This document shows positions 1 to 57,773 of a stretch of 57,773 nucleotides of DNA, in pieces (the stretch's first letter is position 1; every line of letters starts with the position of its first letter). Source of the stretch: Steroidobacter sp. (GTDB lineage: Bacteria > Pseudomonadota > Gammaproteobacteria > Steroidobacterales > Steroidobacteraceae). Location of the stretch: contig JAICPY010000016.1 in NCBI GenBank assembly GCA_025929585.1, positions 1-57,773 on the forward strand. The letters are read 5' to 3'. Made by a program: the position numbers and the translations under genes. The notes under the pieces were generated by a model. The model was not told the origin of the DNA and did not search any database. It saw only the letters and a list, made by a program, of their open reading frames with translations.

Positions 1-158
1 ATGAAGTCCTGCGTTTTATCTATTCTCTGCGGGCCCTGCGTCTCTGCGAGATCATTCTTATCAGGGTCAACTTCGTAAGGAGGGCGCTAGGGGTTGGCAC
101 TGTTCACTCGTGCCACTCTGTAATAATTCGCAGCAACCGACGTACGGCTTTCTCGACG

Positions 159-173
159 CACACACACACACAC
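159..173. repeat. Short CA dinucleotide repeat
   Basis: Seven CA units followed by C lie just upstream of the first operator of the SRPBCC/ArsR promoter. This is a simple repeat with no evident function. The rest of positions 1-158 holds no convincing gene. Confidence 0.8.
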
Positions 174-178
174 GATCA

Positions 179-194
179 GCAACCAAAGGGTTGC
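179..194. promoter_or_regulatory. Operator 1 (inverted repeat GCAACC-N4-GGTTGC)
   Basis: This is a perfect inverted repeat with 6-bp arms and a 4-bp spacer (AAAG). It overlaps the proposed -35 hexamer TTGCAT (191-196). An identical repeat lies 44 bp downstream, about four helical turns away. The best candidate ligand is the ArsR-family repressor encoded by the second gene of the operon; that assignment is inference. Confidence 0.7.
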
Positions 195-220
195 ATATGC
201 AAAATGACGGCGGTATAAAT
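191..220 (+). promoter_or_regulatory. Sigma70-type promoter of the SRPBCC-ArsR operon
   Basis: TTGCAT (191-196) and TATAAA (214-219) are separated by 17 bp, close to the sigma70 consensus. Transcription would start near 226-228, leaving a very short leader before the ribosome binding site. Operator 1 covers the -35 box and operator 2 covers the start region, an arrangement that would give tight repression. Confidence 0.65.
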
Positions 221-222
221 AC

Positions 223-238
223 GCAACCAGGAGGTTGC
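223..238. promoter_or_regulatory. Operator 2 overlapping the ribosome binding site
   Basis: This second perfect copy of GCAACC-N4-GGTTGC has the spacer AGGA. The Shine-Dalgarno sequence AGGAGG (229-234) is embedded in the palindrome, 6 bp before the ATG at 241. DNA binding here would block transcription initiation; in RNA the same palindrome could also hide the ribosome binding site. Confidence 0.65.
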
Positions 239-240
239 CT

Positions 241-741
241 ATGAAAACCGATCGTATCGAGAAGCAAATTGTGCTGCGCGCTCCGCGTGAGCGCGTATGG
301 GCGGCAATCGTCGATTCCAAGAAGTTCGGACACTGGTTCGGCGTTGAATTCGAGGGGCCGTTCGTCGAAGGCCAGAAGGTGAGCGGCAGGATCGTGCCGA
401 CGCGCGTCGATGATGAAGTGGCCGGCATGCAGAAGCCCTATGAAGGAATGCCGTGCGATTTCTTCGTAGAGAAGATCGAGCCGATGCAGAGATTCTCTTA
501 TCGTTGGTATCCCTACGCGCTTGAGCCGGGCGCGGACTATTCGAAGGAACCGACGACGTTGATCGTGTTCGAGCTGCGAGATGTCGATGGCGGAACGTTG
601 CTGAAGATTACCGAATCCGGGTTCGACGCAGTGCCACTCGCGCGCCGCGCGGAGGCGTTCAAGTCGAACGAACAAGGTTGGGAGATGCAGACGAAGTTGA
701 TTGCAAAATATCTAGCCGCAAATGCAGACGCGCCAGCGTAG
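241..741 (+). CDS. SRPBCC (AHSA1-like) domain protein
   Basis: This 166-residue protein has the START/Bet v1-like AHSA1 fold: an N-terminal strand ending in APRERVWAAI, a WFG motif near residue 32 and a C-terminal GWEMQ helix. Such proteins bind hydrophobic ligands; the ligand here is unknown. The ATG at 241 is preferred over an upstream in-frame TTG at 235 because AGGAGG sits 6 bp before it and the TTG lies directly on that site. It is followed after 52 bp by an ArsR regulator, a pairing that recurs in many bacteria. The pair is probably co-transcribed and autoregulated through the two upstream operators. Confidence 0.85.
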   Translation: MKTDRIEKQIVLRAPRERVWAAIVDSKKFGHWFGVEFEGPFVEGQKVSGRIVPTRVDDEVAGMQKPYEGMPCDFFVEKIEPMQRFSYRWYPYALEPGADYSKEPTTLIVFELRDVDGGTLLKITESGFDAVPLARRAEAFKSNEQGWEMQTKLIAKYLAANADAPA

Positions 742-793
742 GGACCCTTGCAACATGGTCAGGGATTTCATGCGCCATCTCCAGGCTTGAGCG

Positions 794-1138
794 ATGTCGA
801 GAAAATCCTCTTCCGTTCGCATCGCCGACGCGGCTCCGCTTTTCGCCGCGCTCGGTGATGTAACGCGCCTGCGTATCGTCGTTCGCCTCTGTACCGAAGG
901 GCCGTCGTCGATCATGCGCTTGACCGAGGGTGCGGATGTCTCGCGTCAAGCCGTGACGAAACATCTTCGTGCTCTCGAAGACGCTAGGCTGGTGCGCAGC
1001 GATCGTGCGGGCCGCGAATGTGTTTGGGAATTGCAGCCGAAACGGCTCGATGAGACTCGCCGTTATCTGGATCAAATCTCGCAGCAGTGGGATGAGACGC
1101 TGAGTAGGTTGCGTGCGTTCGTGGAAGAGGAAGATTGA
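794..1138 (+). CDS. ArsR-family winged-helix transcriptional regulator
   Basis: This 114-residue protein has the ArsR helix-turn-helix: LFAALGDVTRLRIV near residue 15, then a recognition helix in VSRQAVTKHLRALEDA and the wing RAGRECVWEL. The typical metal-binding ELCVCDL motif is absent, so it is not an arsenic-sensor type. Members of this subgroup usually repress their own operon with an adjacent SRPBCC gene. It lies downstream of that gene on the same strand, and the twin palindromes at 179-238 are the likely targets (inference). Confidence 0.85.
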   Translation: MSRKSSSVRIADAAPLFAALGDVTRLRIVVRLCTEGPSSIMRLTEGADVSRQAVTKHLRALEDARLVRSDRAGRECVWELQPKRLDETRRYLDQISQQWDETLSRLRAFVEEED

Positions 1139-1171
1139 CGCAAGATGGTTGATCGCCGCCTCGGCGCGCAG

Positions 1172-1333
1172 TCAGTCGTCCGCGTACTTCAGTTCCAGCT
1201 CGTAGTGTTCCGGGTATTTGAGGCGGCGCACTTCCGGGTGCCAATTGCGAGTCGCCTGTCGATAGGCTTCCAGCTCCGCCTCTGAAGGCAGTTGCGGGCG
1301 CCTGCGGAATGGAATCACGTTGTCGTCGTTCAT
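1172..1333 (-). CDS. Small hypothetical protein
   Basis: A 53-residue charged protein starting MNDDNVIPFRRRP and ending in ELELKYADD. The longer ORF reaching 1510 is possible, but its N-terminal part is rich in basic residues of low complexity. The ATG at 1333 gives a protein with coherent composition: a proline/arginine patch followed by an acidic helix. No domain is recognised and the ribosome binding site is weak. It lies convergent to the ArsR gene. It may be a real lineage-specific protein; confidence is moderate. Confidence 0.45.
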   Translation of the reverse strand: MNDDNVIPFRRRPQLPSEAELEAYRQATRNWHPEVRRLKYPEHYELELKYADD

Positions 1334-1683
1334 GTGAATCACCGCGTGATGGATGAACGCAATTTCGCATGCGCTTCGCGCCAGCTCTGTGCGTCCGTTC
1401 GCACGCAAACGGCGGGATTCTGTGCTGCTGTTCTCGACTTTCAATCGAGTGACGTTTCTCGTCACATCGCCGCTTGGCGGCGGCAAGCGGTTGGCTGCGA
1501 TGGTGGACAAAAAGAAGCCGTCTTTTCCCGCCGCCGGCCGCCAACGCGGTACGCCAGCAAGCGCTCAATACTGGATTGTCGAGTTGAGCTATTATCGATC
1601 ACCGAAACCGGGATCAACGGAACCGGTCGACCGACAAAACCGGGTCGAGGACGACCTAGAATAAACATACGGGCGGGTGGACG
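1334..1683. other. Intergenic region without a convincing gene
   Basis: This 350-bp stretch separates the small minus-strand gene from the plus-strand hydrolase operon and so should hold divergent promoters. A TAGAAT (1657-1662) resembles a -10 box but has no good -35. Near 1605-1650 AACCGG-like words recur several times. A 54-codon ORF at 1500-1664 has no ribosome binding site and no recognisable domain. Confidence 0.5.
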
Positions 1684-2706
1684 ATGATTCGGATTCTGCT
1701 GCGTTGGCTGCTGCGCGGGACGCTGGTCGTTCTGTTGCTGCTCGTCGTCGTGTTGGCAACTTTTCGCTGGCTCGCCGATCGGCGCGAGGATCAGATCGCG
1801 ACGCAGGCAGCGCCTTCAGGTGGCACGTTCATCGCCGCGGGCGATGTGCAGATGTATGTGCAGCAGTCCGGCCGCGCCGATGGACCTGCCGTGTTGCTAG
1901 TCCATGGGACCGGCGCGTGGAGCGAAACCTGGCGCAAGACCATCGATGCCTTGGCTGCGCAGGGTCTGCGAGTGATCGCCATCGATCTGCCTCCTTTCGG
2001 GTTCTCCGAACGTCGATCCGAGATCTCGTATACGAAGGAAGCTCAAGGCAGGCGCATTCTCGCGGCGCTCGATTCACTGCAGGTCGGCTCAGTGACCGCC
2101 ATCGGCCACTCGTTCGGCGCGGGGCCGGTCATCGAGGCGGCACTAGCGCAACCCTCTCGATTTCATGCAATCGTGATAGTTGATGGCGCGCTGGGTATAC
2201 GCACGAGCACCGACACCGAAAAGACGCCAACGCTGTCAAGTCGATTGGTCGGCTCGTTGCTGCACAATGAACCTATGCGTAACAGTGTCGTGGCGACGTT
2301 CGTCACGAACCCGATGTTCACGCGTCGATTGCTGCAAGCTTTCATAGCCGATCCATCGCGTGCGACTGACGAGTATGTTCAGTTGTATCAACGTCCATTA
2401 TCCGTCCAGGGATCGACGCCAGCCGTGGGTCAATGGCTGCCTGAGCTCATAGCTCCAAGCGCGCTCTCGGCGAGCGAAGATCCGCAGGCCTACTCGAAGT
2501 TGACGATGCCGATTGGCATCGTTTGGGGACGGTTGGATACGATCACGCCGCTCAATCAAGCGAACAGACTCGTCGAGCTATTGCCTCAGTCGCAGCTCGT
2601 GGTGATCGAGGGCGTTGGACACATCCCCCAACTGGAAGATCCTGAACGGTTCAATGGTGTGCTCATTCCTTTGCTGCGTCACGTAATCGAATCGCCAAGC
2701 AACTGA
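1684..2706 (+). CDS. Membrane-anchored alpha/beta hydrolase
   Basis: This 340-residue protein begins with one hydrophobic helix (residues 5-25) that should anchor it in the inner membrane with the enzyme domain outside. The catalytic triad is visible: nucleophile Ser143 in GHSFGAG, Asp285 in WGRLDTITP and His313 in GVGHIPQLE. HGTG supplies the oxyanion hole. A GGGTGG sequence lies just before the ATG. It opens an operon with a DUF805 gene, an oxidase-methyltransferase fusion and an unknown exported protein. The substrate is unknown; ester or lactone hydrolysis would fit the family. Confidence 0.85.
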   Translation: MIRILLRWLLRGTLVVLLLLVVVLATFRWLADRREDQIATQAAPSGGTFIAAGDVQMYVQQSGRADGPAVLLVHGTGAWSETWRKTIDALAAQGLRVIAIDLPPFGFSERRSEISYTKEAQGRRILAALDSLQVGSVTAIGHSFGAGPVIEAALAQPSRFHAIVIVDGALGIRTSTDTEKTPTLSSRLVGSLLHNEPMRNSVVATFVTNPMFTRRLLQAFIADPSRATDEYVQLYQRPLSVQGSTPAVGQWLPELIAPSALSASEDPQAYSKLTMPIGIVWGRLDTITPLNQANRLVELLPQSQLVVIEGVGHIPQLEDPERFNGVLIPLLRHVIESPSN

Positions 2707-2726
2707 TCATCGGAGAACTGAAGTCG

Positions 2727-3098
2727 ATGCATCCATCCGTTCGTTTGTTCGCAACCAAGCAGGGACGACTGCGTCGGCGCACGTTTCTTTGGTCAACGCT
2801 GTTGCTGATGTTTGTATTCGTCGCACTGTACTCATTGCTGGAGTCGAGCTTCGGTCGTGCCAGCACGCTCGTGATCTATGTGCCATTCTTTTGGTGTGCG
2901 TTTTCGCTCGCGATCAAGCGGCTGCACGATCGTGAAAAGTCGGGGTGGTGGCTGTTGCTCGTCGTCATACCTGTGCTTGGACCCCTCGTACTGTTCTTCT
3001 GGTTGCTTCTCGGCCGCGGAACGCGAGGTGAGAATCGCTTCGGGTCAGATCCGCGCAGCCTGAATGCGGATTATCTCACGGTGAGCATCGGCGCATGA
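2727..3098 (+). CDS. DUF805 family membrane protein
   Basis: This 123-residue inner-membrane protein carries the DUF805 signatures: an RLHDREKSGWW segment between hydrophobic helices and a C-terminal GENRFGSDP. It has about four membrane segments. The function of the family is unknown. It starts 20 bp after the hydrolase stop, and its own stop overlaps the start of the next gene by 4 bp (ATGA), implying translational coupling. Confidence 0.85.
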   Translation: MHPSVRLFATKQGRLRRRTFLWSTLLLMFVFVALYSLLESSFGRASTLVIYVPFFWCAFSLAIKRLHDREKSGWWLLLVVIPVLGPLVLFFWLLLGRGTRGENRFGSDPRSLNADYLTVSIGA

Positions 3099-5344
3099 CG
3101 CAGTCGCTCATCGTGAATGACGTCACGCGACTCAATCCTGTCGCGGTGTTTGCGATCGCAACACCGACCACGGTTGAGGAAGTGCAGCAGGCGGTGCGCA
3201 GCACACAATTGCCATTGTCGATCGGCGGCGGCCACTTCAGCATGGGCGGGCAGACGGCAAGTCCGGGTACGCTGCACGTAGATATGCGCAGGCTCAATCG
3301 CGTACTGAAGTTTTCGCCCGTCGAGAAAGCGATCAGAGTCCAGGCAGGCATTCGTTGGTGCGACATCCAGAAGTTCGTCGATCCGCACGATCTGGCCGTG
3401 TCGATCATGCAGACATATGCGAATTTCACGGTTGGCGGTTCGCTGAGCGTGAACGTGCACGGACGCTACGTGGGAATGGGGCCGGTCATTCTTTCGGTGC
3501 GGTCGATTTTGCTGGTCACAGTGGACGGCGAACGGATCGAAGCGAGTCCAGCCCAGAATGCTGCCATCTTCTACGCAGCAATCGGCGGGTACGGTGCCGT
3601 CGGCATCATTGTCGAAGCAGAGCTTCAACTCGCTGAGAACACGCGCGTCGAACGTGTGGCGGTGAAGCTACCCGCGTCGAAATACTTGCAGCATTTTCGC
3701 GAGACGGTTCGCAGCTCGAGCAAGACCGTCTTTCACAACGCGGACCTGTATCCGCCGAGTTACGAACGACTTCGGTCTGTGACCTGGGTTCAGACCAAAC
3801 GCGCGGCGACGACCGACGAACGCCTGCAGCCGTGCCGCAAGGTCTATCCCATTCATCGTTACGCCTATTGGGCGATTACGGAGACAAAGTCAGGTAAGTG
3901 GCGTCGAGAGTTCTTCATCGATCCGCTCGTCTATCTCGCGAAACCCGTTCATTGGCGCAACTACGAAGCTGGTTACGATGTCGCAGAGTTGGAACCGCCC
4001 GAGCGGACTCACCGCACTTATGTGCTGCAAGAATACTTTGCGCCAGTTGAACGGTTCGATGAGTTCGTGCCGCGGATGACGGAAATTCTGCGGCGCCACC
4101 GCGTCAACGTCGTAAATATCTCGGTGCGACACGCGATTGCGGATTCTGGCTCGCTGTTGTCCTGGGCACGGGGCGAGACATTTGCCTTTGTTCTCTATTA
4201 CAAGCAGCGTACGCGTGACAATGCGAAGAGCCGCGTCGCTGTGTGGACGCGCGAGTTGATCGAAGCCGTGCTCGAAGTAGGCGGAACATACTATTTGCCG
4301 TATCAGCCGCACGCGACCATCGAGCAGTTCCATCGTGCCTATCCTCGCGCGCCCGAATTGTTCGCGTTGAAACGCGAACTGGATCCTCACTATCGGCTGC
4401 GGAACAGCTTGTGGGACAAATACTATGTGGCCTGGCTCCAGTCGAATGAGGCGAGCAGCCGACCCGCAGGAGAGAATTCGATGTCCGAGTTTCACGGGGT
4501 ATATGGCGATGAGCGCTGGAGCGATGCGTTCTACCTGTTCTTGCAGAATATCTATCGCATCTACCCCGAGGACCGCTTCCACACATTAATTCAACAGGCT
4601 TGTGCCAGACACCACACCGACGAGGCGATTTATCGGGACATCCAGGAGCATCTGCCGAGCATCAAGCCGGCGCTTGCCGACGTCACGTATGCGTTGCCTT
4701 CGCTGTTCAAGCAAAAAGCCGAGATGGTGCGCCAAACATTGACGCTGCTCGGCGAGCGGCGCGCAATCGATGGATACGTGGAGATCGGATCGACAGGGCG
4801 ATACGCGGGGGTACTGCGCAAGAAGCTCAAGATGACGGGGCCGTTAGTGCTGGTCAACGATTTGCCGCCGACGTATTCCCCTGTCGATATTGCCGAGCGC
4901 GGCCGCATTCGAAAGTTGGGTAGGTTCGTACCGCTGGATAACTATTCGCCCATTCCGGCGGAGTCCGTCGGCGATGAAAGCGTCGATCTGGTCAGTTGCT
5001 TTATCGGGCTGCATCACATCGCGCCCGAGCGGCTCAATCCCTTCATGCGATCAATCTGGCGCGTACTGCGCCCGGGTGGAGTGTTCATTTTGCGAGATCA
5101 CGATGTGAAGACGCCGGAGATGTTCCGTTTCGTCTCACTCGTACATGCTGTCTTCAATTGCGGTCTGAATACGCCCTGGGAGACGAATCAGGCGGAGTTA
5201 CGTCATTTCGTTTCAATCGCCGAGTGGGTGAAGCGGCTGAGCGCGTTTGGGTTTGTCGACAATGGCAAGCGGCTGCTGCAGGCACACGATCCATCCGACA
5301 ATGTGTTGCTCGCGTTCACTAAGCCTGGTGGAGCATCGCGATGA
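3095..5344 (+). CDS. FAD-linked oxidase fused to a SAM methyltransferase
   Basis: This 749-residue protein joins two enzymes. Residues about 15-200 form a FAD_binding_4 (PCMH-type) domain, with the FAD-contacting segment PLSIGGGHFSMGG and a glycine-rich IGGYGAVGII; residues 200-450 form a substrate domain like that of aldonolactone or DprE1-type oxidases. Residues about 555-720 are a class I methyltransferase with a VEIGSTGRYAG motif I and the LRPGGVFILRD strand typical of Methyltransf_11. An internal ATG at NSMSEFHG could allow separate translation of the second half. The gene overlaps both neighbours by 4 bp. Oxidation followed by methylation of one lipid or sugar substrate is plausible but unproven. 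Confidence 0.85.
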   Translation: MTQSLIVNDVTRLNPVAVFAIATPTTVEEVQQAVRSTQLPLSIGGGHFSMGGQTASPGTLHVDMRRLNRVLKFSPVEKAIRVQAGIRWCDIQKFVDPHDLAVSIMQTYANFTVGGSLSVNVHGRYVGMGPVILSVRSILLVTVDGERIEASPAQNAAIFYAAIGGYGAVGIIVEAELQLAENTRVERVAVKLPASKYLQHFRETVRSSSKTVFHNADLYPPSYERLRSVTWVQTKRAATTDERLQPCRKVYPIHRYAYWAITETKSGKWRREFFIDPLVYLAKPVHWRNYEAGYDVAELEPPERTHRTYVLQEYFAPVERFDEFVPRMTEILRRHRVNVVNISVRHAIADSGSLLSWARGETFAFVLYYKQRTRDNAKSRVAVWTRELIEAVLEVGGTYYLPYQPHATIEQFHRAYPRAPELFALKRELDPHYRLRNSLWDKYYVAWLQSNEASSRPAGENSMSEFHGVYGDERWSDAFYLFLQNIYRIYPEDRFHTLIQQACARHHTDEAIYRDIQEHLPSIKPALADVTYALPSLFKQKAEMVRQTLTLLGERRAIDGYVEIGSTGRYAGVLRKKLKMTGPLVLVNDLPPTYSPVDIAERGRIRKLGRFVPLDNYSPIPAESVGDESVDLVSCFIGLHHIAPERLNPFMRSIWRVLRPGGVFILRDHDVKTPEMFRFVSLVHAVFNCGLNTPWETNQAELRHFVSIAEWVKRLSAFGFVDNGKRLLQAHDPSDNVLLAFTKPGGASR

Positions 5345-6315
5345 TGCGGCGAGGATTATCGATCATCATCCTGATGGCGCTGCCACTGCTCGTCGCGTCC
5401 GATCCGATCGCACCGCCCGAGCATCGTCGCGGAGAGGAGCAAACCTATCTCACTTTCCCAGAATGGTTCTTGGTTTTCAGTCCCGCCGAGTATGCTCAGT
5501 TCGTGCAACAAGAGCAGCCGAGCGCATTTCCCTTCTGGGGACACATCGGTCAATTTTGGGAAAGCTACCGTGCCGTTCACGGTGCGACTGTAGAGAAGGG
5601 GTACCCGTTCAACGGCGGCTATCACGTCATGATCATGGTCATCGGGACTAGCACGACCGTGGAGTATGCGATTCGCTCCGCGTATGAGACGCTCGTTGGC
5701 CGCTTGGCGGAGCTGACGGTCTCCGGACGCACTGCGGAAGATGACTTCGGTGCGAAGGTCGCGCAGGACTATGTCGATTTCATTCGCGAACGGCCGTGGT
5801 ACGAGTTCGATTTCTGGTCAAGGATCACCGGGCTTTGGAGTGACGTTTCGTGGAGCGGCCCTGGATTCATACGCAAGCTCGAACGCCGATACGCATTGAC
5901 GAGCGAGTATCTGGTCAAAGCCGGCTATGGATGGCTGATCGGGAAGGGCACGCAGGCAGGCTATGAGCGTCCGCTCTTCGTCACTGCGGTCGTCACGAAT
6001 GAATCACAAGGCAAACAGCTCCATTTATTGCCTCGTTATGAGCCGTTCACTTCCGCAGCGACACAGCTAGCGCGCGGCGGCGCCGACTTCGTGGAAGTAG
6101 CAGGTAATCCTGCCGAGGCCGATGTGCTCATCAGCGTGCTTGCCTCGCAGCAATGGAATGCGCCGATGAATTCGCGCGTGTTGTTCACGCAGGACCTGAT
6201 CACGCAGCCCGATACGCGCCGTTTCGCCATCGTCGTCTCCGTAGGTGAGCTCGCGCGGACATTGAGGACGCTCGAACAAAGTGAAGCGAGAATCGAGCAC
6301 CTGTTTGATTATTGA
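5341..6315 (+). CDS. Unknown exported or membrane-associated protein
   Basis: This 324-residue protein starts with a short hydrophobic segment (residues 4-20) that could be a signal peptide or anchor. It is aromatic-rich, with segments such as LTFPEWFLVFSPAEY and FWGHIGQFWESY. I do not recognise a named domain. Its ATG overlaps the stop of the oxidase-methyltransferase gene (ATGA), so it is the last gene of the coupled operon and probably acts in the same process. No hairpin terminator is obvious after it. Confidence 0.7.
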   Translation: MMRRGLSIIILMALPLLVASDPIAPPEHRRGEEQTYLTFPEWFLVFSPAEYAQFVQQEQPSAFPFWGHIGQFWESYRAVHGATVEKGYPFNGGYHVMIMVIGTSTTVEYAIRSAYETLVGRLAELTVSGRTAEDDFGAKVAQDYVDFIRERPWYEFDFWSRITGLWSDVSWSGPGFIRKLERRYALTSEYLVKAGYGWLIGKGTQAGYERPLFVTAVVTNESQGKQLHLLPRYEPFTSAATQLARGGADFVEVAGNPAEADVLISVLASQQWNAPMNSRVLFTQDLITQPDTRRFAIVVSVGELARTLRTLEQSEARIEHLFDY

Positions 6316-6816
6316 TCGCGGATTAGGGCAATTGAGAATGCCTAGCCCATCTGCCGCGGCGATGCGATAAGGTTCGGTTGCTCCTTTATCGACGGCGCGC
6401 AGAGCAGCAGCCTTGACCGCAGTACGCGCGACGCGCAATTGCGGAAATCCCTTCTGCCCTCACCATGGCGACCTCCACTCGCGACTTGAATACATTCGCG
6501 CGTGTCGTTCTTACCTAGTATCGCTTCACTGTTGATAGTTCCGCGGCGAATCGATTCGCGCGCGACCGCCGCTGTATATCGCGCAGAGAGCTACGTTCGT
6601 TTCGCATCTTGAGAACAAGTTTGCGCGGCGTTATCGGTTGAGCTCGCGTATTGAATCGCGCAATCCGGAGGCGTAGCGTCGCCGACGCGTGACTATTCAC
6701 GTGAGGCGGTCAGAGGAGAGGCGGGCGCAAATCCTCGCGAGAATAACAACGGCGACCGCACCCTGCGCCTATATGGACGATCTCACCGGTTTGAAAAACA
6801 TACGGAGTGCACTTTC
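6316..6816. other. Long intergenic region before the protease gene
   Basis: No gene with coding character is evident in these 500 bp on either strand; short ORFs here lack ribosome binding sites and recognisable domains. The downstream end must contain the promoter and leader of the secreted protein at 6817, with a likely ribosome binding site CGGAG near 6804-6808. The minus-strand reading near 6350-6470 looks like decayed sequence. Confidence 0.5.
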
Positions 6817-9618
6817 ATGAAAAATCATGAGGGATTGCTGCGACCTGGTGCGTCGCGCCCGAGGGTGGCCGTCCTCGCCAGCACGCTGGCAGCGCTGATG
6901 ATCTCATCTGCGCCACAGGCCAAAGACGCGGTCCGAAATCTCGGTGGTGGCCTCGACGAGATCGCCTCGCTCCCGCCGAGTGAAGCTCTTGCGACGCAAA
7001 GAGCGGCGGCCCGCGGAGTTCCAGAGTTGAGATTGACTCGACCCGTTCAATTCGACGATCTGGGTCGCGCGCTCGTTCGCATCTCGCTCGATGGGAAGGC
7101 GCCCGCTGAATCCGTCCTGCAAAAGTTGCGCAAAATACAAGATGTCGAGATCACGGCATCCGACTTGAATTATCGGGCAGGCGTCATCGAGGCGTATGCG
7201 CCTACGAAATCACTGGCACACATTGCGCGCGAGAAGGGCGTGTTGGCCGTGGTGCCATCGAGTCCCATGGTCACGAATGTGGGCACGACCGACACGCAAG
7301 GCATCGTGCAACATCGCATCGATAAGGTCCGAGGCGCCGATGGGGGAGGTGTGACCGTCGGTGTTTTGTCCGATAGCTATGACACGAACGAAGAACCGAA
7401 CAGTGCAGCGGATGACATCGCTAGCGGCGATCTACCCGGCGAGGGCAACCCACTGGGGAACACGCAACCTGTCGTGGTGCTCGAAGACTGGCCGGATGAA
7501 ACCGACGAAGGTCGGGCGATGCTGCAGATCGTTCATGATGTTGCGCCTAAGGCGCGCCTCGGATTTGCGACAGCGAATGGCGGAGAAGTGAACTTCGCCA
7601 ACAATATTCGCGCGCTCGCCGGATTTTCCGATGCGCCCAATGCAGTGGCGGGCTTCGAAGCGGATATCATCGTCGATGACATCATTTATCTAGCCGAGCC
7701 CTTTTTTCAGGATGGCATTGTTGCGCAGGCGGTCGATGACGTTGCTGCCGCCGGTGTTTCGTATTTCTCTTCAGCGGGTAACCGACCGGCGACCGAGGCG
7801 TACGATTCGAAGCCTCGTATCTTGCCTAGCACGCCCTCGTCCTGGGCCGGCACCAATCTGGACTTCACGGATGTCGATCCGGCGTTGTATGCGGGTGGTT
7901 TCCACGACTTCGCGCCGGGCAGTGCTGTGGATATCGCCCAGACGATAGCGTTCGAAGACGAAAGCGTGATTGTCTTTCAATGGAATGAGCCTTTCGATCC
8001 GCAGCCACCCACTCCGGTTGGCGATCCGATCGTTGCGGGTGCGAGCACGGTTCCACCTGGCGGGGAAGCGACATTCACATTCTCTGGTACCGAAGGTCAG
8101 CTAGTGGAGATCTTCGTCGATGCGGATGACTCGACGACAGGTAATCCCAATCCGGATCTGACGCTGGCCTTGATCGATCCGAACGGACAGGAGATTCAGT
8201 TCGTGGATACAGGCACGAATCCTGAGTCTTTGATTCTAGAGTTGCCGCTTAGCGGCACTTATACCGTGGTAGTCGATAGTTTCTTGGAGACGCAGTCCGG
8301 CGATTTCTTATATCGCGTGCAAGAGGTGGAGATCGTCGAGCAGGTGTTGACGGACTACAACCTGCTGTTCTTCCTCGAGGACGGCACCTTCATCGGCGCG
8401 TTCGCAGAACAAAATACGTTCACCAACCGGCCCATCGAGCTCGGTGAGCTGCCGGAAGCGACGCTGCAAATGGTGATTGCGCGTGCCAACGTACCGCCGA
8501 GCCGCAATAGGACCGTAGCGGATCGGATTCGCTACGTCGGGTTCAGCGGTGTGAATCCGCAGGAGTACTTCAGTTATCTGGATCCAGTGACGTACGGCCA
8601 CAATTCCGCGCGCGGCGCAATGAGCGTGGCGGCGTATGCGTTCTATGCGCCGTTCATACCTGAAGCCTTTACCTCGCCCGGTCCCTCCACAATTTACTTC
8701 GATGAGAACAATAGACGTTATCGCAAACCGCAGATCCGTCAGAAGCCAGATCTCGCAGCCATGGATGGAGCCAACAATACTTTCTTCGGCGAAGATTCCT
8801 TGGTCGATGCGGACAGCTTCCCGAACTTTTTCGGCACGAGCGCCGCGGCGCCACCCGCTGCAGCGATTGCGGCCCTCGTTCTGGACGCGGCGGGAGGGCC
8901 AGGAAGGGTGGCTCCGAATCGGATGCGCCGGATCTTGCAGGATAGTGCATTCAGACACGATCTGGATCCGTTCAACGCGTCTGGCTTCGCATTGTCGGCC
9001 GGCAACTTGCTGTCGATTAATGCGACCGCCGATCCGAATTCGATCAGTCAATTCGATCCAAACGTATTTACGTTGACGCACATTGGGTTCAGAAGCTTGC
9101 AGCGCTTTTCCATCAATGGAAGCGAAGGGAATCCAACGCAAATGCCCGATGGCATCGTGTTCGATGAACGCTCCGAGCCGCCCGAGGCGCCTCCCGGGCA
9201 GCCGTTCATCGTGGGTCGCACTCACGGCATCAGTGCAGCGGATGTGACAGCCACATTCTCGTTGCCTGCCGATCCACCCGCGGTAGCGGGCCAATGGAAG
9301 CAGGTGAATCTGAGTTTCCGATCCGGCTCGTTCGATAGCGGTGACTTACTGTCGTTCGGCGTCGACCGCGATGAAGCCGATGCATCCGGTCCCAACGGTG
9401 CGGTGGGCGGCAATTCCGCTGACTTGCTCGGGGGCGGCGTGCACATTCCGACGGGCAAAGTCCTCCCGGGCGGCGCGAGCTTCTTCGGCACGTTCCAGGG
9501 CGGTGCAGGATTCAAGGGAGAGTTCTTCAACCTGATCGGTAAGGGTTACAGTCGGCTGGATGGGTATGGTTTCATCAACGCAGAAGCTGCGGTGAGGTCG
9601 GTGTCGAGAAAGAACTAG
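6817..9618 (+). CDS. Secreted subtilase-like (S8) protein with EG motif
   Basis: This 933-residue protein has an N-terminal signal peptide (hydrophobic residues 17-32). The peptidase domain shows Asp186 in VGVLSDSYD, the oxyanion Asn322 in FSSAGN, and the nucleophile Ser675 in FFGTSAAAP. At the place where subtilases have the HG(T) histidine the protein reads DEGRAMLQIVHD, with Glu231-Gly232. A beta-sandwich of the PPC type (about residues 410-495) is inserted between the oxyanion and serine motifs. The C-terminal 200 residues form an extra domain ending in a glycine-rich stretch. Activity as a protease needs testing. It ends at a good terminator. Confidence 0.8.
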   Translation: MKNHEGLLRPGASRPRVAVLASTLAALMISSAPQAKDAVRNLGGGLDEIASLPPSEALATQRAAARGVPELRLTRPVQFDDLGRALVRISLDGKAPAESVLQKLRKIQDVEITASDLNYRAGVIEAYAPTKSLAHIAREKGVLAVVPSSPMVTNVGTTDTQGIVQHRIDKVRGADGGGVTVGVLSDSYDTNEEPNSAADDIASGDLPGEGNPLGNTQPVVVLEDWPDETDEGRAMLQIVHDVAPKARLGFATANGGEVNFANNIRALAGFSDAPNAVAGFEADIIVDDIIYLAEPFFQDGIVAQAVDDVAAAGVSYFSSAGNRPATEAYDSKPRILPSTPSSWAGTNLDFTDVDPALYAGGFHDFAPGSAVDIAQTIAFEDESVIVFQWNEPFDPQPPTPVGDPIVAGASTVPPGGEATFTFSGTEGQLVEIFVDADDSTTGNPNPDLTLALIDPNGQEIQFVDTGTNPESLILELPLSGTYTVVVDSFLETQSGDFLYRVQEVEIVEQVLTDYNLLFFLEDGTFIGAFAEQNTFTNRPIELGELPEATLQMVIARANVPPSRNRTVADRIRYVGFSGVNPQEYFSYLDPVTYGHNSARGAMSVAAYAFYAPFIPEAFTSPGPSTIYFDENNRRYRKPQIRQKPDLAAMDGANNTFFGEDSLVDADSFPNFFGTSAAAPPAAAIAALVLDAAGGPGRVAPNRMRRILQDSAFRHDLDPFNASGFALSAGNLLSINATADPNSISQFDPNVFTLTHIGFRSLQRFSINGSEGNPTQMPDGIVFDERSEPPEAPPGQPFIVGRTHGISAADVTATFSLPADPPAVAGQWKQVNLSFRSGSFDSGDLLSFGVDRDEADASGPNGAVGGNSADLLGGGVHIPTGKVLPGGASFFGTFQGGAGFKGEFFNLIGKGYSRLDGYGFINAEAAVRSVSRKN

Positions 9619-9664
9619 CAGCCTATCTGTAATCGCCCGACGCACGTCGGCGCACGGCAATGCA

Positions 9665-9698
9665 GGGCCCGCATCGATCCGATGTGGGCCCTTCGTTT
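9665..9698 (+). terminator. Intrinsic terminator after the subtilase gene
   Basis: A 12-bp stem (9665-9676 with 9680-9691, one G-T pair) with a 3-base ATC loop is followed by TTCGTTTG. It lies 46 bp after the stop codon at 9618. Confidence 0.7.
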
Positions 9699-9766
9699 GT
9701 ATGCGAGACCGTTTGAAACGATGGAGCGTTTCAATATTCGATAACACGACGAGTACGGAGCTTCCC

Positions 9767-10282
9767 ATGCACTCACTTCTCAGGCTCTTGATCGTGCCGC
9801 TGCTGTGGTTCTACTTGGATCCTTTCGAGGCGGCTGCTGCGGATGCGACGGCTGATCGGATCGAAGCCCTCGCACAGAGCTGGGCCAAGGCTTTCAATCA
9901 GCACGATGCGCAGGCGATGCTGGCGATAGCTACCGAGGACGTCGTCTTATTGGATGCTCGTATGCCTGCCATCAGCGGCAAACGTGCGGCACGCGCGGCC
10001 TTGAATCAGTCTCTGGCCTCGGGGAGCGGGCGTATCACGAGCTCGACTAAGGAGATCACGGTCATCGGAGACATCGCCTGGAGAATCGCGGCCGTTGCCC
10101 AACGGATGCGGCACGGCAACGTAATCGCCCGCAGTCAACTCTTGGAGATTTGGAAGCGCGACAGCGGACAATGGAAGCTTCACCGTCAAATGTCCTCAGG
10201 TATTTTGACCCGCCCGAATGTGCTAGGGCGGCCGCGTCCTTCCGAGCCCGTACTGGATAGGCAAGAGTTAGGCAACGATTGA
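9767..10282 (+). CDS. Exported SnoaL-like (DUF4440/NTF2 fold) protein
   Basis: The ATG at 9767 gives 171 residues beginning with a signal peptide (MHSLLRLLIVPLLWF) with a likely cleavage after EAAAA. The body matches the SnoaL/DUF4440 pattern: a helix AQSWAKAFNQHDAQAM, then EDVVLLD and a terminal WKLHRQMSS strand. An upstream in-frame start at 9701 lies in the terminator region and is less likely. These small cone-shaped proteins act as ligand binders or isomerases; the role here is unknown. GGAG lies about 9 bp before the start. Confidence 0.75.
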   Translation: MHSLLRLLIVPLLWFYLDPFEAAAADATADRIEALAQSWAKAFNQHDAQAMLAIATEDVVLLDARMPAISGKRAARAALNQSLASGSGRITSSTKEITVIGDIAWRIAAVAQRMRHGNVIARSQLLEIWKRDSGQWKLHRQMSSGILTRPNVLGRPRPSEPVLDRQELGND

Positions 10283-10458
10283 GCGGGTGAGCAATGGAAC
10301 CGAAGCGGATTCTCGCAGTTGCTGTAATGGACCCGCCGCAGGTTCAGACGACTTAGGCGCGGCACAATCAGTCATGCGGCTTTGAAAGGGCAACTTAGTG
10401 CGCAACTTCTTGGAACACTTTCGGTAGATAGCTGCTGCTGCCAAGGAGCGTACCGCAA

Positions 10459-12563
10459 GTGGTGACTGAACCCAGCATGCATCGGGCGAGAAACACATTC
10501 GCTGCGGCGCAGCGAGCGGTGCTGGAAGCGATCGCCTTTGGTCGAGCTCAGTCCGAAGTGCTGCGCATGATCGTCGAGCTCATCGAAGCCCAATCACCAG
10601 ACATGATGTGTTCGATCATCCTCATCGACGAGGAAGGGCGGATTCATCACGCTGCCGCACCACACTTGCCGCGTGAATACATCGATTCGATAGAAGGAGC
10701 CAAGATCGGGCCGCAAGCGGGCTCTTGCGGAACTGCAGCCTATACAGGCAAGCCTGTCATTGTCGCGGACATCGCCACTCATCCTGCTTGGATCAAGTAT
10801 CGCGACTTTGCTCTACCTTACGGTCTGCGCGCGTGCTGGTCCACTCCGATCATTGCACCCGATGGAAAAGTGCTAGCGACGTTCGCCATGTACTACCGTG
10901 AGATCAGGGAGCCTACGGCGGAGGAAATGGAGTGGATAGAAGTCGCGACCCACCTCGCGTATGTCGCTCTCATCAGCGAGCGTGCTCGCGCGAGCGAGGT
11001 TGAGGTTCGGCGCGGAGAGACCCTTCGTGCCGTCATCCTCGACAGCGTCGATGACGCCATCTTCTATATCGATGTAGAGGGTGAAGGCTTGTATCGGTTC
11101 GCTTGGGTGAACAAAGCGTTCACTGAACTATTCGGTGTTCCACCAGCAGAGATGGTTGGGCGCTTCCTTCACGAGCTGCTGCCGGAAGAGATCCGTGCGG
11201 CCACGTTGGAGCGCTACGCCACTGCGGCAAGAACTCATCAGCGGCAGAGCTGGGAGCTACTAATGCAGGCCCGTACCGGAGAGAAGTACGGCGAAATCAT
11301 CTTGATTCCGCTCTTCGATGCGAATGGCCGATGTACGAACTTTGTCGGCACTATTCACGATTTGACGGCACGGATCGAGGCTGAGAAAGAACGAGTCTCA
11401 CTCCAAGCCAGGCTGGAGCAGGGGCAGCGTATGCAGTCGTTGGGAACGCTGGCGGGTGGCATTGCACACGATTTCAATAACATCCTGGCTGCGATAGGGG
11501 GTAACACCGATCTTTTACTCGATGAAGTTCCAGGGGATTGGAGCTCGCGTAGCTATTTGCTGGAGATCAAGAAGGCGAGCGTGCGAGCAAGCGAGCTGGT
11601 CCGTCAGATCCTGGCATTCAGCCGAAGCTCTACACCCAATCATGAAGTGTTCGATGCTCGAATCGTCACCGACGAGGCATTGCAGCTCTTGCGCGCGACG
11701 CTGCCCCGAACATCGAGACCCGCAAGCGCTACGCGTCGGATGCACCTGGGATCAAAGGCGACTCGACCCAGTTTCATCAGATCGTGATCAACCTAGTGAC
11801 CAACGCGGCCCATGCATACGATGCAGGAGGCGTGGTCGAGGTCAGTTTGCAGCGCGTTACGAACCTCGAAGTCGAGAGAACCTCAGGCATTCATCTAAAG
11901 CCAGGTGAGTATCTGCAGCTACGTGTGACAGATCAGGGCCGTGGGATGGATGCGGATACATTGAAGCGCGCCTTCGACCCCTTCTTTACGACGCGAGCTC
12001 ATGGCGAAGGCACTGGTCTTGGACTTTCGGTGGTGCACGGTATCGTCGAGAGCCACGGAGGATCCATCGACATCGCAAGTGTGTCGGGCAGCGGAACTTC
12101 TGTTCTCGTGCATCTTCCGGCAGCGCAGCTCGATGACAATCGAAAGGATCTGAAAATATGTCCTCGAGGGTGTGGTGAACACATCATGTACGTCGATGAT
12201 GAGGAGGCGTTAGTTGCCTTGATGAAAATAGCGCTTACCAAGCGGGGCTATCAGGTGAGCGGCTACACGGATCCAGCGGTTGCACTGCAGGAGTTCAGTA
12301 AGCAACCGCATCAATTCCGTGCTGTGATAACGGACGTAGCAATGCCCAGAATGTCCGGGCCGCAACTGGCGGCGAAGTTGCGTGAGATTCGGTCGGATGT
12401 GCCGATCATCCTAACTTCCGGCTACATCCGAGAGGAAGACAGGCAAGCAGCCCAGGAGTTGCAGATCGATCAACTCGTTTACAAATCCAACACGATCGAG
12501 GAGCTCGCTGAAGGTTTGGCGAATGAGATCGCTATGCATGCGCGCAAGCAGCGGCAAGACTGA
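10459..12563 (+). pseudogene. Hybrid sensor histidine kinase, frameshifted
   Basis: This is a single GAF-PAS-HisKA-HATPase-receiver kinase of about 700 residues, interrupted by a one-base loss. The first part (10459-11787, GTG start after AAGGAG) has a GAF domain (about residues 20-165), a PAS domain (175-300) and the phospho-acceptor His337 in GGIAHDFNN. Near 11704-11707 the frame breaks: one extra C in the CCCC run would restore LPPNIETRKRYAS and join the second part. That part (to 12563) has the N box INLVTNAAHAY, the G boxes DQGRGMD and GEGTGLGLSVVHG, and a receiver domain with ITDVAMP. It may be a real mutation or a sequencing error. No dedicated response regulator lies next to it. Confidence 0.85.
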
Positions 12564-12665
12564 ATTGCGGCGTCAGCGCGGTGCGGTAGAGTAGCAAGAT
12601 GCTTGGTGCTGATGAGTTGGTGTCGAGGCGTTGGGTTTTAAGACGAGAACGCGTGCGCTGCTGCT

Positions 12666-12956
12666 GCCCCCTCCCTACCCTCCCCCGTAAACGGGGGAGG
12701 GAATCTAAAAACACACTGGAGCCTAGAACTGAGAGATAGCATCAGAGCTGAGAGATAGACATTAGAGCTGAGAGATAAATATTAGAGCTCAGGGATAGAC
12801 ATTAGAACCGAGACATGGGCATAGAAATAGGCCCAGAACGAAGAGATAGACATAGAACGTCTAATCAGTGAAGTACTGCTGAGTTCAACTCAGGGCAAAT
12901 GATCACGAAGCAAGTTCTAGTCCCTCCCCCGTTTACGGGAGAGAGTAGGGAGGGGG
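12666..12956. mobile_element. MITE-like element with inverted ends and internal tandem repeats
   Basis: A 37-bp sequence (12666-12702) and an imperfect inverted copy (12921-12956) flank about 218 bp. Each end is also self-complementary; the left one contains an 11-bp hairpin, CCCTCCCCCGT with its complement around AA. The interior holds a 19-20 bp tandem repeat. No ORF is present, so it would be non-autonomous. No clear target-site duplication was seen. The left hairpin may double as a terminator for the kinase gene. Confidence 0.55.
12725..12860. repeat. Tandem repeat, 19-20 bp units, about six copies
   Basis: Units follow the pattern AGAGCTGAGAGATAGACATT with increasing divergence to the right (AGAACC-, AGAAAT- and AGAACG-starting units). 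The copies at 12744, 12764 and 12784 are the most alike. It lies wholly inside the MITE-like element. Confidence 0.75.
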
Positions 12957-12989
12957 CCTCCGAAGCCGAAGTGACCCCGCGAAAACGAG

Positions 12990-14156
12990 CTAGCTGGCGC
13001 GCGATGCGTGTTCGTCGCCTTCTTGCCGACGGCCATCGATCCAGGTCGCAATGACGTTCACGTCGTCATCGATCAACGCGAAGTTGGCACGCTGACCTGG
13101 GGCGATGCGGCCAACATCGTGCGTGAGACCTAGAAATTCCGCAGGGTAGGCGCTTGCCATCTTGAGCGATTCAGTCAAATCCAGCGCGAGCAACTTCGTT
13201 GTGTTTCGTACGGCGCTTGCCATATCGATGTCCGAACCGGCGAGTCGACCTTGTTCGTCGACACACATGCTGTCGGCAACCGAGATGGGTCGCCCTTGTA
13301 GTTGAAACGACTTTTTTGCCGCGCCGACACTCGGCATTGCATCGGTGACGAGCATGAAGCGGTCGCGGCGTTTGCTGCGCATCGCGATCTGCAGAACGGC
13401 GGGATGAACATGGCGGCCATCCACGATGATGCCGCACCAACTTTCCGCGTGTGAGAGTGCCGCGCCGACTGCCCCGGGCTCGCGGCCGGTGAGCTGCGAC
13501 ATCGCATTGAAGAGGTGGGTGAACCCTCTTATTCCATGCGCGAGTGCGACTTGCAGTTCTTCGAACGTCGCATTCGTATGGCCGGCGGAAACGATCACGC
13601 CGGCGTCTACTAGTTTGCGAATGATTCTCGGCGTCGTGCGTTCTGGTGCGAGCGTGACCAGCGTTTTTCCGCCATGCGGCGCCGCAAGCATCCCGATCGC
13701 GTCTTCTTCGAGCCAGCGCAGCTTCGTCGCATCGTGAACGCCACGGCGTTCCGCATTGAGGTAAGGTCCTTCGATGTGAATCCCGAGCACGCCAGGAACG
13801 CCCTGAGCGATTGCATCACGGACGGCAGTGATCGCTCGAACGACGACATGTAGATCATCGCTGATGAGCGTCGGAAGAAAGCCCGTCGTTCCGAAACGTC
13901 GATGTGCGCGTCCGATTTCCGCGATCGTCGCAACGCTAGGATCGTCATTGAACAGTAGGCCGCCGCCGCCATTCACTTGGGTGTCGATGAAGCCAGGCAC
14001 CAAGAGGTGACCTTGCAAGTCGAAACTTCGATCAGCGCGCGCAGCGTCATCTCCATCTGTGATGGCATCGATGCGCCCGTCTCGTATCAACACCGTTCGA
14101 CCGTGCTGTAGGCCGGCATCGGTTAAGAGGCGCCCGTTCGTCAGTGCGAGCAACAT
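12990..14156 (-). CDS. nagA: N-acetylglucosamine-6-phosphate deacetylase
   Basis: This 388-residue amidohydrolase removes acetate from GlcNAc-6-phosphate to give glucosamine-6-phosphate. Diagnostic motifs are the metal ligand segment HIEGPYLN, VSAGHTNATF, HLFNAMSQLTGREPG (substrate and metal) and the catalytic Asp in LVTDAMPSVG. The ATG at 14156 shares its A with the TGA stop of the upstream SIS gene, so the two are translationally coupled; a TTG one codon upstream is less likely. It is the last gene of the nagR-nagB-nagA operon. Confidence 0.95.
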   Translation of the reverse strand: MLLALTNGRLLTDAGLQHGRTVLIRDGRIDAITDGDDAARADRSFDLQGHLLVPGFIDTQVNGGGGLLFNDDPSVATIAEIGRAHRRFGTTGFLPTLISDDLHVVVRAITAVRDAIAQGVPGVLGIHIEGPYLNAERRGVHDATKLRWLEEDAIGMLAAPHGGKTLVTLAPERTTPRIIRKLVDAGVIVSAGHTNATFEELQVALAHGIRGFTHLFNAMSQLTGREPGAVGAALSHAESWCGIIVDGRHVHPAVLQIAMRSKRRDRFMLVTDAMPSVGAAKKSFQLQGRPISVADSMCVDEQGRLAGSDIDMASAVRNTTKLLALDLTESLKMASAYPAEFLGLTHDVGRIAPGQRANFALIDDDVNVIATWIDGRRQEGDEHASRAS

Positions 14157-15184
14157 CAAAGTGTCTCGGTGACTTTGTTCAGGTGGGGTGGGGTATCGGG
14201 ATTCAGTCCGCGTGCGATCGCAAGCTCATTTGCCATCCGATAGAAGCTTTGGATCGTGAGCATCGGCTCGATGACGGGATGTGCAGTAATCGTCGGCAGA
14301 GCCTGTGCGCCTCGCGCTTGCGTGCCGCTGACTAGTACCGATGCGCCCCGCTCGGCGAATTCCCGCGCTAAGTTCTCGAGATCCACGCGCGTGTCATCGT
14401 GCTGCGAAAACATGATTACGGGAAAGCCTTTGCGCACCAGTGCCATGGGGCCATGCTGCACCTCCGCAGCGCTGAACGCCTCGGCATGTATGCCGCAGGT
14501 TTCTTTGAATTTGAGCGCCGCCTCTTGTGCAATTCCGAGGCCGAAGCCACGCGCGACGACGAACAAATTGACGGCGCTCTTCAACGTCTCCACGGCGAGG
14601 CGCCAATCGCATTGCCACGCAAGCGCGAGTTGATCCGGCGCTTGTAACAATGCCTGCATCAGCTGTTCATCGTCCGTCCAGCTGGCAAGTAGATGAGCGA
14701 TACAACTGAGGGAGCCAATGTAGGACTTCGTGGCCGCGACGCTCGTTTCGGGGCCGGCATGCAGCGGAATCGCCACATGTACGAGGTCCATGAGAGGAGA
14801 TTCACGCGTATTGCACAAAGCGATTGTCGTTGCGCCACTCGCTTTCGCCGCCTTCGTGGCTGCGATCAAGTCAGGGCTCCTGCCCGATTGCGAGATTGCG
14901 ATGAACAGAACACCCCGCATGTCTGCGCTTGCATCATAGATGGAGCTCACCGACGGTGCGGCAGAGGAAGTGAGGACTCCTGTGTGAGCTTCGATCAGAT
15001 ATTTCGCATAGGTTGCTGCGTGATCGGAGCTGCCTCTCGCACAGGTCACGACGGCACGCGGCTTTCGCTCGCGTAGCAAAGCACCGAGCTCGCGCATCTG
15101 CGGCGCATTGCGCGCCAGTTGCTCACGCACGACGCTCGACGCTTGGCCGGCTTCGATGAACATTTGCGTGGACGCGGTATTCAC
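14156..15184 (-). CDS. nagB: SIS-type glucosamine-6-phosphate deaminase (NagB-II)
   Basis: This 342-residue protein has two SIS domains. Sugar-phosphate contacts are visible in CARGSSDHAA and ISQSGRSPD (first domain) and RGFGLGIAQEAALKFKET and EVQHGPMAL (second domain). It lacks the N-terminal glutaminase of GlmS, as expected for NagB-II, which converts glucosamine-6-phosphate to fructose-6-phosphate and ammonia. The GTG at 15184 overlaps the regulator stop by 4 bp (GTGA); an ATG at 15163 is an alternative. A longer reading frame up to 15595 runs through the regulator gene and is not real coding. Confidence 0.9.
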   Translation of the reverse strand: MNTASTQMFIEAGQASSVVREQLARNAPQMRELGALLRERKPRAVVTCARGSSDHAATYAKYLIEAHTGVLTSSAAPSVSSIYDASADMRGVLFIAISQSGRSPDLIAATKAAKASGATTIALCNTRESPLMDLVHVAIPLHAGPETSVAATKSYIGSLSCIAHLLASWTDDEQLMQALLQAPDQLALAWQCDWRLAVETLKSAVNLFVVARGFGLGIAQEAALKFKETCGIHAEAFSAAEVQHGPMALVRKGFPVIMFSQHDDTRVDLENLAREFAERGASVLVSGTQARGAQALPTITAHPVIEPMLTIQSFYRMANELAIARGLNPDTPPHLNKVTETL

Positions 15185-15924
15185 GATGAGGCGCTGAGCT
15201 CCGCTACGAAATCGTAGATATCGCCGCGGTAATACGATTGCGAAAACTCGACCGCACGACCATCTTTGAGAAAGCCGACACGCTCGACCAGCAAACCCGC
15301 ATCGCGCTCTTGCGCCTTCAATAGCTTGGCCTGTTCGTTCGTGAACAACACCGCACGCAGACGCTGCAAGGCGCGAGCAGGTCGGTTGCCCGTTCGCTCG
15401 AGCGCTTCGTAGAGCGATGTTTCGACCGCATCGACCGAGGATAGGCACGAAGCAAGCACCGTCGCGTATTCCAACGCCATGGGCGCATCGTCGGCAAAGC
15501 GAATACGGCTGAAGCGATAGACCGGCGTTCCTGGGCTCGAGCGCAAGGTCAGGGATTCTTCGGGCGTGACGGTGCCAGCCGCACGGCTCAGCCATACGCT
15601 GTGAGGCTTACGTCCGCGTGCTCGCATGTCCTCCGAGAACGAGGTGAGCTTCGCGAAGTTTTTCTCGACGCGGTTGCTGACGAACGTGCCGGAGCCTTGC
15701 TTGCGGATCAGTAACCCTTCTTCCACTAACCCGTCGATCGCTTTGCGCACAGTAATACGTGACACGGCGAGCTCTTCGGCGAGATCCCGTTCAGGGGGCA
15801 GGGCGTCATCCGGGCTAATGATTCGGTTTTCGATCGCCTGGCGCAGCGAGCGTTGTAGTTGTTGGTACAGCGGTTGAGCGCTGGACTCATCCAGAGGCGG
15901 TAGTAGCTCTGACAGCGAACCCAA
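15181..15924 (-). CDS. nagR: GntR/HutC-family repressor of GlcNAc genes (NagR-like)
   Basis: This 247-residue protein has an N-terminal GntR winged helix (PLYQQLQRSLRQAI, then ELAVSRITVRKAIDGLVEEG) and a C-terminal UTRA ligand domain ending in QSYYRGDIYDFVAEL. UTRA regulators of this type sense GlcNAc-6-P or GlcN-6-P. A TTG at 15924 is chosen because AGGAGAGGG sits directly upstream, and residues before it have no family resemblance. It is the first gene of the minus-strand nag operon and divergent from the TonB receptor; the repeated TTGGTA words between them are candidate sites. Confidence 0.85.
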   Translation of the reverse strand: MGSLSELLPPLDESSAQPLYQQLQRSLRQAIENRIISPDDALPPERDLAEELAVSRITVRKAIDGLVEEGLLIRKQGSGTFVSNRVEKNFAKLTSFSEDMRARGRKPHSVWLSRAAGTVTPEESLTLRSSPGTPVYRFSRIRFADDAPMALEYATVLASCLSSVDAVETSLYEALERTGNRPARALQRLRAVLFTNEQAKLLKAQERDAGLLVERVGFLKDGRAVEFSQSYYRGDIYDFVAELSASS

Positions 15925-15989
15925 AGTCCCTCTCCTATGCCTTCGTTCTGGCAATCGTGTTCTGAGGCAGCACCATGCCACTATAATAT

Positions 15990-16009
15990 TACCAATGCAA
16001 TACCAATGC
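15990..16009. promoter_or_regulatory. Direct repeat TACCAATGC, candidate NagR site
   Basis: TACCAATGC occurs at 15990-15998 and 16001-16009, an 11-bp phase that places both on one face of the helix. It lies about 65 bp upstream of the regulator start. Together with the TTGGTAC and TATTGGT words at 16111-16137 it suggests that one repressor controls both divergent transcripts. Assignment to NagR is inference. Confidence 0.45.
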
Positions 16010-16110
16010 GGACCTCTTTGGTGCGTAGCAGAATCGTAAGCAGCTGTTCTGTTGCGAAAAATAGCTGGAGGAAATAAATGGTACGCAAGAGGCTAGCATT
16101 TCCCTGATAA

Positions 16111-16137
16111 TTGGTACTATAGTGGAACCATATTGGT
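16111..16137. promoter_or_regulatory. TTGGTAC/ACCA palindromic region, candidate NagR operator
   Basis: TTGGTAC at 16111 and GGAACCA ending at 16130 form an interrupted palindrome around ACTATAGT, immediately followed by TATTGGT (16131-16137). It sits about 35 bp before the start codon of the TonB receptor, where a repressor would block transcription. Confidence 0.45.
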
Positions 16138-16170
16138 CCGATCGCAAAAACACATACCGGGGAACGCGAT

Positions 16171-18918
16171 ATGAGCACTCGAACGACGACGTTGATTGGC
16201 GCGGCGGTGGCGCTCGCTCTTCTTAACCAGGCACCTGCGTATTCGCAGAGTAATGCGAATGCCTCGAACGATGAAATCGATGAGATCGTCGTGACCGGCA
16301 TCCGCGCAAGCTTGCGCGAGTCTCTCGAAGTCAAACGCGAATCGCTGGCCGTTGTCGATGTGCTGACCTCCGAGGACGTGGGTAAATTCCCGGACAAGAA
16401 CGTGGCCGAAGCCTTGCAGCGCGTGAGCGGTGTGTCGATCTCCCGTGAGTTCGGCGAGGGCGAGCGCGTTTCGATTCGTGGCACGGCGCCGAATCTCAAT
16501 CGCACGCTGTTGAACGGTCATGCCATCGCGACTGCAGACTGGTTCGTTCTGGATCAGCTTTCCGCGACACGCAGCTTTAACTATCTAATGCTGCCGACCG
16601 AGGTGATCGGTTCCACTGAAGTCTACAAAGGCTCGCAAGCAGACATCGAGGAGGGCGGTATCGGCGGCACCGTGAACATTCGCACTCGCAATCCTCTGGA
16701 TCTGCCGACAAATACCTTCTCCGCATCGGCTCAAACTTCCTTCACCGAATTGGCGGATAAGACCGATCCTCAAGTCGGTGCGCTGTACAGTTGGAAGAAC
16801 GATGCCGACACGATCGGATTGCTCATCGCCGGCTTGTATCAGGAGCGAAATCTGCGGCGCGATGGCATCGAGTTCCTCGGCTACTCGGATCGCGAGATTG
16901 CCGATCAGGGCGGTGCAACCGTTGCGGTACCCGACTTAGTCGGTTCCGCACTCTTCGAGCAAGAGCGTGTGCGTACTGGAGCGAACTTCGGCCTGCAGTT
17001 TCGCCCGAGCGATGCGCTGGATATCAATCTGACCGGTCTGTATTCGAAGCTCGAAGCGGACAACTTCAACCACAACTATATGGCGTGGTTCAGCAACATG
17101 TTCGGCGCCAACGAGCAGCCCACGAACACCGCGGTGCGAAACGGCACTCTGGTGAGCGGCGCGTTCGCGCAGAGCGACGATAGTTTCGGCGTCGTGTATG
17201 ACGCGATTCTGCGCGATGCGGAAACCGAAACGCAGTCAGTGGATTTAGATGCCGTGTTCGATGTGAGTGAAGCGGTCACCTTGCACGGCAAGTTCGGTCA
17301 CACGAAGGCGGAAGGCAAGACCACTGCGCAGCCCTTCTGGGAAACGCAGGCGCGCACGGGTTTCACTTGGGATTTCAGCCGCGGCGTTCCGGAGATCGAC
17401 TTCGTCGATGTCGCAGATCCGACCGATGTGAATTCCTTGCCGCAGCTCGGATGGGCTTCGCACAACCAGTTCCTCAACGAGGATGAAGAGTTCTACGCTT
17501 ACGGGGATGCCGAGTTCAAAGTCGAAATGGGCGCGGTCAAGAGCTTCAAGTTCGGCTTGAAGTACACCGACCACGAGCGCGATGTAAACATCACCTACGG
17601 TCAGACGCGTGGCTTGTTGAGCGCAACCGGTTGCGGCGGCGCGCCGTGCAGCTTGGCCGATGCAGCAGGCGGCTTAACACCCGGCGATTTCTTGAGCGAC
17701 ATTGCACGGCCAGGAACAGTGCGCAACTTCCGGCTCGTCTCCGAGCAGGCGCTACGAGACATTTACGGCGCGCTCGACTTCATCACGTACGATCCGAACG
17801 ATCCGAACATCGTCGCGAACTGGCCTAACTTCCCGACGAATCACTTCGGTCCGCTCGAAAGCTTCGTCGTCAGCGAAGAAGCCATCGGTGGTTTCGCGAT
17901 GGCGAACTTCGAAGGTGAGGGGTTCCGCGGCAACTTAGGCGTGCGCATCGTCGAGACGAAGCAAACTTCAGACGGTTGGGCGGTCGGCGTACCCGCCGGC
18001 ACACCTGGTGCCGTCAACAATCCGTTTGGTCTGATTGCGCCGCTGACGGTCGAGAACGATTACACCGATGTTTTGCCGAGCGTGAACATTGCTTTCGATC
18101 TGACGGATGATCTGTTGCTGCGGTTCGGTGCATCGCGCGTGATGGCGCGGCCGGAGTACAACCGTATCGCTCCAACGATCACTTCCTTCACACCGCTCTT
18201 GTTCACGGGCGCTGGCGGCAATCCCACGCTCGATCCATACCGCGCCGACCAATTCGACCTCAGCGCCGAATGGTATTTCGCGCCGGAGTCGCTGTTCGCA
18301 GCGGCGCTCTTCTATAAGGACATGCAGTCCTATGTCGTGAACGGCACGGGGCCTGAGCGTTTGCCGACGGAAATCGTCGATCCGAACGATTCACGTTTGT
18401 CGGATCCCGACGCGGATTGCCAATCTATCGGGACTGCGCTGTATAGCTGCCTTTATCAGATCGATCGGCCGGTGAACGGCGCGGGCGGTGAGATCCAAGG
18501 TGTCGAGCTCAGCTATCAGCAGCCGCTCTGGAATGGATTTGGCGCCATCGTGAACTACACCTACTCGGACGCCGATTCAGCTGCGGGCGATCCGATTCCC
18601 GGCAACTCGAGGGATACGGCGAACGTCACCGGCTACTACGAGAATTCGCGCTTCGGAGTGCGTCTGTCGTACAACTATCGATCGTCCTACTTCGTCGACA
18701 ATGACCGCGGTCGCGAGCTGTATTCCGATGATACCGACAGTCTCGATTTGTCCATCAACGTCAATCTGACGGACTACCTCGCCCTGACGTTCGATGGCGT
18801 CAACCTCTTGGATGAGGAGCTCTTCTACTACTACGACGGCGATAAGAGCCGGCCGGCGCGCTATTACGACAACGGCCCGATCTATTACGCTGGCCTACGA
18901 ATTAACTTTGGGCGCTAA
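16171..18918 (+). CDS. TonB-dependent receptor of the GlcNAc/chitin locus
   Basis: This 915-residue outer-membrane receptor has a signal peptide (residues 1-26), a TonB-box-like EIDEIVVTGI, a plug domain with VGKFPDKNVAEALQRVSGV and YKGSQADIEEGGIGGTVN, and a 22-stranded barrel ending in GLRINFGR. It belongs to the large Xanthomonas/Caulobacter class of carbohydrate receptors. Its position between the nag operon and the hexosaminidase implies transport of chitin oligosaccharides (inference from context). A strong terminator follows it. Confidence 0.92.
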   Translation: MSTRTTTLIGAAVALALLNQAPAYSQSNANASNDEIDEIVVTGIRASLRESLEVKRESLAVVDVLTSEDVGKFPDKNVAEALQRVSGVSISREFGEGERVSIRGTAPNLNRTLLNGHAIATADWFVLDQLSATRSFNYLMLPTEVIGSTEVYKGSQADIEEGGIGGTVNIRTRNPLDLPTNTFSASAQTSFTELADKTDPQVGALYSWKNDADTIGLLIAGLYQERNLRRDGIEFLGYSDREIADQGGATVAVPDLVGSALFEQERVRTGANFGLQFRPSDALDINLTGLYSKLEADNFNHNYMAWFSNMFGANEQPTNTAVRNGTLVSGAFAQSDDSFGVVYDAILRDAETETQSVDLDAVFDVSEAVTLHGKFGHTKAEGKTTAQPFWETQARTGFTWDFSRGVPEIDFVDVADPTDVNSLPQLGWASHNQFLNEDEEFYAYGDAEFKVEMGAVKSFKFGLKYTDHERDVNITYGQTRGLLSATGCGGAPCSLADAAGGLTPGDFLSDIARPGTVRNFRLVSEQALRDIYGALDFITYDPNDPNIVANWPNFPTNHFGPLESFVVSEEAIGGFAMANFEGEGFRGNLGVRIVETKQTSDGWAVGVPAGTPGAVNNPFGLIAPLTVENDYTDVLPSVNIAFDLTDDLLLRFGASRVMARPEYNRIAPTITSFTPLLFTGAGGNPTLDPYRADQFDLSAEWYFAPESLFAAALFYKDMQSYVVNGTGPERLPTEIVDPNDSRLSDPDADCQSIGTALYSCLYQIDRPVNGAGGEIQGVELSYQQPLWNGFGAIVNYTYSDADSAAGDPIPGNSRDTANVTGYYENSRFGVRLSYNYRSSYFVDNDRGRELYSDDTDSLDLSINVNLTDYLALTFDGVNLLDEELFYYYDGDKSRPARYYDNGPIYYAGLRINFGR

Positions 18919-18932
18919 GTGCGAGTAGATTT

Positions 18933-18970
18933 AGCAGTGCCGGACGCAAGGCCGGCACTGCTATTTTTTT
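18933..18970 (+). terminator. Strong intrinsic terminator after the TonB receptor
   Basis: An 11-bp perfect stem (AGCAGTGCCGG with its complement), an 8-base loop and a run of seven T follow the receptor stop by 14 bp. It separates the highly expressed receptor from the downstream enzymes. Confidence 0.9.
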
Positions 18971-19042
18971 AGGGCTGGGCTTCCTAGCGCTGTGCCGTTT
19001 CATCATTTCTGCGTAGCGGGAAGCCATCCGAACGAAGATGGG

Positions 19043-19060
19043 TCCTCGCCTACGCGGGGA
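19043..19060. repeat. REP-like small hairpin
   Basis: TCCTCGC and GCGGGGA pair around a CTAC loop, within a GC-rich context resembling the extragenic palindromes common in soil proteobacteria. A single copy was noticed, so a family could not be confirmed here. Confidence 0.35.
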
Positions 19061-19118
19061 TTCCAGTAATCGGGGCCCTGCATTTTGGTGGCGACTCTTT
19101 CCTCGGTATAACACTTAG

Positions 19119-21251
19119 ATGTTAGCAACCCGCATGGCCAAATCCGCCGCAAGCATTGTCCTCATCGGGCTACTCGTGGGCTGTGCCGAACGCGTCGAAA
19201 ACGACCAGGCATCCGCAGCTCCTGAAGCGACGAGTGTTCCCATCGTGCCCGCGCCGCGCGAAGTGGCGCGCGGAGCCGGCACTCTTGGAATCTCTAAGAA
19301 CGTCGCCTTGACCTACTCGGATGTTGAGGCGAGGAAAACCGCCGAGTATTTCGCCGCGCTCCTGAAGCGCACGACGGGCATTGCGCCTACGATTGCATCT
19401 GAAGGCACCTCGCAGACCGCCAGCGTTCGGTTCACGCTCGATCGCGACAACGCCACACCTGAAGGCGCTTATACACTTGCGATCACGCACAGCGGAGTCA
19501 GCGTCAGCGCAAGTACGCCCGCCGGATTGTTCTACGGCGCCGTCACGCTGTGGCAGTTGTTTACCGCCAGCGTGCAGAGCGCGGAGATAGTGGAGTTGCC
19601 GCTCCTCACGATCGACGACGAACCGCGCTTCGAATGGCGCGGACTCATGATCGATTCTGCTCGACACTTTCAAACCATCGATGAGCTGAAGCAGATCGTC
19701 GACGCCATGGCTTTGCACAAGATGAATGTGCTGCACTGGCATCTAACAGACGATCAATCGTGGCGATTGGAGATCAAGAAATATCCGAAGCTTACCTCTG
19801 TTGGTGCGTGGCGAGTTCCGGCTGGAGCCGCGCCAGCTGCTGACATCGATCCCGCGACTGGTAAGCCGCGGTTGTATGGCGGGTTCTACACGCAGGAGCA
19901 AGCTCGCGAGCTCGTCGCGTACGCCGCCGAGCGACACATTACAGTGGTGCCCGAGATCGAAATGCCTGGCCACGCGAGCGCGGCGATCGCAGCCTACCCC
20001 GAGCTCGCGGTGTTTCCTGAGACGAACGCTCGAGTGCCGGCGGACTGGGGCATCTACGAGAATCTGTTCAATGTCGAGGAGTCGACGTTTGCTTTTCTCG
20101 AAGACGTGCTGACCGAAGCGATGTCGGTGTTCCCCGGCGAGTACATCCACGTCGGCGGCGATGAAGCGGTGAAGAAGCAGTGGGAAAGCTCGCCGCGTGT
20201 GAAGGCGCGGATGAAGGAGTTCGGCGTGAAGAACACGCACGAGCTGCAGAGCTATTTCATTCAGCGAATGGAGAAGTTTCTCAATCGCCACGATCGGCGT
20301 TTGATCGGCTGGGATGAGATTCTCGAAGGGGGACTCGCGCCGAATGCGACCGTGATGTCGTGGCGTGGAATCGAAGGTGCAGTCGCCGCGGCGACTGCTG
20401 GCCATGACACAGTACTGTCGCCTTGGCCAATTCTGTACTTCGACAACCGACCGCTCGATACCGCGAATCCGCCGGGTCGTGGTCGTGTCATCTCGGTTGA
20501 AGACGTGTATCGGTTCGACCCCATGCCTGCCGCTTTGACCGAGGACCAACGCAAGCACGTCTTAGGCGTACAGGCGAATGTTTGGACCGAGCACATCCGA
20601 ACGGCGGAACGCTTGCAGTACATGGTGTTGCCGCGGTTGGCCGCGCTCGCGGAAATAGCTTGGTCCTCACCAGAGCGAATTGACTGGGAGAGCTTCTCGG
20701 CTCGCTTGCCCGAGCAGTACATGCGTTATGAGCAGCTCGGCTTACGCTACGCTAACCCCAAGCTCGTAGTGCCGGCGAGGGGCGCTTATCGCAGCAGTCA
20801 CCAGCTCGCGCTCTGCAGCGATAAACTGCCGTTGGCGCTCGAGGATGATGCGCCGGTGCAAGGCGAACGCGCGGTGTTCTTCGTGGACATCATGCAGCCT
20901 TGCTGGATCTACAAAGATGCGACCATCGGCGCCTCCACATCACTGCGTGCAAGCGTGGGACAAGTGCCTTTCAATTTTCAGATCGGGGATTCGCGCAAGG
21001 AAATCCCGCTGCGACGTCCGGCAACACCAGCCGGCGAGCTCGAAGTGCGTCTCGACAGTTGTGAAGGGCAGCCGATCGCAGTGATTCCGTTGGCCTCGGC
21101 GGTGGACAATCAGGCGGTCACGCAATTGCCTGCAGCAGCGCTCGGCAATCACTCTGGCACGCATGATCTTTGCTTCGCCTTCACGCAGCACGATTTGGAT
21201 CCGACCTGGGTCATTGAGAGTGTCGAGCTGATCGATGCAGGCGCAGAGTAA
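19119..21251 (+). CDS. GH20 beta-N-acetylhexosaminidase, lipoprotein
   Basis: This 710-residue enzyme removes terminal GlcNAc from chitin oligosaccharides. A lipoprotein signal ends in GLLVGC, so it is membrane-anchored and probably periplasmic. The N-terminal GH20b domain precedes the barrel, which carries HWHLTDDQSWRLE and the catalytic pair Asp348-Glu349 in HVGGDEA. The C-terminal 130 residues form a beta-rich accessory domain. A second ATG at 19134 is an alternative start and would still leave an intact lipobox. It is 9 bp from the PTS gene and should be co-transcribed with it. Confidence 0.93.
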   Translation: MLATRMAKSAASIVLIGLLVGCAERVENDQASAAPEATSVPIVPAPREVARGAGTLGISKNVALTYSDVEARKTAEYFAALLKRTTGIAPTIASEGTSQTASVRFTLDRDNATPEGAYTLAITHSGVSVSASTPAGLFYGAVTLWQLFTASVQSAEIVELPLLTIDDEPRFEWRGLMIDSARHFQTIDELKQIVDAMALHKMNVLHWHLTDDQSWRLEIKKYPKLTSVGAWRVPAGAAPAADIDPATGKPRLYGGFYTQEQARELVAYAAERHITVVPEIEMPGHASAAIAAYPELAVFPETNARVPADWGIYENLFNVEESTFAFLEDVLTEAMSVFPGEYIHVGGDEAVKKQWESSPRVKARMKEFGVKNTHELQSYFIQRMEKFLNRHDRRLIGWDEILEGGLAPNATVMSWRGIEGAVAAATAGHDTVLSPWPILYFDNRPLDTANPPGRGRVISVEDVYRFDPMPAALTEDQRKHVLGVQANVWTEHIRTAERLQYMVLPRLAALAEIAWSSPERIDWESFSARLPEQYMRYEQLGLRYANPKLVVPARGAYRSSHQLALCSDKLPLALEDDAPVQGERAVFFVDIMQPCWIYKDATIGASTSLRASVGQVPFNFQIGDSRKEIPLRRPATPAGELEVRLDSCEGQPIAVIPLASAVDNQAVTQLPAAALGNHSGTHDLCFAFTQHDLDPTWVIESVELIDAGAE

Positions 21252-21260
21252 CGACCACGC

Positions 21261-23831
21261 ATGGCAAATTTGAAGCTCCTCGCTCCCCTCGAAGGCTGGT
21301 GCGCGCCGCTGGATGAAGTTCCCGATCCGGTATTTGCAGGACGAATGGTGGGTGAAGGGCTCGCTATCGACCCAACCGGGAACACACTGCACGCGCCATG
21401 CACGGGGGAGGTGCTCTCGATCGCAGCCGGAAAACACGCGATCGCGCTTCGTTCAGAAGAGGGCATTGACGTACTCATGCACGTTGGCATCGATACGGTT
21501 GGCTTGGCTGGCGAGGGATTCGAGCCTTTGACGACCGTGGGTGCGCATGTCTGCGCGGGCGATCCGCTGCTGCGCTTCGATCTGAACGTGCTTGCAGAGC
21601 GAGCAAAGAGTCTGATCACGCCGATCATCGTTACCAACGGCGATCAATTCGAAATCGAACAGTCCATTTCGAACCGCCTCATCAAGGTAGGCGATGACTT
21701 GCTGACGGTTCGATCGAAACCCAAGCAAGATGGCATTCAACGCAAGCCTTCTGAAGATCAAAGACCTTCTAAAGGTCAAAGAATAGAGAGGCTCAGTATC
21801 GCCCATGAACATGGTCTGCACGCTCGGCCCGCTGCATTGATTGCCAACCGCGCCAAGCATCTAGCAGCGGAGATCTGGATCGAGGCGCACGGACGATCGG
21901 CGAATGCGAGCAGCGCGGTTGCAATCATGGCGCTCGGCGTGCGTTGTGGCGATGAGATCACATTGATTGCCAGTGGCCCGGACGCTGCTGAAGCGTTGCA
22001 GGCGGTGAAAGAAACCATTCTCGCGATGCCGGTGCTTGCCGAACGCGCCAAGTCACCAGAGGTCTCGTCGGTTTCTGAGGCGTCTCGAGGCTCGGATCTC
22101 TCGCGCAGTTCGTCGCGAGTTCGCGAGCCGCATGACGGAAAACTGCGCGGCGTCATTGCTAGTCGTGGCTTCGCCGTCGGACGTGCAGTGAAGCTGCATC
22201 AGGTCGAGATTGCCGTGAACGAGCTTGGCAGCAGTATCGCGCACGAAAGCGCGGCATTGGATCGCGCACGCTCAGCCGTGCGCACGCGCTTGGAGGATTT
22301 GTCTGCGACTGCATCCGGCATTGCCTCCGACGTGATTGCCGCGCATCTCGAGTTTCTCGATGACAGCGAGCTCGTTGTACCTGCCAAGCGCGCAATTGCA
22401 CAAGGCAAGAGTGCGGCGTTTGCATGGCGGAAAGCTGTTCGAGACGTTGCTGAGAAGCTGCGGGCACTGAACGATGCTCGCATGACCGAACGTATCAGCG
22501 ATCTACTCGATTTAGAGACTCAAGTGTTGCAGGTGCTCAGCGGCGCGTCTGCTGCTCAGTGCGAATTACCGGAACGCGCAGTCGTGATCGCTGAAGATTT
22601 AAAGCCGTCGCAGTTAGTCTCGCTCGATGCGGAACGATTGAGTGCGATCTGTTTGGCCGCGGGCGGTCCTACATCCCACGTCGCATTGCTTGCTGCCTCG
22701 ATGGGAGTGCCTGCTTTGGTGGCGCTGGGCGATCACGTTTTGACTGTAAAGGAGGATGCGTGGCTGATCGTCGATGCAGAGCAAGGCACGCTGGATCTCG
22801 CGCCAGACGAGCAGACCATCGCGGCAGCCGAGGAGCTGCTCCAGCAGCGCGAACAGCGTAAGAACTCCGAGCGCGCAGCTGCACAGCAAGATTGCTTCAC
22901 TGCCGACGGCACGCGTATCGAGGTATTCGCTAATCTTGCCTCGCTTGCAGAGGCGAAGCTCGCTGCAACCAATGGAGCAGAAGGCTGTGGCCTGCTTCGA
23001 ACCGAATTTCTGTTTCTGGAGCGCGCATCGCCACCGGATGAACCGGAGCAGCTTCGCCAGTATCAAGATATCGCAATGGCTTTGAAAGGCCGTCCGCTCA
23101 TCATCCGTACATTGGATGTCGGCGGCGATAAGCCGATACCTTACTTACCGTTACCGGCTGAAGAGAATCCTGCTTTAGGACTGCGCGGCGTGCGCACGAG
23201 TCTGTGGCGTCCAGACCTGCTGCGTGTGCAGCTCAAGGCGATTCTGCGCGTTGAGCCCGCCGGGCAATGTCGCATTCTTCTGCCCATGGTCACCGATCCG
23301 GGTGAGATCCAGGCAGTGCGTCGCATGCTGGATGAGGTACGGCGCGAGCTGCGATACGAGGGATATATCGAGCTCGGCGCCATGATCGAGACACCGGCCT
23401 CGGCGTTGATCGCGAATCGCTTACTGCGCGATGTGGATTTCTTGTCGATCGGCACGAACGATCTCACGCAGTACACGCTTGCGATGGACCGTGGCCACAG
23501 CGAGCTCGCGCATCGCATCGATGGACTGCATCCGGCAGTGCTCTCTTTGATCTCGATTGCAGCCACGGCAGCACACCAGCAGAACAAGGTCGTTGCAGTC
23601 TGCGGTGGTCTTGCATCAGAGCCCGCCGCCGTACCGGTATTGATCGGCCTGGGGATTCAAGAGCTGTCGATCGTCCCGACGCTGATTCCTCGGATCAAGG
23701 CGAACATTCGCACATTGACGATCGAGTCCTGCCAGCGGCTTGCCCAGCGTGCTCTCGAGCAAGAAACGGCTGAACAAGTGCGGGCGCTGGTCAATGAGTT
23801 TGCCGAAGAGCAATCGAGGGTTACCTCATGA
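21261..23831 (+). CDS. PTS EIIA-HPr-EI fusion protein
   Basis: This 856-residue protein carries the soluble phosphotransferase chain in one polypeptide. Residues 1-150 are a glucose-type EIIA with phospho-acceptor His74 in VLMHVGIDTV and supporting His59. Residues about 172-260 are HPr with His187 in GLHARPAA. Residues about 295-856 are enzyme I with His473 in GGPTSHVALLA, PEP-binding RTEFLFLER and the C-terminal Cys of VAVCGGLASE. Phosphate passes from PEP through EI, HPr and EIIA to the EIIB domain of NagE, encoded next with a 4-bp overlap. The locus thus carries its own complete PTS. Confidence 0.95.
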   Translation: MANLKLLAPLEGWCAPLDEVPDPVFAGRMVGEGLAIDPTGNTLHAPCTGEVLSIAAGKHAIALRSEEGIDVLMHVGIDTVGLAGEGFEPLTTVGAHVCAGDPLLRFDLNVLAERAKSLITPIIVTNGDQFEIEQSISNRLIKVGDDLLTVRSKPKQDGIQRKPSEDQRPSKGQRIERLSIAHEHGLHARPAALIANRAKHLAAEIWIEAHGRSANASSAVAIMALGVRCGDEITLIASGPDAAEALQAVKETILAMPVLAERAKSPEVSSVSEASRGSDLSRSSSRVREPHDGKLRGVIASRGFAVGRAVKLHQVEIAVNELGSSIAHESAALDRARSAVRTRLEDLSATASGIASDVIAAHLEFLDDSELVVPAKRAIAQGKSAAFAWRKAVRDVAEKLRALNDARMTERISDLLDLETQVLQVLSGASAAQCELPERAVVIAEDLKPSQLVSLDAERLSAICLAAGGPTSHVALLAASMGVPALVALGDHVLTVKEDAWLIVDAEQGTLDLAPDEQTIAAAEELLQQREQRKNSERAAAQQDCFTADGTRIEVFANLASLAEAKLAATNGAEGCGLLRTEFLFLERASPPDEPEQLRQYQDIAMALKGRPLIIRTLDVGGDKPIPYLPLPAEENPALGLRGVRTSLWRPDLLRVQLKAILRVEPAGQCRILLPMVTDPGEIQAVRRMLDEVRRELRYEGYIELGAMIETPASALIANRLLRDVDFLSIGTNDLTQYTLAMDRGHSELAHRIDGLHPAVLSLISIAATAAHQQNKVVAVCGGLASEPAAVPVLIGLGIQELSIVPTLIPRIKANIRTLTIESCQRLAQRALEQETAEQVRALVNEFAEEQSRVTS

Positions 23832-25573
23832 AGAAGATCATCGCAAGTTTGCAGCCGATCGGCCGTGCTTTGATGCTGCCGATTGCGGTTCTGCCGGTCG
23901 CGGCCCTGCTGCTGCGAGTAGGGCAACCGGACTTGCTCGATATCGCTGCAATCGCTGCGGCAGGCGATGCAATCTTCTCGAATCTAGGACTGCTGTTCGC
24001 GATCGGTGTCGCCGTCGGTTTGGCCCGTGAGAATCATGGTGCTGCCGGGCTTGCGAGTGTCGTCGGATATCTGGTCGCAACCAAGGGCGCTGAGGTATTG
24101 ATCGGGGTTCCGCCGGAAGTAACGGCAAATGTCGCCGAGGGACTCAAGGAGCTTGCCGCCGCCGCATTTCGCGAGAAGGAGCTGGCGAAGCTCAGCGTGC
24201 CTGCGGGTTTGTTATCAGGCTTGATCGCTGGGGTGCTCTACAACCGCTTCAGCGACATTCGTTTGCCTAGCTATCTGGCGTTCTTCGGCGGTCGCCGATT
24301 CGTGCCCATCGCGAGCGGCTGCGCGGGCATCGTTCTCGCGCTGTGCTTCGGTTTTGGATGGCCGGTTCTCGAGCGTGGGATGGACGTCGGCAGCCAGACT
24401 GTTCTGGAGTCTGAATCCTTAGGACTCTTTGCTTATGGCGTGCTCAATCGCGTACTCATCGTCACCGGCCTTCATCACATCCTCAACAACATCGCCTGGT
24501 TCCTGCTCGGTGACTACAACGGTGTCACCGGCGATCTAAAGCGTTTCTTCGCAGGCGATCCAAGCGCCGGGGCCTTCATGTCCGGATTCTTTCCGATGAT
24601 GATGTTCGGGCTGCCCGCCGCGTGTCTTGCGATGTATCACACCGCTCAGCCGGAGAAGCGCAAAGCCGTCGGCGGAATGCTGTTCTCGATGGCGTTGACC
24701 TCGTTCTTGACCGGCGTCACGGAGCCGATCGAGTTCTCGTTCATGTTTCTTGCGCCGATGCTGTATGCGATTCATGCCGTTCTGACGGGCATTGCAATGG
24801 TAGGCATGCAAGCGCTCGGCGTGCATTTGGGTTTTGGTTTTTCGGCCGGGCTGTTCGACTACATATTGAATTACTCGCAGGCCACCCGTCCGTTGATGCT
24901 GATCCCCGTAGGACTGGGTTACTTCGCGCTGTACTACGGCTTGTTCCGTTACTTCATCCTTCGTTTCGACTTGAGGACCCTAGGCCGAGAGATCGAGGAG
25001 GGTGCGCCCGTGCCCGAGACCGCTGGCTCCGTTCCGGCCTTGAATTGGATCGGAGCGCTCGGCGGTGCTGAGAATCTGCGCGCGGTCGAGGCCTGCACGA
25101 CCCGACTGCGACTGGTTGTGTTAGATCCGGCACGACTCGACGAGAGAAGGCTGAAGTCACTCGGCGCACGAGGAGTTCTGAATATTGGAGAAGGCGGGAT
25201 CCAAGTCGTCGTCGGACCGATCGCGGATCAACTCGCATCCGACATTCGTGCGCAGATGCGAACGCCCACTACGAACGTTCAATCCCATGGGTCAATGGAC
25301 CATCAGGCATCGAAGTCACAGCCTGCGAACGTCTCTACAGAGTCGATCGCCGCGGTCCGTCGCGCGCTCGGCGGCAAGCAGAACATTCGAGAGATTCGTG
25401 AGCTGGGAAGCCGGCTTTGCGTGAAGGTCACGGATCCAGCGAGTGTCGATGAAGACGCGCTTGGAGCAACGGTTCGGGCCGTGGCGAGACCTTCAGCAGC
25501 AGACGTCCATCTCATCGTCGGCCCGGACGCGAACGGCTGGTCCGCAGCGTTTGCGGCTTATTCGAGCAGTTGA
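23828..25573 (+). CDS. nagE: PTS N-acetylglucosamine EIICB permease
   Basis: This 581-residue membrane protein imports GlcNAc across the inner membrane and phosphorylates it. EIIC spans residues about 1-375, with conserved segments TGLHHILNNIAW and GVTEPIEFSFMF. The first EIIB domain has phospho-acceptor Cys423 in EACTTRLRL. A second EIIB-like domain follows a linker (about residues 500-575); there the Cys position reads GSRLCVKV, so no Cys stands at the expected site. The protein lacks EIIA, which is supplied by the upstream fusion. The stop codon lies inside a heptamer-repeat hairpin. Confidence 0.93.
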   Translation: MKKIIASLQPIGRALMLPIAVLPVAALLLRVGQPDLLDIAAIAAAGDAIFSNLGLLFAIGVAVGLARENHGAAGLASVVGYLVATKGAEVLIGVPPEVTANVAEGLKELAAAAFREKELAKLSVPAGLLSGLIAGVLYNRFSDIRLPSYLAFFGGRRFVPIASGCAGIVLALCFGFGWPVLERGMDVGSQTVLESESLGLFAYGVLNRVLIVTGLHHILNNIAWFLLGDYNGVTGDLKRFFAGDPSAGAFMSGFFPMMMFGLPAACLAMYHTAQPEKRKAVGGMLFSMALTSFLTGVTEPIEFSFMFLAPMLYAIHAVLTGIAMVGMQALGVHLGFGFSAGLFDYILNYSQATRPLMLIPVGLGYFALYYGLFRYFILRFDLRTLGREIEEGAPVPETAGSVPALNWIGALGGAENLRAVEACTTRLRLVVLDPARLDERRLKSLGARGVLNIGEGGIQVVVGPIADQLASDIRAQMRTPTTNVQSHGSMDHQASKSQPANVSTESIAAVRRALGGKQNIREIRELGSRLCVKVTDPASVDEDALGATVRAVARPSAADVHLIVGPDANGWSAAFAAYSSS

Positions 25574-25644
25574 CGGTTGACTGTTGACGGCCAGAAGTGG
25601 GCGTCATCTCTGACCGTCAACCGTCAACCGTCAACTGTCAACCG
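25569..25644. repeat. Heptamer-arm hairpin repeat, copy A
   Basis: The left arm is made of GTTGACG-type heptamers (25569-25590) and the right arm of GTCAACC heptamers (25612-25644), around a loop with GGGCGTC. It contains both the nagE stop codon (25571-25573) and the stop of the convergent nucleosidase gene (25638-25640), and may serve as a bidirectional terminator. Confidence 0.8.
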
Positions 25645-26273
25645 CGGCCCAGCGGCCTTGCCCCAAGCACATCGTCGGAGAATCGCGCGGCCAGATCACG
25701 ATAGCAGCGCAGGAATTCATCCGCTGCGCGATGCAGATTTGACTGCCAGTCGTTAGCGGCTGCGTGATCCGCCCCGTCAGTGACATATTTGACGCACGCG
25801 AATCGAGTGTTTTCTAGCCAGCACACCTTGGCGAGCGCATACGCCTCCATGTCGATCACATCGCAAGGCAAAAAGCACTCGCCTGTCTGAAAGGTGTCCC
25901 CGCTCCCACAAATGGCCGGCGTTAGATTCTGGAACGCAGGTTCGAATTCGAGACGTGCAGGACTACGATCGAATGGCGTGGTGCCGCGCTCGAAGCCTAA
26001 ACCTGTCACGTCCATGTCGTGCTGAACGAAAGCATTGCACGCGACGAGCGTGTGAGTCGCGAAACATCGGCTTCCTGCCGTTCCAAAATTCACGACCAGC
26101 GGCAAGGGTTTGCTTGCGTGTCGATAGTCGCTTAATCTGCGCGCCAAAGACCAAGCAGCATTCACCTTGCCGACTCCCGTGTAGAGTACCGGCACCCCCG
26201 CTTTCTCGAACACTTCTTGGCTCTCGATGGGCAGAGCCATGACCACGAGCGGATTTTGAAAATCTGAAGTCAT
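25638..26273 (-). CDS. Purine-nucleoside-phosphorylase/MTA-SAH nucleosidase family protein
   Basis: This 211-residue protein belongs to the PNP_UDP_1 superfamily: LYTGVGKVNAAW, VVNFGTAGS, the substrate-binding VIDMEAYALAKVC and the catalytic Asp region VKYVTDGAD. Such enzymes cleave the N-glycosidic bond of nucleosides such as methylthioadenosine, S-adenosylhomocysteine or futalosine; the exact substrate cannot be fixed. The ATG at 26273 is preferred; the upstream extension is encoded by a repeat element. The gene is bracketed by copies A and B of the heptamer repeat. Confidence 0.8.
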   Translation of the reverse strand: MTSDFQNPLVVMALPIESQEVFEKAGVPVLYTGVGKVNAAWSLARRLSDYRHASKPLPLVVNFGTAGSRCFATHTLVACNAFVQHDMDVTGLGFERGTTPFDRSPARLEFEPAFQNLTPAICGSGDTFQTGECFLPCDVIDMEAYALAKVCWLENTRFACVKYVTDGADHAAANDWQSNLHRAADEFLRCYRDLAARFSDDVLGARPLGRG

Positions 26274-26292
26274 TGGTGCCTTCGGCGTTGCC

Positions 26293-26359
26293 GGTTGACA
26301 GTTGACTGTTGGCAGCAAGAGGGGCGTCCTTTCCGACCGTCAACCATCAACCGTCAACG
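26293..26359. repeat. Heptamer-arm hairpin repeat, copy B
   Basis: The left arm GGTTGACAGTTGACTGTTGG and a right arm of GTCAACC/ATCAACC heptamers surround GCAGCAAGAGGGGCGTC. It lies in the divergent region between the nucleosidase and the exporter genes, so it could influence both promoters. The loop matches copy C in reverse orientation. Confidence 0.8.
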
Positions 26360-26386
26360 CAGCTTACTAAGCGGCAAAACAGAAGC

Positions 26387-27658
26387 ATGCCAGCATCGAA
26401 CCGAAATCTATTCCTGATCATCGTGCTCGGGATTCTAAACGCGCTGACGCCCTTTACGATCGATTTGTATCTGCCGGCGTTCACACAGATCGCCGCGGAT
26501 CTGAACGTGGCGGTCTCGCGAATGTCGCTGACCGTTTCGGTGTATTTTATCGGTTTCGCCTTGGGTCAAATCATCTATGGGCCCTTACTGGATCGATTCG
26601 GCAGGCAACGTCCGATCTACCTTGGGCTTGCGATCTACATCATCGCCACATGGGGATGCATGACGGCAAGCTCGTTCGAAGAAATGCTGATATACCGATT
26701 CGTTTCCGCGCTGGGTGGAAGTGCGGCGTCCGTGGGCGCCATCACCATGGTCCGAGACTACTTTCCGGGCAAGGATTCGGCGAAGGTCTTCGCGCTATTG
26801 ATGCTGGTGCTGAGCGCATCGCCGCTGCTTGCGCCGAGCATCGGCAGTCTGATGACCGTGCATATGGGGTGGCGAGCCTTGTTCGCCGCTTTAGCCGGGT
26901 TGGCTGTCATCGACCTGGCGTTGGTCGCCTTCGTGTTGCCTCGCACCTATTCTCCGGATCGTTCGGTGAGTCTTCGCCTAACGCCGATGCTGCGAACGTT
27001 TCGCGATGCATTGAGAGTGGGGCAATTCAGAACCTACACCTTCGCTGGCGCCTTGTCGTTCGCGGGTTTGTTTGTGTTCGTGTCCGGCTCGCCGGCTGCT
27101 TTCATGGATGGCTTCGGCGTCAGCGCACAAGGCTTCGGCTTGATCTTTGCCATCCTTGCCGGTGGAATGATCACCGGAGGACAATTGAATCATCTGTTCC
27201 TAAGGTACAGCGACAGCCGGCATGTATTTCGCTGGGCGCTGGGTGTCCAAGTGGTTGCAGGCACAGTCTTTCTGCTGCTCGCATCGACCCTTGGCTTGGG
27301 GTTGTGGATGACTGTCGGCATCCTATTGGTGTTCTTGCTCTGCGCCGGCGTCACCTATCCCAATGCCGCCGCGCTCGCTCTCGAGCCGTTCTCCAAGAAC
27401 ATCGGCAGCGCTTCTTCCTTGCTGGGTTTCATCCAACTAGGTACCGGTGCGGTTGCCGCCGCATTGGTCGGCTTGGTCGATGTGAAAGGACCGATGCCGC
27501 TAGCCTTGGTGATGTTCACCTGCTCGCTGGGCGGTTGGATCATTCTGAACACAGCACGTCGAGATGAAAGCGATCTGTCTGAGCCAAGCGCGGCGCCTAC
27601 CCAGAGTGACATTTCGTTTGGCAACTCGTGCGTGGACAGGGGCAATCGCAGCGAGTAA
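26387..27658 (+). CDS. Bcr/CflA-family multidrug MFS exporter
   Basis: This 423-residue inner-membrane protein has 12 predicted helices. The Bcr/CflA hallmarks are TIDLYLPAF in helix 1, LDRFGRQRPIYLGL between helices 2 and 3, and VRDYFPGKDSAKVFALL between helices 4 and 5. It is a proton-coupled drug or metabolite exporter. The ATG at 26387 is chosen because an upstream in-frame start at 26309 would be encoded by repeat copy B. A 15-bp hairpin follows the stop. Confidence 0.9.
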   Translation: MPASNRNLFLIIVLGILNALTPFTIDLYLPAFTQIAADLNVAVSRMSLTVSVYFIGFALGQIIYGPLLDRFGRQRPIYLGLAIYIIATWGCMTASSFEEMLIYRFVSALGGSAASVGAITMVRDYFPGKDSAKVFALLMLVLSASPLLAPSIGSLMTVHMGWRALFAALAGLAVIDLALVAFVLPRTYSPDRSVSLRLTPMLRTFRDALRVGQFRTYTFAGALSFAGLFVFVSGSPAAFMDGFGVSAQGFGLIFAILAGGMITGGQLNHLFLRYSDSRHVFRWALGVQVVAGTVFLLLASTLGLGLWMTVGILLVFLLCAGVTYPNAAALALEPFSKNIGSASSLLGFIQLGTGAVAAALVGLVDVKGPMPLALVMFTCSLGGWIILNTARRDESDLSEPSAAPTQSDISFGNSCVDRGNRSE

Positions 27659-27661
27659 TAC

Positions 27662-27694
27662 CAGAAGCGGAGCCTTCAAAAGGCTCCGCTTCTG
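27662..27694. terminator. Bidirectional hairpin between convergent genes
   Basis: A perfect 15-bp stem (27662-27676 with 27680-27694) and a CAA loop lie 4 bp after the exporter stop and 20 bp before the end of the minus-strand membrane-protein gene. There is no long T run. Confidence 0.7.
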
Positions 27695-27713
27695 AACCAC
27701 GATCTTAAGAATG

Positions 27714-28124
27714 CTAGCGGTAGGCAGGCTTCGGCGTCTCGTGGCGGGGCGCGGGGGCGGGGGCGGGGGCGGGTGCAAGGGCGCGGAATAAGCTGGAAGT
27801 GCGGAAGTGGACCAGCATTCTCATGTTGAAGAAGTGCATTGCGCCGAGGATCACGATCACGAGTCCGACTTTGGTGCTCAGAAACTCCAATACACCTACC
27901 AGGTCGACCGGCTTCTCTCCGAACCGCAGCGCGAGAGATACGAAGCCAATGTTGATCAGATAGAAGCCGACGAGCAGAAGATGATTGATCGAGTCGGCGA
28001 GCGCGTCGTTCCCCTCGAAGTTCTCCACCAGAAACACCCGTCCGTTCTTATGTAAGCTGCGCCCGACCCAAACCGTAATTGCAAGGCTCAGGACCAAGTA
28101 CGCCAAGTAGGTGCCGACCATCAT
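27714..28124 (-). CDS. Small polytopic membrane protein paired with ArsR
   Basis: This 136-residue protein has about four hydrophobic segments (residues 3-20, 45-65, 76-98 with a break, 84-105) and a hydrophilic tail made of AP repeats. The tail is encoded by a G-rich hexamer repeat. No named family is certain. GGGAG lies about 10 bp before the ATG. It is divergent from an ArsR/SdpR-like gene across an AT-rich region with TAATTA boxes, so it is probably the regulator's target. It is not an SdpI homologue as far as I can see. Confidence 0.7.
   Translation of the reverse strand: MMVGTYLAYLVLSLAITVWVGRSLHKNGRVFLVENFEGNDALADSINHLLLVGFYLINIGFVSLALRFGEKPVDLVGVLEFLSTKVGLVIVILGAMHFFNMRMLVHFRTSSLFRALAPAPAPAPAPRHETPKPAYR
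27746..27773 (+). repeat. G-run hexamer repeat with G-quadruplex potential
   Basis: Five runs of three to five G (27746-27749, 27753-27757, 27759-27763, 27765-27769, 27771-27773) are separated mostly by single C. This fits the G-quadruplex pattern with one-base loops. It encodes the Ala-Pro tail of the minus-strand protein; the G-rich strand is the template strand. Confidence 0.75.
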
Positions 28125-28155
28125 GATTAGGAACTCCCATCGTTATGTTGTATAT

Positions 28156-28216
28156 TTAGCTCATACGCTAATTATCTTATTAACGATTAGGTAATTAGTC
28201 AACAGGCTAATTATAG
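28156..28216. promoter_or_regulatory. TAATTA operator cluster of the ArsR/membrane pair
   Basis: TTAGC (28156-28160) and GCTAA (28167-28171) form an inverted repeat, and three boxes GCTAATTATC, GGTAATTAGTC and GGCTAATTATAG lie at 28167, 28190 and 28205. The spacing is 23 and 15 bp. The region is much more AT-rich than its surroundings and covers the divergent promoters. Binding by the adjacent ArsR protein is inference. Confidence 0.55.
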
Positions 28217-28226
28217 AGGTTTACCG

Positions 28227-28565
28227 ATGAGCTTGGATAAGGTGTTCGAGGCGTTGTCCTCGACGGTGCGTCGAAAGATTCTTGCCTATTTATCTGCGAC
28301 CGACATGACCGCGGGAGAGATCGCCGATCGCTTCGAGATCTCGAAGCCCTCGGTGTCGAAGCACTTGAGCATTCTGGAGAACGCCGGCTTGGTGGTCAGC
28401 CGGCGTCAAGGCCAGTTCATTCACTATTCGCTGGTGCAGGAGAATCTGGTCAACACACTGAACGGCTATGTTCAAGAGGTTTGTCCGGTGTCTAAGCCAT
28501 TGAAGCGGGAAAGCAAAGCGAAGGCGAACGAGAGACAAACCTCAGGTGGGACGACTAAGCGGTGA
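28227..28565 (+). CDS. ArsR/SdpR-like autorepressor
   Basis: This 112-residue winged-helix protein reads LDKVFEALSSTVRRKILAYL, then a recognition helix in EISKPSVSKHLSILENAG and the wing RRQGQFIHYSL. It resembles the SdpR-type autorepressor subgroup and has no metal-binding cysteine pair in the recognition helix. The basic C-terminal tail (SKPLKRESKAKANER) is not conserved in type. It probably controls itself and the divergent membrane-protein gene. Confidence 0.85.
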   Translation: MSLDKVFEALSSTVRRKILAYLSATDMTAGEIADRFEISKPSVSKHLSILENAGLVVSRRQGQFIHYSLVQENLVNTLNGYVQEVCPVSKPLKRESKAKANERQTSGGTTKR

Positions 28566-28640
28566 GGGAGTCGACGGTTGGCTAGAACAAAAACGGATCT
28601 GTTTCGCGTCCAGCCAGACCGGAATGGATGTTTATGCGAG

Positions 28641-29771
28641 CTATCCGCCGCTTTCAGATCGAAATTCGCGGGGTGTCATGCCTGCGTGTCGCTTGAAGGC
28701 ATTGTTGAAGGTGGACTTCGCATTGAAACCCACCTCTAAGGCGACTTCCAGGACGTTCCGATCCGGAATGGCGATCAGTAGACGCTTGGCATGCTCAATC
28801 CGATGCGCGTTCACGAATTCGTAAAAGGTGGTGCGCAGCTCCTGGTTGAGGACCTGCGAGACGTAATGTTCATTCTCGTTGATATGGCGGCTGAGCGCTC
28901 CCAAGCTTAGCCCGCTGTCGCAGTACAGCGCGTCTTTCTGGAACGCCGTCGTAAGCTTGGTCACGATGCGCGTACGAATCGGCTCATCGAGCTGAGACTT
29001 TGCATACTTGGCGCAAGCCGCATCGCCGGCTGCGAAATCCCGAGCTGCTGCGCCGAATTCGACTCCGGTCAGACGGCGCATGATGTAATAAACGCAGCCG
29101 ATGGTGACGAGCACGTCCAGGAATGCGAGCAAGGCAAAGGCCTGCTGGCCACCGTCCGACAGTGCGTCAATGATCGTTCGCAAGATACCCGACAGCCACG
29201 TCGTTCCGACGATGACGAGGGGTACGAGCAACCAGCGCTGTGCAGACCCGCGATCCTCCATCAACAAGCGACGGCAGCGCAGCAAGTAGAACGGAGCTTG
29301 TATTGCGAAAACTCCAATGCAAAGCAGCATCGTTTCATGGATGACGTTCGCAAAGAGCGTGGGCTCGGCGCGCATCGGATCATCGAACCGGATCCCGAGA
29401 TGGGTGGTCTGAATCAACGGCACCACCAGGAGCGCTCCGGCGCCGATGACCGCCGAATGCCTCCAATTCAGCGACGACAAGGTCGGTCGCGCCTCTTCCA
29501 AGTTTTCTCGAATCGCTAGCCATAATGACGGTGCTATCAATAACGAGGTCACCATCAATAGCCCCAGCCAAAGCGCCTTCATCGGCGTACTCGGATGCGA
29601 AATCAAGATCTCGAACACAAAGCAAAGTGATTCGAGCCCCAGATAGGCAGTGAAGTAGGTGAGGCGAGTGTCCGGTCCAGCCTTCCTCCCGACCAGCATC
29701 GCGGTCGAGAACACACACAGAGCGATTGCGACGATGTAGGCGGTGTATAGGAAGCCCTGCATTGCATTCAT
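28641..29771 (-). CDS. Membrane-anchored AraC-family regulator
   Basis: This 376-residue protein has seven hydrophobic segments in residues 1-235, followed by a cytoplasmic AraC DNA-binding domain (about residues 275-376) with LSLGALSRHINENEHYVSQV and the second helix-turn-helix ending in RHAGMTPREFR. Membrane-bound AraC proteins of this layout sense external or membrane signals; the ligand is unknown. It stands alone between the ArsR gene and the catabolic operon. Confidence 0.85.
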   Translation of the reverse strand: MNAMQGFLYTAYIVAIALCVFSTAMLVGRKAGPDTRLTYFTAYLGLESLCFVFEILISHPSTPMKALWLGLLMVTSLLIAPSLWLAIRENLEEARPTLSSLNWRHSAVIGAGALLVVPLIQTTHLGIRFDDPMRAEPTLFANVIHETMLLCIGVFAIQAPFYLLRCRRLLMEDRGSAQRWLLVPLVIVGTTWLSGILRTIIDALSDGGQQAFALLAFLDVLVTIGCVYYIMRRLTGVEFGAAARDFAAGDAACAKYAKSQLDEPIRTRIVTKLTTAFQKDALYCDSGLSLGALSRHINENEHYVSQVLNQELRTTFYEFVNAHRIEHAKRLLIAIPDRNVLEVALEVGFNAKSTFNNAFKRHAGMTPREFRSESGG

Positions 29772-29880
29772 GGGCGAAGTTTATTCGACCTGCCGAAAGC
29801 GGCAAGGGCGATGGCGTCCGACCACGCACCCGACGAGAGCGGCACGCCGACCACCGGAGATGCAGATCTGCGAAGAAGCG

Positions 29881-29925
29881 ACGGGGACACTCCTCGTTTC
29901 GCTGCGAAACGAGGAGTGTCCCCGT
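29881..29925. repeat. 45-bp perfect palindrome of the GGGGACACTCCTCG family
   Basis: Two perfectly complementary 22-bp arms flank a single central T (29903). It lies 10 bp beyond the stop of the FMN reductase and so could end the catabolic operon transcript. The same GGGGACACTCCTCG core recurs at 38267-38371. Confidence 0.85.
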
Positions 29926-29935
29926 CCTCACCGAA

Positions 29936-30499
29936 TTATTTGGACCCCGAAAACTTGTCCGTCCATTCCGAAAACGTTTGCAGAAATTGAAGGAGGAACG
30001 CTCGCGTGTCCTGGTTGGTAAGTTTGCCGTCCAGGTCGAACAGCGCGCCCGCGCTGTGAAGGTACGCTTCCGGATAGGTCATCGCGGAAAGGTTGACCGC
30101 ATACATGACCTGGCGCAGATGATGATTGGCGGCCATACCGCCCAGAGCACCGGGAGAGATACTGATCACCGCGGCCGGCTTGCCGCTCCACGCGCTTTGC
30201 CCCCAGGGCCTGGAGCCCACGTCGAGAGCGTTCTTCAGCGCACCTGGCATGCTGCGGTTGTATTCCGGCGTCACGAACAAGAGCCCCTCCGAACCCATCA
30301 CTTGCTGCCGGAAATGGGTCCAAGCTTCGGGCGGAGAAGTTGTCTCTAGATCTTGATTGTAGTGAGGTAGGGCGCCGATCTCGATTTCTCGAAGCGACAA
30401 CGAAGCGGGAGCGATCTCGTACAACGACTGCGCGAGCCAACGAGAGTACGCCCCTTTGCGCAGACTCCCAACGATTACTCCGATTGTTTTCGGTTTCAC
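29936..30499 (-). CDS. NADPH-dependent FMN reductase
   Basis: This 187-residue flavodoxin-fold protein has the FMN phosphate loop VGSLRKGAYSR, the LFVTPEYNRSMPGALKNALD motif of the NAD(P)H:FMN/azoreductase family, and ISISPGALGGMAANHHLR. It could supply reduced flavin or reduce a quinone-like intermediate. It is the last gene of the minus-strand catabolic operon, 9 bp after the hydrolase gene. No flavin-dependent monooxygenase is present in the operon, so its partner is unclear. Confidence 0.88.
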   Translation of the reverse strand: MKPKTIGVIVGSLRKGAYSRWLAQSLYEIAPASLSLREIEIGALPHYNQDLETTSPPEAWTHFRQQVMGSEGLLFVTPEYNRSMPGALKNALDVGSRPWGQSAWSGKPAAVISISPGALGGMAANHHLRQVMYAVNLSAMTYPEAYLHSAGALFDLDGKLTNQDTRAFLLQFLQTFSEWTDKFSGSK

Positions 30500-30508
30500 G
30501 ATCGCTCC

Positions 30509-31321
30509 TTAAGTTGATGCTCGTTCAGTCGCGGCATGTTGGTGCAGGAAACTGCGCAACGCGGCGTTGTAGTACGTCGGATTGTCGAGATTCGGAAGGT
30601 GGCCGGCATCTGGCACGATCGCATGGCACGCATCGGCAGAGAGTTCCACGATGCACGTGGCTGCGGCGAGGCGGGAGTCCGTGTCTTGTTCACCGTTGAT
30701 GACGAGCATCGGGATGTCCAGAGAGCGCCACTCAATCCTGGGGCTGACTTTCGCCTGCGTACTAAGCAAATCCTTACCCGGATATCGTTCGATAATCGTG
30801 CGCAGAATGGCGCGCATCGTTGGATCCTGAGTTTGCAGTTGCATCAACGCGTGCTGCTGCCACTCGCGTCGGAACGCTTCGGGGCCGAATCGACGAAGGA
30901 TGTCTCGATAGCGGTCCATTGGAATTTCGCTCGAGGTGTGTGTGTCCACGTCCGCAATCGCCGGAGGGCCGTCGAGAACCAAACACGAGGCGAGCTTTCG
31001 ATGCCGCTGCGCAAAATGCAGGACAACGCGCGCGCCTTGCGACATCCCAAGGAAACACGCTCGTTCGATGTCCAGCTCATCGAGAAGCGATCTAAGATCG
31101 GCGATGTCAGCATCGATGCCAGGCTCTCCCGAGGAAAGCCCGAAGCCGCGACGGTCGTATGTAATGAGGTGATAGTCGCGGGCGAGATCGGCTATTTGCG
31201 GCTCCCACATCTGAGCATCCAGCGCCCACCCATGAACTAAAACGACTGCGGGTCCCGCGCCACTTTCGCGCACCCGAAGCCGTGCGCCGTCGAGATCGAG
31301 GTAGCGCTCGCGGTCGCGCAT
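30509..31321 (-). CDS. Alpha/beta hydrolase, PcaD-like
   Basis: This 270-residue soluble hydrolase has the oxyanion HGW, nucleophile Ser94 in LGMSQGA, an acid in VINGEQDTDS and the catalytic His in PDAGHLPNL. The overall pattern is that of enol-lactone hydrolases and related C-C hydrolases of aromatic catabolism. It is embedded in the catabolic operon with 9-bp gaps on both sides. The substrate is not determinable from sequence. Confidence 0.85.
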   Translation of the reverse strand: MRDRERYLDLDGARLRVRESGAGPAVVLVHGWALDAQMWEPQIADLARDYHLITYDRRGFGLSSGEPGIDADIADLRSLLDELDIERACFLGMSQGARVVLHFAQRHRKLASCLVLDGPPAIADVDTHTSSEIPMDRYRDILRRFGPEAFRREWQQHALMQLQTQDPTMRAILRTIIERYPGKDLLSTQAKVSPRIEWRSLDIPMLVINGEQDTDSRLAAATCIVELSADACHAIVPDAGHLPNLDNPTYYNAALRSFLHQHAATERAST

Positions 31322-31330
31322 ACGAGGTGC

Positions 31331-32479
31331 TCAGTGCTTCCACAATCTCTTCGTTGCGATCTCTGCGCCTTCGGCCATTGCGTGAAGCTTCAGATAAGCA
31401 ACGTCGGGATCGACCGGTCCGAAGCCTGCGAAGGTGCCGAAGCCGCAATCACTTCCCGCCATGACTCGCTCGCGACCCACGACATCGGCATAGCGGCAGA
31501 TGCGCTCGGCGACCAGCAACGGGTGATCGACATAGTTGGAGGTCGATCCGATGACTCCAGGAATCAGGATCTTGTCGTCCGGAAGTTTCTGCTCGCGAAA
31601 CACCGCCCATTCGTGCGCATGACGTGGGTTCGCGCCTTCGATCAATAGTCCTTGCGCCTTGGTCTTGATGACAACGGGCAGCAATTCCTCGAGCGGAATA
31701 TCGTGATGATGCGGTCCTTCATAGTTTCCCCAACACACGTGCATGCGAACCGATTCCGACGGTACATTGCGCAATGCATGATTGAGCACTTCGATGTGCA
31801 CTGCGGCGCGGCGTAAGAATTCTTCCTTGCTCCGATCGCGATACATCGTGTGCCGACCCATGCCAAGGTCGGGTGCATCGATTTGCACGAGCAACCCGGA
31901 AGCGACGATCCCTTCGTACTCGAAGCGCATCGCTTCAGCGACTGCCTCCAGGTACGCATCTTCGGTCGCGTAGTATTCGTTTGGTTGAAATAGAGCGATG
32001 ACACCCGGTGAAGCCGCGTTGAGAAAACCTTCAGTCGCTGCAGAGCTCTCGATCGCAGCCCGCATGTTCTCGATATCGATATCCAGGGGCTTTCGGTCTT
32101 TGACCCCAATCTCGCGGACGCATTTCGGGCGCGTATATTTCGCGGTGGCGCCGGTATCGGCCAGCCGCTTCAAGATGCGAGGGAAGTCCACGAGATCTTG
32201 GCCGGGTTCACGCGGCGTATCTCCTTCGAAGCCCGTCAGTCTGTACTTGATGTAAGTGGCGTAGCTGATCTTGCTCATCTCGCCATCGCTCACGATGTCG
32301 ACTCCGGCCTCTCGCTGTCGCCGCACGACATCCGCGACCGCGTTGCGCATCGTCGTGTTTGCGGCGTTCTCATCCGAGACTTCATTTCTTTCGCGTGCAA
32401 ACAGGACGTCCGTCACTACTTGCGAGCGAGGCAAGCTGCCGACGTGCGTAACGAGGATTCGATCTTTGCTGTACTTCAC
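31331..32479 (-). CDS. MetE-like (cobalamin-independent methionine synthase II) protein
   Basis: This 382-residue barrel protein matches the C-terminal half of MetE. THVGSLPRS marks the N-terminus. A complete zinc site is visible: His247-x-Cys249 in MHVCWGN, a Glu in LIEGANPRHAHE and a Cys in GSDCGFGTF. Family members of this size occur outside methionine synthesis, often in catabolic operons, and their reactions are mostly unknown; methyl transfer to or from a thiol is possible. A GTG at 32479, 19 bp after the VOC gene, is the likely start, though its ribosome binding site is weak; longer starts would overlap the VOC gene. Confidence 0.8.
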   Translation of the reverse strand: MKYSKDRILVTHVGSLPRSQVVTDVLFARERNEVSDENAANTTMRNAVADVVRRQREAGVDIVSDGEMSKISYATYIKYRLTGFEGDTPREPGQDLVDFPRILKRLADTGATAKYTRPKCVREIGVKDRKPLDIDIENMRAAIESSAATEGFLNAASPGVIALFQPNEYYATEDAYLEAVAEAMRFEYEGIVASGLLVQIDAPDLGMGRHTMYRDRSKEEFLRRAAVHIEVLNHALRNVPSESVRMHVCWGNYEGPHHHDIPLEELLPVVIKTKAQGLLIEGANPRHAHEWAVFREQKLPDDKILIPGVIGSTSNYVDHPLLVAERICRYADVVGRERVMAGSDCGFGTFAGFGPVDPDVAYLKLHAMAEGAEIATKRLWKH

Positions 32480-32498
32480 TTCGGCACCGACAGTTGCA

Positions 32499-33035
32499 TC
32501 AGCGAAACATATTGTTCGAAGTGCGATCGCCTGCGAGCCAGCGTTTGAGCTCCGAGTGCGCATCCGATCGTCGCTTCGCATTGATTTGGTCGGCATCCGG
32601 ATGATCGACCGTGAACTCCACGATCATACCGTCGGGATCCACGGCGTAGACCGAACGGCAATAGCCGTGCTCCAGCACGTACATCCTCGGTTCTTGGTAG
32701 CCCGCAGCGCGCAAGCGTTGCTCGATGCCTTTCTGCGCTTCTTGGTCGACTTTCAACGCGACATGATGGAAGGGCGTATCAGGCATTTTCGGCCCGAACA
32801 ATTCCTGATCCTCCGGCCGTGCGAACTGAAAGAACGCGAGCGCTCCGCCATCGGCGAGTCCGAAGAAGACGTGACAGTAGGTACGCTCGGCACCGAACAA
32901 CATATCCGACTCGCACCAGGTGGCGAGCAAAGGTAAGCCGATGACATCTTCGTAAAATTGACGCGTCGCTTCGAGATTCTTCGACACGTACGCGGTGTGA
33001 TGTAGCCGCTCTGGGATCTTGGGGGCACTGGCCAT
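32499..33035 (-). CDS. VOC-superfamily (glyoxalase/extradiol dioxygenase-like) protein
   Basis: This 178-residue protein has two beta-alpha-beta-beta-beta modules, with HHTAYVSKNLEATRQFYEDV at the start of the first and FHHVALKV at the start of the second. Candidate metal ligands are His (HHTAY), His (FHHVAL) and Glu in DGMIVEFTVD. This fits a metal-dependent lyase or dioxygenase. The ATG at 33035 is preceded by AGGAG at the right distance; the longer frame to 33158 overlaps the receptor gene. It follows the TonB receptor by 17 bp. Confidence 0.85.
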   Translation of the reverse strand: MASAPKIPERLHHTAYVSKNLEATRQFYEDVIGLPLLATWCESDMLFGAERTYCHVFFGLADGGALAFFQFARPEDQELFGPKMPDTPFHHVALKVDQEAQKGIEQRLRAAGYQEPRMYVLEHGYCRSVYAVDPDGMIVEFTVDHPDADQINAKRRSDAHSELKRWLAGDRTSNNMFR

Positions 33036-33052
33036 GATTGTTACTCCTACAT

Positions 33053-35251
33053 TTAGAAGCGATACGCGAGATCGACACCCCATCGTCTCGGCAGCGCTTT
33101 GAACACGAAGTTGTTGGTGTATCCGGGATTCGGGAAGAACTGCGGACCGGGCGACCATTCCGCGTTGTATTCCTCATCGGTGGCATTCTTGATCCAAACC
33201 GTCGCCGACCAGGAATCGTTTTCGATGCCGGCGCGCAGGTTTATCAGCTCCAGCGGATCTCGTTCGGTGACGTTATCAGGATAGAACCAAGTCGGACCGA
33301 TCGCCTCGATGTCGGCGCGCACGAAGCCGCTCAGACCCTGCGCCGCGGCGAGATCGCGCCGATACTGCAACCCGAGATTCACGCTGTATTCCGAAACGAG
33401 CGGCGCTTGATTGCCGACGTCGATCGGATCGCGGTCCGATTCTTTGATCTCGCTATCCGTGTAGCCGATGCCGAGGTAGGCGTCGAACCCTTCCGCTAGT
33501 AATGCGCGGAACTCGAGCTCGAATCCTTGATAGTCGACACGGCCGAGATTGCCTAGATTCTGGGTGCTCGTGTTCGGGTCAAAGACGAAGAAGTAGGAGC
33601 CTTCGGCGCGCGTGTAGTACAAGTTGAGGTTGGCGGTGAGCCTGCGATTGAGGAACTCGGCCTTCGCGCCCGCTTCGTACGTATCCGCAGTCTCTTCATC
33701 GAATAGGTCATCTACGCCAGCGATGCCAGCCGCACCGACGCCTGTTTGATTGAAGCCGCCGCTCCTGAACCCGCGGCTATAACCCACATACAGCATCGAC
33801 TCTTCGCTCGGCTTGTAGCGCAGCGTGACCTTAGGTTGAAGCTCATCCCAACTTTCGGTGCGTACTTGGCCGGGAAACGCACTTCCGACCAACGGTGCCG
33901 GAATGAACTCCGCCGGTGTTTCGGTGGTGTTCTCGCGCTCATCCTCGTCGTAGCGAAGCGCGAATGCCGCTTCCAATTTTTCCGTTAGATCCACTTCCAA
34001 GTCCGCAAAGACGGCCCATGCAAAGTTGTCCTGTGAGTCGGCCAGGTAAGTGAACTGAGGATTGAACAGCGGTAATGGCGTGCGGCGCACTTCGGGAACC
34101 ACTCCGGTCCCTAAGTCGAAGACATTGCCGGTGGAGATGAAGCGATCCGTTTGGATGGCATACGCGCCGACAATCCATCGCACGGCGCTTTCGGAAGGCG
34201 AGGTGTAGCGAATTTCTTGGCTGATCGCTTCAACGTCGAGGAATTGATGCTGCGCCTGATCCGCGCCGAAGAATTGAAACAGCACCGATTCGGGAATCGG
34301 CAAGAAATCGAATTGGTCGCCGGTGAGAATCTCCTCGAGTGTGTCGTATGCCGTGATCGAGGTCAGCGTACCTGCGCCGACCCCGATGTCGAGTTTGACG
34401 GAGGCACCCACCATATCGCGCTCGTTGTTACCCGCGTTGTTGACTCGCACGGGTAAGCTGGTGTCGTTCACATCTTCGGTGATGTTGAAGTACAAGGCTT
34501 GAGTGTCGACCTGCGATATATAGAAGCGCATATCGGCACTCACGGAATCGGAAGCATCCCAAACCGCACGCACTCGCGCGGACAGATCCTTGTAGGGGTC
34601 CGCTTCTTCACCTAGCAGCGCGTTATCTATATAGCCCTCGGTATCGAGGTACGAAACATTCGCGCGATAGCGCAAATCCTCCGTGATGGGGCCACTCACG
34701 CTTGCTCGCGCTCGATAACCGGGCCCTGAGTCATAGCCCACCATCAAATTGCTCTCGAATTCGGAGGTCGGTGCCTTGGTGTTGATGATGATCGCACCGC
34801 CGATCGCGTTGCGTCCGTAAAGCGCGCCTTGAGGGCCTTTGAGAACTTCGATGCTCTCTATGTCGACGAGCTCTTGATTGAACTGCGATGGATTCGCCAT
34901 CGCCACGCCGTCGATGAGCACCGCCACGGAAGGTTCGCTGTTGCGCGCCTGTGAAATGCCGCGAACGGTGATAAATGAGGTGCCTTGGTTTTGCGTCTGC
35001 ACCAAGCTGATGTTCGGAGTGAGCCCGATAAAATCCTCTGGACGCTCGATGCCGGCGGCGGCAATGTCCTCGGCGGTGAATACGTTGATCGCGACCGGAA
35101 CGTCGAGCGAAGACTCATCGCGCTTGCGCGCCGTAACGATGACTTCTTCCAGGCCAGCAAAGCCTTCAGCCTGTGCGCTAACGTGCTGCGGAGTCGTGCA
35201 CAGCAGCGCAGCGGCGCTGGCCAGGACGTATCGCCCTGTCTTGATGCTCAT
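33053..35251 (-). CDS. TonB-dependent receptor of the catabolic operon
   Basis: This 732-residue outer-membrane receptor has a signal peptide ending near HVSAQA, a TonB box LEEVIVTARKR, a plug with LKGPQGALYGRNAIGGAI and a barrel ending in RRWGVDLAYRF. The ITVRGISQARNSEPSVAVLIDG segment marks the family of receptors common in sphingomonad and gammaproteobacterial degraders. Sitting inside the operon, it probably brings in the operon's substrate, which should therefore be too large or too scarce for porin diffusion (inference). Confidence 0.92.
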   Translation of the reverse strand: MSIKTGRYVLASAAALLCTTPQHVSAQAEGFAGLEEVIVTARKRDESSLDVPVAINVFTAEDIAAAGIERPEDFIGLTPNISLVQTQNQGTSFITVRGISQARNSEPSVAVLIDGVAMANPSQFNQELVDIESIEVLKGPQGALYGRNAIGGAIIINTKAPTSEFESNLMVGYDSGPGYRARASVSGPITEDLRYRANVSYLDTEGYIDNALLGEEADPYKDLSARVRAVWDASDSVSADMRFYISQVDTQALYFNITEDVNDTSLPVRVNNAGNNERDMVGASVKLDIGVGAGTLTSITAYDTLEEILTGDQFDFLPIPESVLFQFFGADQAQHQFLDVEAISQEIRYTSPSESAVRWIVGAYAIQTDRFISTGNVFDLGTGVVPEVRRTPLPLFNPQFTYLADSQDNFAWAVFADLEVDLTEKLEAAFALRYDEDERENTTETPAEFIPAPLVGSAFPGQVRTESWDELQPKVTLRYKPSEESMLYVGYSRGFRSGGFNQTGVGAAGIAGVDDLFDEETADTYEAGAKAEFLNRRLTANLNLYYTRAEGSYFFVFDPNTSTQNLGNLGRVDYQGFELEFRALLAEGFDAYLGIGYTDSEIKESDRDPIDVGNQAPLVSEYSVNLGLQYRRDLAAAQGLSGFVRADIEAIGPTWFYPDNVTERDPLELINLRAGIENDSWSATVWIKNATDEEYNAEWSPGPQFFPNPGYTNNFVFKALPRRWGVDLAYRF

Positions 35252-35288
35252 ACGAGTTTCCCCTCACTTTCAAGTTATCGCCTAGTCC

Positions 35289-36488
35289 TCACGCGGATGT
35301 CGAGCCAGTCAATTTGTTGGATTGCGTTTGTTGGAGTGGGTCCGCACCCGGCCAGTCAGCTCCTTCATTCATTGCGGTGCGAATCGCGAGGCCGTGCTCA
35401 TCGAGTAGCGGCGCGGTTCGCACTGCTTCAGCGTGTTTGCTGTCGAAGCGAACCGCGGGTCGCACGGCGTGTCGCCCCTCATGCGCCGACTCCACGGGCA
35501 CGATCAAGTCCAGGTGCTTGACCTGCGGATCGTTGACGACTTGATCGATTCGATTGATCGGCGCAAATGGCACGTCGTTGGCGTTCAACCGATCGGCCCA
35601 GTGCGCCATGGGATGTCGGCAGAACAGTGCATCGAGCTCGGCGCCCAGCGCTTCGAAGTGTTCGATTCGGCCTTGCCGCGTGCTGAAGCGTTCGTCCGCG
35701 GCGAGCGCAGCGGATTCCAGAGCACTCGTCAGGCCGCGCCAGAACTTTTCCAGAGACGATAAGTGGATCGCGATCAAACCATCATCAGCAGTGCGCAGAA
35801 TGTAGGCTTGCGCGAGACGGGGGCGGTCGCTGGATTTCGGTATTTGATTCAGCGCAAAGAATGCTGCGAACGGCTCGACGGCGAAATGTGCCATCGCTTC
35901 GAGCATCGAAACCTCGACCAAGCGTCCTCGTTGTGTGCGTGTGCGCTCGAACAATGCGCCTAATACGCCATAGGCCGCATAGATGCCGGTGATGGCATCG
36001 GCAAGTGCCGGTCCGAGAAAGCGAGGTCGATCCGGATCCACGACGACACTCAAGAATCCACTGAGCGCCTGTGCAACGGAGTCATAGCTGGGGCGATCGA
36101 CGTAAGGTCCGCTCGATCCGAATCCGCTGATAGAGCAGTAGATCAGTTGCGGATTCAGTTGCTGCAGCCGCTGCGCACCTGCGCCCAGACGCTCAGCGGT
36201 GCCAGGTCGAAAGTTCTGAATGTAGATATCCGCACTCGCAACGAGTCGATCGAACATCTGTCGATCGCCCGCCGCATTCATATCGAGCACGATGCTGCGT
36301 TTGTTGCGGTTGTACGCTTGAAAGTGCGGTGAGAACTGACCGCCCTGATAACTGCGATAAGGATCACCGCTGGGACTCTCGACCTTGATCACATCGGCGC
36401 CCAGATCGGCCAACATCATTCCGGTGCAAGGTCCGGTAATGAAGGTCCCTTGCTCGACGATGCGGATTCCGGAGAGCACCGAGTTCAT
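35289..36488 (-). CDS. Family III (CaiB/BaiF) CoA-transferase
   Basis: This 399-residue protein has the family III hallmarks: RIVEQGTFITGPCTGMMLAD near the N-terminus, DVIKVESPSGDPYR, the NRNKRSIVLDM segment and a likely catalytic Asp in GPALADAITGIYAAYG. Such enzymes move CoA between carboxylic acids, forming a thioester with the operon's substrate or an intermediate. Its ATG overlaps the stop of the citrate-synthase-like gene (ATGA), so the two proteins are made together and probably act in sequence. Confidence 0.9.
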   Translation of the reverse strand: MNSVLSGIRIVEQGTFITGPCTGMMLADLGADVIKVESPSGDPYRSYQGGQFSPHFQAYNRNKRSIVLDMNAAGDRQMFDRLVASADIYIQNFRPGTAERLGAGAQRLQQLNPQLIYCSISGFGSSGPYVDRPSYDSVAQALSGFLSVVVDPDRPRFLGPALADAITGIYAAYGVLGALFERTRTQRGRLVEVSMLEAMAHFAVEPFAAFFALNQIPKSSDRPRLAQAYILRTADDGLIAIHLSSLEKFWRGLTSALESAALAADERFSTRQGRIEHFEALGAELDALFCRHPMAHWADRLNANDVPFAPINRIDQVVNDPQVKHLDLIVPVESAHEGRHAVRPAVRFDSKHAEAVRTAPLLDEHGLAIRTAMNEGADWPGADPLQQTQSNKLTGSTSA

Positions 36489-37303
36489 GGTTCGCTCCGG
36501 GATGTTGTCGCGCTGTAGCCAGGTGGAACCGCGCCGTCATAGTCGATTGCCTGCGCGCCTGCATGCGATAGCACGAAGCCCACGGGACGGTGCTGTTCTT
36601 CGAGCAGGTGGCCGACCAAACTTGCCGTGCGTGCGAGGATTGGCACGCCTTTCAGCGCGAGCAGTGGATAGCCTGCATCGAGCAGCACGGCCGCGATGGC
36701 ACCGGAGACATTCAACGCGAGAGGTTTGCCGATGATCTGTGGGATGACACCCTGAACCTCGAGCACCGCGTCTACATGGGATCCGCGCGTCCCACATTCT
36801 TCGGCAATCTCGATGAGCTTTTTTGCTCTCGGATCGAAGTCCTTATGCAATGGATGGCCAAAACCCGGCACGGGGCGACGCCCGCTGCGATGCTCTTGCA
36901 CGACTTGGATAGAAGCATCATGAAGCGCTGCCGTGCTCGATCGTTCGACGACGTCATGGAGTAAATGACCGGCCGTCTCGGCGGCGCCGAGGATGACGGA
37001 CCCACAGCCGAGAATGCCGGCTGCGACGGCGCCTTGCAGCGCCTCCGGCGCGGCAGCCAACGTCATGCGACTGGCTTGAACGCTGGGTACTAAGCCGTGC
37101 TCCGCGATCGCGACCAGGGTTGCATCCAACATTCGCCGCTGCGAATCGTTCGGCAACGAACCCGCTACGAGTAGCCAAGCTAAATCCGTGAAGGTTGCTT
37201 TGCCTATCAGCTCGGCACACAGATCGAAGCCGCGCACGACGATCGTTTGTTCGTTCGAGCACGAGATCGCCGAGGAGCGAAACGCTTGCGAGCCGATCTT
37301 CAT
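36485..37303 (-). CDS. Citrate-synthase-superfamily protein, citryl-CoA-lyase-like
   Basis: This 272-residue protein is much shorter than citrate synthase (about 430) and fits the short citryl-CoA-lyase-like group. PGFGHPLHKDFDPRAKKL carries a conserved His150. Where citrate synthase has its first catalytic His the sequence reads ALQGAVAAG, with Gln90, and where the Asp is expected it reads LNVSGAIAA, with Ser200. Paired with a CoA-transferase it may cleave a citryl-CoA-type thioester into acetyl-CoA and an oxo acid. It is the first gene of the catabolic operon, and the ATG at 37303 follows the operator region. Confidence 0.75.
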   Translation of the reverse strand: MKIGSQAFRSSAISCSNEQTIVVRGFDLCAELIGKATFTDLAWLLVAGSLPNDSQRRMLDATLVAIAEHGLVPSVQASRMTLAAAPEALQGAVAAGILGCGSVILGAAETAGHLLHDVVERSSTAALHDASIQVVQEHRSGRRPVPGFGHPLHKDFDPRAKKLIEIAEECGTRGSHVDAVLEVQGVIPQIIGKPLALNVSGAIAAVLLDAGYPLLALKGVPILARTASLVGHLLEEQHRPVGFVLSHAGAQAIDYDGAVPPGYSATTSRSEP

Positions 37304-37337
37304 CGTCCAGATACCCCCTCGTTTCCGGCTGTGGTAT

Positions 37338-37354
37338 TTTTCGCATAGCGAAAA
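37338..37354. promoter_or_regulatory. IclR operator-like palindrome 1
   Basis: TTTTCGC-ATA-GCGAAAA is a perfect 7-bp inverted repeat with a 3-bp centre. It lies 35 bp upstream of the start of the catabolic operon. Confidence 0.6.
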
Positions 37355-37357
37355 TAC

Positions 37358-37372
37358 ATTCGTATTGCGAAT
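37358..37372. promoter_or_regulatory. IclR operator-like palindrome 2
   Basis: ATTCG-TATTG-CGAAT is a 5-bp inverted repeat placed 20 bp (centre to centre near 19) after palindrome 1, a spacing that would allow cooperative binding. Confidence 0.5.
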
Positions 37373-37429
37373 AATCGTGAGCCTCAAGCCCGTACAGTGT
37401 CAAGCCGGTGCCTACGAGGGTCTTTCCTT

Positions 37430-37444
37430 TTTCGGATAGCGAAA
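37430..37444. promoter_or_regulatory. IclR operator-like palindrome 3
   Basis: TTTCGGATAGCGAAA closely matches palindrome 1 (TTTCGCATAGCGAAA). It ends 12 bp before the IclR start codon, a position suited to autorepression. Confidence 0.6.
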
Positions 37445-37456
37445 TAAAGTAAGCGG

Positions 37457-38263
37457 ATGAAACGCAACAATGCAGAGCCCAGACGCGAAGCGATGGGCGG
37501 ACTCGCGAAGGGATTGGATGTGATCCGCGCGCTTTCGCAGGGTGCGCCCTCGTTGACGTTGAGCGAGATCGCGAGCCGCAGCAATTTGTCTGCTGCGACC
37601 GCGCGTCGATGCCTGCTCACACTCGCGGAGCTCGGGTATGTCATGCAGTCAGGACGCAACTTCCTCTTGCGTCCGAAAGTGCTGGAGCTCGGCGCCGCGT
37701 ATCTGGAGTCGATGAACGTCGAGACACTCACGAAGACCTATCTCGAAGATCTAGCGAGTCAAACAGGCGATTCAGCTGCGCTCACCGTGCTCGATGGCAC
37801 CGAGGTGGTGTACATCGCACGCGCGTCCGCGCGTACGTTGCTGCGTCTAGAGGCGCATGTTGGCAGTCGCTTTCCGGCTTACGCGACATCGACAGGCCGC
37901 GTATTGCTTGCGGGGTTGTCTTCCGAACGACTGCAGCAGTATTGGCAAGCTGCAAACATCGTTCCGCTCACTGATCAAACCGTCACCGACACGATCAAGT
38001 TGAGCAAACTCGTGGATGAATGTCGGCGCGTAGGTTACTCGGCCGTCGAAGACGAGTTGGCTTATGGAGTAGTCGCTGTTGCCGTTCCGGTATTCGACCA
38101 AGCCCGCCGTATCGTCGCAGCCCTCAACAGCTCGAGTCATTCGAAGCGAACCACGAAATCAAAGCTCATTCGCGAGCGAGTGCCAAAGCTCAGAGCAATT
38201 AGTGCGCAGATATCGCAAGAGTTGAGTCGCGTCCCAGGGCTTTCTTTGAGTGCACAAAATTAG
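37457..38263 (+). CDS. IclR-family regulator, PcaR-like
   Basis: This 268-residue protein has an N-terminal winged helix (LTLSEIASRSNLSAATARRC) and an IclR effector domain with ALTVLDGTEVVYIARASA, FPAYATSTGRVLLAGL and ELAYGVVAVAVPVFD. The pattern is closest to the PcaR/PobR subgroup that controls beta-ketoadipate and other aromatic pathways. It is divergent from the seven-gene operon, and three similar palindromes lie between them. It probably regulates the operon and itself in response to a pathway intermediate. Confidence 0.88.
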   Translation: MKRNNAEPRREAMGGLAKGLDVIRALSQGAPSLTLSEIASRSNLSAATARRCLLTLAELGYVMQSGRNFLLRPKVLELGAAYLESMNVETLTKTYLEDLASQTGDSAALTVLDGTEVVYIARASARTLLRLEAHVGSRFPAYATSTGRVLLAGLSSERLQQYWQAANIVPLTDQTVTDTIKLSKLVDECRRVGYSAVEDELAYGVVAVAVPVFDQARRIVAALNSSSHSKRTTKSKLIRERVPKLRAISAQISQELSRVPGLSLSAQN

Positions 38264-38266
38264 GGT

Positions 38267-38371
38267 GGGGACGCTCCTCGCACTCGAGGAGTGTCGCCAC
38301 TACCACCGGAGTTCTGCACAGGGGACACTCCTCGAGAACGAGGAGCGTCCCCTAAGACGAGGAGCGTCCCC
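38267..38371. repeat. Cluster of GGGGACACTCCTCG-family inverted repeats
   Basis: Two forward 14-bp units (38267, 38321) and three inverted units (38285, 38339, 38358) form two adjacent hairpins with 4-base loops plus one extra arm. It begins 3 bp after the IclR stop and ends 66 bp before the GH115 start. Related to the perfect palindrome at 29881-29925. Confidence 0.85.
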
Positions 38372-38437
38372 GCGCTGTTTGTCACTCGCATCCTCAGCTG
38401 CCACACTGACATCTTTTACACAGGCATTGAGACGCTT

Positions 38438-41317
38438 ATGAATCGAGCGCGCACTTACTTGGTCGCATGGTTGCCGATTTTGGCGTGCCTGATGTGCAGC
38501 GCCGCGTATGCAGGATTCGGCGAGACGTCTTACGTTGGTTTCAAGGGAGAGTCGCGTGCGGCAGCTGTTTATGCCGAAGGTCGCGCCACCTCGTTATGGT
38601 TGGATCCCGGCGATCATGCCGGTGTCCTTCGCGCCGCGCGCGATGTTCAGGCGGACATAGAGCGCGTGACCGGCGCTCGCCCGCAACTCGCGACTGAGAA
38701 ACCCGATGCGAATGTGTTGATCATTGCCGGCACGATCGGCAACAGCGTGCCGATCGATGACTTGATATCGCGCGGCAAACTCGAGGTCGACGACGTACGT
38801 GGTAAATGGGAATCCTTTGTGGTCGAGGTCGTCGATCGACCTGTAGCCGGTGTCGATCGAGCCATCGTTATCGCAGGCAGTGATAGGCGCGGCACGATTT
38901 ATGGTCTGTACGACTTGTCGACTCAAATGGGTGTTTCGCCTTGGTACTGGTGGGCGGATGTGCCGACGGTGCGGCGTGATGCGGTGTTCGTTAGACATGG
39001 CCGCTATGTGGTCGGCGAGCCGGTAGTGAAATATCGCGGCATCTTTCTCAACGACGAGGCACCCGCGTTGAGCGGCTGGGCGCGCGAGAAATTCGGCGGC
39101 TTCAATCACGAGTTCTACGCTCATGTGTTCGAGCTGATCCTGCGCCTGCGTGGTAATTATCTGTGGCCGGCAATGTGGGGTAGCGCGTTCAACGATGACG
39201 ATCCGCGTAACGCGCCGTTGGCACACGAGTACGGAATCGTGATGGGTACTTCGCATCATGAGCCGTTGATGCGCGCGCATGCCGAATGGCGCCGCCACGG
39301 TCGGGGGCCGTGGAACTACGCGACCAACGCCGAAGCGCTGCAACAGTTCTGGCGTAGCAGCGTCGAGCGCACGCGTGATTTCGAAAACATCATGTCCATC
39401 GGCATGCGTGGCGATGGCGATGAAGCAATGTCCGAAGAGACAAATGTCGCTCTGCTAGAGAAGATCGTCGCGGACCAACGCACCATCCTCAGCGAGGTGC
39501 TGGATCGTCCGCCGCAGAAAATTCCTCAGCTCTGGGCCCTCTACAAGGAAGTGCAGGACTATTACGAGCGAGGGATGCGAGTGCCGGATGACGTGACGTT
39601 GCTCTGGTGCGATGACAATTGGGGAAATATCCGCCGCCTGCCTACTCCTGCCGAGCGGGATCGGCCGGGCGGTGCGGGTGTGTACTATCACTTCGACTAC
39701 GTCGGCGGTCCGCGCAACTATAAGTGGATCAACACGGTGCCGATTACGAAGATTCAAGAGCAAATGAATCTTGCATGGCAGTACGGCGCGAACCGTATCT
39801 GGATCGTGAATGTCGGTGATTTGAAGCCGATGGAATTCCCGATCGAGTTCTTCTTGACGATGGCTTGGAATCCGGCGCGCCTGTCTTACGATCAGATCGA
39901 TCGGTATTCACGCACCTGGGCGGCCCGCGAGTTCGGCGCCACCCACGCAGAAGAGATCGCCTCGCTGATCAACGGCTATACAAAACTGAACTCGTTGCGA
40001 AAGCCCGAGATGCTCGCGCCGGACACCTTTTCTTTAACCAACTATGAGGAAGCGCAGAGAATCCTCGAGCAATGGCGCGACCTCGCCGATCGGGCGACGC
40101 GTCTCAAGCCACAACTCTCCGCGGACGCGCAAGATGCATTCTTTCAGCTCGTTCTATATCCAGTGACGGCGAGCGCCGCTGTTCAGGAGATGTATGTCGC
40201 CGTCGGTCGCAATCGCCTCTATGGGTTGCAAGGCAGAACCGATGCGGCTGTGGAAGCACAACGGGCTCGCGACTGGTTTGCAGCGGACGAACGCCTGGCG
40301 CGCGAGTATCACGAGATGAATGGTGGTCGATGGAACCACATGATGGCTCAGATCAACATCGGCTATACCTATTGGCAGCAGCCTGAGCTCGAAGTGATGC
40401 CGCCTATCAGTGAAGTGCATCCGCGTCGTGGAGCGGCGCCCGCAATGGCAATCGAGGGTAGCGATGTAGCGTGGCCTTCGTACGGTGCGAAACCTGCAAC
40501 GCTGCCGCCTCTAGATGCGATGACGCGCGGCACGCGATGGATCGAGTTGTTCAATCGTGGCGGAGCGCCTTATGAGTACAAGATCAGCTCGAGTAGCACT
40601 TGGCTCGGCATCGATAAACCGTCAGGTGCGATCGCTAAAACCGTGCGCGTTACTTTCGATGTCGACTGGAATGCCGCGCCGAGCGGCACTTCCTCCGCGA
40701 CTATCGATATCCAGACCAGCACGGGCGAAAAGCTGGCCGTACAGTTGCCGATCGACAATCCTGCGAATCGTCCACCGCGCGGCTTCAAAGGCTTCATCGA
40801 GAGCGACCGCGTGATCGCGATCGACGCGCCTCTTTACACGCGAGCCATCGATGAACGTGACGCCCGCTGGAAGACGCTGCCCGACTTCGGTCGAACGCTC
40901 GGCGGCGTGACGATTTATCCTGTGACGGCGGCAACTCGCGTACTAGGCGGCAAAACGGCCCGGCTCGAATATGACCTGTTCCTGACATCGGCTGGGGAGG
41001 TGAAGGTCGAATTGCATTGCGCGCCATCGTTGGACTTTCAGTCCGGCGATGGCTTGCGGATCGCCGTGTCGTTCGACGATGCGAAGCCGCAAATCGTCAA
41101 GCTCGACACTTGGTCATCGCCGAATTGGGAGCGGGCCGTCGCTGAAGGCATTCGACGCGTCACATCCGCTCACACAATCGCCCTGCCCGGCAAGCACACA
41201 TTGAAAATTTGGATGGTAACGCCGGGTGTCGTGCTCGAGAGGATCGTGATCGACGCCGGAGGTCTGCGTCCTAGCTATCTCGGGCCGCCGCAAAGCGTTG
41301 CGCACGATTCGCGGTGA
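38438..41317 (+). CDS. GH115 xylan alpha-glucuronidase
   Basis: This 959-residue secreted enzyme has a signal peptide ending near CSAAYA. The family 115 body includes VLIIAGTIGNSVPIDDLI, RGTIYGLYDLSTQMGVSPWY, KYRGIFLNDEAPALSGWA, NYLWPAMWGSAFNDDD and IGMRGDGDEAM. Such enzymes remove 4-O-methyl-glucuronic acid from xylan. The C-terminal 250 residues form the beta-sandwich region typical of the full-length family. The start at 38438 is chosen because an upstream in-frame ATG at 38291 would translate the repeat cluster. No other xylan gene is adjacent, so it is an isolated hemicellulase. Confidence 0.92.
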   Translation: MNRARTYLVAWLPILACLMCSAAYAGFGETSYVGFKGESRAAAVYAEGRATSLWLDPGDHAGVLRAARDVQADIERVTGARPQLATEKPDANVLIIAGTIGNSVPIDDLISRGKLEVDDVRGKWESFVVEVVDRPVAGVDRAIVIAGSDRRGTIYGLYDLSTQMGVSPWYWWADVPTVRRDAVFVRHGRYVVGEPVVKYRGIFLNDEAPALSGWAREKFGGFNHEFYAHVFELILRLRGNYLWPAMWGSAFNDDDPRNAPLAHEYGIVMGTSHHEPLMRAHAEWRRHGRGPWNYATNAEALQQFWRSSVERTRDFENIMSIGMRGDGDEAMSEETNVALLEKIVADQRTILSEVLDRPPQKIPQLWALYKEVQDYYERGMRVPDDVTLLWCDDNWGNIRRLPTPAERDRPGGAGVYYHFDYVGGPRNYKWINTVPITKIQEQMNLAWQYGANRIWIVNVGDLKPMEFPIEFFLTMAWNPARLSYDQIDRYSRTWAAREFGATHAEEIASLINGYTKLNSLRKPEMLAPDTFSLTNYEEAQRILEQWRDLADRATRLKPQLSADAQDAFFQLVLYPVTASAAVQEMYVAVGRNRLYGLQGRTDAAVEAQRARDWFAADERLAREYHEMNGGRWNHMMAQINIGYTYWQQPELEVMPPISEVHPRRGAAPAMAIEGSDVAWPSYGAKPATLPPLDAMTRGTRWIELFNRGGAPYEYKISSSSTWLGIDKPSGAIAKTVRVTFDVDWNAAPSGTSSATIDIQTSTGEKLAVQLPIDNPANRPPRGFKGFIESDRVIAIDAPLYTRAIDERDARWKTLPDFGRTLGGVTIYPVTAATRVLGGKTARLEYDLFLTSAGEVKVELHCAPSLDFQSGDGLRIAVSFDDAKPQIVKLDTWSSPNWERAVAEGIRRVTSAHTIALPGKHTLKIWMVTPGVVLERIVIDAGGLRPSYLGPPQSVAHDSR

Positions 41318-41426
41318 TGTAAAAAACGACTGGTCGGAGAACTACGACTTCTGGCCTGAATAGCGCTTCTTCAAAGTGTTGTGCGTAATCGAGGGAACAA
41401 CTTGTAGCCGAATTTGTTAAGCGGTC

Positions 41427-41831
41427 ATGCTCGACCACACAGGCTTCGTCGTAATCGATCTCGGCCGCTCGCGTCGCTTCTACGATGCGATCGCGAAAGC
41501 GCTTGGTCTTGCGACGATCGACAACGGCGAAGAGTCATTTCTGCTGGGTCGCAGCGCAGAGCAGCCTATTCCCTATCTTTGGATCGGAACCTCGAAACCC
41601 TCCTACTGGGCGAAAGGTTCGAGCGCGGGCCTGAACCAAACACATATCGCGTTCAGCGCGCCGAGCAAAGCCGTGGTCGATGAGTTTTATCGCGCTGCAT
41701 TGGCCGCAGGTGGACGGGACAACGGCAAGCCCGGTCCGCGCGTCGGCGCCGGTCAGTACTATGGTGCCTTCGTGCTCGATCCTGACGGAAACAATATCGA
41801 AGCCTGCGTCCGCGGCTCGAATGCGCGCTGA
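41427..41831 (+). CDS. VOC-family glyoxalase-like protein
   Basis: This 134-residue protein has two VOC modules: LDHTGFVVIDLGRSRRFYDA and NQTHIAFSAPSKAVVDEFY, with a C-terminal FVLDPDGNNIEACVRG. This is the pattern of fosfomycin-resistance-like and lyase-like VOC proteins; the metal ligands would be His3-type, His (TH) and Glu in NNIEA. The specific reaction is unknown. Confidence 0.85.
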   Translation: MLDHTGFVVIDLGRSRRFYDAIAKALGLATIDNGEESFLLGRSAEQPIPYLWIGTSKPSYWAKGSSAGLNQTHIAFSAPSKAVVDEFYRAALAAGGRDNGKPGPRVGAGQYYGAFVLDPDGNNIEACVRGSNAR

Positions 41832-41946
41832 GCTTTGGGTGAGCTTGGGGCGACATCCTTACAACGGGATTTTCCGCATTATTTGCGCAGAGTTACTAGT
41901 GAGCAAGCTCAATTGTTTGCCCTAGACTCAATGGCATCTAGTTAAC

Positions 41947-42020
41947 GTTGACGGTTGGCAGTTGACGGCCGGACAAAGACGGCCGCTCTTGCTGCCAACC
42001 GTCAATGGTCAACCGCCAAC
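41947..42020. repeat. Heptamer-arm hairpin repeat, copy C
   Basis: The left arm is GTTGACGGTTGGCAGTTGAC plus GGCC and the right arm carries GCCAACC and GTCAACC units. Read on the minus strand its core GTTGGCAGCAAGAG and GGCCGTC match copy B closely, so this copy is inserted in the opposite orientation. It lies between a VOC and a SnoaL-like gene. Confidence 0.8.
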
Positions 42021-42101
42021 ATGCCGCTTAATTAAGCGTCATTGGCCCTGGACTCAAGATCGCCGACTCCAACGCGAATAACTGCTCTTTAGCCGCCGAC
42101 C

Positions 42102-42503
42102 ATGAATACGCTAGCGAATCGAACCCTTCTCGAGCAAGCCTTCGCCGCGCTGGAGAAGGGAGATGGCAAGCCGTTTTTCGATCTATTGGCCGACGATGTT
42201 CGTTGGACGATCAGCGGGACGATTGCCTGGTCAGGAACGTACCGAGGCAAAGCGGCGGTGCAATCGCAGTTGCTGAAGCCGCTGTTTTCGCAGTTTGCGG
42301 AAAAGTACAAGGCCAAGGCAGCGCGCTTCGTGACTGAAGGCGACGTGGTCGTCGTTGAGTTTCAAGGCGGAGCGAAGACAAAGACCGGGCGGCTCTACGA
42401 GAATCGCTACTGCTGGATCTGCAAGTTCGACCGAGATCGCATCGCGGAGCTCACGGAGTACACCGATACGCATCACGTCGAAACGACCTTGAGTCATCCT
42501 TAG
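42102..42503 (+). CDS. SnoaL-like (NTF2 fold) protein
   Basis: This 133-residue protein has the SnoaL pattern: LLEQAFAALEKGDGKPFFDL, then DDVRWTISG, TYRGKAAVQ, GDVVVVEFQG and a terminal ITELTEY-like strand (IAELTEYTDTH). It has no signal peptide, unlike the one at 9767. It probably binds or isomerises a small hydrophobic molecule; the substrate is unknown. It is monocistronic between a repeat and a convergent thioesterase gene. Confidence 0.85.
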   Translation: MNTLANRTLLEQAFAALEKGDGKPFFDLLADDVRWTISGTIAWSGTYRGKAAVQSQLLKPLFSQFAEKYKAKAARFVTEGDVVVVEFQGGAKTKTGRLYENRYCWICKFDRDRIAELTEYTDTHHVETTLSHP

Positions 42504-42542
42504 CGGTTTATCGGACTCCTCGAAGCGCGAATGCCCCCAAGC

Positions 42543-43097
42543 TTAGCGCAAGCCTGTCTCCTGTTCCTCGTCTCGAAGCAATTGCGACAACGATTCGCAA
42601 CCGGCATTCCAATCGACGATCCACTGTGGCAGAGGCGGTGATTGTGTCGGTTTTCCCAAGGAGCTCAGTAGTGCGCTCGGTTCCATCGGCCCATCCGGGC
42701 CTTTGAACACGCCTCGTATTGCCACGACTCCTAGCACGCGGCCTGCCCGAACGAAGCGATGTTCGAGAAAGCCCCAACGATGGTCCCAACCAAGCATACG
42801 TGTTTCGATGTCGAAACTCTGAAACACGCGAAGATCCTTACGGAATTTCGCGAGCGCATCGCCCACGATTGGAATCGCTCGCGAGCCTCGCGCGGCTTCC
42901 CAAACGCCAGTGCTCATGAACCAATGCATTCTCGCGATGTCTGCAAGGGTGAGGTATCTGCCATTGTTCACGTGCAGATTGAAATCCAAATCATTCGGCC
43001 ACACGCGCAGGCGTACACGTGTGATCGCGAGCGTGTCTACACGCTGCGCACCTAGCAAGGCGAGGTTGGCATGTATGAGGCGAAGCCAGGGGTACAT
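42543..43097 (-). CDS. Acyl-CoA thioesterase (hotdog fold, THEM6-like)
   Basis: This 184-residue protein matches the single-hotdog 4HBT group: RLRVWPNDLDFNLHVNNGRY contains the conserved D-N-H-x-N-N-x-Y active-site pattern, followed by LADIARMHWF and FRKDLRVFQSFDIETRMLGW. It hydrolyses fatty acyl thioesters by family inference. The ATG at 43097 starts right before a hydrophobic WLRLIHANLALL; upstream codons to 43211 look non-conserved. Confidence 0.85.
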   Translation of the reverse strand: MYPWLRLIHANLALLGAQRVDTLAITRVRLRVWPNDLDFNLHVNNGRYLTLADIARMHWFMSTGVWEAARGSRAIPIVGDALAKFRKDLRVFQSFDIETRMLGWDHRWGFLEHRFVRAGRVLGVVAIRGVFKGPDGPMEPSALLSSLGKPTQSPPLPQWIVDWNAGCESLSQLLRDEEQETGLR

Positions 43098-43295
43098 GGA
43101 TGAAGCCTGCTGTTTGGAAAGGTAAGTCGCTAAAGATTGGTCGTTGCCGAGAAGTCGACCACGCAAGATAGGCACTCTGGCGCCTGTCTGACGCGGCGAC
43201 TGGAGCCTCAATCACCCGCGCCCTACGGAACGCTTTGCTCGGTCACGTGTTATCTTCATTCCATCACGTGTTCGGCTGAAATCGTACCCAGAATT

Positions 43296-44843
43296 ATGCA
43301 AATAACCTTCCAATTTTCCGCTTCGTACACTTCACGGATCCAAAAGCCGTTTGCTTTCCTTGGTGCGCTGTTGGCTGCTTGTCTGTGTGCACCGGCTGGC
43401 GCTTTCGATTTCGAGGACGTTGCTGCGCGGGCGGAAGAGCAGGCAGGCAAACCTTACCGGGTCGTGGATCGCAAACCGCCGGCCGAGTTGGCGGCGTTGA
43501 CCTACGATCAATACCGGGACATCCGGTTCCGACCCGACCATGCGCTATGGCGCACTGAGAACGTGCCGTTCGAGATGATGTTTTTTCATCTAGGCAAATT
43601 CCAAACAGACCCGGTACTGATCAATGAAGTGACGCCCAGTGGCGTGCGCCATATTCGATACCGAAGCTCGGACTTCGATTATGGGCAGAACAAGCTATCT
43701 CCACAGAAGTGGGGTGATTTGGGTTTCGCGGGTTTTCGCGCGCACTACCCGCTGAACAATACTGGATATAAGGATGAGCTGATCGTATTCCTCGGCGCGA
43801 GTTACTTCCGCGCGTTGGGAGCCGGGCAGCGCTGGGGGTTATCGGCGCGGGGCTTGGCGATCGATACGGTCGGCGGCAAAGGTGAGGAGTTCCCACGCTT
43901 CAGCGAGTTCTGGCTGGTGAAACCCGCGGCTGATGCAAAGACGCTCACCGTCTATGCGTTGCTGGACTCCCCACGATCGAGCGGTGCGTATCAATTCGAC
44001 ATTCAGCCGGGGACCGAAACCACGGTGAATGTTCGAGCTCGTATCTTCCTTCGCGAGAAGGTTGCGACGCTCGGGCTTGCGCCGCTGACGAGTATGTTTT
44101 TCTTCGGCGAGAATCAGCCGCACCGCACGGACTTTCGCCCTGAAGTGCACGACTCAGATGGGCTGATGGTTGCGACGGGCCAAGGCGAGTGGATCTGGCG
44201 TCCGCTGCTCAATCCAAAGAGTGCGCTGACGACATCGTTCTCGATGCGCACATTGCGCGGCTTCGGCTTGATGCAGCGGGACAGACATTTCAGCAGCTAC
44301 GAGGATCCTGAAGCCACTTACGAGCTGCGACCGAGCGCTTGGGTCGAGCCTGTCGGAACTTGGGGGCCTGGTCGTGTCGAGCTCTTTCAACTACCGACGC
44401 CAGATGAGACGAACGACAACATCGTTGCCTACTGGGTGCCAGACCAGCAGCCCCCGCCGGGGCAAGCGCTGGATTTTGCTTATCGCCTGCGGTGGCAAGG
44501 CAAGGATATGCAGCGTCCGCCTGGTGGATGGGTGGTGCAAACACGTGTCGGCCGCGGCTATGCGGAATTAGCGGAGGACGAGCAACAATTCGTCGTGGAC
44601 TTCACCGGCCCATCGCTCGACGCACTGAAACCCGATGCGGAAGTGAAGGCGGTCGTCACCGCGCCTGCGAATGGGAAGATCATCGAAAGCAATGCCTATC
44701 GCGTCGATGCGACAGGCGCATGGCGCATGACGGTGCGCGTCAAGCAGCTCAAGCGCAACGAATCCACCGAGCTGCGTGGTTTCCTTCAAAGCGGCACTGA
44801 CGTGCTCACAGAAACGTGGAGCAACATCCTGCCGCCGCGGTAG
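43296..44843 (+). CDS. opgG: Periplasmic glucan biosynthesis protein OpgG/MdoG
   Basis: This 515-residue periplasmic protein has a signal peptide ending in CAPAGA and starts its mature part FDFEDVAARAEEQAGKPY, as in OpgG. Later segments include LTYDQYRDIRFRPDHALWR, EFWLVKP, FFFGENQPHRTDFRPEVHDS and GRVELFQLPT. The family helps to make the branched osmoregulated periplasmic beta-glucans together with the membrane synthase OpgH. No opgH lies next to it; the next gene is a convergent GST. The ATG at 43296 is chosen because upstream codons lack a signal-like sequence. Confidence 0.93.
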   Translation: MQITFQFSASYTSRIQKPFAFLGALLAACLCAPAGAFDFEDVAARAEEQAGKPYRVVDRKPPAELAALTYDQYRDIRFRPDHALWRTENVPFEMMFFHLGKFQTDPVLINEVTPSGVRHIRYRSSDFDYGQNKLSPQKWGDLGFAGFRAHYPLNNTGYKDELIVFLGASYFRALGAGQRWGLSARGLAIDTVGGKGEEFPRFSEFWLVKPAADAKTLTVYALLDSPRSSGAYQFDIQPGTETTVNVRARIFLREKVATLGLAPLTSMFFFGENQPHRTDFRPEVHDSDGLMVATGQGEWIWRPLLNPKSALTTSFSMRTLRGFGLMQRDRHFSSYEDPEATYELRPSAWVEPVGTWGPGRVELFQLPTPDETNDNIVAYWVPDQQPPPGQALDFAYRLRWQGKDMQRPPGGWVVQTRVGRGYAELAEDEQQFVVDFTGPSLDALKPDAEVKAVVTAPANGKIIESNAYRVDATGAWRMTVRVKQLKRNESTELRGFLQSGTDVLTETWSNILPPR

Positions 44844-44904
44844 GAGATCCTAGCGTCTGCGACGAAGTAACTCGTCGGCTCTTGAAACGAGTCGTAGCGC
44901 AGCC

Positions 44905-45540
44905 CTAGCTCGTCGGTGGCGTGTCGAATCGATATGGAGTTTTTTTCGCGGAAGGCCGTAACGAGAACTCCTCGGCGAAGCGCAGGAGCGATGGATAAGG
45001 CTTCGGAGAGACCGTCTCGCGAAAGTGCAGATGGTCCATCAAGCAGAACAGAGCAGCTTTGAAGTAGCTGAGCTCGTGAGGGGGATGCGCATCGAGCACC
45101 TGCAGCAGATGGGCGTCCAGCCAAGCGAGCGATGCTTCGAAGCCAGTGCGTGCTTTGATGAAGTAGAGATTGTCGGGCGGCAGTTTGCAGACCGCGGTGC
45201 CGAATATGAGTTGCACCTGCGCGCTCATGCAGTGAGCGACGAGCTCGTGCGCGTTGCGACACCGTTCGTCCGGCAGTTGTTCTGGCCATACGAGCCGGCG
45301 CGTACCCTGCGCGCGATCGGCGATGGCTCTGCAAACATTCTGCGAGCCGAACAGCACCGAGTTTTCTGATCGAAGGATCGGCAGCTTCAAAGAAGGATTG
45401 CCCGCATAGATTTCCGGACTCAGTTGCGTCATGTCGTAGACCGCCCTGAACTCGAATGGCACGTCGAGCTCATAGGCGAAGATGAGCGCCAGCCGGGTGA
45501 AGTGGGAACTGCTTCGACCGATGATCTGTAGAGTACTCAT
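44905..45540 (-). CDS. Glutathione S-transferase family protein
   Basis: This 211-residue protein has an N-terminal thioredoxin-like domain (STLQIIGRSSSHFTRLALIF, with a cis-Pro motif LKLPILRSEN) and a C-terminal helical domain ending in the all-alpha GST fold. A Ser/Thr near the start may activate glutathione. The role is unknown. The start at 45540 fits the family better than an upstream ATG at 45597. Confidence 0.8.
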   Translation of the reverse strand: MSTLQIIGRSSSHFTRLALIFAYELDVPFEFRAVYDMTQLSPEIYAGNPSLKLPILRSENSVLFGSQNVCRAIADRAQGTRRLVWPEQLPDERCRNAHELVAHCMSAQVQLIFGTAVCKLPPDNLYFIKARTGFEASLAWLDAHLLQVLDAHPPHELSYFKAALFCLMDHLHFRETVSPKPYPSLLRFAEEFSLRPSAKKTPYRFDTPPTS

Positions 45541-45707
45541 GATGGCATCCGAACGGCTTTCCCTAGAGGGAAAAACGATACAGCGCAGATGAACCACCAG
45601 GGCAGCAACAATCCGCTCGATTCTGGGCAGTACAGATGGAGTTGTGGATCTCGTATGACGCTTGCCTAGTGGACGTTTAGGTTTCCAACGAGGAAGAGGT
45701 ATGGCGA

Positions 45708-45992
45708 ATGGCGAATGAGGTCACGGATAACACGACGGCATCCCGGTTCGAGCTCAAGACGGACAAAGGCATGGCCTTTATCAGCTACCGTCGATTAGGC
45801 GATGTATTGAGTTTGGATCACACCGATGTTCCGGATGCATTGTCCGGACAAGGCCTCGGCTCGGCGTTGGTGAAGGGCGCGCTTGATCTCGTGCGAGATC
45901 GAGGTGAGAAGATCGTGGCAAGGTGCTCGTTCGTCGAACGCTATCTGGAGAAGCACCCGGACTACGGCACGCTAGTGGACTCCGGGGGCTGA
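45708..45992 (+). CDS. GNAT-type N-acetyltransferase (YjdJ/YidJ-like)
   Basis: This 94-residue protein is a short GNAT: GMAFISYRRLGDVLSLDHTDVP, then the acetyl-CoA loop ALSGQGLGSALVKGALD, and the end FVERYLEKHPDY that is typical of the small Gcn5-related YjdJ group. Its substrate is unknown. The ATG at 45708 is preceded by AGGAAGAGG; an ATG 7 bp upstream is in a frame that stops at once. It precedes the GH15 gene by 27 bp and may be co-transcribed. Confidence 0.85.
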   Translation: MANEVTDNTTASRFELKTDKGMAFISYRRLGDVLSLDHTDVPDALSGQGLGSALVKGALDLVRDRGEKIVARCSFVERYLEKHPDYGTLVDSGG

Positions 45993-46019
45993 ACCTGTAT
46001 CAAGGGACCGAAACGCACC

Positions 46020-47843
46020 ATGACTACTCCGATTGAAGATTATGCATTGATCGGCGATTGCGAGACGGCCGCGCTCGTGTCCAAACAGGGCTCGATCGAT
46101 TGGCTGTGCTGGCCGCGGTTCGATTCGGATGCGAGCTTCTCAGCGCTATTGGGTACTCCGGAGAATGGCCGCTGGCTGGTGCAGCCAGATGAAATCAAGA
46201 AGATCACTCGCAGCTATCGTCCCGGCACACTGATTCTAGACACGAAATTTACGACGCCTACGGGTCTCGTGGTCGTCACCGATTTCATGCCGCCACGAGG
46301 GCGATCGTCGGATCTGATTCGCATCGTCACCTGTGAGCAGGGTCAGGTATCGATGCGGTTCGAATTGGTGATTCGCTTCGGCTATGGCCGCATCGTACCT
46401 TGGGTGACGCGAGAATCACCTGAGATTTGGCGGGCGGTTGCGGGTCCAGACATGCTGGTCCTACATGCGCCTATCCCATTGCATGGCGAGGACATGCGGA
46501 CCGTCGGGGACTTCACATTGAAGGCGGGTGAGCGAGTTGCGTTCTCGCTGACGTATTGTCAATCGCACCTTCCGACTCCGACGCTGCCGGACTTCGATGC
46601 GTCCTTGCACGACACCGCGGATTTTTGGCAAGAGTGGATCGGTCGCATGGAGTGTCCCGACTCCTATGGCGAGCAGGTCACACGATCATTGATCACGCTG
46701 CGCGCGCTGATCTATCGGCCGACCGGTGGCATTGTCGCGGCGCCGACCACTTCACTCCCCGAGCACCTTGGCGGCGTGCGTAATTGGGACTATCGATACT
46801 GTTGGCTGCGTGATGCGACGATGACATTGCTCGCCTTCATGAATGCCGGCTACTACGAAGAGGCCCTGGCGTGGCGAGATTGGTTGTTGCGCGCGATTGC
46901 AGGGAGTCCTGAGCAGCTGCAGATCATGTACGGTGTTGCTGGCGAGCGTCGCTTAACCGAGTGGGAGGTCGATTGGTTGCCCGGATACGCCTCCTCCGCG
47001 CCGATTCGTATCGGCAATGAAGCATCGAGTCAGATTCAGCTCGATGTCATCGGCGAAGTTCTCGATGCGCTACACCAGGGTCGCAGAGGCACTGTCGATC
47101 GAGTCGGGCGTGCTTGGGATCTGCAGCGCGAGCTCCTCGACTTCCTCGAAGGCATGTGGAACAAGCCGGACTACGGCATTTGGGAGGTGCGTGGGCCGCC
47201 GCAGCATTTTACCTATTCGAAAGCCATGTGCTGGGTTGCGTTCGATCGATCGATCAAAGATGCCGAGACGTGCGGGTTCGATGGACCTGTCGATCGCTGG
47301 CGCGCGATCCGCGATGAGATCCACAAGGAAATATGTGAGCGTGGTTTCGATGTTGAGCTCGGATCATTCGTGCAGTCGTATGGCTCCAAGCAGTTGGATG
47401 CGAGCTTGCTGCTCCTGCCGCAGCTTGGCTTCTTGCCGCCGGACGATCCTCGCATCGTAGGAACGGTCGCGCAAATCGAACGCACGCTGCTGCGAGATGG
47501 ACTGGTGCTTCGCTATCACACCAGCGAAACGGACGATGGGCTGCCAACCGGGGAGGGCGCTTTCCTTGCTTGTAGCTTTTGGCTGGCCGATGCGTATGCG
47601 CTGACGGGCCGAATTGAAGACGCCAAGAACTTGTTCGAGCGCCTGGTGGCGTTGTGCAACGATGTTGGTCTGTTAGCGGAAGAATACGATCCGAAGCAAA
47701 AGCGCATGCTGGGAAATTTCCCGCAAGCGTTCTCGCACCTTGCGCTCGTGAACACCGCGTTCAATCTCGCGAGCTACGCGAAGCCCGCAGAACAGCGAGC
47801 GGAAAAGAAGCAGCGAGTGGGTGATGAGGTGATGGAGCGATGA
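46020..47843 (+). CDS. Glycoside hydrolase family 15 (glucoamylase/trehalase-like)
   Basis: This 607-residue cytoplasmic protein starts IEDYALIGDCETAALVSKQG followed by SIDWLCWPRFDS, the N-terminal signature of bacterial GH15 enzymes. The (alpha/alpha)6 barrel carries GGVRNWDYRYCWLRDATMTL, WEVDWLPGYASSAPIRIGN, DYGIWEVRG and TGEGAFLACSFWLADAYAL (catalytic Glu in GEGAF-type segment). Such proteins hydrolyse trehalose or alpha-glucans. The last codons and the stop lie in the left arm of an octamer-repeat hairpin. Confidence 0.9.
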   Translation: MTTPIEDYALIGDCETAALVSKQGSIDWLCWPRFDSDASFSALLGTPENGRWLVQPDEIKKITRSYRPGTLILDTKFTTPTGLVVVTDFMPPRGRSSDLIRIVTCEQGQVSMRFELVIRFGYGRIVPWVTRESPEIWRAVAGPDMLVLHAPIPLHGEDMRTVGDFTLKAGERVAFSLTYCQSHLPTPTLPDFDASLHDTADFWQEWIGRMECPDSYGEQVTRSLITLRALIYRPTGGIVAAPTTSLPEHLGGVRNWDYRYCWLRDATMTLLAFMNAGYYEEALAWRDWLLRAIAGSPEQLQIMYGVAGERRLTEWEVDWLPGYASSAPIRIGNEASSQIQLDVIGEVLDALHQGRRGTVDRVGRAWDLQRELLDFLEGMWNKPDYGIWEVRGPPQHFTYSKAMCWVAFDRSIKDAETCGFDGPVDRWRAIRDEIHKEICERGFDVELGSFVQSYGSKQLDASLLLLPQLGFLPPDDPRIVGTVAQIERTLLRDGLVLRYHTSETDDGLPTGEGAFLACSFWLADAYALTGRIEDAKNLFERLVALCNDVGLLAEEYDPKQKRMLGNFPQAFSHLALVNTAFNLASYAKPAEQRAEKKQRVGDEVMER

Positions 47844-47961
47844 GGTTGATAAAGACGGAAAGAAGCTGATCCCGCGACAGCGATGAGGAACGACGGAAGA
47901 GCGGAAGGTTTTCCTCCCGATCTGTCGTCATCACCTCATCACCTTGTCACTTCATCACACC
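47819..47961. repeat. Octamer-arm inverted repeat after the GH15 gene
   Basis: GGTGATGAGGTGATG (47820-47834) is exactly complementary to CATCACCTCATCACC (47929-47943). Both arms extend as degenerate 8-bp units (GATGAGGT / CATCACCT). The left arm encodes the last residues and the stop of the GH15 protein; the right arm ends just before the end of the convergent PVC-type gene. In design it resembles the heptamer hairpins but with a different unit. Confidence 0.75.
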
Positions 47962-47964
47962 ACT

Positions 47965-50900
47965 CTACTCGTGCCCGCCCGAACTCGAAGGCATTGGTGT
48001 CGAGCTCATCGCACGGGGTTTAGAGCCGATGCTCGGCATCGCTTCGTTTAGGCCCCGGAGGAACGCGATCATGTCGCGCATTTCGGAGCGCGACATGATC
48101 TGACCGTAGATCTCGGGCATGCTCGATGGAGCGGATTGTCGGGACGCGACTTGCTTCGCATCGATCGTGGCCTGCGAGCCATCGGCACGCTTGAGTACGA
48201 TCTGATTAGCCGATTCGCTGACCAGCGAGCCGGTTTCGATCTCACCGCTCTTGAGCGTGAGCGTCACTACGTCGAAGCCTGCCGCGATGTGCAAGTTCGG
48301 CTTGATTACCGATTCGAGCAGATATTCCGGGGACTTCTGCGCGCCGATCAAGGTGAGATCGGGGCCTGCTTCTCCGCCATCGCCGTTGATCTTGTGGCAG
48401 CGAGCGCAAGGCAGCACTGGATGCCCCTCGAACATCTCGCGACCACGCCATGAATTTCCGCCGACCAACGCGCCGCGGAATGGAGCGAGTGCATCGCCGC
48501 TTGCAGCCCACTGAGCTTGTACCTTCTGCCAGCGCGCTTGCACATCTGCATTCGTGCTCTTCTCGACGGCGTCCAACAATTCAACCTGGGCGCCGGGGTG
48601 AATCTTGCCTGCGGCCAAGCGATCGAGCCCGAGCAGCAGCAACTGCGGTGTTTCTGGGCGGTTGAGTTGAGTCAATGCCAGGAAAGCAGCTTGTTGCTCC
48701 GATTCCGTCCCCTCACTCGCGAGCTTGCGAATCACGGGCAGCGCACGCTCTGGGGATCGGCGAGCGAGGATCTGTAACGCGGCGGTTCTGAGCTCCGGCG
48801 CACTCGATTTCTCGGCCGCAGCGATCCCTTGATCGATCTGCGGACTGTTGAACTTGTCCAATACGGCAAGTGCTTCGCTACGCACCGACGCGGGCGCGTT
48901 TTCGTTCGCGACTGCGGACAAGAGTGCCGCTGAGGCGGAGCGCAACTGCAGAGTTCCGACGGCTTGCACGCTGGCAAGCTGTACCTGCTGAGGGGATTCT
49001 TCCAGGAGCGATGGAACAACTGGCGCCAACGCGTTAGCGGCTTCAGTGACATCGCGTCCCGGTAGCGGCCGATACACGCCGACGAGTCGATCTCTCTGTG
49101 GCACGTCTCCCCACAAGCCCAGTTGCGCAAGCGCTTCGACGCGCAACGATTCACTCGCGTCCTTACGCGTCGCGAACTGCGCCAACGCGCGGGCATTGAG
49201 AGCTGCTCCCAAACGGAAGTTCGCGTTGATCGCGCGCAGAACGAATTGTTCATCGGCCAACGGTGCCTGAGCAAGCTTTTGTGCCAGCGCTTGATAGGCC
49301 CCTTCGACCGGTTCGTCGTTGATTGCGAGCGCTGCTTCGCGCGCGACGTAGGGGTCCGCATCGTTTAAGAAGTCTGCGACTGCTGGATCCTTCAACACTC
49401 TGTAGGCGAGCACCGCGCCGAGCCGGACGGCAGGAGATGCGTCTTTCACAGCCGCCTCGAGTGCGGGTGTTTTGCCTATCTTCGCAAGTGCATGTACGGC
49501 TGCGTGTCTCACGTGTACGTCTTGATCTGCATTACGGCGCAACAAAGCGAGGAGCGCAGCGGAGGCTTCCGCCCGGTTGAGTTTGCCGAGGCTCTGAGCC
49601 GCAAAGAACTGGACGCGCGGCGCGCTGTCTTCCAGCCTGCTAACCAGTCCGTCATAAGCGGCGGCATGCTCGAGATCGCCCAGACCTTTGGCGGCCTGCG
49701 CGCGCACTTCAGAGTCGAGATCGTCGAGCAGCTTGAGCAAAACGGATGCGGATTCCTTATGAGTGCGGCCGAGTTGAGTCAAACCCCAAACGGCATGAAG
49801 TCTTGCAAGGCGTGCGGACACGGAGTTCGTCGCCACTTCGGTGAATAATTTGATGCTATTGCGTCCGCGATCGACGAGCGCGAACTGCGCTTCGAGACGC
49901 GCGCGACGATCGGGATGCGCCAAAAGTCTGCGCAGTGTCGTGTTGTCTTTATTCTCGAAGCCTTCGGCAAGAAGCTTCGCAAGCTCGGCACTCAGCGCTT
50001 TCTGTACCGGATCTTGCTTGATCGGCGTGATGCCGTAGATTCGGCCGCGGCGGGACTTGGGCCAGCCTTCGACCCAGTCCGCGACATATAGAACGCCATC
50101 TGGACCAAACGTGATATCGGTCGCGAGCAAACCACCCATGAACGCTTGACTGCTCGTCACGGCGAACCCGGCGCCATCCGGACGTACGGTGTAGCTTTGT
50201 ATGCCGCTGCGAGCGATGCTGCCTTTGAAATGGGTGATGAAGAAATGTCCGCGGAATTCGGGCGACAGGCCAGTGCCAGGATAGTAGGTAAGTCCCGACG
50301 GACCGTCTTCGATGTTCGCGATCGGCGGCAAGAGGTACGCCGGCTGACCTTTGAAGCGGGGTTTCCAAAGACTGTCACGCAGCCAAGGGCCGCCTTTACC
50401 TAACGGTGCGTGTTGATAGCCAACCCGCCAACCGCTGTCGCCATCTTCGACCACATAGACTAGACGTTCGAGATCGCCTTGGTCGCTGTCGTTGTCGCCG
50501 GTCCACAAGTTACCGTACTCGTCGAAAACGAGCTCCTGAGGATTGCGCAAGCCTCGCGCGACCAATTCGAACTCGCTGCCATCCAGGTTCGAGCGGAACA
50601 CGGCGCCTTCATCGGGCACCGACACGATCTGGCCTTCTTTGCCTTTCACGTGCGAGCCACGATCGCCGATCGAGTAGTACAGCTTGCCATCGTGACCGAT
50701 CGCGAGGCCATGGAAGTCATGACCGGTGTAATTGAACCGCACGCCAAAGCCACGAAGTAGCTCCGTGCGCGCTCCCGCTTTGCGTCCCGAGGCGTCTTGT
50801 TCGAGCAGCCACAGGCTCGGAATGTTCGTGAACCAGACCTTGCCTTTGCGCGCGAGCACGCCGGATGCAATGCCATCGAGCTCGCTATCGAATCCATCGG

Positions 50901-51384
50901 CGAATATCGTGGAGGAATCCGCGACACCATCATGGTCTGTGTCTTCGACTAAGCGCACGACTTCACTCTCGATCGAAAACTCCTTCGCTTGATCGCCGAA
51001 CACCTTGTGGATCATCGCGCTTCGATCCTCGATCGTGCGCGCCGCCAGATCCAACTCCAGCATCTGCATGTAGTCGCGAATGTCCAAGACGCTGGTGCGA
51101 TACCGATATGTCTCCGAGACGAACAAGCGTCCTTTCTCGTCGAAATCGATCGCGACCGGATTCGCTAACATGGGCTCGGCAGCCCAAAGCTTCGCCTCTA
51201 GACCCGGCGGCAAGCTGAAGCGTTGGATGGCCAGTTGCGCCTCCTCGGAAGCCGGATCGACGACCGGATGGGGCACCCGCTCGGCCTGCTCGAGCTCGAG
51301 CGTCTGAGCGCAAAGCGTGGAAATGCCAGCGAAAAACAGCGTGAGAAAACGGCCAGGGAAAGTGGCAGGGAAAGTGGATTTCAT
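47965..51384 (-). CDS. PVC-type dehydrogenase/HEAT-repeat/cytochrome c protein
   Basis: This 1139-residue exported protein combines three parts. Residues about 50-470 form a beta-propeller of the L-sorbosone/glucose-dehydrogenase type (KGRLFVSETYRYR, DNDSDQGDLERLVYVVEDGD, GVLYVADWVEGW). Residues about 480-930 are HEAT-like repeats with regular LLxLLxD-type helices. Residues about 970-1110 hold a c-type haem site Cys993-Ala-Arg-Cys996-His997 in a heme-binding domain typical of Planctomycetes and Verrucomicrobia. A signal peptide precedes residue 30. It should pass electrons from an oxidised sugar or alcohol to the haem. It stands alone on the minus strand. Confidence 0.88.
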   Translation of the reverse strand: MKSTFPATFPGRFLTLFFAGISTLCAQTLELEQAERVPHPVVDPASEEAQLAIQRFSLPPGLEAKLWAAEPMLANPVAIDFDEKGRLFVSETYRYRTSVLDIRDYMQMLELDLAARTIEDRSAMIHKVFGDQAKEFSIESEVVRLVEDTDHDGVADSSTIFADGFDSELDGIASGVLARKGKVWFTNIPSLWLLEQDASGRKAGARTELLRGFGVRFNYTGHDFHGLAIGHDGKLYYSIGDRGSHVKGKEGQIVSVPDEGAVFRSNLDGSEFELVARGLRNPQELVFDEYGNLWTGDNDSDQGDLERLVYVVEDGDSGWRVGYQHAPLGKGGPWLRDSLWKPRFKGQPAYLLPPIANIEDGPSGLTYYPGTGLSPEFRGHFFITHFKGSIARSGIQSYTVRPDGAGFAVTSSQAFMGGLLATDITFGPDGVLYVADWVEGWPKSRRGRIYGITPIKQDPVQKALSAELAKLLAEGFENKDNTTLRRLLAHPDRRARLEAQFALVDRGRNSIKLFTEVATNSVSARLARLHAVWGLTQLGRTHKESASVLLKLLDDLDSEVRAQAAKGLGDLEHAAAYDGLVSRLEDSAPRVQFFAAQSLGKLNRAEASAALLALLRRNADQDVHVRHAAVHALAKIGKTPALEAAVKDASPAVRLGAVLAYRVLKDPAVADFLNDADPYVAREAALAINDEPVEGAYQALAQKLAQAPLADEQFVLRAINANFRLGAALNARALAQFATRKDASESLRVEALAQLGLWGDVPQRDRLVGVYRPLPGRDVTEAANALAPVVPSLLEESPQQVQLASVQAVGTLQLRSASAALLSAVANENAPASVRSEALAVLDKFNSPQIDQGIAAAEKSSAPELRTAALQILARRSPERALPVIRKLASEGTESEQQAAFLALTQLNRPETPQLLLLGLDRLAAGKIHPGAQVELLDAVEKSTNADVQARWQKVQAQWAASGDALAPFRGALVGGNSWRGREMFEGHPVLPCARCHKINGDGGEAGPDLTLIGAQKSPEYLLESVIKPNLHIAAGFDVVTLTLKSGEIETGSLVSESANQIVLKRADGSQATIDAKQVASRQSAPSSMPEIYGQIMSRSEMRDMIAFLRGLNEAMPSIGSKPRAMSSTPMPSSSGGHE

Positions 51385-51638
51385 GAAAGCTCGACGGTGT
51401 TTACAGGCTAAAGTTCGGTTCATCGGCAAAGCGAAATGCCGAATTTCCGAATTTATCACGGAGTACGTGTTTATCGGGCCTTGGCCTCTGCGAATCGAGC
51501 AAGAGAAGCCTCAAACCACGACCATTCTTGACCTAAAGGTATCGGGGGAAAGCTGACTGCCTGCAGTGGGCACCTGCGCGCGGTGAAACTGTCATCGTTG
51601 CGAAGATTAGGTTCAGTTCGGCCCCGCGTGCGCCTGCG

Positions 51639-52157
51639 TTAACAAAGGGTCCACTGTCGAGCGGCAATCAAGCTCGTGACTAGACCCGCGACATACAGAC
51701 CAGTACCGAAAATCGTGTGTGCGATCAGACTGCGAATACGGGCGGTTACAGGATGAGGAGTGCGGCTCGCGGCGATGCCGAGGCCCATTCCTGGTTGCAT
51801 GATGAAGAAAGGTGCCACAACGCTGCCGGCGCCGACGATCAATGCGGGACCGATCGTTGGCCGACAAATCCAATCGATCCCCCAGATCGCAAGCAACAGG
51901 GCGGCGAACACTGTGCCGACTAGATAATGCGCGCTCCAGCCAATCACCAGCTCGCCGCGAAAAGGCGGCGCGGCGGCAATCGAATTGTGGCGAAAGCGTC
52001 CATGTGCCAAATAGGCGAGCCATCGGCCCACTAGCCCATAGTCTGCAGCGGGAACGTTGGATAATCGTTTTCGGAACACGGCGACGATGTCCATAAACGC
52101 CGTTGCGATCGCGCCCACCAAGAGTGCGCACATCACGAATCTCAGTGCATCATGCAT
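51639..52157 (-). CDS. DUF2938 family membrane protein
   Basis: This 172-residue protein has four hydrophobic helices and the DUF2938 pattern: AIATAFMDIVAVFRKRL, GRWLAYLAHGRF, GWSAHYLVGTVFA and FIMQPGMGLGIAASRTPHP. The function is unknown. It is divergent from a MerR-type gene, and a sox-box-like palindrome between them lies where it could control this promoter (a TTGACC-N19-CACAGT arrangement on the minus strand). Confidence 0.88.
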   Translation of the reverse strand: MHDALRFVMCALLVGAIATAFMDIVAVFRKRLSNVPAADYGLVGRWLAYLAHGRFRHNSIAAAPPFRGELVIGWSAHYLVGTVFAALLLAIWGIDWICRPTIGPALIVGAGSVVAPFFIMQPGMGLGIAASRTPHPVTARIRSLIAHTIFGTGLYVAGLVTSLIAARQWTLC

Positions 52158-52210
52158 GCTTTGGTACTCCCCTTGCTTGCCTCGAGCTCAAGTGCAAGTG
52201 AGACTGTGCC

Positions 52211-52230
52211 ACTTCAAGTCGACTTGAGGT
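52211..52230. promoter_or_regulatory. Sox-box-like MerR operator
   Basis: ACTTCAAGTCGACTTGAGGT is a 20-bp palindrome with one mismatched pair, close to the known SoxR box core CTCAAGTTAACTTGAG. On the minus strand it lies in the 19-bp spacer between TTGACC and CACAGT, the long spacer used by MerR activators. It ends 7 bp before the MerR start codon. Confidence 0.65.
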
Positions 52231-52237
52231 CAAGAGG

Positions 52238-52666
52238 ATGAAGAATCTGGACATCGGCGAGGTAGCGCGGCATTCCGGCGTTCCTGCCTCGACGTTGCGC
52301 TACTACGAAGAGAAAGGCCTGATCAGATCCATTGGTAGGCACGGACTGCGTCGTCTATTCGATGCTGCTGTTCTAGAGCGGCTCGCGTTGATCGCAGTCG
52401 GCCGCGCTGCCGGATTCTCGCTGGAAGAGATCGCGCGCATGTTCAGCTCGGACGGACGGCCGCGCATCGATCGGCAAATGCTGCTCGCAAAAGCCGACGA
52501 GCTCGACGCAACGATCGTTAAGCTCAGCTCGATGCGCGACGGCCTGCGACATGCCGCTGCGTGTCGCGCGCCGAGCCATATGGAATGCCCCAGCTTCCGT
52601 CGCATTGTGCGAGCTGCGGCGACTGGGACGATCGGGGCGCGCAAGAAGCAGACTCCGCGCCGTTGA
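52238..52666 (+). CDS. MerR-family regulator with two Cys
   Basis: This 142-residue protein has the MerR winged helix: LDIGEVARHSGVPASTLRYY and then the wing RHGLRRLFD, a second helix pair LALIAVGRAAGFSLEEIARM and a dimerisation coil (residues 78-105). Cys109 and Cys117 lie in CRAPSHMEC; SoxR has four Cys in a CX2CXCX5C cluster, which is not present. The operator nonetheless looks like a SoxR box. It probably activates the divergent DUF2938 gene. AGAGG precedes the ATG very closely. Confidence 0.88.
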   Translation: MKNLDIGEVARHSGVPASTLRYYEEKGLIRSIGRHGLRRLFDAAVLERLALIAVGRAAGFSLEEIARMFSSDGRPRIDRQMLLAKADELDATIVKLSSMRDGLRHAAACRAPSHMECPSFRRIVRAAATGTIGARKKQTPRR

Positions 52667-52938
52667 GTCCCGGCTCTGAGTCCTGCCACAGGTCTGACCT
52701 GACGGATGAGCATAGATCCGCGATTCACTTTCTTAACCTCTGCGCGCTCTGCGAGAACCTTCTTGTCGAGGTTCGCTCTCGTGCAGAGTTCCCTGTTTCG
52801 CGAGGCGCCACGCAATCTCGCGGCGGCGGCGCAGTGAGGAAATGATGGAGGGCCATCATCGCATGCACGTATCGGTGAGAAAATTCTCTTTGCATCGCCT
52901 AACATCCGAGGCTTGCAGTTACTAACTGGGAGTCTCTC

Positions 52939-53805
52939 GTGACGAAGATTGCGGTCATCGGGCCGGGCGCAATTGGCAGTACGATCGCAGCTTGGTTGAT
53001 GCAGAACGCATCGAGCGATGTGGTGATTGCCGCCCGCTCGCCTTTAAGTGACATCGAAGTGCGGACTCCTGAGCAAGTCCTTCGCGTTGCCCCGCACGTG
53101 ATCACTAATGTGCGTGAAGCAAAGCCTGTTGATTGGGTGCTCGTGACCACCAAAACGTACGACGCGAACGCGGCTGCGACCTGGTTCGAAGGGTTTTGCG
53201 ACACTCAGACTGTCGTGGCCATTCTGCAGAACGGCGTCGAGCACGTTGAACGATTCGAATCGTTCCTGCCACGTACGAGCATTCTTCCCGTCATGGTGGA
53301 TGTGCCCGCGGAGCGCGCAGCACCAGGCCGAGTATCTCAGCGCAGGAATGGACGGATGGTTGTGCCCGAAGGGTCGGTCGGATCGCGGTTCGTCGAACTC
53401 TTCGCACACACTCCCATCGACGTGTCGCAGACGGTCGACTTCAAAAGCGAGGTCTGGCGCAAGCTGTGCCTCAACGCTGCCGGCGCCCTCTCTGCAATCG
53501 TATTGAAGCCGGCGATCATTGCTCGCCACGATGGCGTAGCGAAGATCATGGAGAGCATCATTCGCGAGTGCACCGCGGTGGGTCGCGCTGAGGGCGCACT
53601 ACTGGACGAGTCTCTCGCGCAAACCATTATCGCTGGCTACCGCGGCACACCTGACTCCATCAACTCGATTCATGCCGATCGTCTCGCCGGCCGGCAAATG
53701 GAAATCGATGCGCGAAACGGCGTGATCGTGCGCCTTGGTCGCAAGCATGGGATTGCGACGCCGATTAGCGAAATGGTTGTCGCGTTGCTCGAGGCCTCCG
53801 GGTGA
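52939..53805 (+). CDS. Ketopantoate reductase (PanE/ApbA) family protein
   Basis: This 288-residue protein has an N-terminal Rossmann fold with IAVIGPGAIGST, then VLVTTKTYDANAA and ILQNGVEHVERF, and the C-terminal PanE helical domain with EVWRKLCLNAAGALSA (catalytic Lys) and SINSIHADRLAGRQMEIDA, where substrate-binding residues sit. It reduces 2-dehydropantoate, or a related 2-oxo acid, with NADPH. The GTG start is supported by GGGAG 6 bp upstream. It is not next to other pantothenate genes. Confidence 0.87.
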   Translation: MTKIAVIGPGAIGSTIAAWLMQNASSDVVIAARSPLSDIEVRTPEQVLRVAPHVITNVREAKPVDWVLVTTKTYDANAAATWFEGFCDTQTVVAILQNGVEHVERFESFLPRTSILPVMVDVPAERAAPGRVSQRRNGRMVVPEGSVGSRFVELFAHTPIDVSQTVDFKSEVWRKLCLNAAGALSAIVLKPAIIARHDGVAKIMESIIRECTAVGRAEGALLDESLAQTIIAGYRGTPDSINSIHADRLAGRQMEIDARNGVIVRLGRKHGIATPISEMVVALLEASG

Positions 53806-53861
53806 TTGGAGCCCGGGTACTTGCGGCAAACTGACGCAAGCGCGAGTAGGAAGCGAACGTC

Positions 53862-53942
53862 GAGCCTTTAACGGCTCAGTGCCGGAGTGGGATCCTCGGA
53901 TCTGCGCTGTTCCAATAGGTCCTCTCCGGCACCGTAAAGCAT
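53862..53942. other. Pair of hairpins between convergent genes
   Basis: GAGCC-TTTAAC-GGCTC (53862-53877) is a small hairpin, and GTGCCGGAG (53879-53887) pairs with CTCCGGCAC (53934-53942) across 46 bases. It lies between the reductase stop and the amidase stop, so it may act in termination or be a structured transcript end. Confidence 0.4.
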
Positions 53943-53948
53943 CCACTC

Positions 53949-55787
53949 TTACAAATACATCGGCCGCCGCAGTTTCGGCACCAGGAACGAATCGAGTCGC
54001 GATCCGGGCTGTTGGGCTCTTGTAAGACCAGCACCCGCTGCCGTGACATGGTCGCTCTTTGACTGCGCACGCCAATGATGATGCCTATCTTCATCGAAGG
54101 TTTTCAGGAATCTTGGTCGGCGATGTACCTCTGCGGCTGCTTCGAATCCCGAGGCGATCCGGATGAGCGTCGGTTCACTCCATGCGGACGCCATGAAAGT
54201 GATGCCAACGGGCAAGTCGAAGCTGAAGCCGCCCGTGACAGAAACGAGAGGATAGCCGGCCACGGCCGCGAATCCCGAGCTGCCGAAAAGGAAGGCGTCA
54301 CCGTTGATGAGATCGGTCGGCCACGCTGGGGAGTTCGTTGGTGCGACGAGCGTGTCGAGTGCGCTCGCAGCCAGGGCTGCATCGATTCCCTGTTCGGCTC
54401 CAAGCATCGGGCCGCGCACCAGCGCTTCTTGATACTCGGCTTCGCTGAAGGCCTCCGCCTGGGCCAACTCCATGAGCTCCTGGCCGAAGAACTCGAGCTC
54501 CTTGTCGGCATGATCGATATTGAACTGAATGATGTCGGCTAACGTGCGCACAGGCACGCCTGAACGCGTCGCGAGATAGGCATTCAGATCGCGCTTGAAT
54601 TCGAAGATCAACACGATGATCTCGGATTGATCCGCGTTGAACGCATCGAACGACGGGATCTCCACCGGATCGATCAGGGTCGCACCGGCATCACGCATTA
54701 TCTGCAGTGACTGCTCGAACACTTCATCGGTCTCGGTTGTCGCGCCGGTGAATTGTCGTGCTACCCCGATGCGCGCGCCCGCAAGTCCGTCGGGATTGAC
54801 GAACTGCCGATAATCTTTGAAGAAACGCCCGGCGCTGTTCGATGTCTTCCCATCCCTCGTATCGATACCAGTGAGCGCACCGAGAACAGTTGCGGCGTCG
54901 GCAACACTTCGGCCATGTACTCCGACCGTGTCTTGAGTGGATGAGATCGGTACCACGCCAGCCCGACTGGTGAGACCTACCGTCGGCTTGATTCCAACCA
55001 CTCCGCACTGGCCCGAGGGACAAACGACCGAACCATCGGTTTCGGTGCCAAGCGCGACGGAAGTCAGTGCTGCGGCGACTGCGGCGGCCGAGCCTGAGCT
55101 CGAACCGCACGGATTTCTGTCGAGGATATGAGGGTTGCGACACTGTCCTTTGACGCCACTCCAACCGCTCGAGCTCTGGAAGCCGCGGAAGTTCGCCCAT
55201 TCGCTCAGATTGGCTTTGCCTAAAATCACCGCGCCAGCGTCTCGAAGTCGTCGCGCGACCGTCGCATCCTGTAAGGCCGGCGCACCCACAAGGGCCAGGG
55301 ATCCCGCGGTAGTGCGCATGCGATCGGCCGTGTCGATGTTGTCTTTGAGTAGGATCGGAATGCCATGCAGCGGCCCGCGCGGCCCATTGCTGCGACGCTC
55401 GCGGTCCAACTGGCCCGCGATACGACGTACGTCCGGATTCAATTGCAGGACACTTCTGAGATCCAATCCACGATCGATCGCTGCAATCCTGCGCAGATAG
55501 ATATCCACGAGCTCGCGTGAGGAGAGCTGTCCCGCGGACATGTACGCTTGTAACTGCTCGATCGTGGCGCCAGCTATATCGCGATCCACATTGCGGTCGA
55601 TGTGATTCTCAGCATCGAGATCTTGTGCCTGAATCGTGGACCATCCCGCCATCGCGGCGCCGCTCGCCAACGTGCCTGCCAGCAGGAATGAACGCCTGTT
55701 CAGAGTTGCTCGCTCTTCTGGCGCGGAATGCCAACTCGATTGTTGTGCGTGCCAATTCTCCGGATGATGTTCGTCGCGTGATTGCAT
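53949..55787 (-). CDS. Tat-exported amidase (amidase signature family)
   Basis: This 612-residue protein has a twin-arginine signal (NRRSFLLAG). The amidase-signature core is complete: the catalytic Lys in PILLKDNIDTAD, cis-Ser in GSSSGSAAAVAAALTSVALG and the Ser nucleophile in TETDGSVVCPS. The ATG at 55787 has GGAG 6 bp upstream, while an ATG at 55799 lacks one. The last 50 residues beyond RRPRFLKTF are not typical of the family and could be a readthrough extension after loss of the original stop. It probably hydrolyses amides in the periplasm. Confidence 0.88.
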   Translation of the reverse strand: MQSRDEHHPENWHAQQSSWHSAPEERATLNRRSFLLAGTLASGAAMAGWSTIQAQDLDAENHIDRNVDRDIAGATIEQLQAYMSAGQLSSRELVDIYLRRIAAIDRGLDLRSVLQLNPDVRRIAGQLDRERRSNGPRGPLHGIPILLKDNIDTADRMRTTAGSLALVGAPALQDATVARRLRDAGAVILGKANLSEWANFRGFQSSSGWSGVKGQCRNPHILDRNPCGSSSGSAAAVAAALTSVALGTETDGSVVCPSGQCGVVGIKPTVGLTSRAGVVPISSTQDTVGVHGRSVADAATVLGALTGIDTRDGKTSNSAGRFFKDYRQFVNPDGLAGARIGVARQFTGATTETDEVFEQSLQIMRDAGATLIDPVEIPSFDAFNADQSEIIVLIFEFKRDLNAYLATRSGVPVRTLADIIQFNIDHADKELEFFGQELMELAQAEAFSEAEYQEALVRGPMLGAEQGIDAALAASALDTLVAPTNSPAWPTDLINGDAFLFGSSGFAAVAGYPLVSVTGGFSFDLPVGITFMASAWSEPTLIRIASGFEAAAEVHRRPRFLKTFDEDRHHHWRAQSKSDHVTAAGAGLTRAQQPGSRLDSFLVPKLRRPMYL

Positions 55788-56117
55788 TGCCGTCTCCATG
55801 GTGCAGGAGCTGACGGTGCGGCGACATCCTTCGTGCACGGAGTGTCGCCATGCCCGGCGGTCCGAGTGAAGTTGAGTTCGCTCTATACCTTCGCGGCGCG
55901 AGGGGAGGGCGTTTATACCTTAGCGCTGCGGCCAGAATAATCCGCAATCGACGAAGCATGGCCGCATTGGGTTGGCGAGACTATGCAGAATGCACTGCAG
56001 CAGTTTTGTGCTCTGGCATCGGCGGCACTGAATCCATCATCAGTGCACGCGTGCCTTCACGGAAACGGTACATGAAATTGGTGCGCCCTTTTAGGCAGCG
56101 GAAGACGCGACTGCCCT
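55788..56117. other. Intergenic region without a convincing gene
   Basis: This 330-bp stretch lies between the amidase start and the end of the membrane-protein gene, both on the minus strand, and must contain the amidase promoter. A plus-strand ORF from 55850 to 56206 overlaps the membrane-protein gene and has no recognisable domain or good ribosome binding site. A hairpin at its right edge marks the end of the next gene. Confidence 0.5.
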
Positions 56118-56130
56118 CTAAGAGAGGGCA
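56112..56130. terminator. Small hairpin over the membrane-protein stop codon
   Basis: TGCCCTCT and AGAGGGCA form an 8-bp perfect stem around AAG. It covers the TAG stop (56118-56120) of the minus-strand membrane-protein gene. No T run follows on the minus strand, so its role in termination is uncertain. Confidence 0.45.
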
Positions 56131-56951
56131 CCGTCCGGCCCAGCCTCGGGTCCAAGATACGTGGCGACTGATCGCGCAGCTTGCTCTTTACGGTATCCGG
56201 CGATGACAAACGCGATGCCTGCGATCGCGGGCGCTTCGAACACGGCGATCATGTCGCTGGTGCTGACGAAGATGCGTGGTACGTGGACGATCCACACCCA
56301 GGCAAAGACCATGATCCCCGTACACAAGGCCGCGAGGTGAGCGGTGCGGTGGTAAAGCATCCCGAGCGCACCCGCGAATAGAGCAACCGCCGAGAAGTAG
56401 CTCCAGAAAACAGCATCTCCCGGGAACCAAGTCGGTATCAACGAGGCGACGAAGTCGATGTAGATGAAATGTTGGATGCCATTGTTGATCATGAACACGA
56501 CCAAGCAAACCGAGGCGACAAGGATAAACTCGACGTCAAAGTTCACGGCGTTCGAGAGCGCTGTGTTTCGGGTACTCCTTATCTTGGGAAAGGTGGCGGC
56601 CATGCCTAAGCAGCCGCCGGTGAATGCGAGCGCTTTGACTGCACTGGTCCAATCGCCGGAAAGAATCTCACTCGCGGCGACAACCGGGATGTGCCGAATC
56701 AGCGCCCAACCGAAGATCATCGCTCCTAGAAGGATTGCGGCTATCCGAGCCAGCCGGCCGCTTAGAATCGCAAGGCCCGCCAATACCACAACGATTCCGC
56801 TGACGTACGCCCAGATTGGCCCGCCCGGAACGTCGGCTGGCCACGGTGGCGCCCGCCCTGCTACGAACTCTCCAAAGACGAAATGCTCCACGCCCAGGCC
56901 GATCATCGAGATCGCGAAAAGCATTCTTCCTGAAGTAATGAGTTTATTCAT
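56118..56951 (-). CDS. DoxX-like polytopic membrane protein
   Basis: This 277-residue protein has about eight hydrophobic helices in two repeated halves. Each half starts with a similar HF pattern (GVEHFVFGEFV near the N-terminus and GIQHFIYIDFVASLIPTWFPG in the middle), which suggests an internal duplication of a four-helix DoxX-type unit. The ATG at 56951 is preferred over the upstream frame, whose residues are not membrane-like. The function is unknown. Confidence 0.75.
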   Translation of the reverse strand: MNKLITSGRMLFAISMIGLGVEHFVFGEFVAGRAPPWPADVPGGPIWAYVSGIVVVLAGLAILSGRLARIAAILLGAMIFGWALIRHIPVVAASEILSGDWTSAVKALAFTGGCLGMAATFPKIRSTRNTALSNAVNFDVEFILVASVCLVVFMINNGIQHFIYIDFVASLIPTWFPGDAVFWSYFSAVALFAGALGMLYHRTAHLAALCTGIMVFAWVWIVHVPRIFVSTSDMIAVFEAPAIAGIAFVIAGYRKEQAARSVATYLGPEAGPDGALS

Positions 56952-57170
56952 GAGTGATCGTTCGCCGCTTGAGGATCGGTGGAGCAGCGAATCTAGGTGT
57001 ATGGCCGCAGCGGTCAATAGCCACTTTTGCCGAATGTCTGCTAGCCACTGTCTCGATCGCGACCCGCGAGTCGCCTGACCGGAAAGCATGCTGTGAACGG
57101 CGGGAACTCGCGGATACCGGAGGACTCTAACGCTCAGTTGCCATCTCAACAAAACGCGGGAGTCGAAGCC

Positions 57171-57572
57171 ATGGCGATGAGTTCAGCCTCGAGCGCGGAA
57201 AGCGAGCCAATGTCGCAGATGAACACGACGCCGCTCATCGATGTCATGCTGGTGTTATTGATCATGTTCATCATCACGCTGCCCTTGATGACGCATTCCG
57301 TCACGCTGGATATGCAGGGGCAAGCTGACAAGGTCGAAATGATGCCGATCGATGTGGATATCGAATACGACGGCACCCTACTGTGGAACGGAGAAGTCGT
57401 GGCCGGCTTAGATCAACTGGAAGCGCGCATGCGTCAGGCGCAAGCAAACCCAGTGCCTCCAGAGTTGCGCGTACGCGCGGAACGCCGGGCCGAGTACGAT
57501 ACTGTCGCAAAGGTTCTGTCCATCGCACGAAGAAATGGAATCGAGAGAATCGGCATTCAAGGCAATGATTAA
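57171..57572 (+). CDS. exbD: ExbD/TolR-type biopolymer transport protein
   Basis: This 133-residue inner-membrane protein has a cytoplasmic N-terminus, one transmembrane helix beginning NTTPLIDVMLVLLIMF with the proton-channel Asp, and a periplasmic domain ending in IERIGIQGND. It normally works with ExbB to power TonB, which would energise the two TonB receptors here. No exbB is visible next to it within the window. The ATG at 57171 is supported by GGGAG upstream; a longer frame from 57093 lacks this. Confidence 0.88.
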   Translation: MAMSSASSAESEPMSQMNTTPLIDVMLVLLIMFIITLPLMTHSVTLDMQGQADKVEMMPIDVDIEYDGTLLWNGEVVAGLDQLEARMRQAQANPVPPELRVRAERRAEYDTVAKVLSIARRNGIERIGIQGND

Positions 57573-57594
57573 CCGATTGACAGTCGGAAGACTA

Positions 57595-57648
57595 GTTGAC
57601 GGTGGACAGTTGGCTGTTGACAGCCGGAAAAGAGAAAACAAACTATTG
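57595..57648. repeat. Heptamer-arm hairpin repeat, copy D (left arm)
   Basis: GTTGACGG, GGACAGTT and GTTGACAGCC words form a degenerate left arm like copies A-C, and begin 22 bp after the ExbD stop. The expected right arm is replaced by the long CCCGTCA array that follows. Confidence 0.65.
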
Positions 57649-57773
57649 CCCGTCACCCGTCACCCGTCACCCGTCACCCGTCACCCGTCACCCGTCACCC
57701 GTCACCCGTCACCCGTCACCCGTCACCCGTCACCCGTCACCCGTCACCCGTCACCCGTCACCCGTCACCCGTC
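57649..57773. repeat. Perfect CCCGTCA heptamer array running off the window
   Basis: The 7-bp unit CCCGTCA is repeated about 17.9 times without a visible mismatch to the last base of the window. Its unit differs by one base from the GTCAACC unit of the hairpin arms (GTCACCC), so it looks like an expanded right arm of copy D. Confidence 0.9.

Follow-up and report, generated by a model that had tools for sequence, protein, structure and literature searches.

The stretch of DNA considered here (the window) comprises positions 1 to 57,773 of contig JAICPY010000016.1 from the soil bacterium Steroidobacter sp. (GCA_025929585.1); between positions 29936 and 37303 it carries, on the minus strand, seven codirectional genes separated by intergenic gaps of at most 37 bp, with an IclR-type regulator gene diverging from them. 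The genes were identified from open reading frames and family profiles, and their starts were refined by comparison with orthologues; all eight open frames lie where the initial annotation had placed a seven-gene operon and its IclR gene, and match the families that it had named. The first gene encodes a citryl-CoA-lyase-like (CCL) protein with the citrate synthase fold (36485..37303, minus strand) and overlaps by 4 bp that of a family III (CaiB) CoA-transferase (35289..36488, minus), matched by PF02515 across its full length (residues 5-365, 354 bits). After 37 bp there follows a TonB-dependent receptor (33053..35251, minus; PF00593 and PF07715) and, 17 bp further on, a VOC protein, probably a ring-cleavage dioxygenase (32499..33035, minus). 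A 19-bp gap leads to a MetE-like zinc protein with a GTG start, hereafter MetE-A, which is a probable methyltransferase or demethylase (31331..32479, minus; PF01717); the last two genes, each preceded by a gap of 9 bp, encode an alpha/beta hydrolase (30509..31321, minus; PF00561), whose PcaD-like score of 93.5 bits (TIGR02427) lies below the cut-off of 255.85, and an NADPH-dependent FMN reductase (29936..30499, minus; PF03358).

The regulator (37457..38263, plus strand; PF01614 and PF09339) had been labelled PcaR-like, a description which holds as a resemblance and not as membership of the PcaR/PcaU/PobR model, since it scores 263.5 bits with TIGR02431, for which the cut-off is 284.75. Of 27 orthologous promoter regions, 26 contain a perfect copy of the palindrome TTTCGN5CGAAA; this count, made among 37 loci, omits nine with no IclR match and one with a non-divergent arrangement (L199), and first-order resampling served as the control. 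Putative operators lie at 37339..37353 (TTTCGCATAGCGAAA), 37358..37372 (ATTCGTATTGCGAAT) and 37430..37444 (TTTCGGATAGCGAAA), the first and the third also backed by the comparison of orthologous promoters, and the PcaR-like regulator would bind to this palindrome. The rest of the genome contains three one-mismatch copies of it, and the idea of a wider IclR regulon was dropped; scans for promoters and terminators gave a yield no higher than that of shuffled sequences.

All eight genes are found in identical order in Peristeroidobacter soli (L030/L047), and Steroidobacter gossypii (L031/L046) has the same order with every gene except the FMN reductase; related clusters occur in other Proteobacteria and in one Polyangiaceae assembly. 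Among 80 loci with a VOC alignment, the CCL protein and the CoA-transferase are each present in 50, the TonB receptor in 50 and MetE-A in 44, while 20 off-site control stretches from these genomes, with coordinates picked by hand, contained no CCL, VOC or MetE gene, one CoA-transferase and two TonB receptors; neither CCL nor CoA-transferase was found in 15 of the 58 VOC loci with sufficient flank. For the CCL protein, 37 of 45 rows were used at the family level (at least 54% identity; seven at 37-41% form a separate group and one fragment was omitted), and at the phylum level 11 of 15 matches outside the window genome, the four at 38-41% identity being left aside. These counts are to be read with the facts that some loci are present twice under two names (in addition to the pairs above, for example, L032/L050, L033/L059 and L049/L182), that gene calls in the locus scans are crude, that the scan reference proteins come partly from the same neighbourhoods, and that other partners were identified by eye. 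Conservation of the gene set, whose lack the initial annotation had named among the results that would refute it, is observed across loci when set against the off-site controls; the seven-gene unit is real and widely conserved.

The closest solved structure to the VOC protein is 9u42 (E 1e-12), an Acinetobacter VOC-type protein whose activity as homogentisate 1,2-dioxygenase is known here from the entry title alone, because no paper on it was found; it is the top match in both structure and sequence among solved chains, with 26% identity. In the VOC family His13, His91, His123, Tyr130 and Glu140 are invariant in 49 of 49 sequences; by analogy with extradiol and hydroquinone dioxygenases, we take His13, His91 and Glu140 to be the His-His-Glu metal triad, which 9u42 also has, together with a His and a Tyr near the C-terminus. 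The invariant His123 and Tyr130 may correspond to the His and Tyr that precede the Glu of extradiol dioxygenases in PROSITE pattern PS00082, but at the first position of that pattern, whose wording was met in no open-licence paper, the VOC protein of the window has Leu. PcpA, the 2,6-dichlorohydroquinone 1,2-dioxygenase, performs the kind of hydroquinone ring cleavage proposed here for the VOC protein; it has about 320 residues, compared to 178, and was not detected across the 80 VOC loci.

In sister clusters containing the CCL protein and the CoA-transferase, the place of the VOC protein is taken by other ring-cleavage enzymes, namely a LigB-type dioxygenase (L135, L136 and L149), whose small companion matched no family, or an intradiol dioxygenase (L140, L146, L150, L152 and L167-L171); two of the 11 phylum-level CCL loci showed no ring-cleavage gene of the reference set. 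The comparative evidence favours aromatic ring cleavage as the function of the operon. Within the 37 family CCL loci, VOC occurs together with an intradiol dioxygenase in six and with LigB in one, so the VOC protein may not be the sole or main ring-cleaving enzyme.

The title of 9u42 is also compatible with a pathway of the homogentisate or gentisate kind acting on compounds devoid of methoxyls, in which the VOC protein would cleave an alkyl-hydroquinone, the resulting alkylmaleate-type acid would be hydrated, CoA-transferred and cleaved, and the MetE-like protein would be an accessory. Both at L067 and on a plasmid of Paraburkholderia the VOC gene indeed adjoins a gene of the fumarylacetoacetase family, and four CCL loci (L140, L146, L153 and L154) contain LeuC-like genes; the first two neighbourhoods, however, show no match or annotation for a CCL protein or a CoA-transferase, and MetE-type genes, present in 31 of the 37 family CCL loci, are too frequent for an accessory, so that we consider such a pathway distinctly unlikely.

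The CCL-like protein scores 313 bits, above the cut-off of 193, with the subfamily model PRK06224.1-5 (NF004868), which NCBIfam names citryl-CoA lyase, and shares its fold and overall sequence (E 4e-36) with PDB 6hxp, a citryl-CoA lyase of the Hydrogenobacter type. The catalytic residues of citrate synthase are, in pig numbering, His274, His320 and Asp375. At these positions the window protein has Ile, His and Ser, and the whole set of 86 sequences, which consists of this protein together with 85 relatives and was restricted to matches longer than 200 residues, has Val or Ile, His, and Ser or Asn; the catalytic His and Asp are therefore replaced in 86 of 86. On this point the label 'citryl-CoA lyase' fails: with two catalytic residues missing, the reaction that it implies cannot be assumed. 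An alkylcitrate substrate, prompted by the lyase name, was dropped on these grounds. The same name, and the glyoxalase and Fos proteins ranked after 9u42 among the structure matches of the VOC protein, would suit a non-aromatic substrate such as a polyketide or an alkylcitrate, with an isomerase- or glyoxalase-like VOC protein and a lyase-like protein acting on a citrate-like CoA ester; replacement of the catalytic residues and the exchange of the VOC protein for ring-cleavage dioxygenases speak against this scheme, which is distinctly improbable.

The fold of MetE-A matches that of MetE, and its four zinc ligands (His247, Cys249, Glu281 and Cys345) are retained in every one of 40 sequences. 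The core methionine synthases that work without folate, MesA-D (PMC7857596), and the catalytic half of MetE share with MetE-A the fold and the zinc ligands, with no folate domain, but MetE-A is 16-18% identical to solved relatives and lies in catabolic clusters. A role in methionine synthesis was dropped, since the window genome encodes a full MetH, which makes MetE-A unnecessary for it; MesX (PF08908), the partner of MesD, had no match in this genome, nor in the control genomes.

Neighbours were surveyed at 83 MetE-A loci, most of them reached through VOC or CCL and, because several are counted under two names, not independent. At some, relatives of MetE-A adjoin the O-demethylases DesA and LigM, which act on the lignin monomers syringate and vanillate; LigM is also encoded in the window genome. 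A Rhodococcus cluster devoid of MetE has instead a LigXa-type Rieske oxygenase, whose top NCBIfam match is a sterol oxygenase at a score far under the cut-off. The folate-dependent LigM/DesA and the LigX-type Rieske enzymes have the role proposed here for MetE-A; they belong, however, to unrelated protein families, and MetE-A would require neither folate nor O2. At L168, L170, L171 and L040 MetE-A lies beside a PcpA-type hydroquinone dioxygenase and a maleylacetate reductase, and at nine loci in a HisD/HpaI/SnoaL-type cluster with no recognised aromatic gene.

The solved relatives of the FMN reductase are 3u7r and chromate reductases; because WrbA, an NAD(P)H:quinone oxidoreductase, occurs in orthologous and sister clusters, the protein, to which the initial annotation had assigned no role, fits a quinone reductase, and this function is possible. 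Its use as a specific marker of the cluster was abandoned, 329 plasmid records matching it. Quinone chemistry, the retained zinc ligands and the clusters with no recognised methoxyl chemistry would also agree with a ring-cleavage operon whose MetE-like protein has a task other than demethylation; its zinc-bound thiolate would add a thiol to, or remove one from, an electrophilic intermediate such as a quinone or an enone, as happens in epoxyalkane:CoM transferase, which belongs to the same superfamily. Given that DesA and LigM repeatedly adjoin MetE-A and that a LigXa-type protein substitutes for it in Rhodococcus, this seems unlikely.

The reading that we prefer, to which we would give an even chance, is that the operon encodes a pathway complete in itself and under local regulation, by which a methoxylated hydroquinone or benzoquinone is broken down with the help of a MetE-type demethylase; the substrate and every reaction are proposed on the basis of the gene set, its conservation, the conserved palindrome, the protein families and the active-site residues, which the sequences show. 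Methoxy- and dimethoxy-hydroquinone derived from lignin or lignans would be examples of candidate substrates; methoxyhydroquinone is accepted by a different hydroquinone dioxygenase (PMC3222310). The TonB receptor would import the methoxylated compound, the FMN reductase would hold it in the hydroquinone form, and the VOC protein would open the ring beside a hydroxyl, as homogentisate dioxygenase does. The alpha/beta hydrolase would take off the methyl ester or enol lactone arising at the cut, and MetE-A would shift the methyl group of the activated methyl ether (a vinylogous ester) to a zinc-bound thiol, for example that of homocysteine; the open-chain acid would then be activated by the CoA-transferase and cut by the citrate-synthase-fold protein into acetyl-CoA and a C4 acid. 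This last step is the weakest, because the CCL-like protein is devoid of two catalytic residues; the intradiol variants suggest that demethylation may precede ring cleavage, the order of steps being itself conjectural. The route put forward in the initial annotation (import, demethylation, VOC ring cleavage, hydrolysis, CoA activation and C-C cleavage) is favoured by the match to 9u42, the dioxygenase exchanges and the O-demethylase neighbours, with the exception of its lyase reaction; nothing observed points to the lichen compounds that it had also considered.

No description of this gene set was recognised in searches of the open-licence literature, as judged on titles, term counts and the starts of abstracts; a paper on Cupriavidus metallidurans (PMC2864759) names citryl-CoA lyase a single time, as an enzyme that is not encoded. 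More generally, and as a tentative proposal that we hold to be rather doubtful, MetE-fold zinc enzymes might constitute a further class of O-demethylases, independent of O2, folate and corrinoid, which take methyl groups off methoxylated hydroquinones, or off the products of their ring opening, and pass them directly to homocysteine, within a widespread ring-fission route that ends in a C-C cut by an enzyme with the citrate synthase fold but without the usual catalytic Asp and His. The presence of a single operon with a single conserved promoter motif makes these ideas easily tested. If true, they would extend what is known of the aerobic breakdown of lignin-derived aromatics by a kind of O-demethylase not recognised before and by a new downstream route, would correct the common annotation 'citryl-CoA lyase', and would provide a clue to the methyl donors of the folate-independent methionine synthases.

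The cluster at 29936-38263 of the window is a real, widely conserved catabolic operon. Its seven minus-strand genes and the divergent IclR gene lie where the initial annotation had placed them, and the family names given there agree with the family matches: citryl-CoA-lyase-like protein (CCL), family III CoA-transferase, TonB receptor, VOC protein, MetE-like zinc protein (MetE-A), alpha/beta hydrolase, FMN reductase and IclR regulator; the tight spacing also holds, refined starts leaving gaps of at most 37 bp and one 4-bp overlap. Measured in 2-kb steps, GC content varies little across the window (0.55-0.61), and the genome comprises 5.13 Mb in 297 contigs. The IclR gene is followed, after 27 bp and in the same orientation, by a GH115 glycoside hydrolase gene (38291-41317); elsewhere in the window (14156-25573), a SIS-domain protein and a TonB receptor accompany sugar PTS genes (fused EIIA-HPr-EI; EIICB) in what looks like an amino-sugar uptake set.

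Conservation of the gene set, proposed earlier as a check, was found across genomes: Peristeroidobacter soli has all eight genes in the same order, and Steroidobacter gossypii lacks only the FMN reductase. No paper on the operon was found in the open-licence literature. Six VOC orthologues, used as queries against named genomes, brought up 320 relatives, the best 80 of which were kept as loci; these contain CoA-transferase, CCL and TonB receptor (50 each), MetE-A (44), IclR (38), hydrolase (30), a second MetE-like protein, MetE-B (27), and quinone/FMN reductase (26), and among the 58 with sufficient flank CCL and CoA-transferase each occur in 43 and neither in 15. Against the bias of searching with VOC, a second search was anchored on CCL; the resulting 37 family loci (identity at least 54%, window included) all carry CoA-transferase, and among them occur VOC (25), intradiol (11) and LigB-type (1) dioxygenases (some loci having two of these), MetE-A (21), MetE-B (25; any MetE, 31), IclR and TonB (28 each) and quinone/FMN reductase (21). 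In the seven family loci devoid of a ring-cleavage gene, the contig ends inside or just past the TonB receptor or CoA-transferase gene. At phylum level, 10 of 11 CCL loci have CoA-transferase, 6 VOC and 9 some ring-cleavage gene; seven loci of remoter CCL (37-41% identity) have one LigB, and neither CoA-transferase nor VOC. Twenty off-site control stretches yielded CoA-transferase once, TonB twice and LeuC/LeuD once, and VOC, LigB, intradiol, MetE and CCL never.

That VOC is the ring-cleavage enzyme is argued mainly by the exchange, in CCL/CoA-transferase loci, of VOC for LigB-type dioxygenases (Aminobacter, Sinorhizobium, L149) or intradiol ones (Burkholderia glumae, Cupriavidus necator, L150, L152, L167-L171), representatives being borne out by Pfam; counting against it, VOC coexists with intradiol in 6/37 and with LigB in 1/37 family loci. 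The AlphaFold2 model (49 sequences, pLDDT 91) best matches 9u42 (E 1e-12, 26% identity), an entry titled homogentisate 1,2-dioxygenase (Acinetobacter) whose chain the sequence library calls Glyoxalase; the next matches, from 3e-8 downwards in strength, are glyoxalase and Fos proteins, with L-DOPA dioxygenase at rank 44. His13, His91, His123, Tyr130 and Glu140 are invariant (49/49). Ring cleavage is a moderately strong reading of the cluster. In L067 and L142, VOC relatives adjoin fumarylacetoacetase-family and polysaccharide-deacetylase-like genes, CCL and CoA-transferase being absent. A LigB-like match in the genome that contains the window (G000:C21:25329-26614; 325.7 bits, under the gallate-dioxygenase cut-off) has several in-frame stops and adjoins a LigA-like match.

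MetE-A has the fold of the catalytic half of cobalamin-independent methionine synthase, with zinc-bound and homocysteine-bound structures among its top matches and four invariant zinc ligands (40/40). The window genome has a complete MetH, a LigM (731 bits, cut-off 580) and no close MetE-B (best match 30%). O-demethylases recur near the MetE-like genes: in Novosphingobium, MetE-A is accompanied by MetF, PurU, LigAB and a DesA syringate O-demethylase (850 bits, cut-off 800); L060 combines DesA (841 bits) with MetE-B and VOC; and LigM-like genes lie near MetE-A in L043, L051, L106 and L132, of which L106 also has a gallate-dioxygenase-like gene, its LigM match (498 bits against 580) being interrupted by the contig end. 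A supercluster (L168, L170, L171) unites both MetE-like proteins with CCL, CaiB, a further CoA-transferase, PcaF, intradiol dioxygenase, PcpA-type hydroquinone dioxygenase and maleylacetate reductase; in L168 the PcpA-type dioxygenase matches 4huz (E 1e-115) and the maleylacetate reductase 3w5s (E 2e-124). A Rhodococcus cluster with CCL (39%), CoA-transferase (35%) and VOC (60%) gave no MetE match; the C-terminal domain of its Rieske oxygenase is LigXa. Demethylation by the MetE-like enzyme is plausible, and the intradiol variants L167-L171, which carry MetE-B, suggest that it can precede ring cleavage. Against an exclusively aromatic role for MetE-A count HisD/HpaI/SnoaL clusters in 9/83 of its loci. 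This recurrent other cluster (L026, L027, L035-L039, L045, L134) holds MetE-A relatives of about 55-63% identity with HisD-like, HpaI-aldolase-like or SnoaL-like partners, and cupin, SDR and LacI genes are frequent there too; in L133, a plasmid of the haloarchaeon Halobellus limi, a MetE-like gene comes after five annotated ester-cyclase genes.

Compared with 6hxp, the window CCL has other residues in place of the HGGA-motif His and the NVD-motif Asp; Val/Ile and Ser/Asn occupy these positions in 86/86 sequences of at least 45% identity, all of which retain a third residue (His) and an Arg; weaker relatives lack the same two (10/10). Because two catalytic residues are replaced, citryl-CoA lyase is a name by descent and the function is putative. 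Four CCL loci (L140, L146, L153, L154) contain LeuC-like genes, which suggests that related routes may handle a maleate-type acid. The FMN reductase has chromate and azo/quinone reductases among its solved relatives, and in many orthologous clusters another flavoprotein stands in its stead, WrbA by NCBIfam in one representative (292 bits, cut-off 132.5).

The regulator, initially called PcaR-like, is indeed close to PcaR/PcaU/PobR, but scores below the cut-off of that model. Three 15-bp palindromes lie between the IclR and CCL genes; TTTCGNATAGCGAAA has only two exact copies in the genome, both in this region, and three one-mismatch sites elsewhere, its reversed control pattern having none in the genome. 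The form TTTCGN5CGAAA is exact in 26/27 orthologous divergent regions, with 39 copies against 0.035 expected.

If a hydroquinone were cut beside a methoxyl, a methyl ester would result, and any second methoxyl would turn into a vinylogous methyl ester, from which a zinc thiolate could plausibly take the methyl group. In such a scheme hydrolase, MetE-like enzyme, CoA-transferase and lyase-like protein would have successive roles. Any exact substrate would be a guess; by analogy, methoxyhydroquinone is plausible, because it is accepted by a hydroquinone dioxygenase from a different family, at 59% of the rate with hydroquinone (PMC3222310), and because pinoresinol catabolism in two other strains, according to PMC12607616, funnels to methoxyhydroquinone and protocatechuate.
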